Shown: piece by piece, positions 1 through 64,000 of the stretch
Numbering within the stretch: position 1 is the stretch's first letter
Layout: every line of letters begins with the position of its first letter
Source: Thunnus maccoyii
Taxonomy: Eukaryota > Chordata > Actinopteri > Scombriformes > Scombridae
Assembly: GCF_910596095.1 (NCBI RefSeq)
Contig: NC_056550.1
Span: 24,796,001 to 24,860,000 of the forward strand
Length of the DNA stretch: 64,000 bases
Direction: 5' to 3'
Position numbers and translations under genes: made by a program
Notes under the pieces: generated by a model
The model's database searches: none
The model's input: only the letters and a program-made list of their open reading frames with translations
What the model was told of the DNA's origin: nothing

Positions 1-680
1 TTTTCCAAAGATGTGGTGTCCATGGAGATACCTGCTTTTGTCTTTGCAGTGTCTTATTTTTGTAATGCTTTGATTTATAATGAAACTATATCACTGTTTT
101 CACTATTTTTACCATCTTGTTATTCTGACTTGAGAAAAGATCTGTATTCAATAAACATATGTAAATGTAAGATACAGATTGACTTTCTTTCTTCTCTTTG
201 TCTTAAACCTTTAGTCTTGTTTAGTTTAGTTTGGTAAGTTTTATTTGTATTCTAGAAAATTGAGTTTGGACACTAATTTTAAAGAAGAAATTTTAAAATA
301 CTCTTCTTTGACTTGACTTCAACTGCTGGATGCAAGATGTCTCCTACTTCACTGTAAAGTCCATTCTCAGTGTTTGTGCTCTGGAGGCTTCAAGTTTCCA
401 CATCCCACTTGTGTAAGTTCCATACTGGACCATGATTGGCTGCTAAATGGTTTTGAGGTCACAAATCATGCTCAAGGTACCAATTCTGTATTTACATTTT
501 GTATTAGTGAATTCAATTTTTAATTTGAAGTTATAAGATTTGTATCATCAATGGCAACAAATCTTTGCAAACTGATCGGAAAGCTATCTGTTGAACAAAT
601 AGCAACTTATTTTAGTGACCAGTATTCACATGGGGACTTGACAAATTCACACAGAAAGGTGCATAATGAGTTCACACCAC
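1..680 (+). other. 3' flank of an upstream array member and intergenic block
   Basis: The first ~170 bases match the distal 3' flank found after gene 5 (from 46639) and after the truncated exons (from 21389, 39481 and 56460). They include the same AATAAA at 150-155, so another copy of the family, intact or truncated, should lie just left of the window. Bases 170-680 match the intergenic block that follows in those copies (for example 28010-28500). No gene is seen. Confidence 0.7.
150..155 (+). terminator. Poly(A) signal of the upstream array member
   Basis: AATAAA in the context tattcAATAAAcatatg. It is at the same place as the signals at 21540, 27917, 39631, 46792 and 56609 in the other copies of this 3' flank. 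Confidence 0.45.
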
Positions 681-1589
<909 letters not shown>

Positions 1590-2365
1590 TAATCTACTCA
1601 CAATAAACACATTATATCAGGTCATATATAGGATAATAAGGTCAAATCTTTGCGGTTTGAAAACAGTCATGAGTGTAATATTAAAGGAAAGGGCTGGTGA
1701 TTTTCTATATTTTTCTTATTGTCAACAAATGCCTGTATTCCTCTGTGCTGTAGGCCTCCACTGTTGCCCAAAATATAAAAACAAATCAATGAGTCCCACC
1801 ACTGCACTGGGTCATATGTTCTTTCACCACAAAGAGTTTGGTCACGTTAGTTTGGTTAAAAATGGCTCCAAAGACTAATAACAGTGATCATGAAACACTT
1901 TTACTCAGAAGTTGTGTGATTATTTTATGAAACATTAAACCATGATCAGAAAGTTTCCTTGGTCATTATGGTTGGACAGAGGAAGACACTGAGACAAAAG
2001 GAGAAGATAAAGAGACTAAGCATGAAATGGTAGTCACAGAAAAACAAAGGGTTAATAAGAAAACAACAAGACAGACCAGCAGCGAAGAATCACCAACTGA
2101 GTCAAAGTGTCATGGATGGAAACACAGTGAAAACAAAACATTGTCAGTAGTCATATTAATAATGTTTTCCTTTCTCTTCTGGCCACAGTGATGTGGAGGT
2201 TATTACAAACATTATTCAGAATTTACATTATATCAATTAATTCATGTGTTTATATATTTACAAGTATGAAATATTTAACACATTTTAATATTTTAATATT
2301 TTTTCATATCAAATGTTTAGCTGCTGGACACAAGATGTCTCCTACTTCACTGAGAAGTATGAATG
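1590..2365 (+). repeat. Diverged copy of the promoter-proximal upstream module
   Basis: It matches the module upstream of exon 1 of genes 2, 4, 6 and 7 (for example 13690-14450), but is clearly more diverged than those copies are from each other. It includes the Lys/Glu-rich open frame, which here runs 1946-2191 and ends in a hydrophobic stretch. There is no exon 1 at its end; it passes into single-copy sequence near 2365. Confidence 0.6.
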
Positions 2366-3461
2366 CATATTGTGAGTCAGGAGGAACTGGTGCTATAAGT
2401 GTTTCTGTGTAGATGCATTCATGTACCATTAATGCATGTTACTAACTTGGCCTCTTCCCTGGAGTTTTTTGTGCTTTCTCATCCTCAGGAGGCCCCGGGA
2501 TCTGGACTGTGAGCAGTCGCTGCGGGGATGTCCTTCTCCGACTATTGCTGCTATTTGCTATTGCTAGTCATATATCTATTATTATTATTGTTCTTATTGT
2601 TGTTATTCTGCTTCTCTTTCTTTAACTATTCGTCAATTTGTTCCTCTCTTTCTAACACAAATAAAATAAATAAATGCAGAGAGCTCGAAAAACTAAATGA
2701 CCTCTTATCTTTATGTCTCTACTTTACTTACAGTAAGACTCTAAGCATTAAAAATGTCTTTCACTCTGTTTATGTCTCAACTAACCAATCAACTAAATCA
2801 ACTAAATCTTATAATGTCAGTTTATTCATGTGTAGGCCCACAGCACTGGTGAAAATACAGGATATATTTAGAAGATATTTTCTGCACAGTGTTTTGCATT
2901 CAAACATTAAATTTGCTGTTTTTCAGTTCACAGTTACTTTGTCGTCTGGAATCAGATCTGAGATCCTTTAAATGTGAACACAAAGTCAGAGGTGTTATCC
3001 ACGTGTAGTTGTATGAGGAGTGAACTGAGATCAGCTGGGAACAAATACAGATGTTCTGGGTGTCCCGTTTCCATGGAAACAACACTGATTCCGCCCTGCC
3101 TCCTACAGCTTGTGTACACACCGCTGTTCACAGTGCTTTTATAAAGGCTACTGTAGGTCATCTAATTTCATTTTCTACCAGTTTATCTCCAGCAGGTTTT
3201 ACAGCACTGTGTAATCTATTACATCATCTAAACATATTTCAGAATATATTTTAATAATTATCATGAACTCATATTTTTTCTATTTTGCTAAAAAGAAAAA
3301 AAAGACACTTTTCGATGTAAAGATGCCTTTCCACCACTAGATGGTGCTGTTATACAAGACTTATGATATGTGAGCTGTTACTGAACCATGCAGTAAAAAA
3401 GTTATTTTTACTTTATATTACTCTTAAATATGATAGTTTTTTTGATATAAACATTGCTTTA

Positions 3462-3512
<51 letters not shown>

Positions 3513-5435
3513 ATTTTACACATCAAAGGGCACAGCAATGCAGAAAATATATGAGTAAAAGCAGAGTAGGGATTTCTGGCACAACTTTACCTACTTCCAC
3601 GGTGCATGAAGAAGAAAATAAGTATGAAGGTTTTCAAGACTCCAGCAACACTTGTACTATAAAGACTTTATCATGAGACCAGCGTGTTTCAACTCATGGC
3701 CTTCATCAGGGTCAGTTTAGGCTTACAACACACCACAAAGAACATAGAAAATTTAATTCGGTCACCAATCTCAAGATAAGGTTTAAACCGACAAAGGATA
3801 CTTATGGAGAGATTTCATTTATATTTATTATTGTTCTGGGTTATCTCATCAAGTTATTTGTGTTTTCCAACAGCACTTGAAGGCAGCATCAGGTAAACAG
3901 CGTTGGTCAGGTGAAGGTGTGCTGCTGCCTGTCTAACAGAGTTAGATATAACCGCTATTATTAATTTCTACAAAATTGATATGCTTGTCTTACATATGTA
4001 TAGTTTGAGAGCCACTTGGTGGGTTAATAACTGCATAGATAGGGTTCCTCTTTGTGCACTGTATGTACCTCAGCAAAGAAAAATATTTCCAAGCTGGAAG
4101 TGGGTACATGTTAGCAATGTTGCAATGGATATTTTTAGGTTTCATTCCTTTAAATGTTTTTTGCAACAATCAGTGGAATGCATTTCGACTGTAAATACTA
4201 CTATCATGTAATTGGAAAGTTACAGGCATTTGTTTGCAGGAATAGTAACTTTATCCACAAGCGGTTGCATGTTGAGCTAATGCTAGTTAGCTAGCCATGC
4301 ACTTACTGGCTTGCTCCCAGCCGTAATATTTTCTAGTAATTATTTTAGATCGTAATTTTTCTACTCTTTGTTACATAGATCTGAATGCTTGCAGCTGTAT
4401 AACACACTGTTGATGACAACAAACATTTTTACAGGTAGGCTTTGTGAAATGTGGGTTTCACATATTGTCATTGCATGAAAACCTCATGATTCCAGTTTTG
4501 TGATTTGTGTGAAATTAAGGCTTTTGTTGTCTTTCATTGGCCAATAGCGTTTCATGTCCCATTTATAGCCCATTGTAGAATTTTAGAGGTATATGGTAGT
4601 ACAGTATAACACTATAAAAGTACATTTATTTTTCTGCATTCCTAAAATTTTGAAACAATGTTTTTGAACAACAGCAATAACATGTTGCACTATATAGGGC
4701 ACAAAATGGTCTTTCATTTATTGTCTATGGACAAAATGTTTATTTAGAACATTTTAGAATCTTTATTGTGAATGTAAAAGAAAATAGGTCTTATTGTTTA
4801 GGTGCTCTATAGAAAATCATACATAATATTACCACTATACGATCACATGTTTGTTTTATAGCTAGAATGAAAAGAAAAAGACAATAATAGCATTGTAATG
4901 TGAAAATGTATTTTATATTGGTCTTTTGCTGAATGCTTGCAGTTGCATAACACACTATTGATGACAACTGTGTGTTGCTGATTTTTGTACCAACTCCAGA
5001 ATAAAGAGAGAAGCAGAGTGAGAGCAAGTCCTGTGTGGCCATGCTGTCCTTCCACCATCATAGACATAAGGGGACACAGCCACCATAAATCCACAGATAG
5101 ACACAACCCATTACACCTGGACTTCAAACACTTTTATTGCTACCACACACAGTTTCAGCCTCCCACATATACTCACCTGGCTGCTGAGCCTGGAATGAGT
5201 TACTGCAGAAATGGGCGTGTGTCAACTTATTACTGTGAAGAACAGAAAACGAAAGCTAAGACAAAGTTTTGCCTTGCGTGATTGCTAACCAGGTGGTGAT
5301 TTGATTATTTCATCAGATTCAGTCAACTCATGCGTTGTGATCTTCAGCACAGTAAATGATCACATTTCCAATCTTGATTATTTTATTTATAGGATGATGA
5401 AACACTAATAAGGAAACAGCACAAAGAGAAGAAAA
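2366..5435. other. Single-copy spacer upstream of gene 1
   Basis: No gene is supported here. Visible features are an (ATT)n run at 3462-3511; a repeat-like phrase (gaccagcgtgtttcaactca, then ggccttcatcagggtc) at about 3678-3715; a 40-bp direct repeat at 4381-4420 and 4929-4968; and a CCAAT-like ggccaatag near 4540 with a TTATAG ~20 bp downstream. Open frames are short and without family resemblance. Confidence 0.5.
3462..3511. repeat. (ATT)n microsatellite
   Basis: About 16 uninterrupted ATT units. Confidence 0.95.
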
Positions 5436-8400
5436 ATGGCTGCGCCAAGGTAAAGTTTGAATCTTTAAGCTGCTGCTGCACAGAAAATGAGGGAAAGGCT
5501 TTTAATACTGTAAGAACAAAGTGTCAAAAAGGTGAAAGTGGATGCGTTGATTAGACAGCTCTTACAGACCTAAACTCAAAAACAAAAGAAAATTATTTGT
5601 TAATGGTTTATGTTACAGGTCCTTAAATTTTACACATTTTTTTCTGGAAAATTTCTCTGTAATTTGCAAACACTTTGCAAAATTGATGGTGCAATTTGGT
5701 GCAATTAAAAGAAAAATAGAAAAGACTTCTGTTAGTTTATATTTGGGTTAATTTTCAAAAAAAGAGTGTCCGTGTAGTTTGTGTGTCTAATGATAAATTA
5801 GCATTTTAGATTGTTTCTATAATGAGTGAGGGTCTATCAACAATCTCTTTCTTTCCTTTCTTTCCGTTTTGTAAGGGTTATGTAATTCGGTAGTATACGA
5901 GAAATTCATGTTTAAGAAAAAAATATGCTAAATGTATTTCTGTCAGTTCTGTCAGAATTCTGATGAGTATAATTTATTGAGAGATTCTGAAAATAAACAA
6001 CTAACATGTGAACCTAAATATAATGAGTTGGCACTTTAAACTTTAATTAGGTCTCATTATTGATCACGAACGGCAGCCAATCAGAAAGCGGTAATTTGGT
6101 GCAAACCAAGAAGCATTCTTATTAATTGTTCCAATGGAAAACAAGAGCAGCCTACCAAGGAAAAAGCCTGAGTCTATAGTGAAAAAGTAGGATATGATTC
6201 CATAGCTGAGGTGTTCAATAGAAGATTTTTTCTTGTTCTGCGCAATTTTGCTGATATGATATGATTATTGTTGTTTTATTATGCTGTTTAGTTTATGACG
6301 GACTTGCAGCGGTCTGGCAGAGAGCTCAAGTAAAATAACAAGGTCAAAGGTCCACAGAGGATTTGGGGGTCCTCCCCCAAGAAAATTTGATGTTATTTGA
6401 GTAAATCTATGCATTTTCACACTATTTTGGACTATTATCATTACAATATTTATTTAAAAAATACACTGTGCCATAAAAAATAATAATCAGAAAACATTGG
6501 TAAAACAGGCTTATAGCGAATGGATTTAAACAGTGATTTTCTCATCCTCCCATACTCAGACTGTAGCCACTAGCCAGCTGTAGGGACAGCTATGGTTAGA
6601 ATTTTATCTTTTATCTTACCCACAAACAATTTATTTCTCGTTTTGCACATATCACAGACATACAACAGACTGCATTAATGTCATCTCGCCACTTTTTATT
6701 TCCTTGTTCCTACAACTGATAAAGATTTATACTGTTTGTTAATATTTGACTTTTGTTCCAGGTTTCTCATTCCAAAGCTGCTGTTCTATGATCAGATTTC
6801 CTTAAAGAACACTTCAGATTACAGATGAATGCAGAGAGTTAAGACTGTTTGTGAATCAACAGACCTGAAAAACCTGCTGGGAGTTTCATGTTTGTTCTTC
6901 TTCTGGCTGATTTCCTGGTTGAAGCTGCTGATTAATTTCATCTTCACTCATCAGCTTGATTCAGATTATTTTCAGTATCTAAAGGTATCATAACCAACAG
7001 TTTTGTGTCTACGGGTGTTAAAATGATTTGATAACAGTAGAGATGGTAATTATAGTGATGAGTTATGTTGCTTTGTTGACTGCATTGATGGAATGAACGA
7101 AACGCCACAAGAAAGAAATGAACCAATAAAGAGTATTTATCAATACTCTGTATCGGTTCTTTTACATTACTAAATAATTGGGGGGTTTTGAATTATTATT
7201 TAAAAAATAATAACATAATAAATAACATCTCACTTGAAAGAAATACAAAATGTCAGTAAAATAAACAATATTCATGACATTAAAATCCTGAGTGAAGTTT
7301 AGAAAGAATGACAAACACAGACACAGACAGCAAAACGCGGTAGAGACTCTCAATAGTTTCCCCGTGTGTCTACACAGGAGGTGTTCAGTTACACTGTTGA
7401 GCGTAGGTCACCCGTGTTTTCAAGAGCACTCAGAGCCCAATACTCAAATTTGTATGTAGTTACGTGCGCAAAACGGAGGAAAAAAAGACTCGAAAGCCTG
7501 TGAAAAAACACAGGAAAACCGAATGTAGGACTAAACTGGCAATAAAGACAGACACGCCCCCCAAGAACACCTCAGCGCCCCCCTTTCAAAAACATTGCTT
7601 GCCTGAACACAAATGTGGCTTCTCTGAATTGGCACACGTCATTGTGCCAATGACATGTTTACCAGCCAAATCTGCCTTTTCTGGCTTCTACCTCTAAAAA
7701 TGTTTTTTTGCATTTCACTCGCAGTTTTTCTACATCATCACGGGCCTCTTTGCAATAAGTGACATTTCTCTCCACTGTTGCACCACTCCAGTGTGGTAGT
7801 ATGCTAATTACCAATAGTGGGCACATGCCTGTCAGTTTGGAATGAATCTGATTCACTAACATACGCATGGTGGTACAAAATGAACAAAATTGGCTGGTGT
7901 GCACATGTCATGAATCCAACAGTAATTTTGCATGTGCACTTATTTTGTGCACAAAGTAAGAACCTTTCTATGCATGCATTAGTGAGGCCCAATGTCTTGT
8001 TGGAAGGTGAACCTTTGGCCCAGTCTGAGGTCCTGTGCGCTCTTGACCAGGTTTTCATTAAGTATATCTCTGTACTTTGCTCCGTTCAGCTTTCCCTCAA
8101 CACATACCAGTTCCCCAGTCCCTGCCGCTGAAAAACACCCCCACAGCGTGACGCTGCCACCACCATGATTCACCGTTGGGATGGTAGTGGGCAGGTGATG
8201 AGTGGTGCCTGGTTTCCTCCAGACATGATGCTTAGAATTGAGGCCAAACAATTAAATCTTGGTTTCAGCAGACCAGAGAATCTTGTTTCTCACAGTCTGA
8301 GAGTCCTTTGGGTGCTGTTTTGCAAACTCCAAGTAGGTTTTCCTGTGTCTTTCACTGGGGAGAGGTTTCCATCCAGAGACTCTGCCATAAAGTCCGGATT

Positions 8401-11400
8401 GGTGGAGTATTGCAGTGATGGTTGTCCTTCTGAGAGTTTCTCCCATCTCAAATCAGGATCTCTGGAGATTGGCCAGAGTGACCATTGGGTTCTTGGTCAC
8501 CTCTCTTACCAAGGCCCTTCTTCACTGATTGCTCAGTTTGGCTGGGCGGACAGCTCTAGGAAGGGTCCTGGTTGTTCCAAACTTCTTCCATTTAAGAATT
8601 ATGAAGGCCGCTGTGCTCTTGGGAACCTTCAATGCCACAGAAATTTTTTGTAGCCTTCCCCAGATCTGTGCCTCAAATCAATCTTGTCTGCAGCTAGCTC
8701 CTTCAACCTCATGGCTTGGTTATTGCTTTGATATGTATTTTCAGCTCTGAGACCTTATATAGACAGGTGTATGCCTTTCCAAATCATGTCCAATCAATTG
8801 AATATACCACAGGTGGTGTAGAAACATTTCAAAGATGATCAAGAAAAATGGAAGCCAACTGAGCAAAATTTCAAGCTTTTGAAGATATTAAACAAATGAC
8901 ATATAACGTGTTAATTAGTGAGCATTGAAGATGCTGGTAGGTGGATTTTGTTAGTTGTTTTGTTGTTGTATCGTCTTTGTGCTAGCGAATCATTTCATTT
9001 CATTTCAAGTGTCCGAATACTTATGTCAATGTGATATTTCCATTTTTCAGTTTGAATAAATTTGCAAAAATTTCTAAAATCCTGTTTTTGCTTTGTCATT
9101 ATGGAATAGTGAGTTTAGACTGATGAGGGAAAAAAATGTCACTTCCTGAACAACTATCATTGGTTTGCACACATGTTGTTGTTTTGTCTTACAGAGGGAA
9201 CCTGCAGAGGGCCTTGTGCCAGTACACCAAAGATACCCTCAGTTATATTTACACGCTAAAAGAATTCAGAGAGAGGCTTCCTGAATGGATAGATGCAAGG
9301 AAGGAAGAGATGAAGACGGTGACAGATATCAAAAAGAGAGGTGAGAAGCATGAAGAGCTGGAGAAGGAGTTTGCTACTGTGTTGAAGGTCACTCTGGGAG
9401 GCCTGGAGAAGCTCGACTGCTTCCTGGATGCAGTGGAGAGGCTGGCGGTCACCTCACTGCATGTGTTTAATGAGGAAAACCAGGTGTTACATCTGCCCCA
9501 AGACATCAGCCCTGACAATGTTCAGGTTGGTATCATTGCTGCTCGGCTGGTCTGCCCACTCATCCTTGACTTTAAAAGAGATGCGAAGGCCTTCTTCCTT
9601 CCCAAACTTCAGAATGTGGAAGTGCTGGAATATCAGTTGGACAAATACATCCAGACCACCCAGAAGATCTGTGACAAGTTAGAGGAAAGGTAAAATCTTT
9701 CAGTCATGAACAGCACCTTCTATTTTTTGTTGAAATAATACGCTGATTGTGCAAAAGACATTATTTGAAGTCATATTCATAAATTAATGGTACAATTATA
9801 TAATTCACAGCTCTTTCAGTGAGTTTTGCCAGAGGATGAATATGGAAACTGTGGTAGATCTTGATGTGGATTTGTCTGAAGATGACATACAAAGGATGCT
9901 TTGTCACATCAATCAGCTTAATGAAATCAGGTAAGCATGAAGTGATAATAAGAGGTTTGGTGGTGCTAAAATATTACCTCATTGCAGTTGTGCAAAGTTG
10001 TGTATTTCTGAAATGTAGTCGACACTTTCAATAGTAGAGACAGTTTGAGCTATAATTGGTATTTCAGCTATTTAAAAACATGTTGTATAGAACAGATGTT
10101 TACAAAATTATTGGGCATCCAAAAGCACAAATATTCTGTAGAGGTTTGGCCGGAAGTTGTCTTTAGAACGCAATACTGAAAGGTTCAAGTAGTTAATTTA
10201 CTTTTGATTCCATTTCATCAACAACATCTAATCAGTATTATGTCAGTGTACTGTAGAGTTCAATAGACTTTACAGACAACAACTTCTCTCTGTACCAAAG
10301 ATTAAAATACAGTATGTCTGATATAATAAAAGCCTTTTAAACACTAAATTCAGTGACAAATGGGATTACATTTCCAGTGATTAATTGATCTCTCATTATG
10401 TTATAACTAGTACAGTCTGTATGAATCGTGTAAACTCGAAACATTGAAAATATATGCAATGATTACATGTTATTTGTTTATTGATAAAAGAATGCAGGTG
10501 CACTGAAAGGACACTAGGGGGCAATATGACCCTGATTATGAAGAACACATGACAGTTTATGTGGGTGGCTGTAGTTCAACTAGTAGAGCAGAACATCCAT
10601 TGACTGCAGGAGAGTTTGTGGTTCAATCCCCTGCTTCTTCTTTCCACATGTTGAAGTGTGTAAATGAGAAGGAAATTGTGCTAAATAACTGCAGCAAAAC
10701 TTACCTTGTCTGTTCAAATAGCAGATATACTCTCTTTTGCTTCAATTCTTTACCTTAAATGTCCAGTATTAAATTGGGTAACATATAAAATGATAATTAC
10801 CAAAACACAGTTACTTCTCTAACAAAAAATACAGCTTGATGTGGCTCATTTGACAAATGCTTTTGTCCAAAGTGACTTCCTATTCATACAATTGAGAGTA
10901 ATTTTCAAGGTTCAGTGTGTTGCTTGAGGACACTTCGACACATGGAAAGGAGGAGCCAGGGATTGACCCACCGACTCTATGATTAGTAACTAAATTATGG
11001 CGAGTATATCCAACTGGTAGAATATATCAGACATGTAAGTTTCTGGAGACAGTTTTGGTTCAGGTGTTCATTGAGCCCAGATTCTGAGTTTTGTTCTCTG
11101 CTGATTTTATGACTTGTAACTATTTTGTGCTCATCTTTGCTGAGGTGATTTATTACTGCTTTAGCCTCCTATAGTGTATGTTAAATAAATGTGGAAAACA
11201 TGTACCAAATCCCAAGTGTTTTTCATACTGTATTTTTAATTATCATGTTATGGTTAACAATGTCTTCTCTTTTTTTCTCTCTTCTTTTCTTCTTTTATCT
11301 TTTCTCTTCATCAGGATGGACCAAGACTTCCGGATGGTGTTCTTGTTCAAGGAGGAATCATGTCGTCGCTTCATCAGTGACTTTGATGAACGAAAGCCCA

Positions 11401-12218
11401 GAATGCTGCAGTTTCTAAATGACATGGAGGAGACTTGTGTTCAGCTAGACAGGATGAATAAGGGGTCAAAGATCTCCAGTGTGGCAGGAAGCTCGGTTGG
11501 GGCGGTTGGAGGTGTTCTTACCATCATTGGTTTGGCTTTAATTCCTGTAACAGCTGGAGCATCTCTCGCTCTGACAATGACTGGGGTGGGGCTGGGAATT
11601 ACCAGCGGAGTCAACAGTGCTGTCACCACAGTCACAAAGATTGGAGTCAACCGCAGATATCAAAAGAAAGCCAATGAAGCCTTCCAGAGCTTCATGGAGG
11701 ATGTGCAGAGTCTCCAGGATTGTCTGGAGGAGGTGTCCAGACAAACAGTCACCAACATGAAAGCAAGTAAGAAAGATATGGCTACGGGAGTAGGCAAGGT
11801 GCTTTTGACAGTTGGTGGTGTTGGAAAAGGTATTAAGTCAGTTGCTGATGATGCCTCTGTTATGAAGATGTTGAAAAGTAATAAGCAGATAGCAGGTGCT
11901 GGCAAAGTGTCGGATGTCCCAGATGCTGGTCAGGCAGCAGTCAAAGGGTCCCTTGCTCTCACCAAGTCAGCCAGGGCTGGTCTCATCGGGCTCAATGCTC
12001 TTTTCATTGGCATGGACATCTTCACCATCTGTAAAGACAGCATCAGTCTGGCCAAAGGCAGTGAGACCGAAGTCTCACAGCTCATCAGAGCCAGAGCTGC
12101 ACTTTGGAGATCAGAGATGGACTCGTGGAAGAAGATCCGTGATTCTTTGCGTCAGGGTCTGCGGACGTCAGAGAAAAAACAAGCTATCCTGGAGAGACCG
12201 TTTTATCCACAGAAGTAG
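5436..12218 (+). CDS. APOL-like gene 1 (apolipoprotein L family, short exon 2)
   Basis: Exons 5436-5449, 9195-9689, 9811-9930 and 11315-12218 join in frame to 510 aa. Exon 1 reads MAAP(R); its donor is gtaaag, and the intron sequence after it aligns with that of the other genes, which fixes this start despite the large distance. Residues ~5-209 form a charged, probably all-helical domain with no signal peptide. Residues 211-510 are the APOL domain: a Gly/Ala-rich hydrophobic hairpin at ~271-308 (VGAVGGVLTIIGLALIPVTA...), a variable linker (~350-425), a hydrophobic helix at ~431-450, then an amphipathic tail ending FYPQK. The hairpin resembles the membrane-inserting region of known APOLs, so a cytosolic, membrane-active role, possibly in immunity, is inferred. 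Intron 1 (3.7 kb) holds a Tc1 remnant. Its exon 1 and 5' flank are the most diverged of the seven. Confidence 0.82.
7980..9137 (-). mobile_element. Truncated Tc1/mariner-family DNA transposon
   Basis: Minus-strand fragments match the fish Tc1 transposase: a block at 8446-8252 (ILHQSGLYGRVSG..., then RNKILWSAETKI) continues in another phase at 8251-7979 (FGLNSKHHVWRKPG..., TIPTVNHGGGSVTLWGCFSA, RFTFQQDIGPH). The frame is interrupted between these blocks. It stops at QQDIGPH, where QQDNDPKHTAK would follow, so the second catalytic Asp may survive but the C-terminus is gone. The 5' part (8450-8760) is further decayed. The right part (~9000-9137) is the typical Tc1 5' untranslated region, but the outermost terminal repeat is missing, as is the whole left end. 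Dead element in intron 1 of gene 1. Confidence 0.85.
10562..10660 (+). repeat. tRNA-derived SINE head, gene 1 intron 3
   Basis: An A-box-like block (tgtagttcaactagtagagc) and a B-box (gtggttcaatcc) lie ~50 bp apart, followed by the fish-SINE phrase tttccacatgttgaagtg. There is no closing acceptor stem, so it is not a tRNA gene. Confidence 0.6.
10838..10990 (-). repeat. Minus-strand SINE fragment, gene 1 intron 3
   Basis: The pattern gcttttgtccaaagtgactt ... ttgcttgaggacac ... gggattgaccca ... atgattagtaact is a reversed tRNA-SINE common in teleosts. The B-box reads ggtcaatccc on the minus strand. It is shared by genes 1-6. Confidence 0.55.
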
Positions 12219-14658
12219 ATAGAAACACAATGAAATTCCCATCTGATCAAGTGGGTGAAAAACAAATGAAAAACAGTTTTGTGCATGTATGAGGATTTAA
12301 CCCTGCATACAGCAGAAAATCAATGAACATCCTCATTTAAGTTAATCTTTAGTGAATAAGCTTCTTATGACTGTTAACCAATTACTGTTTTCAATGATTA
12401 CATAACCAGCATGTCTTTTTGTTTCTTGTTTCAGTCTATATATTGTACCTTTTGCAGATTATTTTAGTACATATATATATCACAAGTATATGACAAATAC
12501 TTTAACTGAGAATAATTAAATGTCAATATAAAATGATTATGTTGGGTGTCAACCTCAGAGTTGCCATTTGAAGCCATTTACTGTAGTTCTTTACTTTCTA
12601 TAACATTTACTGATAATCTGAAGATAATCAGAATATGTGCAGTAGATTGTATTACTAGGTGTTTACTGTGCTTTAATCATCAGACACTGAAGTCAAATTA
12701 TATCAGCATCTGGTTTGTTTTTTTGCCTTTTGTTTTAAGTTTAATGTGTGACAACGTTTCATAAATTGGATCCATTATTACAGAGTCTGCTTGGACGCTG
12801 TAATAACACTGTTTTACCTCTTTGAAATGTTTTATTGTTGTAATGTTTTCATTTTATAATATAGTCTTGCTGTTTCATGATCTGTAACACCCATCTCAAC
12901 ATGTATGTAGCTCTTGTATGTATTCCTGATGAATCCAAATAAATGTAAATTCTGAACACAGACTTTAACAATCAATAAACAGATTTCTTCAAGTATCTTC
13001 TCATATTAAATGTGTTGTAGTTTGTTCATGATTCTCTTCTGTCAATCAATCTTTCAAAATAAAAGCACACCACACTTGGTATAAATAAAGCAAAATGATC
13101 TGATCCTGACGGGCCAGAGTGTGAGGTCTTGACCAACGCTGCTTGCAGCTTTAATTGTCCTTGTTTTGACTGTATATCCATGTGTATCTCCTGAACATTG
13201 TTGTACATTGAGAGCCACTAGAAACTGGAATCAAATTCCTTTTATATATAAACATAGTGTTCTTCGCCTCTTGTGACAACCTATACAAAATTATATCCAG
13301 TCACTCAGCACGTATATAACTTCCTTCACAGCCGTGGTTACAGCTGCAGAGGTCTGATACTGATTTCCTGTAAGTCTGAGATTCAATTTCACATGGTAGT
13401 TACAATGGCCTTAACCTCCTCAAATAGAAGAAAAGAGGGGAAAGGTCTGTTAATCTTTATTTGCAGTGATAATTTAAACTAATCAAGCAAAAAGCAACAA
13501 AACGTCACACATGTGGTGTAGCAGCGTCCCAATTTCAGACAGCTACCATGTCAAGCCTGCAACTCGTTTTTAAGCAGGATCAAAAGAGATCTGCTGAGCT
13601 GACATGATATAAATGTAAATGCAGTAAATAAGAAAAAATACATAATCATCTCAGTAATAACACAGTAATACGGGATAACAATAGTCTAATCTACTCACAA
13701 TAAATTATATAAGGGTCATATCCTATCAATAATAGTGGGATAATAAGTAAAATGTCTGCATTTTGAAAACAGTAATGAGGTAAAAATTAAAGGATAAGAC
13801 TGGTGATTTTCCTTTTTTAAAATTTTTCATTTATTTATTCATTTATTTTTTACAAATGTCTGTATTCCTCTGTGCTGTAGACCTCCTCTGTTGTCCAAAA
13901 ACATAAAAACATGTAAATGAGTCAAAATGCTGCACTGGCTGACATGTTCTTTCACCAATAAGAGTTTGGGTATGTTAGTTTGGTTAAAAACGGCTCCAAA
14001 GACTAATAACAGTGATCATGTTTTCTGTCTAAGCTACTTTTTAACCAATGAAACACTTTAAATCAGAGGTTACATGATCATTTTATTAAACATTAAACCA
14101 GAAACAGAAAGTTTACTTGTTCATTATGATTGTACAGAGGAAGACACTGAGACAAAAGGAGAAGATAAACAGACTAAGCATAAACTGGTAGCCACAGAAA
14201 AAGAAAGTGTAAGTAAGAAAACAACAAGACAGAATAGCAGCAAAGAATCACAAACTGAGTCAAAGTTTCATGGATGGAAACAGTGAAAACATAACAGTCA
14301 GTCAAATAAATCATGTTTTCCTTTCCCTTATGGCCACAGTCATGTAGATTTTATTACAAACATTATTTAGAATTTAGAATTTATCAATTAATTCATGTGT
14401 TTACATATTTACAAGTATGAAATATTTAATAGATTTTAGTATTTTTGGATGGAAACAGAAGGAAATAGGGTGGCAGGCATCACTGTAAGACTGTTGGTTT
14501 CAATAATAAATCTAAATCTTCATGTCACAGTCCGAATAACGTTTCAGCAGAAAAAGGAAGTGTTTTGGGTTGGGTGGGGCTTGTTGGGACTGCTCAATAT
14601 CTGTATGGGAATAGTCCCATATTAGTACATAAGGGAAGAAGACACTGAGAGACGACAA
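12219..14658 (+). other. Gene 1 3' UTR (type I) and upstream module of gene 2
   Basis: Bases 12219 to ~12995 are the 3' UTR, with poly(A) signals at 12938 and 12974. Bases ~13030-13155 have no counterpart in other copies. Bases 13155-13265 are a LINE 3' tail. Bases 13270-14658 are the long upstream module, containing the Lys/Glu-rich open frame (14074-14286) and a GGAA-containing box (aaaaaggaagtg, 14551-14562) about 100 bp before the gene 2 start codon. No other gene is seen. Confidence 0.6.
12938..12943 (+). terminator. Poly(A) signal, gene 1
   Basis: AATAAA about 720 nt after the stop codon; a second one at 12974-12979. Both are conserved in genes 2, 4 and 6. Confidence 0.55.
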
Positions 14659-17600
14659 ATGTCTGCGGAAAGGTACGTTTCGAATCATTGAACTACTGCT
14701 GTCTCTGTGTAGTAATTTCAATATGCACTTTATATCCAAATCAACCTGTAATTAATATATTTGACATATTTTATATTGCAAACACCAAAACTGTATATTA
14801 TATTATACTTGGGGTGTGTGTGTGTTGGTGGGGGTTATAAATGCAACAAAAACAACAAAAAGATATCAACAAAACGTATCCACTACAATAAAGTGAATGC
14901 GTTTCAGCTAGAATTGTGAATTTAAACTCAGAACTCAAATGTAATTTTCATATGTGGCCCGAATCCTCTTCCGTATGAGACAAACCAGCCCCTCCTCTCA
15001 TTTTCAGCAGCAAACTGAGGTGCGTATGCTCACCCCTGCTTCTGGGTTGGGTTGCCAGATTACCATCTCACACAGAAACTGAGGAGCCCCCATTTGTTTT
15101 GTATCATCATGAAATCCAACTTAATTAAATTTAAAAAAAAATTATATAGTGACAAATCATAACAAAAGTTATCTCAGGGCACTTTTGACATAGAGCAGTT
15201 CTAGACTGTTAAATGGGACATTAACTGGAGAAATTACCAATTGGGAGCAAAGCAGGAGAAAGGGTTAATAATAGGGAGACTCCTGCGAAAAGCGGGAGTG
15301 TTGGGAGGTGTGCTAATTTGGATCTGATTACCTTTCAAACCATTTATGTATCAGTGTTCCACTGGATTTAAAATCTGGTGTTTATCTTTTATTATTGAAA
15401 AAGGTCTCCTGTCAGGTCTCTCTCCTGCACTGACTTGCATAACTAGTGTGGAGATAAAGTAGGTGTTGCAAGTCCCTGATGAGATTTTCTTTTCATTTGT
15501 TTGCACATTTCACTTCCTGGACAACTATCTATTTACGCAGACCTTGTTGTTTTGTCTTACAGAGGAAAACTGCAGAAGGCCTTGTGCCAGTACAAAAAAG
15601 AAACCCTCATTGATATTGACACGCTAACAGAATTCAATGAGAGCCTCCCTGAATGGAAAGATGCAAGGAAGAAAGAGTTACAAAAGATCAGGGACATTAC
15701 AGACAGAGCTGATGAAATTGACCTGAGCATCGGCCATGTTAAACAGTCAGAGAACAAAGGCAAGGCTATTGTGAAATATATGAAGAGCAAGGTGACCCTC
15801 GTGACTGCAGACAGCAGGCGTAAAGAGCTGCAGAAGGAGCTTGCTGCTGTGTCGAGGGTCACTCTGAGAGGCCTGGAGAAGCTCAACTGCTTCCTGGATG
15901 CAGTGGAGGGGTTGGCGGTCACCTCGCTGCATGTGTTTGAGGAGGAGAACCAGGTGTTACATCTGCCCCAAGACATCAGCTCTGACACTGTTCAGGATGT
16001 CATCACTGCTGCTCTGCTGGTCTGCCCGCTCATCCTTGACTTTAAAAGAGATGCGAAGGCCTTCTTCCTTCCCAAACTTCAGAATGTGGAAGTGCTGGCA
16101 AATCAGTTGGACAAATACATCCAGACCACCCAGAAGATCTGTGACAAGTTAGAGGAAAGGTAAAACTTTTCAATCATGTACAGCACCTTCTATTTTTTGT
16201 TGAAATAATATGCTGATTGTGCAAAAGACATTATTTGAAATCATATCTATAAATTAATGGTATAATTATATAATTCACAGCTCTTTCAGTGAGTTTTGCC
16301 TGAGGATGAATATGGAAACTGTGGTAGATCTTGATTTGTCTGAAGATGACATACAAAGGATGCTTCGTCACATGAATCAGCTTAATGAAATCAGGTAAGC
16401 ATGAAGTGATAATAAGAGGTTTGGTGGTGCTAAAATATTACCTCGTTGCAGTTGTGCAAAGTTGTGTATTTCTGAAATGTAGTCGACACTTTCAATAGTA
16501 GAGACAGTTTGAGCTATAATTGGTATTTCAGCTATTTAAAAACATGTTGTATAGAACAGATGTTTACAAAATTATTGGGCATCCAAAAGCACAAATATCC
16601 TGTAGAGGTTTGGCTGGAAGTTGTCTTTAGAACGCAATACTGAAAGGTTCAAGTAGTTAATTTACTTTTGATTCCATTTCATCAACAACATCTAATCAGT
16701 ATTATGTCAGTGTACTATAGTGTTCAATAGACTTTACAGACAACAAAAGTACAAAAAGTAGTTCAGGAGATACACATGGATATACAGCCAAAAGAAGGAC
16801 AAAAGTATTTTACAAAGAGTAAAATACAGTATGTCTGATATAATAAATGTCCTTTAAACACTAAATTCAGTGACAAATAGGATTACATTCCCAGTGATGA
16901 ATTGATCTCTTATTATATTATAACTAGCACAGTCTGTATGAATCATGTAAACATGAAACATTGAAAATATATGCAATGATTAAGTGTTATTTGTTTATTG
17001 ATAAAAGAATGCAGGTGCACTGAAAGGACACTAGGGGGCAATATGACCCTGATTATAAAGAACACATGACAGTTTATGTTGGTGACTGTGGCTCAGCTGG
17101 TAGAGCAGGACATCCATTGACTGCAGGAGGGTTTGTAGTTCAATCCCCTGTTTCTTCTTTCCACATGTTGAAGTGTTTAAATGAGAAGGAAATTGTGCTA
17201 AATAACTGCGGCCAACTTACCATGTCTGTTTAAATAGCAGATAAAGGGGGAGGAGGGAGACTCTCTTTTGCTTCAATTCTTTACCTTAAATGTCCAGTTT
17301 TAAATTGGGTAACATATAAAATGATAATTACCAAAACACAGTTACTTATCTAACAAAAATTACATCTTGATGTGGCTCATTTGGCAAATGCTTTTGTCCA
17401 AAGTGACTTCCTGTTCATACAAATTAAGAGTAATTTTAATGGCTCAGTGTGTTACTTGAGGACACTTCGACACATGGAAAGGAGGAGCCAGGGATTGACC
17501 CACCAACTCTATGATTAGTAACTAAATTATGGCTGTTATATCCAACTATTAGTATATTGTATATTGAACATGTAAGTTTCTGGAGACAGTTGAGGTGGAA

Positions 17601-18766
17601 AAGAGACAGGAAGACCTTCTTTGATTAAAAAAGGGATTTCTAAATTAGTCAGTATATTGAGCCCAGATTCTGTGTTTTGTTCTATACAGATTTTATGACT
17701 TGTAACTATTTTGTGCTCATCTTTGCTGAGGTTATTTATTGCTGCTTTAACCTCCTGTAGTGTATGTTAAATAAATGTGGAAAATATTTACAAAAACCAA
17801 ACTGGTTGTCATACTGTATTTTTAAATATCATGTTATACTTAACAGTGTCTCCTCTTTTTTTTATCTTTCTTCATTTCTCAAATTTATCTTTTCTCTTCA
17901 TCAGGATGGACCAACACTTCCAGATGGTGTTCTTGTTCAAGGAGGAATCATGTCGTCGCTTCATCAAAAAGTTTGATAAACGACATACCAGGATGCTAAA
18001 GTCTCTGAAAGTCCTGGAAGAGAGTGCTGTTCAACTAGACAGGATGAATAAGGGGTCAAAGATCTCCAGTGTGGCAGGAAGCTCGGTGGGGGTAATTGCA
18101 GGTATTTTTACCATCGTTGGGGCGGCATTAAGTCCTGTAACAGCTGGAGCGTCTTTCGCTCTGGCAATGACTGGGCTAGGCCTGGGAGTTACCAAAGGAG
18201 TTAACAAGATTATCACCAAAGTCACAGAGATTGGAGTCAACTGCACATATAAAAAGAAAGCCAATGAAGCCCTCAAGAGCTTCATGAAGGATGTGAAGAG
18301 TATCCAGCGGTGTCTGGGGGAGGTGTCCAGTCAAACAGTCACTGACATAGAAGTAAGTAAGGAAGATGTGGCTACGGGAGCAGGCGAGGTGCTTGGGGAT
18401 GTGGGTGGTGTTGCCATGCAAATATTGAAAGGTAAAAAGAAGATTGCAAATGCTGGCAACGTGGTGGCCCAGGAAAACATAGGGTTAGGTAACGTGTCCA
18501 CAGTGGCGTCAGATATCTCAGATGGAGGTCAAGAAATGGTCAACGGGTCCCTTGAGGTCCCTAGTTCCATCATGCTCAGTTCTCTTTTCATTGGTATGGA
18601 CATCTACACCATCTGTAAAGACAGCATCAGTCTGGCTAAAGGCCGCGAAACCGAAGTCTCACAGTTCATCAGAGCCAGAGCTGCACTTTGGAGATCAGAG
18701 ATGGACTCGTGGAAGAAAATCCGTGACTCTTTGCATCAGGGTCTGCTGACATCAGAGGAAAAATGA
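14659..18766 (+). CDS. APOL-like gene 2 (long exon 2, early TGA)
   Basis: Exons 14659-14672 (MSAER), 15563-16159, 16281-16394 and 17905-18766 give 528 aa. The donor of exon 1 is gtacgt, where the other MSAER copies have gtaagt. Exon 2 is the long form: between DITDRADEI and RRKELQKEL it carries a stretch making the exon 102-105 nt longer than in genes 1, 3 and 5. Exon 3 lacks one Asp-Val pair (114 nt), as in gene 6. The APOL domain starts at M243. Its hairpin reads VGVIAGIFTIVGAALSPVTA, and its linker differs strongly from the genes with the IIGLALIPVTA hairpin. The protein ends LLTSEEK at a TGA where genes 3 and 4 have CGA, so the last ~12 residues (ILETPFYPQR type) are lost. Gene 6 is its closest relative in the array. 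Confidence 0.83.
15113..15230. repeat. Interspersed repeat fragment, gene 2 intron 1
   Basis: The sequence aatccaacttaattaaattt, then tatatagtgacaaatcataacaaaagttatctcagggcactttt in part, resembles the common fish repeat 'tttatatagcgccaaatcacaacaa'. Related copies lie at the same place in genes 4 (33268), 6 (50231) and 7 (59636) and are absent from genes 3 and 5. The insertion therefore marks the long-exon-2 lineage. Confidence 0.45.
17081..17180 (+). repeat. tRNA-derived SINE head, gene 2 intron 3
   Basis: The A box tggctcagctggtagagca fits the RNA polymerase III consensus, and the B box is agttcaatccc. Orthologous to the copy in gene 1. Confidence 0.6.
17369..17524 (-). repeat. Minus-strand SINE fragment, gene 2 intron 3
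   Basis: Same element and position as 10838-10990 of gene 1. Confidence 0.5.
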
Positions 18767-20393
18767 GCTATCCTGGAGACGCCATTTTATCCACAGAGGT
18801 AGATAGAAACACAATGAAATTCCCATCTGATCAAGTGGGTGAAAAACAAATGAAAAAACAGTTTTGTGCATGTATGAGAATTTAATCCTGCATACAGCAG
18901 AAAATCACTGAACATCCTCATTTAAGTTTATCTTTAGAGATTAAGTTGTGATTCTTATGACTGTTAACTAATTACAGTTTTCAATGATTACATAACCAAC
19001 ATGTTTTTTTTTCTTTAGTCTATATATCATACATTTTGCAGATTATTTTAGTATATATATATATATATCACATTTAGTAATAAATACTTTAACTGAGAAT
19101 AATTGCATATCAATATAAAATGGCTATGTTGGGTTTTAACCTTAGAGTTACCATTTGAAGCCATTTACTGTAGTTCTTTACTTTCTATAAACAAACATTT
19201 ACTGATAATCTGAAGATAATCAGAATATGTGCAGTAGATTGTATTACTAGGTGTTTACTGCGCTTTAATCATCTGACACTGAAGTCAAATTATATCAGCA
19301 TCTTGTTTGTTTTTTGCCTTTTGTTTTAAATTTAATGTGTGACAACATTTCATCACTTGGATCCATTATTACAGAGTCTGCAGGACACACTGTAATAACA
19401 CTTTGAAATGTTTTATTGTTGTAATGCTTTCATTTTATAATATAGTCTTGCTGTTTCATGATCTGTAACACCCATCTCAACATGTATGTAGCTCTTGTAT
19501 GTATTCCTGTTGAATCCAAATAAATGTAAACTCTGAACACAGACTTTAACAATCAATAAACAGATTTCTTCAAGTATCTTCTCATATTAAATGTGTTGTA
19601 GTTTGTTCATGATTCTCTTATATTTTAAAGTGACAAATGGCATAAATAAGGGAAATTATAGTCAATACTTTCTGTAAAGTGTTTAAGAAATTTTAAAAAT
19701 TTTAATTTAAATCTATGCATGCATAGATGCAATGTATACATTTGGCTGTATGTCCATGTGTATCTCCTGAACATTGTTGTGTGTAAGTACATTGATAGCG
19801 ACTAGAAACTGGAGTCAAATTCCTTGTATGCATAAACATACTTGGCCTGTAGTGACAACCTACGCAAAATTAAAATCAGCCTCTTGGAGCTTTTTTTGCT
19901 TGCAATCTACAGGTAAAAACTTCTTTCACAGCTGTGGTTACAGCTTCAGAGGGAGAGGCTGATGCTGTAACAAAAAGAGGAAGTTTGGCACTAAAAAGAC
20001 TGTAACTCTGGAAAATATCTACTTTGAAAATATCCATTTGACTCATTTGGATGGCTAAAGCTTCATATTAGCTTCAGATAAACTTTTAAATACATTTGTA
20101 CACAGAAGGAGGTTTGTGTATTTTCATTTTCATTATAAGTGCATTATGAAGACATCTTTTAATGGCCAGTATGAACAGGATTAATGATTATGGCCAAGAA
20201 ACCCCTATTTCAATGTTCATTTGGGCACCTGAGTGTTGTTTAAGACAGACTTGTGAACCTGTCCTTTAAAGCTAATTTTATTGCTTTTGTATCCTCATGT
20301 GTGTTCCACAAGTCATTCTGACTTTTGAAGTAACATGCCCACTTTTGAAATGTATCATCCTCTTATATATTCTTTTTCTTTTCTCTTCATCAG
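18767..20393 (+). other. Gene 2 3' UTR (type I) and spacer before truncated exon 1
   Basis: The 3' UTR runs to ~19570, with poly(A) signals at 19519-19524 and 19555-19560. A LINE 3' tail follows at ~19742-19850. Sequence homologous to the start of the gene upstream module then continues for ~120 bp. The remainder (20000-20390) has no counterpart in intact genes but is shared with the spacers before 38530 and 55499. Confidence 0.6.
19519..19524 (+). terminator. Poly(A) signal, gene 2
   Basis: AATAAA in ccAATAAAtg-type context, with a second at 19555. Same positions relative to the stop codon as in gene 1. Confidence 0.55.
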
Positions 20394-20607
20394 GATGGAC
20401 CAACACTTCCGGATGGTGTTCTTGTTGGAGGAGGAATCATGTCGTTACTTCATCAGTGAGTTTGATGAACAACAGCCCAGGATGCTGCAGTTTCTAAATG
20501 ACCTGGAGGAGAGTGCTGTTCAGCTAGACGGGATGAATAAAGGGGCAAAGATCTCCAGTGTGGCAGGAAGCTCGGTCGGGGAGGTTGGAGGTATTTTTTC
20601 CAAGTGA
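20394..20607 (+). pseudogene. Truncated APOL last exon, copy 1
   Basis: An intact acceptor (cttttctcttcatcag) is followed by the first ~65 codons of APOL exon 4 (MDQHFRMVFLLEEESC... to ...AGSSVGEVGG). The frame then ends in a TGA after GIFSK. The hairpin, linker and C-terminal helix are missing. Sequence jumps directly to the region that in gene 5 surrounds the CaaX codons (aaacagtcttgtgtaatacag) and its 3' flank. No exons 1-3 lie upstream. The splice phase is intact, so gene 2 exon 3 could in principle be joined to it in frame. Confidence 0.8.
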
Positions 20608-22734
20608 AAGAAACAGTCTTGTGTAATACAGTAGAAGCAGCAATAGTCTCACAAAGTGCTTTTTTTGACAACTCTGATTAAAGTGAATGAACCATGTATG
20701 GAAATTCAATCTTGCTAACAGCTGTAAATCATTGATCAGTGTTGAACATCATGTAAGTCTGTTCATGAGAAATTCTTAATTAGCTGCATTTCTAATGACA
20801 AACCGATTAATTGAGTCTGTATGTGTTTTCCTTGACTAGATTTCTATACCTTTTGCCAACTTTGAAGCTTGTTTAAACACATAATGCATTATATCTGCCA
20901 TTCAGTGATACTTTTGATTAAGAATAATGATATGTGAAAAATAAGAAAACTGCTTTTAACACAAGAGTTGCCATTTTCTACCATGTCCAATGCTCCAGTG
21001 TATATTTTACCATATAAAGAGAGCACAATACTTAGATTAGATTGTATTAGAATAATGCTAGGTGCCTTTTCTGCTTCATTTATTAGACACCAAGTAGCCA
21101 AAATAAATGTGTTTTGATGTTTGTTGTTTTTCTTTGTACAGTGTGGGATATTGTGGTGCGTGCACATCGTGAGGCTCAGCGTCTCATCGTTTTTTTGATA
21201 TTTACTTAACTTTCTCTGAAGATATAGCATCATTTATGCTGTAGCACTTACTTTCCTGCACTCATCTGTAAATAATACTGTATTTTTGCACTTCTGGTTG
21301 GATGCTAACTGCATTTCATTGGCTTTGTACCCGTACTCTGAACAATGACAAAGTTGGATCTAATCTATTGTTTCATAAAACGGAAGCAGTTTTCCAAAGA
21401 TGTGGTGTCCATGGAGATACCTGCTTTGGTCTTTGCAGTGTCTTATTTTTGTAATGCTTTGATTTTATAATGAAACTATATCACTGGTTTCACTATTTTT
21501 ACTGTCTTGTTATTCTGACTTGAGAAAAGATCTGTATTCAATAAATGTATGTAAATGTAAGACACAGATTGACTTTCTTTCTTCTCTTTGTCTCAAACCT
21601 TTAGTCTTGTTTAGTTTAGTTTAGTTTGGTAAGTTTTATTTGTATTCTAGAAAATTGAGTTTGGACACTAATTTTAAAGAAGAAATTTTAAAATACTCTT
21701 CTTTGACTTGACTTCAACTGCTGGACACAAGATGTCTCCTACTTCACTGTAAAGTCCATTCTCAATGTTTGTGCTCTGTAGGCTTCATGTTTCCATATCA
21801 CACTTGTGTATGTTTCTATATGTATATATCTATTTTTTTCACCTACTGGCTTGTAAATAATAGTCATACATTTATGTTTACATATCTCTGTTCAGCTTGT
21901 TGTCCTTGTTTTGGCTGTATATCCATGTGTATCTCCTGAACATTGTTGTACATTGACAGCCACTGGAATCTGGAGTCAAATTTCTTTTATACATAAACAT
22001 ACTGTACTTGGCCTCTTGTGACAACCCACACAAAATTTTGTCCAGTCACTCGGCACGTATACAACTTCCTTCACAGCCGAGGTCTGATGCTGATTTCCTG
22101 TAAGTCTGAGATTCAATTTCACATGGTAGTCAAGGTGGCCTAAACCTCCTCAAATAGAGGAAAAGAGGGGAAAAGTCTGTTAATTTTTATTTGCAGTGAT
22201 AATTTAAACTAATCAAGCAAAAAGCAACAAAACGTCACACATGTGGTGTAGCAGCGTCCCAATTTCAGACAGCTACCATGTCAAGCTTGCAACTCGTTTT
22301 TAAGCAGGATCAAAAGAGATCTGCTGAGCTGCCATGACACTACAAATGAAGTAAATAAGAAAAAATACACATCATCTCAGTAATAACAGTAATATGGGGG
22401 TAACAATAGGCTAATCTACTCACAATAAACACATTATATAAGGGTCATATCCTACCAATAATAGTGGGATAATAAGGTAAAATCTCTGCATTTTGAAAAG
22501 AGTAATGATTGTTATATTAAAGGATAAGGTTGGTGATTTTCTATATTTTTCTTATTGTCAACAACTGCCTGTATTCCTCTGTGCTGTAGACCTCTGCTGT
22601 TGTCCAAAAAGGAAGGAAGTAGATGGGTGCGGTGTTGCTTGTTGGAATGGCTTAGTCTTAAAAAGCTGCTCAACAACTGTTTCTAAATAGACACATATTA
22701 GTACGTAAGGGAAAAAGACACTCTGAGGCGACAA
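20608..22734 (+). other. Type II 3' flank and short upstream module of gene 3
   Basis: It matches the gene 5 3' flank: poly(A) signal at 21540-21545, and at ~21255-21375 the 3' tail of a LINE (gcacttctggttggatgcta...). At 21810-22020 it carries the tail of the other LINE with its middle deleted. The gene 3 upstream module is the short form: it passes from gttgtccaaaa straight to aggaaggaagtagatggg, without the Lys/Glu-rich frame. No other gene. Confidence 0.6.
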
Positions 22735-25700
22735 ATGTCTGCAGAAAGGTAAGTTTTAAATCAGAGCTACTGCTGCCTCTGTATAATAATTTCAATATGC
22801 ACTTTATAGCCAAATCAACATGTAATTAATATATTTGACATATTTCATATTGTAAACACCAAAACTGTAAATTATATTATATTTTGGGTGTGTGTGTGTT
22901 GGTTGGGTTATAAACACAACAAAAAGATATCAACAAAACACATATATTACAATAAGGTGAATGTGTTTGTCTTCACAGGCCTTGGGGTTATATTTAAACC
23001 ATTTACTTTATATAATTTGTGGATTATACATATATGGCATTCATATGTGTGTTGTTTTTAATTGATCTGTCTGAATTAAAAAATCACTTGTGCACTGTAT
23101 ACAGTAAAAAAAACAAAAACAATTCTGTCAAATAGAAACATTTGACAATTTGTTCACTTTTATTGCATATAAATATCAAATGACTTGCACAAAACATGGA
23201 ATCCCCTGACAAAAGCCTATATCAGCTCAACCTAATTTATACCTGTCGACATCTAGGTTTCAAAAACACAGGAGGTTTTTCTCCCATCCACCATCGGTAT
23301 GTTTTACATGAGAACAGCTCGCTGGTCAAGCTGATAACACCAAATGCTTTTAAACTTAGCTGCTGGCTGAAACAAAATCAGCCCCTCCTCTTATTTTCAG
23401 CAGGAAACTAAGCGGAGCAGACAACTTGAGTGAGTGCAGTGATGAGTGATATATATCAGGCAGGGTCGTTTGCACATACTCACCTCTGCCTCTGGGTTGG
23501 GTTGCCAGGTACCATCCCACACAGAAACTGAGGAGCACCCATTTGATTTATGTCACTATGAAATTGGTTGATTAACGGGAGAAATTACCAATCGGGGGCA
23601 CAGCAGGAGAAAGTGTTAAAGATAGGGAGACTCCCGCAAGACTATTGGCAGATATGCTAATTTGGATCCGATCACCTTTCAAAAGCTATGAAAAGCCACA
23701 TCAGTGTTCCACTGAATTTAAAAGCTGGTGTTCTTGATCAGTTTAATAAAGTTTATCTTTTATTATTGAAAAAGGAGGTTCTGTCAGGTCTTTCTCCCGA
23801 ACTGTCTCGCAAATCTAATGTGGACATAAAGTAGGTCTTGCAAGTATCCGATGAGATTTACCTTAAATTTGTTTTCACATTTCACTTCTCAGACAACTAC
23901 CATTAGTTTACATATACGTTGTTTTGTCTTACAGAAAGAACCTGCAGAGGGCCTTGTGCCAGTACACCAAAGACACCCTCAGTTATATTAACACGCTAAA
24001 AGAATTCAGTGAGAGGCTTCCTGAATGGATAAATGCAAGGAAGACAGAGTTGAGGACTTTAACAGACATCAAAGACAGAAAGAAGCATGAAAAACTGGAG
24101 CAGGAGCTTGCTGCTGTGCTGAAGGACACTCTGGGAGGTCTGGAGAAGCTCGACTGCTTCCTGGATGCAGTGGAGAGGTTGGCGGTCACCTCACTGCATG
24201 TGTTTAATGAGGAGAACTGGGTGTTACATCTACCCCAAGAGATCAGCCCTGAGACTGTTCAGGTTGGTATCATTGCTGCTCTGCTGGTCTGTCCACTCCT
24301 CCTCCAGTTTAAAAGAGATGCGAAGGCCTTCTTCCTTCCCAAACTTCAGAATGTGGAAGTGCTGGAATATCAGTTGGACGAATACATCCAGACCACCCAG
24401 AAGATCTGTGACAAGTTAGAGGAAAGGTAAAATTTTTCAGTCATGAACAGCACCTTCTATTTTTTGTTGAAATAATACGCTGATTGTGCAAAAGACATTA
24501 TTTGAAATCATATCTATAAATTAATGGTATAATTATATAATTCACAGCTCTTTCAGTGAGTTTTGCCTGAGGATGAATATGGAAACTGTGGTAGATCTTG
24601 ATGTGGATTTGTCTGAAGATGACATACAAAGGATGCTTTGTCACATCAATCAGCTTAATGAAATCAGGTAAGCATGAAGTGATAATAAGAGGTTTGGTGG
24701 TGCTAAAATATTACCTCATTGCAGTTGTGCAAAGTTGTGTATTTCTGAAATGTAGTCAACATTTTCAATAGTAGAGACAGTTTGAGCTATAATTGGTATT
24801 TCAGCTATTTAAAAACATGTTGTATAGAACAGATGTTTACAAAATTATTGGGCATCCAAAAGCACAAATATTCTGTAGAGGTTTGGGTGGAAGTTGTCTT
24901 TAGAACGCAATACTGAAAGGTTCAAGTAGTTAATTTACTTTTGCTTCTATTTCGTCGGCAACATCTAATCAGTATTATGTCAGTGTACTGTAGAGTTCAA
25001 TAGACTTTACAGACAACAACTTCTCTCTGTATCAAAGATTAAAATACATTATGTCTGATATAATAAAAGCCTTTTAAATACTACTTAAATACTCACTTCA
25101 GTGACAAATAGGATTACATTTCCAGTGATTAATTGATCTGTAATTGTATTATAACTAGCACAATCTGTATGAATCATGTAAACTTGAAACATTGAAAATA
25201 TATGCAATGATTACATGTTATTTATTTATTGTTAAAAGAATGCAGGTAAACTAAAAGGACACTAGGGAGCAATATGACCCTGATTATGAAGAACACATGA
25301 CAGTATATGTGGGTGGCTGTAGCTCAACTAGTAGAGCAGGACATCCATTGACTGCAGGAGGGTTTGTGGTTCAATCCCCATGTTTCTTCTTTCCACATGT
25401 TGAAGTATGTAAATGAGAAGGAAATTGTGCTAAATAACTGCAGCAAAACTTACCTTGTCTGTTTAAATAGGAGATATACTCTCTCTTGCTTCAACTCTTT
25501 ACCTTTAATGTCCAGTATTAAATTGAGTAATATAAAATGCTAATTACCAAAACACAGTTACTTATATAACAAAAAATACAGCTTGATGTGGCTCATTTGA
25601 CAAATGCTTTTGTCCAAAGTGACTTCCTGTTCATACAATTGAGAGTAATTTTCAAGGTTCAGTGTGTTGCTCGAGGACACTTCGACACATGGAAAGGAGG

Positions 25701-26966
25701 AGCCAGGGATTGACCCACCAACTCTATGATTAGTAACTAAATTATGGCGAGTATATCCAACTGGTAGAATAAATCAGACATGCAAGTTTCTGGAGACAGT
25801 TTTGGTTCAGGTGTTCATTGAGCCCAGATTCTGAGTTTTGTTCTCTGCTGATTTTATGACTTGTAACGATTTTGTGCTCATCTTTGCTGAGGTGATTTAT
25901 TACTGCTTTAGCCTCCTATAGTGTGTGTTAAATAAATGTGGAAAACATGTGCCAAATCCCAAGTGTTTTTCATATTTTTCAATATCATGTTATACTTAAC
26001 AATGTCCACTCTTTTTTTCTCTCTTCTTTTCTTCTTTTATCTTTTCTCTTCATCAGGATGGACCAGCACTTCCGGATGGTGTTCTTGTTCAAGGAGGAAT
26101 CATGTCGTCACTTCATCAGTGAGTTTGATGAACGACAGCCCAGAATGCTGCAGTTTCTAAATGACCTGGAGGAGAGTGCTGTTCAGCTAGACAGGATGAA
26201 TAAAGGGGCAAAGATCTCCAGTGTGGCAGGAAGCTCGGTGGGGGCGGTTGGAGGTGTCCTTACCATCATTGGTTTGGCATTAATTCCTGTAACAGCTGGA
26301 GTGTCTCTTGCTCTGACAATGACTGGGGTGGGGCTGGGAATTACCAGCGGAGTTAACAGCGCTGTCACCACAGCCACAGAGATTGGAGTCAACCGCACAT
26401 ATCAAAATAAAGCCAGTGAAGCCTTCCAGAGCTTCATGGAGGATGTGCAGAGTCTCCAGGATTGTCTGGAGGAGGTCATCAACAGTCAGAAAGATGTAGC
26501 TGTGGGAGTAAGCAAGGTGTTTTGTAAAGTTGGTCTTGTTGGAAAAAGCATAGAGTCACTTGTTATGAAGATGTCGAAAAGTAAAAAGCAGATAGCAGGT
26601 GCTGGCAAAGTAGTGGCCGTGGAAGGTAAAGTGTTAAGTGACATGTCCAAAGTGGCGTCACATGTCCCAGTTGTTGGTCAGGCAGCAGTCAAAGGGTCCC
26701 TTGCTCTCACCAAGTCAGCCAGGGCTGGTCTCATTGCACTCAATGCTCTTTTCATTGGCATGGACATCTTCTTCATCTGTAAAGACAGCATCAGTCTGGC
26801 CAAAGGCAGTGAGACTGAAGTCTCACAGCTCATCAGAGCCAGAGCTGCACTTTGGAGCTCAGAGATGGACTCGTGGAAGAAGATCCGTGATTCTTTGCAT
26901 CAGGGTCTGCTGACATCAGAGGAAAAACGAGCTATCCTGGAGACACCGTTTTATCCAGAGGGGTAG
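22735..26966 (+). CDS. APOL-like gene 3 (short exon 2)
   Basis: Exons 22735-22748 (MSAER), 23935-24426, 24548-24667 and 26057-26966 give 511 aa, all with GT-AG borders and phase 2. Exon 2 begins KNLQRALCQYTKDT and is the short form (492 nt), lacking the 35-residue stretch of genes 2, 4, 6 and 7. The APOL domain begins at M210; the hairpin is VGAVGGVLTIIGLALIPVTA. The linker is its own version (INSQKDVAVGVSKVFCKVGL). The C-terminal helix reads AGLIALNALFIGMDIFFICK, and the protein ends FYPEG. Its 3' UTR starts as type I but changes to type II flank at a (CA)n repeat (27226-27311), so it uses a different poly(A) region (27917) from genes 1, 2, 4 and 6. Upstream module and intron 1 pair with gene 5, not with the long-exon genes. 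Confidence 0.84.
25312..25410 (+). repeat. tRNA-derived SINE head, gene 3 intron 3
   Basis: Boxes tgtagctcaactagtagagc and gtggttcaatcc; orthologous to the other intron 3 copies. Confidence 0.55.
25582..25738 (-). repeat. Minus-strand SINE fragment, gene 3 intron 3
   Basis: Same element and position as in gene 1. Confidence 0.5.
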
Positions 26967-27222
26967 ACAGAGTCACGATGAAAATTCCCATCTGATCTAG
27001 TTTGTGAAAAACAAATGAAAAACAGTTTTGTGCATGTATGTATAAAGATTTAATCCTGCATACATCAGAAAATCACTGAGCATCCTCATTTAAGTTTATC
27101 TTTAGAGATTAAGTTGGGATTCTTATGATTGTTAACCAACTACTGTTTTCAATGATTACATAACCAGCATATCTTTTGTTTCTTGTTTCAATCTATATAT
27201 CATACCTTTTGCAGATTATTTT

Positions 27223-27225
<3 letters not shown>

Positions 27226-27311
<86 letters not shown>
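27226..27311. repeat. (CA)n(TA)n microsatellite at a recombination joint
   Basis: About 35 CA units then about 7 TA units. Left of it is type I 3' UTR; right of it is type II flank beginning gtaaaatatgaaaactac. Confidence 0.95.
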
Positions 27312-27916
27312 GTAAAATATGAAAACTACTTTTAACACAAGAGTTGTCATTTTCTACCATGTCCAATGCTCCAGTGTACATTTTACCACATAAAGAGAGC
27401 ACAATACTTAGATTAGATTGTATTAGAATAATGCTAGGTGCCTTTTCTGCTTCATTTATTAGACACCAAGTAGCCAAAATAAATGTGTTTTGATGTTTGT
27501 TGTTTTTCTTTGTACAGTGTGGGATATTGTGGTGGTGCACATCGTGAGGCTCGGCATCTCACTGTATTTTTGGGATATTTACTTAACTTTCTCTGAAGAT
27601 ATAGCATCAATTATGCTGTAGCATTTACTTTCCTGCACTCATCTGTAAATGATACTGTATTTTTGCACTTCTGGTTGGATGCTAACTGCATTTCATTGGC
27701 TTTGTACCCGTACTCTGAACAATGACAAAGTTGGATCTAATCTATTGTTTCATAAAACGGAAGCAGTTTTCCAAAGATGTGGTGTCCATGGAGATACCTG
27801 CTTTTGTCTTTGCAGTGTCTTATTTTTGTAATGCTTTGATTTTACAATGAAACTATATCACTGGTTTCACTACTTTTACTGTCTTGTTATTCTGACTTGA
27901 GAAAAGTTCTGTATTC

Positions 27917-27922
27917 AATAAA
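27917..27922 (+). terminator. Poly(A) signal, gene 3
   Basis: AATAAA in the type II flank. It lies ~950 nt after the stop because the type I signals were lost at the CA-repeat joint. Confidence 0.4.
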
Positions 27923-28608
27923 TGTATGTAAATGTAAGACACAGATTGACTTTCTTTTTTCTCTTAGTCTTAAACTTTTAGTCTTGTTTAGTTTAGTTTG
28001 GTAAGTTTTATTACTAAAATACTCTACTCTGACTTGACTTCAACCACTGGACACAAGATGTCTCCTACTTCACTGAAAAGTCCATTCTCAGTGTTTGTGC
28101 TCTGGAGGCTTCAAGTTTCCACATCACACCTGTGTAAGTTGCATACTGGACCATGATTGGCTGCCAACTGGTTGTGATGTCACTGCTTGTGCCAAGGTAC
28201 CAATCCTGTATTTACATTTTTTATTAGTGAATTAAATTTTTAATTTGAAGTTATAAGATTTGTATCATCAATGGAAACAAATCTTTGCAGACTGACCGGA
28301 AAGACAGTTCGCTGAAGAGAACAACTTTAAGTTTTCAGAATATGCATAGAGCCATGCAATTTCAGAGAACCTTTTCACTCTATCATGCAGACTTTGCTAT
28401 CTGTTGAACAAATTGCAACTTGTTTTAGTGACCAGTATTCACATGGGGACTTGACAAATTGACACAGAAAGGCACATAATGAGTTTACACCACAGATCTG
28501 TGTCTCAATACTGATGCTCATTTTATGTGACCAGTTGCGGGACCTATGCAGGAGGTGGGAAAACTTTTCTCATTTGTGTTAACAGACACGTCACTCATAA
28601 TCATTAAT

Positions 28609-29175
28609 CACTGCAGACCCTTCACACCCTGAACATAACCTGTTCCACCTTCTCCTCTCTGGTAAGTGCTACAGACCACGTTACACCAAAACCACCAGAC
28701 ACAGTTTCTTCCCTCTCGCCGTCACACTGATGAACAGTTAAATCAGTCATCCATCACTGTCAAATATATATTTAAGCAGGTTGTATATATTGTTCACAGA
28801 CGTGTACATGTGCATATACTGTGCATAACAACTTACTATATGTATATGAAGTAACTTATTTTTTCATTCAATATTTATTTCAGCAGTCCTAAACACCTTT
28901 ACACTACTTGTTGACAATCTACAGAAACTGTTACTGTTACTGTAACTGTATATAGACATGTATGTTGTTGTCCATTTGTTGTTTCTATATGTATATATCT
29001 ATTTTTTTCACCTACTGGCTTGTAAATAATAGTCATACATTTATGTTTACATATCTCTGTTCAGCTTGTTGTCCTTGTTTTGACTGTATATCCATGTGTA
29101 TCTCCTGAACTTTGTTGTACATTGAGAGCCACTGGAATCTGGAGTCAAATTTCTTTTATACATAAACATACTGAC
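28609..29175 (+). mobile_element. LINE 3' end fragment (non-LTR, CR1/L2/Rex-like)
   Basis: It starts with the last codons of a LINE ORF, best read in the related copy at 57300-57426 (LLSGRRYRPRYTKTTRHSFF, PLAVTLMN), and continues through a 3' UTR ending near ctggagtcaaatttctttta. Related fragments lie at 40386-40860, 47816-48372 and 57308-57855. Only the tail remains at 13155, 21810, 31243, 19742, 37880 and 54841. The 5' end is truncated, as is usual for LINEs. It was present before the array expanded. Confidence 0.6.
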
Positions 29176-30564
29176 CTTTTTTGACAACCTACACAAAATT
29201 ATATCCAGTCACTCGGCACGTATACAACTTCCTTCACAGCCGTGTAACAGCTGCAGAGGTCTGACGCTGATTTCCTGTAAGTCTGAGATACAATTTCACA
29301 TGGTAGTCAAGGTGGCCTTAACCTCCTCAAATAGAAGAAAAGAGGGGAAAAGTCTGTTAATCTTTATTTGCAGTGATAATTTAAACTAATCAAGCAAAAA
29401 GCAACAAAACGTCATACATGTGGTGTAGCAGCGTCCCGATTTCAGACAGCGACCATGTCAAGCTTGCAACTCGTTCTTAAGCAGGATCAAAAGAGATCTG
29501 CTGAGCTGACATAATGTAAATGTAAATGTAGTAAATAAGAAAAAATACATAATCATCTCAGTAATAACAGTAATACGGGATAACAATAGTCTAATCTACT
29601 CACAATAAACACATTATATAAGGGTCATATCCTATCAATAATAGTGGGATAATAAGGTAAAATCTTTGCAATTTGAAAACAGTAATGAGGTAAAAATTAA
29701 AGGATAAGACTGGTGATTTTCCTTTTTTTAAATTATTTATTTATTTATTTATTCATTTTTACAAATGCATTGCAATGTATTCCTCTGTGCTGTAGACCTC
29801 TGCTGTTTTTCAAAAACATAAAAACATGTAAAGGAGTCAAACCGCTGCACTGGGTGACATGTTGTTTCACCACGAAGCGTTTGGTCACGTTAAAAACGGC
29901 TCCAAAGACTAAAAACAGTGATCATGTTTTCTGTCTAAGCTACTTTTTAACCAATGAAACACTTTTACTCAGAGGTTACGTGATCATTTTATTAAACATT
30001 AAACCAGGAACAGAAAGTTTACTTGTTCATTATGGTTGTACAGAGGAAGACACTGAGACAAAAGGAGAAGATAAACAGACTAAGCATAAACTGGTAGCCA
30101 CAGAAAAAGAAAGTGTAAGTAAGAAAACAACAAGACAGAACAGCAGCAAAGAATCACAAACTGAGTCAAAGTTTCATGGATGGAAACAGTGAAAACATAA
30201 CAGTCAGTCAAATAAATGATGTTTTCCTTTCCCTTATGGCCACAGTCATGTAGATTTTATTACAAACATTATTTAGAATTTACAATTTATCAATTAATTC
30301 ATGTGTTTACATATTTACAAGTATGAAATATTCAATACATTTTAGTATTTTTGGATGGAAACAGAAGGAAATAGGGTGGCAGGCATCACTGTAAGACTGT
30401 TAGTTTCAATAATAAATCTAAATCTTCATGTCACAGTCCGAATAACTTTTCAGCAGAAAAAGGAAGCGTTTTGGGTTGGGTGGGGCTTGTTGGGATTGCT
30501 CAATAATTGTATTGGAATAGTCCCATATTAGTACATAAGGGAAGAAGACTGTCTGAGGTGACAA

Positions 30565-30578
30565 ATGTCTGCGGAAAG
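30565..30578 (+). other. Extra copy of coding exon 1 (alternative first exon of gene 4)
   Basis: ATGTCTGCGGAAAG followed by the donor gtaagt, identical to the exon 1 at 32823. It lies after a complete upstream module and has no exon 2 of its own before the second module starts. It could splice in frame to 33708 and give the same protein. Confidence 0.6.
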
Positions 30579-32822
30579 GTAAGTTTAGAATCACTGAACT
30601 ACTGCTGTCTCTGTGTAGTAATTTCAAAATGCACTTTATATCCATTTGATATATTTTATATTGCAAACACCAAAACTTTATATTATATTACACTTGGGGT
30701 GTGTGTGTGTTGGTGGGGGTTATAAATGCAACATAAACAACAAAAAGATATCAACAAAACAGATCCACTACAATAAAGTGAATGCGTTTCAGCTCGAATT
30801 CCGAATTTAAACTCAGAACTCAAATATAATTTTCATATGTGGCCCGAATCCTCTTCCGTATGAGACAAACCAGCCCCTCCTCTCATTTTCAGCAGCAAAC
30901 TGAGGTGCGCATGCTCACCTCTGCTTCTGGGTTGGGTTGCCAGGTCACCATCTCACACAGAAACTGAGGAGCCCCCATTTGTTTTGTATCATCATGAGAC
31001 TTTCTTTCTTCTCTTTGTCTCAAACCTTTAGTCTTGTTTAGTTTGGTTTAGTTTGGTAAGTTTTATTTGTATTCTAGAAAATTGAGTTTGGACACTAATT
31101 TTAAAGAAGAAATTTTAAAATGCTCTTCTTTGACTTGACTTCAACTGCTGGACACAAGATGTCTCCTACTTCACTGTAAAGTCCATTCTCAGTGTTTGTG
31201 CACTGGAGGCTTCAAGTTTCCATATCACACTTGTGTATGTTTTTAATATGTATATATCTATTTTTTTCACCTACTGGCTTGTAAATAATAGTCATACATT
31301 TATGTTAACATATCTCTGTTCAGCTTGTTGTCCTTGTTTTGGCTGTATATCCATGTGTATCTCCTGAACATTGTTGTACATTGAGAGCCACTGGAGTCTG
31401 GAGTCAAATTTCTTTTATACATAAACATACTGTACTTGGCCTTTTGTGACAACCTACACAAAATTATGTCCAGTCACTCGGCACGTATACAACTTCCTTC
31501 ACAGCGTGTAACAGCTGCAGAGGTCTGATGCTGATTTCCTGTAAGTCTGAGATACAATTTCACATGGTAGTCAAGGTGGCCTAAACCTCCTCAAATAGAA
31601 GAAAAGAGGGGAAAAGTCTGTTAATCTTTATTTGCAGTGACAATTTAAACTAATCAAGCAAAAAGCAACAAAACGTCATACATGTGGTGTAGCAGGGTCC
31701 CAATTTCAGACAGCTACCATGTCAAGCCTGCAACTCGTTTTTAAGCAGGATCAAAAGAGATCTGCTGAGCTGACATGATGTAAATGTAAATGTAGTAAAT
31801 AAGAAAAAACACATACTCATCTCAGTAATAACACAGTAATACGGGATAACAATAGTCTAATCTACTCACAATAAACACATTATATAAGGGTCATATCCTA
31901 TCAATAATAGTGGGATAATAAGTAAAATGTCTGCATTTTGAAAACAGTAATGAGGTAAAAATTAAAGGATAAGGCTGGTGATTTTCCTTTTTTTTTTTTA
32001 ATTTTTCATTTATTTATTTATATTTATTTTTTTACAAATGCCTGTATTCCTCTGTGCTGTAGACCTCCTCTGTTGTCCAAAAACATAAAAAAGTCAGTGA
32101 GTCAAACTGCTGCACTGGCTGACATGTTGTTTCACCAATAAGAGTTTGGGTATGTTAGTTTGGTTAAAAACGGCTCCAGACTAATGACAGTGATCATGTT
32201 TTCTGTCTAAGCTACTTTTTAACCAATGAAACACTTTTACTCAGAGGTTACATGATCATTTTATTAATCATTGAACCAGGAACAGAAAGTTTACTTGTTC
32301 ATTATGGTTGTACAGAGGAAGACACTGAGACAAAAGGAGAAGATAAACAGACTAAGCATAAACTGGTAGCCACAGAAAAAGAAAGTGTAAGTAAGAAAAC
32401 AACAAGACAGAACAGCAGCAAAGAATCACAAACTGAGTCAAAGTTTCATGGATGGAAACAGTGAAAACAGAACAGTCAGTCAAATAAATAATGTTTTCCT
32501 TTCCCTTATGGCCACAGTCATGTAGATTTTATTATAAACATTATTTAGAATTTAGAATTTATCAATTAATTCATGTGTTTACATATTTACAAGTATGAAA
32601 TATTTAATACATTTTAGTATTTTTGGATGGAAACAGAAGGAAATAGGGTGGCAGGCATCACTGTAAGACTGTTGGTTTCAATAATAAATCTAAATGTCAC
32701 AGTCAAATTTTCACAGAGGAAGGAAGTATATGGGTGGGGTGTTGCTTGTTGGAACGGCTTTGTCTTCAAAAGCTGCCCAACAACTGTTTCTCAATAGACA
32801 CATAGACTATCTGAGGTGACAA

Positions 32823-35800
32823 ATGTCTGCGGAAAGGTAAGTTTCGAATCATTGAACTACTGCTGCCTCTATGTAGTAATTTCAATATGCACTTTATATC
32901 CAAATCAACATGTAATCAATATATTTCATATTGTAAACACCAAAACTGTATATTATATTATACTTGGGGTGCGTGTGTGTTGGTGGGGGTTATAAATGCA
33001 ACAAAAATAACAAAAAGATATCAACAAAACGTATCCACTACAATAAAGTGAATGCGTTTCAGCTAAAATTCTGAATTTAAACTCAGAACTCAAATATAAT
33101 TTTCACATGTGGCCCGAATCCTCTTCCGCATGAGACAAACCAGCCCCTCCTTCTCATTTTCAGCAGCAAACTGAGGTGCGCATGCTGACCTCTGCTTCTG
33201 GGTTGGGTTGCCAGGTCACCATCTCACACAGAAACTGAGGAGCCCCCATTTGTTTTGTATCATCATGAGATCCAATTTAATTCAATACAATTTTTTTTAT
33301 ACAGCACCAAATTATCTCAGGGCACTTTTCACAAAGAGCAGGTCTAGACCGTTAAACGGGACATTAATCGGAGAAATTACTAATTGGGAGAAAGGGTTAA
33401 TAATACGGAGACTCCTGCGAAAAGTGGGAGTGTTGGGAGGTGTGCTAATTTGGATCTGATCACCTTTCAAACGCCTTATGTATCAGTGTTCCACTGGATT
33501 TAAAATCTGGTGTTTTGATCAGTTTAATAAAGTTTATCTTTTATTATTGAAAAAGGAGGTTCTGTCGGGTCTCTCTCCTGTGCTGACTTGCAAAATTAGT
33601 GTGGAGATAAAGTAGGTGTTGCAAGATTTTCTTTTCATTTGTTTGAACATTTCACTTCCTGGACAACTATCATCGATTTACACACATGTTGTTGTTTTGT
33701 CTTACAGAGGAAAACTGCAGAAGGCCTTGTGCCAGTACACCAAAGACACCTTCAGTTGTGTTAACATGCTAAAAGAATTCAGTGAGAGCCTCCCTGAATG
33801 GAAAGATGCAAGGGAGAAAGAGTTACAAAGGATCAGGGACATTAAAGACAGAGCTGATGAAATTGACCTGAGCATCGGCCATGTTAAACAGTCAGAGAAC
33901 AAAGGCAAGGCTTTTGTGAAATATATGAAGAGCAAGGTGACCTTCGTGACTGCATACAGCAGGCGTAAAGAGTTGGAGAAGGAGCTTGCTGCTGTGTTGA
34001 AGGTCACTCTGAGAGGCCTGGAGAAGCTCAACTGCTTCCTGGATGCAGTGGAGAGGTTGGCGGTCACCTCGCTGCATGTGTTTGAGGAGGAGAACTGGGT
34101 GTTACATCTGCCCCAAGACATCAGCTCTGACACTGTTCGGGATGTCATCACTGCTGCTTGGCTGGTCTGCCCGCTCATCCTTGCCTTTAAAAGAGATGCG
34201 AAGGCCTTCTTCCTTCCCAAACTTCAGAATGTGGAAGAGCTGGCAAATCAGTTGGACAAATACATCCAGACCACCCAGAAGATCTGCGACAAGTTAGAGG
34301 AAAGGTAAAATTTTTCAATCATGAACAGCACCTTCTATTTTTTGTTGAAATAATATGCTGATTGTGCAAAAGACATTATTTGAAATCATATCTATAAATT
34401 AATGGTATAATTATATAATTCACAGCTCTTTCAGTGCGTTTTGCCTGAGGATGAATATGGAAACTGTGGTAGATCTTGATGTGGATTTGTCTGAAGATGA
34501 CATACAAAGGATGCTTTGTCACATCAATCAGCTTAATGAAATCAGGTAAGCATGAAGTGATAATAAGAGGTTTGGTGGTGCTAAAATATTACCTCATTGC
34601 AGTTGTGCAAAGTTGTGTATTTCTGAAATGTAGTCGACACTTTCAATAGTAGAGACAGTTTGAGCTTTATTTGGTATTTCAGCTATTTAAAAACATGTTG
34701 TATAGAACAGATGTTTAAAAATTTATTGGGCATCCAAAAGCACAAATATCCTGTAGAGGTTTGGCTGGAAGTTGTCTTTAGAACGCAATACTGAAAGGTT
34801 CAAGTAGTTAATTTACTTTTGCTTCTATTTCGTCGACAATATCTAATCAGTATTATGTCAGTGTACTGTAGTGTTCAATAGACTTTACAGACAACAACAA
34901 CAATTAAAATACAGTATGTCTGATATAATAAACACTAAATTCAGTGGCAAATAGGATTACATTACCAATGATGAATTAATCTCTTGTTGTATTATAACTA
35001 GCACAGTCTGTATGAATCATTTAAACTTGAAACATTGAAAATATATGCAATGATTACGTGTTATTTTTTTATTGTTAAAAGAATGCAGGTAAGCTAAAAG
35101 GACACTAGGGGGCAATATGACCCTGATTATAAAGAACACATGACAATTTATGTTGATGACTGTGGCTCAACTAGTAGAGTTGACATCTATTGATTGCAGG
35201 AGGGTTTGTAGTTCAATCCCCTGTTTCTTCTTTCCACATGTTGAAGTGTGTATATAAGAGGGAAACTGTGCTAAATAACTATGGCCAATTTACCATGTCT
35301 GCTCAAATCGCAGATAAAGGGGGGGGACTCTCTCTTGCTTCAATTCTTTACCTTTAATGTCCAGTTTTAAATTGGGTACTGTAAAATGATAATTACCAAA
35401 GCACAGTTATTTATGTAACAAAAATTACAACTTGATGTGGCTCATTTGGGAAATACTTTTGTCCAAAGTGACTTCTTGTTCATACAAATTGAGAGTAATT
35501 TTAAAGCCTCAGTGTGTTGCTCGAGGACACTCGAGCCAGGGATTGACCCACCAACTCTATGATTAGTAACTAAATTATGGCTGTTATATCCAACTGGTAG
35601 AATATATCAGACATATAAGTTTCTGACGACAGTTTTGGTTGAGGTGGAAAAGAGACAGGAAGGCCTTCTTTGATTAAAAAAGGGATTTCTAAGTTAGTCA
35701 GGTCATTGAGCCCAGATTCCGTGTTTTGTTCTCTGCTGATTTTATGACTTGCAGCTATTTTGTGCTCATCTTTGCTGAGGTGATTTATTGCTGCTTTAGT

Positions 35801-36853
35801 TTCCTATAGTGTGTGTTAAATGTGGAAAACATGTACTAAATCCAAACTGGTTTTCATACTGTATTTTTAAATATCATGTTATACTTAACAATGTCTCCTC
35901 TTTTTTTTATCTTTCATTTCTTAATTTTATATTTTCTCTTCATCAGGATGGACCAACACTTCCGGATGGTGTTCTTGTTCAAGGAGGAATCATGTCGTGG
36001 CTTCATCATGTCGCGGTTTCTAAATGACCTGGAGGAGAGTGCTGTTCAGCTAGACAGGATGAATAAGGGGGCAAAGATCTCCAGTGTTGCAGGAAGCTCG
36101 GTTGGCGCGATTGGTGGTGTCCTTTCCATCATTGGTTTGGCTTTAATTCCTGTAACTGCTGAAGTGTCTCTTGCTCTGACAATGACTGGGGTGGGGCTGG
36201 GAATTACCAGCGGAGTTAACAGCATTGTCACCACAGCCACAGAGATTGGAGTCAAGCGCACATATAAAAAAAAAGCCAGTGAAGCCTTCAAGAGCATCAT
36301 GAAGGATGTGAAGAGTCTCCAGAATTGTCTGGATGAGGTCACCAACAGGAAAGCAAGTCAGATAGATGTGGCTGTGGGAGTAAGCAAGGGTCTTACTAAA
36401 GATGGTGTTTTTAGAAAAAGCATAGAGTCATTTGTTGATTTTGCCCCTGCTGGTAAGATGTTGAAAAGTGAGGACCTGATTGCAAGTGCTGGTAAGGTGG
36501 TGGCCCACAAACGTAAAGTGTTACATGACATGTCCAGAGTGGCATCAGATGTCCCAGATGCCGGTCAGGCAGCAGTCACAGGGCCCCTTGCTCTCACCAA
36601 GTCAGCCAGGGCTGGTCTCATCGGGCTCAATGCTCTTTTCATTGGCAAGGACATCTTCACCATCTATAAAGACAGCATCAGTCTGGCCAAAGGCAGTGAG
36701 ACTGAAGTCTCACAGCTCATCAGAGCCAGAGCTGCACTTTGGAGCTCAGAGATGGACTCATGGAAGAAGATCCGTGATTCTTTGCATCAGGGTCTGCTGA
36801 CATCAGAGGAAAAACGAGCTATCCTGGAGACACAGTTTTATCCACAGAGGTAG
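32823..36853 (+). CDS. APOL-like gene 4 (long exon 2)
   Basis: Exons 32823-32836 (MSAER), 33708-34304, 34426-34545 and 35947-36853 give 545 aa. Exon 2 is the long form. The APOL domain begins at M245 and has an in-frame 27-nt deletion near its start: it reads CRGFIMSRFLNDLEES where gene 3 has CRHFISEFDERQPRMLQFLN. This removes nine charged residues before the hairpin (VGAIGGVLSIIGLALIPVTA). The linker (VAVGVSKGLTKDGVFRKSIE) is shared with gene 5, not with the other long genes, which points to exchange between copies. The C-terminal helix carries a Lys (FIGKDIFTIYKDS), unlike the FIGMDI of all others. Ends FYPQR. A second upstream module with an identical exon 1 lies 2.3 kb further up (30565). 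Confidence 0.83.
33268..33350. repeat. Interspersed repeat fragment, gene 4 intron 1
   Basis: Shortened copy of the element at 15113 in gene 2: tttatacagcaccaaattat, then ctcagggcacttttcac. Confidence 0.4.
35154..35252 (+). repeat. tRNA-derived SINE head, gene 4 intron 3
   Basis: Decayed copy; the A box is damaged (tggctcaactagtagagttg), the B box kept. Confidence 0.5.
35431..35575 (-). repeat. Minus-strand SINE fragment, gene 4 intron 3
   Basis: Same element as in gene 1, with a short internal deletion after gaggacac. Confidence 0.45.
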
Positions 36854-37101
36854 ATAAGAGAAACAATGAAATTCCCATCTGATCAAGTGGGTGAAAAACA
36901 AATGAAAAACAGTTTTGTGCATGTATGAGAATTTAATCCTGCATACATCAGAAAATCACTGAGCATCCTCATTTAAGTTTATCTTTAGAGAATAAGCTTC
37001 TTATGACTGTTAACCAACTACTGTTGTCAATGATTACATAACCAGCATATCTTTTGTTTCTTGTTTCAATCTATATATCATACCTTTTGCAGATTATTTT
37101 A

Positions 37102-37103
<2 letters not shown>

Positions 37104-37194
<91 letters not shown>
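37104..37194. repeat. (CA)n(TA)n(CA)n microsatellite in gene 4 3' UTR
   Basis: About 24 CA, 17 TA and a few CA units. It lies where the recombined CA repeat of gene 3 lies, but here type I sequence continues on both sides. Genes 2 and 6 have only a short TA run at this spot. Confidence 0.95.
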
Positions 37195-37655
37195 TCACAT
37201 TTAGTAATAAATACTTTAACTGAGAATAATTGCATGTCAATATAAAATGACTATGTTGGGTGTTAACTTCAGAGTTGCCATTTGAAGCCATTTACTGTAG
37301 TTCTTTACTTTCTGTAAACAAATATTTACTGATAATCTCAAGATAATCAGAATATGTGCAGTAGATTTTATTACTAGGTGTTTATTGCGCTTTAATCATC
37401 TGACATTGAAGTCAAATTATATCAGCATCTTATTTGTTTTTTGCCTTTTGTTTTAAGTTTAATGTGTGACAGTGTTCATCAATTGAATCCATTATTACAG
37501 AGTCTGCAGGACACATTGTAATAACACTGTTTTACCTTTTTGAAATGTTTTATTGTTGTAATGCTTTCATTTTATAATATAGTCTTGCTGTTTCATGATC
37601 TGTAACACCCATCTCAACATGTATGTAGCTCTTGTATGTATTCCTGTTGAATCCA

Positions 37656-37661
37656 AATAAA
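37656..37661 (+). terminator. Poly(A) signal, gene 4
   Basis: AATAAA about 800 nt after the stop; second signal at 37692-37697. Confidence 0.55.
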
Positions 37662-38529
37662 TGTAAACTCTGAACACAGACTTTAACAATCAATAAACAG
37701 ATTTCTTCAAGTATCTTCTCATATTAAATGTGTTGTAGTTTGTTCATGATTCTCTTATATTTTAAAGTGACAAATGGCATAAATAAGGGAAATTATAGTC
37801 AATACTTTCTGTAAAGTGTTTAAGAAATTTTAAAAATTTTAATTTAAATCTATGCATGCATAGATGCAATGTATACATTTGGCTGTATGTCCATGTGTAT
37901 CTCCTGAACATTGTTGGGTGTAAGTACATTGATAGCGACTAGAAACTGGAGTCAAATTCCTTGTATGCATAAACATACTTGGCCTGTAGTGACAACCTAC
38001 GCAAAATTAAAATCAGCCTCTTGGAGCTTTTTTTGCTTGCAATCTACAGGTAAAAACTTCTTTCACAGCTGTGGTTACAGCTTCAGAGGGAGAGGCTGAT
38101 GCTGTAACAAAAAGAGGAACTTTGGCACTAAAAAGACTGTAACGTTGGAAAATATCTTCTTTAAAAATATCTATTTGACTCATTTGGATGGCTAAAGCTT
38201 CATATTAGCTTCAGATAAACTTTTAAATACATTTGTACACAGAGGGAGGTTTGTGTATTTTCATTTACATTACAAGTGCATTATGAAGACATCTGCTAAT
38301 GGCCAGTATGAACAGGATTAATGATTATGGCAAGAAACCCCTATTTCAATGTTCATTTGAGCACCTGAGTGTTGTTTAAGACAGACTTGTGAACCTGTCC
38401 TTTAAAGCTAATTTTATTGCTTTTGTATCCTCATGCGTGTTCCACAAGTCATTCTGACTTTTGAAGTAACATGCCCACTTTTGAAATGTATCATCTTCTT
38501 ATATATTCCTTTTCTTTTCTCTTCATCAG

Positions 38530-38788
38530 GATGGACCAACACTTCCGGATGGTGTTCTTGTTCGAGGAGGAATCATGTCGTTACTTCATCAGTGAGTTTG
38601 ATGAACAACAGCCCAGGATGCTGCAGTTTCTAAATGACCTGGAGGAGAGTGCTGTTCAGCTAGACGGGATGAATAAAGGGGCAAAGATCTCCAGTGTGGC
38701 AGGAAGCTCGGTCGGGGCGGTTGTCTTGTGTAATACAGTAGAACCAGCAGTAGTCTCACAAAGTGCTTTTTTTGACAACTCTGATTAA
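38530..38788 (+). pseudogene. Truncated APOL last exon, copy 2
   Basis: It has the same acceptor and first ~63 codons as copy 1, but the internal deletion is larger: ...AGSSVGAV runs straight into gtcttgtgtaatacagtag in a shifted frame, giving VLCNTVEPAVVSQSAFF and a stop at 38788. The CaaX codons are present in the DNA but out of frame. No exons 1-3. Confidence 0.8.
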
Positions 38789-41429
38789 AGTGAATGAACC
38801 ATGTATGGAAATTCAATCTTGCTAACAGCTGTAAATCATTGATCAGTGTTGAACATCATTTAAGTCTGTTCATGAGAAATTCTTAATTAGCTGCATTTCT
38901 AATGACAAACCGATTAATTGAGTCTGTATGTGTTTTCCTTGACTAGATTTCTATACCTTTTGCCAACAAACACATAAACACATAATGCATTATATCTGCC
39001 ATTCAGTGATAGAATAATGATATGTGAAAAATAAGAAAACTGCTTTTAACACAAGAGTTGTCATATTCTACCATGTCCAATGCTCCAGTGTATATTTTAC
39101 CACATAAAGAGAACACAATACTTAGATTAGATTGTATTAGAATAATGTTTGATGCCTTTTCTGCTTCATTTATTAGACACCAAGTAGCCAAAATAAATGT
39201 GTTTTGATGTTTGTTGTTTTTCTTCGCACAAAGTTGGGATATTGTGGTGCGTGCACATCGTGAGGCTCAACGTCTCATCGTTTTTTGGATATTTACTTAA
39301 CTATCTCTGAAGATATAGCATCACTTATGCTGTAGCACTTACTTTCCTGCACTCATCTGTAAATAATACTGTATTTTTGCACTTCTGGTTGAATGCTAAC
39401 TGCATTTCACTGGCTTTGTACCCGTACTCTGAACAATGACAAAGTTGGATCTAATCTATTGTTTCATAAAACGGAGGCAGTTTTCCAAAGATGTGGTGTC
39501 CATGGAGATACCTGCTTTGGTCTTTGCAGTGTCTTATTTTTGTAATGCTTTGATTTTATAATGAAACTATATCACTGGTTTCACTACTTTTACTGTCTTG
39601 TTATTCTGACTTGAGAAAAGATCTGTATTTAATAAATGTATGTAAATGTAAGACACAGATTGACTTTCTTTCTTCTCTTTGTCTTAAACCTTTATTCTTG
39701 TTTAGTTTGGTAAGTTTTATTTGTATTCTAGAAAATTGAGTTTGGACACTAATTTTAAAGAAGAAATTTTAAAATACTCTTCTTTGACTTGACTTCAACT
39801 GCTGGATGCAAGATGTCTCCTACTTCACTGTAAAGTCCATTCTCAGTGTTTGTGCTCTGGATGCTTCAAGTTTCCACATCACACTTGTGTAAGTTGCATA
39901 CTGGACCATGATTGGCTGCCAACTGGTTTTGATGTCACAAATCATGCTCGTACCAAGGTATCAATTCTGTATTTACATTTTGTATTAGTGAATTCAATTT
40001 TTAATTTGAAGTTATAATTTGTATTATCAATGGAAACGAATCTTTGCAGACTGGCTGGAAAGACAGTTTGCTGAAGAGAACAACGTTAGGTTACAAAACA
40101 AGTGGAGTTTTCAGAATATGCATATAGCCATGCAATTTCAGAGAACATTTTTACTCTGGCATGCAGACTCTGCTATCTGTTGAACAAATTGCAATTTGTT
40201 TTAGTGAGCAGTATTCACATGGGGACTTGACAAATTGACACAGAAAGGTGCATAATGAGTCTACACCACAGATCTGTGTCTCAATACTGCTGCTCATTTT
40301 ATGTGGCCAGTTGCAGGACCTACGCAGGAGGTGGGAAGACTTTTCTTATTTGTGTTAACAGACACGTCACTCATAATCATAAATCACCTCCAGACACAGT
40401 TTCTTACTTCTTGCCGTCACACTGATGAACAGTTAAATCAGTCATCCATCACTGTCAAATACATATTTAAGCAGGCTGTATATATTGTTCACAGACATGT
40501 ACATGTACATATAATGTGCATAACCACTTACTATATGTATATGAAGTAACTTATTTTTTCATTCAGTATTTATTTCAGCAGTCCTAAACACTTTTACACT
40601 ACTTGTTGACAATCTACAGAAACTTGTATATAGACCTGTATGTTATTGTCCATTTGTTGTTTCTATATGTATATATCTATTTTTTCACCTACTTGCTTGT
40701 AAGTAATAGCCATATGTTTACGTTTACATATCTCTGTTCAGCTTGTTGTCCTTGTTTTGGCTGTATGTCCATGTGTATCTCCTGAACATTGTTGTACATT
40801 GAGAGCCACTGGAATCTGGAGTCAAATTTCTTTTATACATAAACATAGTGTGCTTGGTACCTTTTTTGACAACCTACACAAAGTTATATCCTGTCACTCG
40901 GCACGTATACAACTTCCTTCACAGTTGTGGTTACAGCTGCAGAGGTCTGATACTGATTTCCTGTAAGTCTGAAATACAATTTCACATGGTAGTCAAGGTG
41001 GCCTAAACCTCCTCAAATAGAAGAAAAGAGGGGAAAAGTCTGTTAATCTTCATTTGCAGTGATAATTTAAACTAATCAAGCAAGTAATATGGGGGTAACA
41101 ATAGGCTAATCTACTCACAATAAACACATTATATAAGGGTCATATCCTACCAATAATAGTGGGATAATAAGGTAAAATCTCTGCATTTTGAAAAGAGTAA
41201 TGATTGTTATATTAAAGGATAAGGTTGGTGATTTTCTATATTTTTCTTATTGTCAACAACTGCCTGTATTCCTCTGTGCTGTAGACCTCTGCTGTTGTCC
41301 AAAAAGGAAGGAAGTAGATGGGTGCGGTGTTGCTTGTTGGAACGGCTTTGTCTTAAAAAGCTGCTCAACAACTGTATCTCAATAGACACATATTAGTACG
41401 TAAGGGAAAAAGACACTCTGAGGTGACAA
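38789..41429 (+). other. Type II 3' flank, LINE fragment and short upstream module of gene 5
   Basis: Poly(A) signal at 39631-39636 and LINE tail at 39350-39465. The second LINE fragment at 40386-40860 lacks the block that encodes the ORF end in other copies. The upstream module is the short form, even shorter than that of gene 3: it misses the stretch with gcaacaaaacgtcacacatg. Two small open frames here are not supported as genes. Confidence 0.55.
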
Positions 41430-44400
41430 ATGTCTGCAGAAAGGTAAGTTTTAAATCAGAGCTACTGCTGCCTCTGTATAATAATTTCAATATGCACTTT
41501 ATATCCAAATCAACATGTAATTAATATATTTGACATATTTCATATTGTAAACACCAAAACTGTAAATTATATTATATTTTGGGTGTGTGTGTGTTGGTTG
41601 GGTTATAAACACAACAAAAAGATATCAACAAAACATACCCACTACAATAAGGTGAATGTGTTTGTCTTCACAGGCCTTGGGGTTACATTTAAACCATTTA
41701 CTTTATATAATTTGTGGATACATTCATATATGGCATTCATATGTGTGTTGTTTTTAATTGATCTGTCTGAATTAAAAAATCACTTGTGCACTGTATACTG
41801 TAAAAAAAAACAAAAACAATTCTGTCAAATAGAAACATTTGACAATTTGCTCACTTTTATTGCATATAAATATCAAATGACTTGCACAAAACATGGAACC
41901 CCCTGACAAAAGCCTATATCAGCTCAACCTAATTTATACCTGTCAACATCTAGGTTTCAAAAACACAGGAGGTTTTTCTCCCATCCACCATCGATATGTT
42001 TTACACGAGAACAGCTCGCTGGTCAAGCTGATAACACCAAATGCTTTTAAACTTAGCTGCTGGCTGAAACAAAATCAGCCCCTCCTCTTATTTTCAGCAG
42101 GAAACTAAGCGGAGCAGACAACTTGAGTGAGTGCAGTGACGAGTGATATATATCAGGCAGGGTCATTTACACATATTCACCTCTGCCTCTGGGTTGGGTT
42201 GCCAGGTACCATCCCACACAGAAACTGAGGAGCACCCATTTGATTTATGTCACTATGAAATTGGTTGATTAACGGGAGAAATTGCCAATCAGGGGCACAG
42301 CAGAAGAAAGTGTTAAAAATAGGGAGACTCCTGCAAAACTACTGGCAGATATGCTAATTTGGATCTGATCACCTTTCAAAAGCTATGAAAAGCCACATCA
42401 GTGTTCCACTGAATTTAAAAGCTGGTGTTCTTGATCAGTTTAATAAAGTATATCTTTTATCATTGAAAAAGGAGGTTCTGTCAGGTCTTTCTCCTGCACT
42501 GTCTCGCAAATCTAATGTGGACATAAAGTAGGTCTTGCAAGTATCCGATGAGATTTACCTTTAATTTGTTTTCACATTTCACTTCTCAGACAACTACCAT
42601 CAGTTTACATAGACGTTGTTTTGTCTTACAGAGAGAACCTGAGGAAGGCCTTGTGCCAGTACACCAAAGACACCTTCAGTTATATTAACACGCTAAAAGA
42701 ATTCAGTGAGAGCCTCCCTGAATGGATAAATGCAAGGAAGACAGAGTTGAGGACTTTAACAGATATCAAAGACAGAAAGAAGCATGAAAAACTGGAGCAG
42801 GAGCTTGCTGCTGTGTTGAAGGACACTCTGGGAGGCCTGGAGAAGCTCAACTGCTTCCTGGATGCAGTGGAGAGGTTGGCGGTCACCTCACTGCATGTGT
42901 TTAATGAGAAGAACTGGGTGTTACATCTGCCCCAAGACATCAGCCCTGATAATGTTCAGGTTGGTATCATTGCTGCTCGGCTGGTCTGCCCACTCATCCT
43001 CCAGTTTAAAAGAGATGCGAAGGCCTTCTTCCTTCCCAAACTTCAGAATGTGGAAGTGCTGGAATACCAGTTGGTTAAATACATCCAGACCACCCAGAAG
43101 ATCTGTGACAAGTTAGAGGAAAGGTAAAATCTTTCATAAACATGTTCATGAAATGCCACAACCCAAGCCTAAAAATGATTAATGGAGAACTTAGGAACAT
43201 TTAATAAATAAAACAACATAGTTTAATAAATAAATAAATACATTTATTTATCATACACTAATTGCACAAAAGACATTATTTGAAATCATATCTATAAATT
43301 AATGGTATAATTATATAATTCACAGCTCTGTCAGTGAGTTTTTCCAGAGGATGAATATGGAAACTGTGGTAGATCTTGATGTGGATTTGTCTGAAGATAA
43401 GATACAAAGGATGCTTCGTCACATCAATCAGCTTAATGAAATCAGGTAAGCATGAAGTGACAATAAGAGGTTTGGTGGTGCTAAAATATTACCTCATTGC
43501 AGTTGTGCAAAGTTGTGTATTTCTGAAATGTAGTCGACACTTTCAATAGTAGAGACAGTTTGAGCTATAATTGGTATTTCAGCTATTTAAAAACATGTTG
43601 TATAGAACAGATGTTTACAAAATTATTGGGCATCCAAAAGCACAAATATCCTGTAGAGGTTTGGCTGGAAGTTGTCTTTAGAACGCAGTACTAAAAGGTT
43701 CAAGAAGTTAATTTACTTTTGCTTCTATTTCATCAACATCTAATCAGTATTATGTCAGTGTACTATAGTGTTCAATAGACTTTACAGACAACAACTTCTC
43801 TCTGTATCAAAGATTAAAATACAGTATGTCTGATATAATAAAAGCCCTTTAAACACTAAATTCAGTGACAAATGGGATTACATTTCCAATGATTACTTGA
43901 TCTCTCGTTGTATTATAACTAGCACAATCTGTATGAATCATGTAAACTTGAAACAATGAAAATATATGCAATGATTACGTGTTATTTTTTTATTATTAAA
44001 AGAATGCAGGTGCACTGAAAGGACACTAGGGGGCAATATGACCCTGATTATAAAGAGCACATGACAGTTTATGTTGGTGACTGTGGCTCAGCTGGTAAAG
44101 CAGGACATCCATTGACTGCAGGAGGGTCTGTAGTTCAATCCCCTGTTTCTTCTTTCCACATGTTGAAGTGTGTAAATGAGAAGGAAATTGTGCTAAATAA
44201 CTGTGGCCAACTTACCATGTCTGTTCAAATAGCAGATATACTCTCTCTTGCTTCAACTCTTTACCTTTAATGTCCAGTATTAAATTGATAATTGATAATT
44301 GATAAATGATAATTACCAAAACACAGTTACTTATATAACAAAAATTACAACTTGCTGGGGCTCATTTGACAAATGATTTTGTCCAAAGTGACTTCCTGTT

Positions 44401-45790
44401 CATACAAATTAAGAGTAATTTTAATGGCTCAGTGTGTTGCTTGAGGACACTTAGACACATGGAAAGGAGGAGCCAGGGATTGAACCACCAATCCGTATGA
44501 TTAGTAACTAAATTATGGCGAGTATATCCAACCGGTAGTATACTGTATATCAGACATGTAAGTTTCTGGAGACAGTTTTGGTTGAGGTGGAAAAGAGACA
44601 GGAAGACCTTCTTTGATTATCAAAGGGATTTCTAAGTTTGTCAGTTCATTGAGCCCAGATTCTGTGTTTTGTTCTCTACAATGACTTTTATGACTTGCAG
44701 CTATTTCATGCTCATCTTTTGAGATGATTTATTGCTGCTTTAGCTTCCTATAGTGTATGTTAAATAAATGTGGAAAACATGTACAAAATCCAAACTGGTT
44801 TTCATATTGTATTCTTAATATCATGTTATACTTAACAATGTCTCCTGTTATTTATCTTTCTTCATTTCTTATTTTATATTTTACTTCATCAGGATGGACC
44901 AACACTTCCGGATGGTGTTCTTGTTCGAGGAGGAATCATGTCGTCGCTTCATCAGTGAGTTTGATGAACGACAGCCCAGAATGCTGCAGTTTCTGAATGT
45001 CCTGGAGGAGAGTGCTGTTCAGCTAGACAGGATGAATATGGGGGCAAAGATTTCCAGCGTGGCAGGAAGCTCGGTTGGGGCAGTTGGAGGTGTTCTTTCC
45101 ATCATTGGTTTGGCATTAATTCCTGCAACAGCTGGAGTGTCTCTCGCTCTGACAATGACTGGAGTGGGGCTGGGAATTACCAGCGGAGTTAACAGCGCTG
45201 TCACCACAGCCACAGAGATTGGAGTCAACCGCACATATCAAAAGAAAGCCAGTGAAGCCTTCCAGAGCTTCATGGAGGATGTGCAGAGTCTCCAGGATTG
45301 TCTGGACGAGGTCACCAACAGGGAAGCAAGTCAGATAGATGTGGCTGTGGGAGTAAGCAAGGGTCTTACTAAAGATGGTGTTTTTAGAAAAAGCATAGAC
45401 TCACTTGTTGATTTTGCCTCTGCTGTTAAGATGTTGAAAAGTGAAGAGCTGATTGTAGGTGCTGGTAAGGTGGTGGCCCAGGAAGGTAAAGCATTACGTA
45501 TCGTGCCCACAGTGGCGTCAAATGTCCCAGATGTTGGTCAGGCAGCAGTCAAAGGGTCCCTTGCTCTCACCAAGTCAGCCAGGGCTGGTTTCATCGGGCT
45601 CAATGCTTTTTTCATTGGCATGGACATCTTCTTCATCTGTAAAGACAGCATCAGTCTGGCCAAAGGCAGCGAGACTGAAGTCTCACAGCTCATCAGAGCC
45701 AGAGCTGCACTTTGGAGCTCAGAGATGGACTCGTGGAAGAAAATCCACGATTCGCTGTGTCAGGGTCTGCGGACATCAGAGGAAAAATGA
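41430..45790 (+). CDS. APOL-like gene 5 (short exon 2, stop before a CaaX tail)
   Basis: Exons 41430-41443 (MSAER), 42632-43123, 43326-43445 and 44893-45790 give 507 aa. Exon 2 is the short form (ENLRKALCQYTKDT). Intron 2 carries a ~125-bp A/T-rich stretch not seen in the other genes. The APOL domain begins at M210; the hairpin is VGAVGGVLSIIGLALIPATA, and the linker (SKGLTKDGVFRKSIDSLVDF) matches gene 4. The protein stops at TGA 45788-45790 (LRTSEEK). Behind it the same frame stays open for 41 more codons, acidic and Lys-rich, and ends ...KEKQSCVIQ then TAG. CVIQ is a CaaX-type ending of the class usually farnesylated. Gene 7 keeps a similar ending in its open frame. The 3' flank is type II. 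Confidence 0.83.
44074..44172 (+). repeat. tRNA-derived SINE head, gene 5 intron 3
   Basis: A box tggctcagctggtaaagca, B box agttcaatccc; orthologous to the other copies. Confidence 0.55.
44352..44515 (-). repeat. Minus-strand SINE fragment, gene 5 intron 3
   Basis: Same element and position as in gene 1. Confidence 0.5.
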
Positions 45791-46791
45791 GCTATCCTGG
45801 AGACGCCATTTGAACCAGAGATGGAGATCAAGAAAGATAAAGAAACAGAAATGGAATTTCCATCCGACGAAGTGGATGAAAAAGTGAAAGAAAAACAGTC
45901 TTGTGTAATACAGTAGAGCCAGCAGTAGTCTCACAAAGTGCTTTTTTGACCACTCTGATTAATGTGAATGAACCATGTATAAAAATTCAGTCTTGCTAAT
46001 AGCTGGAGATCATTGATCAGTGTTGAACATCATTTAAGTCTAAGGAATTCTTAATTAGCTGCATTTCTAATGACTTAAACTGATGTATTGAGTGTATGAT
46101 TTTTGACTGGATTTTGCCAACTTTTAAGCTTGTTTAAACACATAATGCATTATATCTGCCATTCAGTGATACTTTTAATAAAGAATAATAGTATGTGAAA
46201 AATAACAATACTTCCAGTTGTCATTTTCGACCATGTCCAATGCTCCAGTGTGTATTTTACCACATAAAGAGAACACAATACTTAGATTAGATTGTATTAA
46301 AATAATGCTAGGTGCCTTTTCTGCTTCATTTATTAGACACCAAGTAGGCAAAATAAATGTGTTTTGATGTTTGTTGTTTTTCTTCGTACAGTGTGGGATA
46401 TTGTGGTGCGTGCACATTGTGAGGCTCAGCGTCTCATCGTTTTTTGGGATATTTACTTAACTATCTCTGAAGATATAGCATCAATTATGCTGTAGCACTT
46501 ACTTTCCTGCACTCATCTGTAAATAACACTGTATTTTTGCACTTCTGGTTGGATGCTAACTGCATTTCATTGGCTTTGTACCCGTACTCTGAACAATGAC
46601 AAAGTTGGATCTAATCTTAATGTTTCATTAAATGGAGGCAGTTTTCCAAAGATGTGGTGTCCATGGAGATACCTGCTTCGGTCTTTGCAGTGTCTTATTT
46701 TTGTAATGCTCTGATTTTATGATGAAACTATATCACTGGTTTCACTATTTTTACTGTCTTGTTATTCTGACTTGAGAAAAGATCTGTATTC

Positions 46792-46797
46792 AATAAA
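46792..46797 (+). terminator. Poly(A) signal, gene 5
   Basis: AATAAA about 1 kb after the TGA; conserved in all type II flanks. Confidence 0.5.
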
Positions 46798-47815
46798 TGT
46801 ATGTAAATGTAAGACACAGATTGACTTTCTTTCTTCTCTTTGTCTCAAACCTTTAGTCTTGTTTAGTTAAGTTTAGTTTGGTAAGTTTTATTTGTATTCT
46901 AGAAAATTGAGTTTGGACACTAATTTTAAAGAAGAAATTTTAAAATACTCTTCTTTGACTTGACTTCAACTGCTGGATGCAATATGTCTCCTACTTCACT
47001 GAAAAGACCATTCTCAGTGTTTGGGCTCTGGAGGCTTCAAGTTTCCACATCGCACTTGTGTAAGTTGCATACTGGACCATGATTAGCTGCCAACTGGTTT
47101 TGGTGTCACAAATCATGCTCGTACCATGGTACCAATTCTGTATTTACATTTAGTATTAGTGAATTCAATTTTTAATTTCAAGTTATAATTTGTATTATCA
47201 ATGGAAACGAATCTTTGCAGATTGACTGGAAAGACAGTTTGCTGAAGAGAACAAGTTTAGGTTACAAAACAAGTGGAGTTTTCAGAATATGTATAGAGCC
47301 ATGCAATTTCAGAGAACATTTTTACTCTGGCATGCAGAACCATGATAGACTGCAAACTGGTTGTGATGTCACAAATCATGCTCGTAGGTACAAAGTTTGT
47401 ATTTATTTATTTTGTATCAGTGAATCCAATTTTTAATTTGACTACATAAGATTTGTATAATCAATGGAAATGAATATTTGAAGAGCGGAAAGACAGTTTG
47501 CTGAAGAGAACAACGTTAGGTTACAAAACAAGTGGAGTTTTCAGAATATGCATAGAGCCATGCAATTTCAGAGAACATTTTTACTCTGGCATGCAGACTC
47601 TGCTATCTGTTGAACAAATAGCAACTTGTTTTAGTGACCAGTATTCACATGGGGACTTGACAAATTGACACAGAAAGGTGCATAATGAGTTTACACCACA
47701 GATCTGTGTCTCAATACTGATGCTCATTTTATGTGACCAGTTGCAGGACCTATGCAGGAGGTGGGAAAAGTTTTCTCATTTGTGTTAACAAACACGTCAC
47801 TCATAATCATTAATC

Positions 47816-48372
47816 ACTGCAGACCCCTCACACCCTGGACATAACCTGTTCCACCTTCTCCTCTCTGGTAGGCGCTACAGACCACGTTACACCAAAACCA
47901 CCAGACACAGTTTCTTACTTCTTGCCGTCGCACTGATGAACAGTTAAATCAGTCATCCATCACTGTCAAATATATATTTAAGCAGGCTGTATACACTGTT
48001 CACAGACATGTACACCTGCATATACTGGACATAACTACTTACTATACGTATAAAAAGTAAATTATTTTTCATTCAATGTTTATTTCAACAGTCTTACACA
48101 CCTTTACACTACTTATTGACAATCTACAGAAACTGTTAACCTGTACATAGACCTGTATGTTGTTGTCCATTTGTTGTTTCTATATGTATATATCTATTTT
48201 TTTCACCTACCGGCTTGTAAATAATAGTCATACATTTATGTTTACATATCTCTGTTCAGCTTGTTGTCCTTGTTTTGACTGTATATCCATGTGTATCTCC
48301 TGAACTTTGTTGTACATTGAGAGCCACTGGAATCTGGAGTCAAATTTCTTTTATACATAAACATACTGACCT
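47816..48372 (+). mobile_element. LINE 3' end fragment
   Basis: Related to 28609-29175: phrase ctgttccaccttctcctctc, then aggcgctacagaccacgtta, then the same 3' UTR. Confidence 0.55.
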
Positions 48373-49777
48373 TTTTTGACAACCTACACAAAATTATATC
48401 CTGTCACTCAGCACGTATATAACTTCCTTCAAAGCCGTGTAACAGCTGCAGAGGTCTGACGCTGATTTCCTGTAAGTCTGAGATACAATTTTACATGGTA
48501 GTTACAATGGCCTTAACCTCCTCAAATAGAAGAAAAGAGGGGAAAAGTCTGTTAATCTTTATTTGCAGTGATAATTTAAACTAATCAAGCAAAAAGCAAC
48601 AAAACGTCATACATGTGGTGTAGCAGCGTCCCAATTTCAGACAGCTACCATGTCAAGCTTGCAACTCGTTTTTAAGCAGGATCAAAAGAGATCTGCTGAG
48701 CTGACATGATGTAAATGTAAATGTAGTAAATAAGAAAAAATACATAATCATCTCAGTAATAACACAGTAATATGGGGGTAACAATAGTCTAATCTACTCA
48801 CAATAAACACATTATATAATGGTCATATCCTATCAATAATAGTGGGATAATAAGTAAAATGTCTGCATTTTGAAAACAGTAATGAGGTAAAAATTAAAGG
48901 ATAAGGTTGGTGATTTTCCTTTTTTAAAATTTTTCATTTATTTATTTATTTATTTTTTTTACAAATGTCTGTATTCCTCTGTGCTGTAGACCTCCTCTGT
49001 TGTCCAAAAACATAAAAACAAGTCAGTGAGTCAAACTGCTGCACTGGTTGACATGTTCTTTCACCAATAAGAGTTTGGGTATGTTGGTTTGGTTAAAAAC
49101 GGCTCCAAAGACTAATAACAGTGATCATGTTTTCTGTCTAAGCTACTTTTTAACCAATGAAACACTTTAAATCAGAGGTTACGTGATCATTTTATGAAAC
49201 ATTAAACCAGGAACAGAAAGTTTACTTGTTCATTATGGTTGTACAGAGGAAGACACTGAGACAAAAGGAGAAGATAAACAGACTAAGCATAAACTGGTAG
49301 CCACAGAAAAAGAAAGTGTAAGTAAGAAAGCAACAAGACAGAACAGCAGCAAAGAATCACAAACTGAGTCAAAGTTTCATGGATGGAAACAGTGAAAACA
49401 TAACAGTCAGTCAAATAAATGATGTTTTCCTTTCCCTTATGGCCACAGTCATGTAGATTTCATTCCAAACATTATTTAGAATTTACAATTTATCAATTAA
49501 TTCATGTGTTTACATATTTACAAGTATGAAATATTTAATAGATTTTAGTATTTTGGATGGAAACAGAAGGAAAATAGGGTGGCAGGCATCACTGTAAAAC
49601 TGTTGGTTTCAATAATAAATCTAAATAAATCTAAATCTTCATGTCATAGTCCAAATAACTTTTCAGCAGAAAAAGGAAGCGTTTTGGGTTGGGTGGGGCT
49701 TGTTGGGACTGCTCAATATCTGTATTGGAATAGTCCCATATTAGTACATAAGGGAAGAAGACACTGAGAGACGACAA

Positions 49778-52700
49778 ATGTCTGCGGAAAGGTAAGTTTA
49801 GAATCATTGAACTACTGCTGTCTCTGTGTAGTAATTTCAATATGCACTTTATATCCAAATCAACCTGTAATTAATATATTTGACATATTTTATATTGCAA
49901 ACACCAAAACTGTATATTATATTATACTTGGGGTGTGTGTGTGTTGGTGGGGGTTATAAATGCAACAAAAACAACAAAAAGATATCAACAAAACGTATCC
50001 ACTACAATAAAGTGAATGTGTTTCAGCTAGAATTCTGAATTTAAACTCAGAACTCAAATATAATTTTCGTATGTGGCCCGAACCCTCTTCCGTATGAGAC
50101 AAACCAGCCCCTCCTCTCATTTTCAGCAGCAAACTGAGGTGCGCATGCTCACCTCTGCTTCTGGGTTGGGTTGCCAGGTCACCATCTCACACAGAAACTG
50201 AGGAGCCCCCATTTGTTTTGTATCATCATGAAATCCAATTTAATTCAATTTAGAAAAAATTTATATAGTGACAAATCATAACAAAAGTTATCTCAGGGCA
50301 CTTTTGACATAGAGCAGGTCTAGACTGTTAAATGGGACATTAACTGGAGAAATTACCAATTGGGAGCAAAGCGGGAGAAAGGGTTAATAATAGGGAGACT
50401 CCTGCAAAAAGCGGGAGGTGTGCTAATTTGGATCTGATCACCTTTCAAACCATTTATGTATCAGTGTTCCACTGGATTTAAAATCTGGTGTTTATCTTTT
50501 ATTATTGAAAAAGGTCTCCTGTCAGGTCTCTCTCCTGCACTGACTTGCATAACTAGTGTGGAGATAAAGTAGGTGTTGCAAGTCCCTGATGAGATTTTCT
50601 TTTCATTTGTTTGCACATTTCACTTCCTGGACAACTATCTATTTACGCAGACCTTGTTGTTTTGTCTTACAGAGGAAAACTGCAGAGGGCCTTGTGCCAG
50701 TACAAAAAAGAAACCCTCATTGATATTGACACGCTAACAGAATTCAATGAGAGCCTCCCTGAATGGAAAGATGCAAGGAAGAAAGAGTTACAAAAGATCA
50801 GGGACATTAAAGACAGAGCTGATGAAATTGACTTGAGCATCGGCCATGTTAAACAGTCAGAGAACAAAGGCAAGGCTATTGAGAAATATATGAAGAGCAA
50901 GGTGACCCTCGTGACTGCAGACAGCAGGCGTAAACAGCTGGAGAAGGAGCTTGCTGCTGTGTCGAGGGTCACTCTGAGAGGCCTGGAGAAGCTCAACTGC
51001 TTCCTGGATGCAGTGGAGGGGCTGGCGGTCACCTCGCTGCATGTGTTTGAGGAGGAGAACCAGGTGTTACATCTGCCCCATGACATCAGCTCTGGCACTG
51101 TTCAGGATGTCATCACTGCTGCTCGGCTGGTCTGCCCACTCATCCTTGCCTTTAAAAGAGATGCGAAGGCCTTCTTCCTTCCCAAACTTCAGAATGTGGA
51201 AGTGCTGGCAAATCAGTTGGACAAATACATCCAGACCACCCAGAAGATCTGTGACAAGTTAGAGGAAAGGTAAAATTTTTCAATCATGAACAGCGCCTTC
51301 TATTTTTTGTTGAAATAATATACTGATTGTGCAAAAGACATTATTTGAAATCATATCTATAAATTAATGGTATAATTATATAATTCACAGCTCTTTCAGT
51401 GAGTTTTGCCTGAGGATGAATATGGAAACTGTGGTAGATCTTGATTTGTCTGAAGATGACATACAAAGGATGCTTCGTCACATGAATCAGCTTAATGAAA
51501 TCAGGTAAGCATGAAGTGATAATAAGAGATTTGGTGGTGCTAAAATATTACCTCGTTGCAGTTGTGCAAAGTTGTGTATTTCTGAAATGTAGTAATAATT
51601 GGTATTTCAGCTTTTTAAAAACATGTTGTATAGAACAGATGTTTACAAAATTATTGGGCATCCAAAAGCACAAATATCCTGTAGAGGTTTGGCTGGAAGT
51701 TGTCTTTAGAACGCAGTACTGAAAGGTTCAAGTAGTTAATTTACTTTTGCTTCTATTTCGTCGACAACATCTAATCAGTATTATGTCAGTGTACTGTAGT
51801 GTTCAATAGACTTTACAGACAACAAAAGTACAAAAAGTACTTTTGTTCAGGAGATACACATGGATATACAGCCAAAACAAGGACAAAAGTATTTTACAAA
51901 GAGTAAAATACATTATGTCTGATATAATAAATGTCCTTTAAACACTAAATTCAGTGACAAATAGGATTACATTCCCAGTGATGAATTGATCTCTTTTTAT
52001 ATTATAACTAGCACAGTCTGTATGAATCAGGTAAACTTGAAACATTGAAAATATATGCAATGATTACGTGTTATTTTTTTATTATTAAAAGAATGCAGGT
52101 GCACTGAAAGGACACTAGGGGGCAATATGACCCTGATTATAAAGAACACATGACAGCTTATGTTGGTGACTGTGGCTCAGCTGGTAGAGCAGGACATCCA
52201 TTGACTGCAGGAGGGTTTGTAGTTCAATCCCCTGCTTCTTCTTTCCACATGTTGAAGTGTATAAATGAGAAGGAAATTGTGCTAAATAACTGCGACCAAC
52301 TTACCATGTCTGTTTAAATAGCAGATATACTCTCTTTTGCTTCAATTCTTTACCTTAAATGTCCAGTATTAAATTGGGTAACATATAAAATGGTAATTAC
52401 CAAAACACAGTTACTTATCTAACAAAAATTACATCTTGATGTGGCTCATTTGGCAAATGCTTTTGTCCAAAGTGACTTCCTGTTCATACAAATTAAGAGT
52501 AATTTTAATGGCTCAGTGTGTTACTTGAGGACACTTCGACACATGGAAAGGAGGAGCCAGGGATTGACCCACCAACTCTATGATTAGTAACTAAATTATG
52601 GCTGTTATATCCAACTATTAGTATATTGTATATCGAACATGTAAGTTTCTGGAGACAGTTTTGGTTGAGGTGGAAAAGAGACAGGAAGACCTTCTTTGAT

Positions 52701-53854
52701 TAAAAAAGGGATTTCTAAATTAGTCAGTATATTGAGCCCAGATTCTGTGTTTTGTTATATTTGCTATACAGATTTTATGACTTCTAACTATTTTGTGCTC
52801 ATCTTTGCTGAGGTTATTTATTGCTGCTTTAGCCTCCTATAGTGTATGTTAAATAAATGTGGAAAACATGTACAAAATCCCAAGTGTTTTTCATACTGTA
52901 TTTTTAAATATCATGTTATACTTAACAATGTCTACTCTTTTTTTTCTCTCTTCTTTTCTTCTTTTATCTTTTCTCTTCATCAGGATGGACCAACACTTCC
53001 GGATGGTGTTCTTGTTCAAGGAGGAATCATGTCGTCGCTTCATCAAAAAGTTTGATAAACGACAGACCAGGATGCTAAAGTCTCTGAATGTCCTGGAAGA
53101 GAGTGCTGTTCAACTAGACAGGATGAATAAGGGGTCAAAGATCTCCAGTGTGGCAGGAAGCTCGGTGGGGGTGATTGCAGGTATTTTTACCATCGCTGGG
53201 GCGGCATTAAGTCCTGTAACAGGTGGAGCGTCTCTCGCTCTGTCAATGACTGGGCTGGGCCTGGGAGTTACCAGAGGAGTTAACAAGATTATCACCAAAG
53301 TCACAGAGATTGGAGTCAACTGCACAAATCAAAAGAAAGCCAATGAAGCCCTCAAGAGCTTCATGAAGGATGTGAAGAGTATCCAGGGGTGTCTGGGGGA
53401 GGTGTCCAGTCAAACAGTCACCGAAAGTAAGGAAGGTGTGGTTGTGGAAGTAGGCGAGGTGCTTCGGGATGTGCGTGGTGTTGGAAAAAAGATTCATTCT
53501 GCTGTGAAAATGTTGAAAACTAAAAAGCAGATTGCAAATGCTGGCAACGTGGTGGCCCAGGAAAACATAGGGTTAGGTAACGTGTCCACAGTGGCGTCAG
53601 ATATCTCAGATGGAAGTCAAGAAATAGTCAACGGGTCCCTTGAGGTCCCTAGTTCCATCATGCTCAGTTCTCTTTTCATTGGTATGGACATCTTCACCAT
53701 CTGTAAAGACAGCGTCAGTCTGGCTAAAGGCCGCGAAACCGAAGTTTCACAGTTCATCAGAGCCAGAGCTGCACTTTGGAGATCAGAGATGGACTCGTGG
53801 AAGAAAATCCGTGACTCTTTGCATCAGAGTCTGCTGACATCAGAGGAAAAATGA
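49778..53854 (+). CDS. APOL-like gene 6 (long exon 2, early TGA)
   Basis: Exons 49778-49791 (MSAER), 50673-51269, 51391-51504 and 52984-53854 give 531 aa. Like gene 2 it has the long exon 2 (KLQRALCQYKKETLIDIDTL), the 114-nt exon 3 and a TGA in place of the CGA codon near the end (LLTSEEK). The APOL domain begins at M243; the hairpin is VGVIAGIFTIAGAALSPVTG. Although introns and flanks are almost those of gene 2, the linker differs in sequence and length (TESKEGVVVEVGEVLRDV against TDIEVSKEDVATGAGEVLGD). The C-terminal helix reads MLSSLFIGMDIFTICKDSVS. Gene 2 and gene 6 with their downstream truncated exons look like the two ends of a recent segmental duplication. Confidence 0.84.
50231..50340. 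repeat. Interspersed repeat fragment, gene 6 intron 1
   Basis: Nearly identical to the element at 15113 in gene 2. Confidence 0.4.
52163..52262 (+). repeat. tRNA-derived SINE head, gene 6 intron 3
   Basis: A box tggctcagctggtagagca, B box agttcaatccc; best-preserved copy together with gene 2. Confidence 0.6.
52435..52591 (-). repeat. Minus-strand SINE fragment, gene 6 intron 3
   Basis: Same element and position as in gene 2. Confidence 0.5.
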
Positions 53855-55498
53855 GCCATCCTGGAGACGCCATTTTATCCACAGAGGTAGATAGAAACAC
53901 AATGAAATTCCCATCTGATCAAGTGGGTGAAAAACAAATGAAAAAACAGTTTTGTGCATGTATGAGAATTTAATCCTGCATACAGCAGAAAATCACTGAA
54001 CATCCTCATTTAAGTTTATCTTTAGAGATTAAGTTGTGATTCTTATGACTGTTAACCAATTACAGTTTTCAATGATTACATAACCAACATGTTTTTTTTT
54101 CTTTAGTCTATATATCATACATTTTGCAGATTATTTTAGTATATATATATATCACATTTAGTAATAAATACTTTAACTGAGAATAATTGCATATCAATAT
54201 AAAATGGCTATGTTGGGTGTTAACCTCAGAGTTGCCATTTGAAGCCATTTACTGTAGTTCTTTACTTTCTATAAACAAACATTTACTGATAATCTGAAGA
54301 TAATCAGAATATGTGCAGTAGATTGTATTACTAGGTGTGTACTGCGCTTCAATCATCTGACACTGAAGTCAAATTATATCAGCATCTTGTTTGTTTTTTG
54401 CCTTTTGTTTTAAATTTAATGTGTGACAGTGTTTCATCAATTGAATCCATAATTACAGAGTCTGCAGGACACACTGTAATAACACTGTTTTACCTTTTTG
54501 AAATGTTTTATTGTTGTAATGCTTTCATTTTATAATATAGCCTTGCTGTTTCATGATCTGTAACACCCATCTCAACATGTATGTAGCTCTTGTATGTATT
54601 CCTGATGAATCCAAATAAATGTAAATTCTGAACACAGACTTTAACAATCAATAAACAGATTTCTTCAAGTATCTTCTCATATTAAATGTGTTGTAGTTTG
54701 TTCATGATTCTCTTATATTTTAAAGTGACAAATGGCATAAATAAGGGAAATTATAGTCAATACTTTCTGTAAAGTGTTTAAGAAATTTTAAAAAATTTAA
54801 TTTAAATCTATGCATGCATAGATGCAATGTATACATTTGGCCGTATGTCCATGTGTATCTCCTGAACGTTGTTGGGTGTAAGTACATTGATAGCGACTAG
54901 AAACGGGAGTCAAAGTCCTTGTATGCATAAACATACTTGGCCTGTAGTGACAACCTACGCAAAATTCAAATCAGCCTCTTGGAGCTTTTCTTGCTTGCAA
55001 TCTACAGGCAAAAACTTCTTTCACAGCTGTGGTTACAGCTTCAGAGGGAGAGGCTGATGCTGTAACAAAAAGAGGAAGTTTGGCACTAAAAAGACTGTAA
55101 CGCTGGAAAATATCTATGTTGAAAATATCCATTTGACTCATTTGGATGGCTAAAGCTTCATATTAGCTTCAGATAAACTTTTAAATACATTTGTGCACAG
55201 AAGGAGGTTTGTGTATTTTCATTTACATTACAAGTACATTATGAAGACATCTGCTAATGGCCAGTATGAACAGGATTAATGATTATGGCAAGAAATCCCT
55301 ATTTCAATGTTCACTTGGGCACCTGAGTGTTGTTTAAGACAGACTTGTGAACCTGTCCTTTAAAGCTAATTTTATTGCTTTTGTATCCTCATGTGTGTTC
55401 CACAAGTCATTCTGACTTTTGAAGTAACATGCCCACTTTTGAAATGTATCATCCTCTTATATATTCTTTTTCTTAATTTTTTCTTTTCTCTTCATCAG
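53855..55498 (+). other. Gene 6 3' UTR (type I) and spacer before truncated exon 3
   Basis: Poly(A) signals at 54614-54619 and 54650-54655, then a LINE tail at 54841-54950. The spacer is almost the same as that after genes 2 and 4. Confidence 0.6.
54614..54619 (+). terminator. Poly(A) signal, gene 6
   Basis: AATAAA about 760 nt after the stop; second at 54650-54655. Confidence 0.55.
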
Positions 55499-55793
55499 GA
55501 TGGACCAACACTTCCGGATGGTGTTCTTGTTCAAGGAGGAATCATGTTGTTACTTCATCAGTGAGTTTGATGAACAACAGCCCAGGATGCTGCAGTTTCT
55601 AAATGACCTGGAGGAGAGTGCTGTTCAGCTAGACAGGATGAATAAAGGGGCAAAGATCTCCAGCGTGGCAGGAAGCTCGGTCGGGGCAGTTGTCTTGTGT
55701 AATACAGTAGAACCAGCAGTAGTCTCACAAAGTGCTTTTTTGACAACTCTGATTAAAGTGAATGAACCATGTATGGAAATTCAATCTTGCTAA
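55499..55793 (+). pseudogene. Truncated APOL last exon, copy 3
   Basis: It has the acceptor ttttctcttcatcag and ~63 codons of exon 4 (MDQHFRMVFLFKEESCCYFI...), then the same joint as copy 2 (...SVGAVVLCNTVEPAVVSQSA). One base fewer in a T run extends the frame to 55793 (ending MEIQSC). It lacks the hairpin and has no exons 1-3 upstream. The frame is open, so a short product is possible if spliced to a gene 6 exon, but nothing shows that it is used. Confidence 0.78.
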
Positions 55794-58700
55794 CAGCTGT
55801 AAATCATTGATCAGTGTTGAACATCATTTAAGTCTGTTCATGAGAAATTCTTAATTAGCTGCATTTCTAATGACAAACCGATTAATTGAGTCTGTATGTG
55901 TTTTCGTTGACTAGATTTATATACCTTTTGCCAACTTTGAAGCTTGCTTAAACACATAATGCATTATATCTGCCATTCAGTGATACTTTTAATTAAGAAT
56001 AATGATATATGAAAAATAAGAAAACTACTTTTAACACAAGAGTTGCCATTTTCTACCATGTCCAATGCTCCAGTGTATATTTTACCACATAAAGAGAGCA
56101 CAATACTTAGATTAGATTGTATTAGAATAATGCTAGATGCCTTTTCTGCTTCATTTATTAGACACCAAGTAGCCAAAATAAATGTGTTTTGATGTTTGTT
56201 GTTTTTCTTTGTACAGTGTGGGATATTGTGGTGCGTGCACATCGTGAGGCTCAGCGTCTCATCGTTTTTTGGGATATTTACTTAACTTTCTCTGAAGATA
56301 TAGCATCAATTATGCTGTAGCACTTACTTTCCTGCACTCATCTGTAATGTATTTTTGCACTTCTGGTTGGATGCTAACTGCATTTCATTGGCTTTGTACC
56401 CGTACTCTGAACAATGACAAAGTTGGATCTAATCTATTGTTTCATAAAACGGAGGCAGTTTTCCAAAGATGTGGTGTCCATGGAGATACCTGCTTTTGTC
56501 TTTGCAGTGTCTTATTTTTGTAATGCTTTGATTTTATAATGAAATTATATCACTGGTTTCACTATTTTTACTGTCTTGTTATTCTGACTTGAGAAAAGTT
56601 CTGTATTCAATAAATGTATGTAAATGTAAGACACAGATTGACTTTCTTTTTTCTCTTTGTCTTAAACTTTTAGTCTTGTTTAGTTTAGTTTAGTTTGGTA
56701 AGTTTTATTACTAAAATACTCTACTTTGACTTGACTTCAACCACTGGACACAAGATGTCTCCTACTTCACTGTAAAGTTCATTCTCAGTGTTTGTGCTCT
56801 GGAGGCTTCAAGTTTCCACATCACACCTGTGTAAGTTGCATACTGGACCATGATTGGCTGCCAACTGGTTGTGATGTCACTGCTTGTACCAAGGTACCAA
56901 TCCTGTATTTACATTTTTTATTAGTGAATTAAATTTTTAATTTGAAGTTATAATTTGTATCATCAATGGAAACAAATCTTTGCAGACTGACCGGAAAGAC
57001 AGTTCGCTGAAGAGAACAACTTTAAGTTTTCAGAATATGCATAGAGCCATGCAATTTCAGAGAACATTTTTACTCTGGCATGCAGACTTTGCTATCTGTT
57101 GAACAAATAGCAACTTGTTTTAGTGAGCAGTATTCACATGGGGACTTGACAAATTGACACAGAAAGGTGCATAGTGAGTCTACACCACAGATCTGTGTCT
57201 CAATACTGCTGCTCATTTTATGTGGCCAGTTGCAGGACCTACGCAGGAGGTGGGAAGACTTTTCTCATTTGTGTTAACAGACACGTCACTCATAATCATT
57301 AATCACTGCAGACCTGCTCCAGACCTGCTCCACCTTCTCCTCTCTGGTAGGCGCTACAGACCACGTTACACCAAAACCACCAGACACAGTTTCTTCCCTC
57401 TCGCCGTCACACTGATGAACAGTTAAATCAGTCATCCATCACTGTCAAATATATATTTAAGCAGGCTGTATATATTGTTCACAGACGTGTACACCTGCAT
57501 ATACTGGACATAACTACTTACTATACGTATAAAAAGTAAATTATTTTTCATTCAATGTTTATTTCAGCAGTCCTAAACACCTTTACACTACTTATTGACA
57601 ATCTACAGAAACTGTTAACCTGTATATAGACATGTATGTTGTTGTCCATTTGTTGTTTCTATATGTATATATCTATTTTTTTCACCTACTGGCTTGTAAT
57701 AGTCATACATTTATGTTTACATATCTCTGTTCAGCTTGTTGTCCTTGTTTTGACTGTATATCCATGTGTATCTCCTGAACATTGTTGTACATTGACAGCC
57801 ACTGGAATCTGGAGTCAAATTTCTTTTATACATAAACATACTGTGCTTGGTACCTTTTTTGACAACCTACACAAAGTTATATCCTGTCACTCGGCACGTA
57901 TACAACTTCCTTCACAGCCGTGTAACAGCTGCAGAGGTCTGACACTGATTTCCTGTAAGTCTGAGATACAATTTCACATGGTAGTCAAGGTGGCCTAAAC
58001 CTCCTCAAATAGAAGAAAAGAGGGGAAAAGTCTGTTAATCTTTATTTGCAGTGATAATTTAAACTAATCAAGCAAAAAGCAACAAAACGTCATACATGTG
58101 GTGTAGCAGCGTCCCAATTTCAGACAGCTACCATGTCAAGTCTGCAACTCGTTTTTAAGCAGGATCAGAAGAGATCTGCTGAGCTGACATGATATGAATG
58201 TAAATGCAGTAAATAAGAAAAAATTCATAATCATCTCAGTAATAACACAGTAATACGGGATAACAATAGTCTAATCTACTCACAATAAACACATTATATA
58301 AGGGTCATATCCTATCAATAATAGTGGGATAATAAGTAAAATGTCTGCATTTTGAAAACAGTAATGATTGTTATATAAAATGATAACGCGGGTGACTTTC
58401 TATATTTATCTATTATTTCTATTATTATCTATTATCTATATTCCTCTTTGCTGTATACCTCTGCTGTTGTCCAAAACTATAAAAACAAGTCAGTGAGTCA
58501 AACTGCTGCACTGGTTGACATGTTCTTTCACCAATAAGAGTTTGGATATGTTAGTTTGGTTAAAAACGGCTCCAAAGATTAATGACAGTGATCATGTTTT
58601 CAGTCTAAGCTACTTTTTGACCCATGAAACACTTTTACTTAGATGCTGTGTAATCATTTTATTAAACATTGAACCAGGAACAGAAAGTTTACTTGTTCAT

Positions 58701-59180
58701 TTTGGTTGTACAGAGGAAGACACTGAGACAAAAGGAGAAGATAAACAGACTAAGCATAAACTGGTAGCCACAGAAAAAGAACGTGTAAGTAAGAAAAGAA
58801 CAAGACAGAACAGCAGCAAAGAATCACAAACTGAGTCAAAGTTTCATGGATGGAAACAGTGAAAACATAACAGTCAGTCAAATAAATGATGTTTTCCTTT
58901 CCCTTATGGCCACAGTCATGTAGATTTTATTCCAAACATTATTTAGAATTTACAATTTATCAATTAATTCATGTGTTTACATATTTACAAGTATGAAATA
59001 TTGTAAGACTGTTGGTTTCAATAATAAATCTAAATGTCACAGTCAAATTTTCACAGAGGAAGGAAGTATATGGGTGGGTGTTGCTTGTTGGAACGGCTTT
59101 GTCTTCAAAAGCTGCCCAACAACTGTTTCTCAATAGACACATATTAGTACATAAGGGAAGAAGACTATCTGAGGTGACAA
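55794..59180 (+). other. Type II 3' flank, LINE fragment and long upstream module of gene 7
   Basis: Poly(A) signal at 56609-56614 and LINE tail at 56333-56445. The LINE 3' end at 57308-57855 has the best-preserved ORF terminus. The long upstream module has the Lys/Glu-rich frame (58515-58862), ending 319 bp before the start codon of gene 7. Confidence 0.6.
57308..57855 (+). mobile_element. LINE 3' end fragment
   Basis: The frame to 57426 ends LLSGRRYRPRYTKTTRHSFF then PLAVTLMNS, the C-terminus typical of fish non-LTR ORF2 proteins of the CR1/L2/Rex group. The LINE 3' UTR follows. 5'-truncated. Confidence 0.6.
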
Positions 59181-62100
59181 ATGTCTGCGGAAAGGTAAGT
59201 TTCGAATCATTGAACTACTGCTGCTTCTGTGTAGTAATTTCAATATGCACTTTATATCCAAATCAACATGTAATTAATATGTTTGACATATTTTATATTG
59301 TAAACACCAAAACTGTATATTATATTATACTTGGGGTGTGTGTGTGTTGGTGGGGGTATAAATGCAACAAAAACAACAACAAAAAAATATCAACAAAACG
59401 TATCCACTACAATAAAGTGAATGCGTTTCAGCTAAAATTCTGAATTTAAACTCAGAACTCAAATATAATTTTCATATGTGGCCCGAATCCTCTTCCGTAT
59501 GAGACAAACCAGCCCGTCCTCTCATTTTCAGCAGCAAACTGAGGTGCGTATGCTCACCTCTGCTTCTGGGTTGGGTTGCCAGATTACCATCTCACACAGA
59601 AACTGAGGAGCCCCCATTTGTTTTGTATCATCATGAAATCCAATTTAATTCAATTTAAAAACATTTTATATAGTGACAAATCATAACAAAAGTTATCTCA
59701 GAGCACTTTTGACATAGAGCAGGTCTAGACTGTTAAATGAGAGATTAATGGGAGAAATTACCAATTGGGAGAAAGGGTTAATAATAGGGAGACTCTTGCG
59801 AAAAGTGGGAGTGTTGGGAGGTGTGCTAATTTGGATCTGATCACCTTTCAAACCCCTTATGTATCAGTGTTCCACTGGATTTAAAATCTGGTGTTTTGAT
59901 CAGTTTAATAAAGTTTATCGTTTATTACTGAAAAAGGAGGTTCTGCCAGGTCTCTCTCCTGCACTGACTTGCATAACTAGTGTGGAGATAAAGTAGGTGT
60001 TGCAAGATTTTCTTTTCATTTGTTTGCACATTTCACTTCCTGGACAACTATCATCGGTTTACACATATGTTGTTGTTTTGTCTTACAGAGGAAAACTGCA
60101 GAAGGCCTTGTGCCAGTATAAAAAAGAAACCCTCACTGATATTGACACGCTAAAAAAATTCAGTGAGAGCCTCCCTGAATGGAAAGATGCAAGGAAGAAA
60201 GAGTTACAAAGGATCAGGGACATTAAAGACAGAGCTGATGAAATTGACCCGAGCATTGGCCATGTTAAACAGTCAGAGAACAAAGGCAAGGCTATTGTGA
60301 AATATATGAAGAGCAAGGTGACCCTCGTGACTGCAGACAGCAGGCGTAAACAGCTGGAGAAGGAGCTTGCTGCTGTGTTGAAGGTCACTCTGGAAGGTCT
60401 GGAGAAGCTCAACTGCTTCCTGGATGCAGTGGAGAGGTTGGCGGTCACCTCGCCGTATGTGTTTGAGGAGAAGAAGCGAATGTTGCATCTGCCCCAAGAG
60501 ATCAGCCCTGACACTGTTCAGGTTGTCATCATTACTGCTCGGCTGGTCTGTCCACTCCTCCTCAAGTTTAAAAGAGATGCAAAGGCCTTCTTCCTTCCCA
60601 AACTTCAGAATGTGAAAGTGCTGGAATATCAGTTGGACAAATACATCCAGACCACCCAGAAGATCTGTGACAAGTTAGAGGAAAGGTAAAATTTTTCAAT
60701 CATGAACAGCACCTTCTATTTTTTTTTGAAATAATACGCTGATTGTGCAAAAGACATTATTTGAAATCATATCTATAAATTAATGGTATAATTATATAAT
60801 TCACAGCTCTTTCAGTGAGTTTTGCCTGAGGATGAATATGGAAACTGTGGTAGATCTTGATGTGGATTTGTCTGAAGATGACATACAAAGGATGCTTCGT
60901 CACATTAATCAGCTTAATGAAATCAGGTAAGCATGGAGTGATAATAAGAGGTTTGGTGGTGCTAAAATATTACCTTCTTGCAGTTGTGCAAAGTTGTGTA
61001 TTTCTGAAATGTAGTTGACACTTTCAATAGTAGAGACAGTTTGAGCTTTATTTGGTATTTCAGCTATTTAAAGACTTGTTGTATTGAAGACTTGTTTACA
61101 AAAATTTCCTGTAGAAGTTAAGCTGGTCCATTTCATCAACAACATATAATCAGTATTATGTCAGTGTACTGTAGTGTTCAATAGACTTTACAGACAACAA
61201 CTTCACTCTGTACCAAAGATTAAAATACAGTATACTGATATAATAAAAGTTCTTTAAACACTAAATTCAGTGGAAAATAGGATTACATTCCCAGTGATTA
61301 ATTGATCTCTTATTATATTATAACTAGCACAGTCTGTATGAATCATGTAAACTTGAAACATTGAAAATGAATGCAATGATTAAGTGTTATTCGTTTACTG
61401 TTAAAAGAATGCAGGTAAACTAAAAGGACACTAGGGGGCAATATGACCTTGATTATAAAGAACACATGACAGTATATGTAGGTGGCTGTAGCTCAACTAG
61501 AAGAGCAGAACATCCATTGACTGCAGGAGGGTTTGTGGTTCAATCCCCTGCTTCTTCTTTCCACATGTTGAAGTGTGTAAATGAAAGGGAAATTGTGCTA
61601 AATAACTAGCAGATAAAGGGAGGGGAGACTCTCTCTTGCTTCAGTTCTTTACATTAAATGTCCAGTTTTACATTGGGTAATATAAAATGATAATTACCAA
61701 AACACAGTTACTTATTAACAAAAATTAGAACTTGATGTGGCTCATTTGGGAAATGCTTTTTGACTCATCTTTGCTGAGGTGATTTATTACTGCTTTAGCC
61801 TCCTATAGTGTATGTTAAATAAATGTGGTAAACATGTACGAAAACCCAACTGTTTTTTATACTGTATTTTTAAATATCATGTTATACTTAATAATGTCTC
61901 CTTTTTTATCTTTTCTTTTCATCAGGATGGACCAACACTTTCGGATGGTTTTCTTGTTTGAGGAGGAATCACGTTGTTGCTTCAGCACTGAGTTTGATGA
62001 ACGACAGCACCGGATGCTGCAGTTTTTAAATGACCTGGAGAAAAGTGCTGTTCAATTAGACAGGATGAATAAGGGGGCAATGATCTCCAGATTGGCAGGA

Positions 62101-62934
62101 AGCTCAGTGCGGGTGATTGCAGGTATTTTTTCCATCATTGGGGTGGCATTAATTCCTGTGACTGCTGGAGTGTCTCTTGCTCTGAAAATGACTGGGCTGG
62201 GGCTGGGAATTACCAGCGGAGTCAACAGTATTGTCACCACAGCCACAGAGACTGGAGTCAACTTCAAATATCAAAAGAAAGCCAATGAAGACTTCCAGAG
62301 CTTCATGGAGGATATACAGCGTCTTCAGGATTGTCTGGACGAGGCATCCAGTCAAACAGTCACCGACATAGAAGTAAGTAAGACAGATGTGGCTGTGGGG
62401 GTAGGCAAGGTGCTTTGGAAAGTTCGTGGTGTTGGAAAAAAATTCAGTTCATTTGCTCATGCTGTCTCTGCTATGAAGATGTTGAAAAGTAAAAAGCAGA
62501 TTGCAGTTGCTGGCAAGGTGGTGGCCCAGGGACACAACGTGTTAGGTAACATGCCTGGAGTGGGGCCAGATATCCCAGATATTGGTGAGGTAGCAGTCAA
62601 CGGGTCCCTTGACCTGTCTGATTCAGCCAGGGCTGGTGCCATCACGCTCAATGTTTTCTTCATTGGCATGGACATCTACAACATCTGTAAAGACAGCGTC
62701 AGTCTGGCCAAAGGCAGCGAGACCAAAGTCTCACAGCTCATCAGGGCCAGAGCTGCACTTTGGAGCTCAGAGATGGACTCGTGGAAGAAGATCCGCAACT
62801 CTTTGTGTGAGGGTCTGCGGACATCAGAGAAAAAACTAGCTATCCTGGACATGCCATTTGAGCTGGATGAAAGAAAGATAAAGAAACAGAAATGGAATTT
62901 CCATCTGATGAAGTGGTCTTGTATAATACTGTAG
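59181..62934 (+). CDS. APOL-like gene 7 with C-terminal CaaX box
   Basis: Exons 59181-59194 (MSAER), 60089-60685, 60807-60926 and 61926-62934 give 579 aa, the longest of the array. Exon 2 is the long form, with local differences (TSPYVFEEKKRMLHLPQEIS). The APOL domain starts at M245; the hairpin is VRVIAGIFSIIGVALIPVTA. The linker has a full-length version (FAHAVSAMKMLKSKKQIAVA), and the helix reads AGAITLNVFFIGMDIYNICK. The codon that is CGA or TGA elsewhere is CTA here, so the frame continues past LAILDMPFEL into a basic stretch (DERKIKKQKWNFHLMKW) and ends SCIIL. CIIL is a CaaX box whose Leu favours geranylgeranylation; with the basic run it would give a lipid plus polybasic membrane anchor. 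Intron 3 is ~400 bp shorter than in the others (minus-strand SINE lost). It lies at the end of the array. Confidence 0.84.
59636..59745. repeat. Interspersed repeat fragment, gene 7 intron 1
   Basis: Same element and position as 15113 in gene 2. Confidence 0.4.
61481..61580 (+). repeat. tRNA-derived SINE head, gene 7 intron 3
   Basis: Boxes tgtagctcaactagaagagc and gtggttcaatcc. The companion minus-strand SINE is reduced to ~30 bp at 61731-61760. Confidence 0.5.
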
Positions 62935-63119
62935 AACCAGCAGTAGTCTCACAAAGCTTTTTACCAACTCTGATTAATGTGAATGAACCATGTATGAAAA
63001 TTCAGTCTTGCTAACAGCTGTAAATCACTGATCAGTGTTGAACATCATTTAAGTCTTTGAGGAATTCTTAGATAGCTGCATTTCTAATGACATAAACTGA
63101 TGTATTGAATCTGTATGTG
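62935..63119 (+). other. Truncated type II 3' flank of gene 7
   Basis: It matches 45917-46110 after gene 5, then homology stops abruptly at about 63119 (ctgtatgtgtt). The usual type II poly(A) signal lies beyond this break and is missing, so gene 7 must use another one. Confidence 0.6.
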
Positions 63120-64000
63120 TTGAGGCAAAAATACCTTGCTCTATGTGGAGGAACAAGGAATTACAGACTCATTAATAACACTGAGCTTGATCTCAGATTT
63201 AAGGAATTTATTACAGAGTATCAAGTCAAATTAATATGAACAACCAACAGCAATCAGCAAACAGAGACAGAGTCTCGCTACTCGGCTGAATAGGGTGCAG
63301 TCTCCTTTAACCAAGGTGGCATCAAGAGACTAGGGATGTGCAGAGGGCCCAGTATTTGTATTTGTATCTGTATTTGTTGAGACAGTAAAATTATTTGTAT
63401 TTGTATTTGTATATGAATAAAAGTGGAAAGAGGCTTAAAAATCCTGTTTTTGTTTTTATTACGCCTCTAATTTTAGAAAATTAAAGTGTTACAATAACTG
63501 TTCATGAATAAACTACCTTATAAAGGAGGTACCCACACCGGGTCTCAGACTGGAGTCTCCCAGATCATACATGACTGCACTGACTACTGAGCTAAAACTT
63601 CACTCATCACCTCATTGCAGACAGACTTCTACCTTTATTTATATACCATACCATACCATACCATATACCATAGCACAGAGACAGCACAGTATGTAACGTT
63701 TGCGTAGGGAAGAACTTCAAAGGTGATTCTTACTTTGCACTTTTCATTTATTGCCTATTTTTTATAACCTAACTTTGTGTAAAGGAGAAGGGGAACAACA
63801 GGTTATGGAGAGTGTGTCAGTAGCTCAGCTTTATCTCTGGGGAACACACCCAACTCCAAGACTGATGTCCAAATTAGGAAATATGTGTTATGTAGCAGGT
63901 GGATGTGTCTCCTCTTGTTGAGACCTGCGGACAGACTTCTACTTTTTTTTAAAAACAAATAATTTTTAAAACATTTGTATAAACAAATATTCATATAAAA
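63120..64000. other. Array-external sequence
   Basis: No gene is seen. It includes a probable DNA-transposon end (63331 onward), four CCATA units at 63646-63665 and short A/T-rich frames on both strands without family resemblance. AATAAA occurs at ~63415 inside the repeat. Confidence 0.45.
63331..63480 (+). mobile_element. Probable hAT-type DNA transposon end
   Basis: It starts tagggatgtgcagagggccc and continues with alternating TATTTGTATTTGTAT units and gaataaaagtgg..., a pattern I associate with non-autonomous hAT elements of fish. The other end is not visible in the window, so target-site duplication cannot be checked. Confidence 0.35.

Follow-up and report, generated by a model that had tools for sequence, protein, structure and literature searches.

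An open gene of the apolipoprotein L (APOL) family in Thunnus maccoyii, here called gene 7, ends in a CaaX box, CIIL, which is homologous to the CVIQ ending of an intact sister gene and has been lost repeatedly in other copies of a tandem array. The ending had been noticed in the letters of one frame; the finding is real, and the intact homologue of the Cys box gives it a better foundation. We consider it rather probable that gene 7 belongs, as an intact copy, to this tandem APOL array and that its ancestral CaaX box is modified by GGTase-I, its product being held at membranes by the lipid together with a basic run. The window is the whole stretch of 64,000 nucleotides that was analysed (contig C18:24796001-24860000), and positions below refer to it unless a contig is named; the genome searched comprised 782 Mb in 54 contigs.

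Results

Structure and coding potential of gene 7

Gene 7 (copy W7 of the array) consists of four exons separated by GT-AG introns, with 579 codons uninterrupted by a stop (window 59181-62934). Its parts are as follows.

59181..59194, + strand: exon 1, MSAE and a split Arg codon, with ATG and GT donor
60089..60685, + strand: exon 2, N-terminal region, no Pfam family
60807..60926, + strand: exon 3, by the spliced open frame
61926..62934, + strand: last exon, encoding the ApoL domain and the C-terminal tail, by PF05461 and the open frame
62869..62916, + strand: basic linker ERKIKKQKWNFHLMKW, in a frame differing from the sister gene, between deletions of 7 and 23 bases
62917..62934, + strand: SCIIL-stop, CaaX box of GGTase-I type, by the frame and the alignment to the sister gene

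The last exon matched the Pfam family PF05461 (ApoL) at 102.1 bits, against a cut-off of 25.9, over positions 48-287 of the 298 in the profile, and the ApoL membership proposed in the earlier note is thereby borne out. A Pfam scan of the exon 1-2 product found no family for the exon 2 region. All 17 genome-wide matches to exon 2 fell in the C18 array or in a copy on contig C1; within this genome, therefore, exon 2 has relatives only in this APOL subfamily. The N-terminus, MSAERGKLQKALCQ, is unlike a signal peptide as judged by eye, and no relative was found in viral contigs or in bacterial and archaeal genomes.

The last exon gave only weak matches in a PDB profile search, two of them to alpha-pore toxin components (E 0.0035 and 0.0046) with designed coiled coils ranking beside them (E 0.0061-0.069), and exon 2 had no match below E 0.11. 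These matches were set aside as helical background. An AlphaFold2 model from a 14-row alignment reached a pLDDT of 41, too low for use.

If gene 7 were evolving neutrally, ∼4.1 stop mutations would be expected on its terminal branch; none is seen (P ∼0.016), a rough estimate, since the branch length came from FastTree and the transition weight was assumed. Comparison with the 10 other aligned copies, over exon 2 and the last-exon core (tail and the degraded copy P2 excluded), gave dN/dS values of 0.60-0.83, which represent weak constraint. The first AATAAA 3' of the stop lies at 63416, ∼480 bases on.

The CaaX ending has a homologue in an intact sister gene

The frame claimed by the earlier note at 62770-62934 was confirmed: it reads ...MDSWKKIRNSLCEGLRTSEKKLAILDMPFELDERKIKKQKWNFHLMKWSCIIL-TAG and ends MKWSCIIL-TAG. 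Gene 7 closes with ERKIKKQKWNFHLMKW-SCIIL-stop, the Cys codon occupying 62920-62922 and the stop 62932-62934. This ending conforms to the formal CaaX rules (Cys fourth from the end, aliphatic a1 and a2, a permitted X and a stop directly after), and Lys or Arg make up 6 of the 16 residues preceding SCIIL. Among 6992 stop-to-stop frames of at least 20 codons, taken from 22 loci outside the C18 array that include the tail piece of the C1 copy (locus L023) and several loci with distant ApoL-like exons, 18 (0.26%) closed with a canonical CaaX, and 7 (0.10%) had the GGTase-I-like form C-aliphatic-aliphatic-[LFIM]. A chance ending is unlikely mainly because of the intact homologous CVIQ ending of the sister gene, which is stronger evidence than these frame statistics.

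This sister, P1 (C18:24761574-24767556), lies ∼90 kb upstream and has 584 open codons, counting a putative first exon of MAAPR type that splices in frame. It ends ETEMEFPSDEVDEKVKEKQSCVIQ-stop, with the closing residues DEKVKEKQSCVIQ and with QSCVIQ directly before the stop. The substitutions GTA to ATA (V to I) and CAG to CTG (Q to L) make CVIQ correspond to CIIL, and both stay inside the CaaX rules. In the alignment with P1, the linker of gene 7 has a shared stretch flanked by a deletion of 7 bases on its 5' side and one of 23 bases on its 3' side; because these deletions sum to 30 bases, the frame is restored exactly at SC-a-a-X-stop, and the stretch between them is read in another frame in gene 7 than in P1. 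The net charge of the tail is −6 over 36 residues in P1 and +3 over 26 residues in gene 7.

The consequences for the earlier interpretation are mixed. The ApoL family and the GGTase-I-type CaaX stood and a homologous CVIQ was gained, but the basic run, taken there as a second membrane signal, is not conserved as such: it is the frame-shifted reading of a stretch whose counterpart in the sister is net acidic. Having arisen with the frame change, this run cannot be a long-kept second signal. Any pair of random indels would bring the frame back in about a third of cases, which counts against the preferred explanation.

To place the ending within the genome, the last codons and stop were used as a DNA word, allowing up to two mismatches. 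The whole genome held 10 forward matches, the C18 array accounting for nine and C24 for the tenth; a reversed-pattern control gave four forward matches and one reverse match, and the C24 match, with two mismatches, is within that level. The P1 ending and the nine array places together point to a subfamily ancestor with a CaaX box, and the homologous box in intact P1 argues that the Cys of gene 7 was inherited. Thus, going by these alignments, the CaaX ending is most likely ancestral to the subfamily, in the form CVIQ, rather than the accident of one frame, on a tree of copies that is unrooted and among which 3' ends may have been exchanged. Such an exchange is suggested by gene 7 itself, as its coding core groups with W2, W6 and W4 and its 3' end resembles that of W5.

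Loss of the box in the tandem array

In total, twelve copies carry exons 2-4: P1-P4 upstream of the window, W1-W7 inside it and one on contig C1, with P2 degraded in exon 2. The motif is not generally retained among these paralogues. An in-frame CaaX closes the open frame in 2 of the 12, and most copies therefore manage without the box, which is absent from the end of the open frame in the other 10. The routes of loss differ: a nonsense codon in W5; frameshifts of −1 in P2, −2/−8 in P3 and −5 in P4; an earlier stop with deletion of the CaaX DNA in W1-W4 and W6; and a box both interrupted and altered in the C1 copy. This last copy is the most diverged from gene 7; a piece of its tail persists ∼2.3 kb beyond, and KKDKETEMEFPYDRVDEKVKETLFCVIW, read in one frame of that piece, is not followed by a stop. 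The corresponding features inside the window are listed here.

11316..12218, + strand: W1 last exon from ATG, ends FYPQK-stop, CaaX DNA deleted downstream
17906..18766, + strand: W2 last exon from ATG, ends TSEEK-stop, CaaX DNA deleted downstream
26058..26966, + strand: W3 last exon from ATG, ends FYPEG-stop, CaaX DNA deleted downstream
35948..36853, + strand: W4 last exon from ATG, ends FYPQR-stop, CaaX DNA deleted downstream
52985..53854, + strand: W6 last exon from ATG, ends TSEEK-stop, CaaX DNA deleted downstream
45791..45916, + strand: tail of W5, AILETPFEPEMEIKKDKETEMEFPSDEVDEKVKEKQSCVIQ-stop, in frame yet preceded by the TGA at 45788-45790
20617..20634, + strand: SCVIQ-stop DNA word, end of an exon-4 fragment starting at 20395
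38724..38741, + strand: CaaX DNA word, end of an exon-4 fragment starting at 38531, out of the fragment's frame
55693..55710, + strand: CaaX DNA word, end of an exon-4 fragment starting at 55500, out of the fragment's frame

The word at 20617..20634 is in the frame of its fragment but behind a stop (GGIFSK-stop-KKQSCVIQ-stop).

Several further features of the array were observed. A short second exon 4 stands behind W2, W4 and W6 (20395-20634, 38531-38741 and 55500-55710), made of the 5' part of exon 4 with the same splice acceptor, fused to CaaX-end DNA; these fragments could be alternative short last exons. The TGA after TSEEK falls at the same codon in W2, W5 and W6 (18764-18766, 45788-45790 and 53852-53854), despite which W5 sits apart from W2 and W6 in the tree, so that either gene conversion or recurrent mutation would account for it. 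Exon 2 of W1, W3 and W5 (9196-9687, 23939-24424 and 42636-43121) is shorter by 34-36 codons than the 198 of gene 7, in frame.

ApoL-like genes elsewhere in the genome

A Cys fourth from the end was found in none of nine more distant ApoL-like loci whose last open frame was read (two on C12, one on C22, one on C8, C18:8.9 Mb, C18:29.1, 29.3 and 29.6 Mb, and C19; last exons predicted, the 29.3 Mb locus being below the Pfam cut-off). Two loci with an N-terminal exon only, C22:17705102 and C2:7921568, are outside this count. Among the loci read, the box is consequently confined to this subfamily, and the idea that a CaaX is a general ApoL trait of this genome was rejected for them.

Two of these loci, at C18:29.6 Mb (L031 ∼5312-5650) and 29.1 Mb (L032 ∼4190-4534), hold very similar single-frame genes of 276 codons with a weak ApoL match (36 bits), and seem to be a further group of distant ApoL-like genes. 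On C12 (L025 ∼3101-3334, minus strand) an ApoL C-terminal exon runs into a frame of 586 codons that carries a long, highly charged tail rich in Arg, Ser, Glu and Lys.

First exons and upstream sites

A 14-base first exon of MSAER type occurs at nine places on C18, seven inside the window and two upstream of it; a second kind accompanies other copies.

14659, 22735, 30565, 32823, 41430, 49778 and 59181 (window): first exons of MSAER type
C18:24761574: P1 first exon, MAAPR type

The MAAPR word, 20 bases with six mismatches to the MSAER exon, is identical upstream of P1, P3 and W1, and a similar one stands upstream of the C1 copy. The two kinds of 14-base first exon suggest two promoter types in the array.

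Strict ISRE-like sites within 1 kb upstream gave no support for an interferon induction of gene 7: four of the nine MSAER-type first exons have such a site in that interval and that of gene 7 is not among them. ISRE-like GAAANNGAAA sites stand at window 14100, 14196, 30102, 32374 and 49305, ∼450-560 bases upstream of four first exons.

Discussion

The earlier note had read CIIL as a recognition form of GGTase-I, and published assays agree. Human GGTase-I expressed in yeast fully geranylgeranylated this same tetrapeptide and left CaaS/Q endings unmodified (PMC11152559). The text of that report does not contain CVIQ itself, but the behaviour of the CaaS/Q class leads to the prediction that gene 7 and P1 bear different lipids. 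CIIL was also assayed there with human FTase, and its shift persisted without FTase (PMC11152559); the lipid carried in a given cell is accordingly not fixed by the letters alone. Provided that the gene is expressed, gene 7 is likely prenylated, as we infer from these assays of the same tetrapeptide elsewhere.

The protein of gene 7 would be synthesized in the cytosol and geranylgeranylated on its Cys by GGTase-I, after which the last three residues would be removed and the new end methylated. The lipid, aided by the adjoining basic run, may then keep the ApoL domain bound to host membranes at their cytosolic face or, alternatively, to the membranes of cytosolic microbes, and the ApoL helices would act on the bilayer there. 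We propose this membrane place and effect by analogy only: the protein would function as an APOL domain fitted with a two-part tail like that of GBP1, while not being a GBP.

Against a needed function stand the 10 of 12 copies without the box, the weak constraint and the origin of the basic run as a by-product of a frameshift. These observations lend weight to the view that the box is a relic, which worked in the ancestor and now does nothing needed even if prenylated, the tail being free of constraint and gene 7 and its sister simply not having lost the box yet. We regard this as a real but doubtful possibility. It fits the several routes of loss, the dN/dS of 0.60-0.83 and the fact that the gene 7 linker could change entirely in both sequence and charge; it fits less well with the survival of both the frame and the CaaX rules through two deletions and two substitutions in gene 7, or with the keeping of the box in two full-length open genes.

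It would be a very remarkable coincidence, and is hardly credible, if C-I-I-L were the product of a drifted frame. The linker frame did drift, and canonical CaaX endings do close 18 of 6992 frames, but SCIIL stands in register with SCVIQ of the open sister and the flanking DNA aligns; the homologous ending in P1 contradicts a chance origin, which we rejected. There is also an outside probability that gene 7 yields no CaaX protein at all, being silent or spliced to another 3' end. The distance of ∼480 bases from the stop to the first AATAAA and the presence of fragments and broken copies in the array are compatible with this, whereas the intact splice sites and 579 codons, which neutral evolution would be expected to have broken with ∼4.1 stops, count against it. 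An intact gene with an inherited, GGTase-I-modified box thus remains the reading that we prefer.

In humans the APOLs and the GBPs form two distinct families of defence proteins, and APOL3 is enabled to kill a target once a prenylated GBP has coated it (PMC12091997). If a fish APOL has inherited its CaaX ending, a single protein would bring together the lipid anchor and the action on membranes. More speculatively, and we hold this only tentatively, the fish may have an APOL subfamily with its own prenyl anchor, so that the targeting step that human APOL3 owes to a prenylated GBP1 coat would be built into the APOL chain itself; within the array this anchor may have switched from farnesyl (CVIQ) to geranylgeranyl with a basic run (CIIL) and been lost in most sisters, giving related membrane-active proteins sorted to different membranes. 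Paralogues that naturally end in CVIQ, in CIIL or without a box would allow a direct test of the role of the anchor. Even if the box is only a relic, the array is a clear case of a lipid-anchor motif lost by many routes.

Comparison with known systems

Gene 7 resembles the apolipoprotein L family (human APOL1-6 and mouse APOLs) in exceeding the PF05461 cut-off, and it has a Gly-rich hydrophobic stretch in common with the more distant ApoL proteins of its own genome. Like most APOLs, which are not known to carry one, it shows no signal peptide by eye. Gene 7 differs from the family in its exon 2 region without a Pfam family and in its C-terminal CaaX. A term search found the stem "prenyl" absent from the main text of three APOL reviews (PMC13177371, PMC12248677, PMC7891394), and the matches listed from open-licence PubMed Central described neither a prenylated APOL nor a fish APOL with a CaaX, although such a report may exist in print elsewhere.

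The C-terminal CaaX is a likeness to GBP1, GBP2 and GBP5. In GBP1 the box adjoins a basic patch and both are needed for anchoring; the CaaX and a triple-arginine patch are required to coat bacteria, and recruitment of GBP1 enables killing by APOL3 (PMC12091997). Unlike the GBPs, gene 7 has no GTPase family in Pfam scans of its exon 1-2 product and last exon (the 40-residue exon 3 being outside the scans), and its predicted lipid is geranylgeranyl, unlike the farnesyl of GBP1.

CIIL itself has been assayed as a GGTase-I substrate (PMC11152559). Gene 7 shares this tetrapeptide class with CaaL-type proteins such as G-gamma subunits and Rho GTPases, to which its protein family is unrelated. The prenyl tail of OAS1 belongs to one isoform. 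Prenylated OAS1 is a defence protein, an interferon-induced sensor of double-stranded RNA, that is placed at membranes by this tail (PMC7612834). Unlike in OAS1, an unrelated protein in which the tail differs by isoform, the tail of the fish APOLs differs by gene copy.
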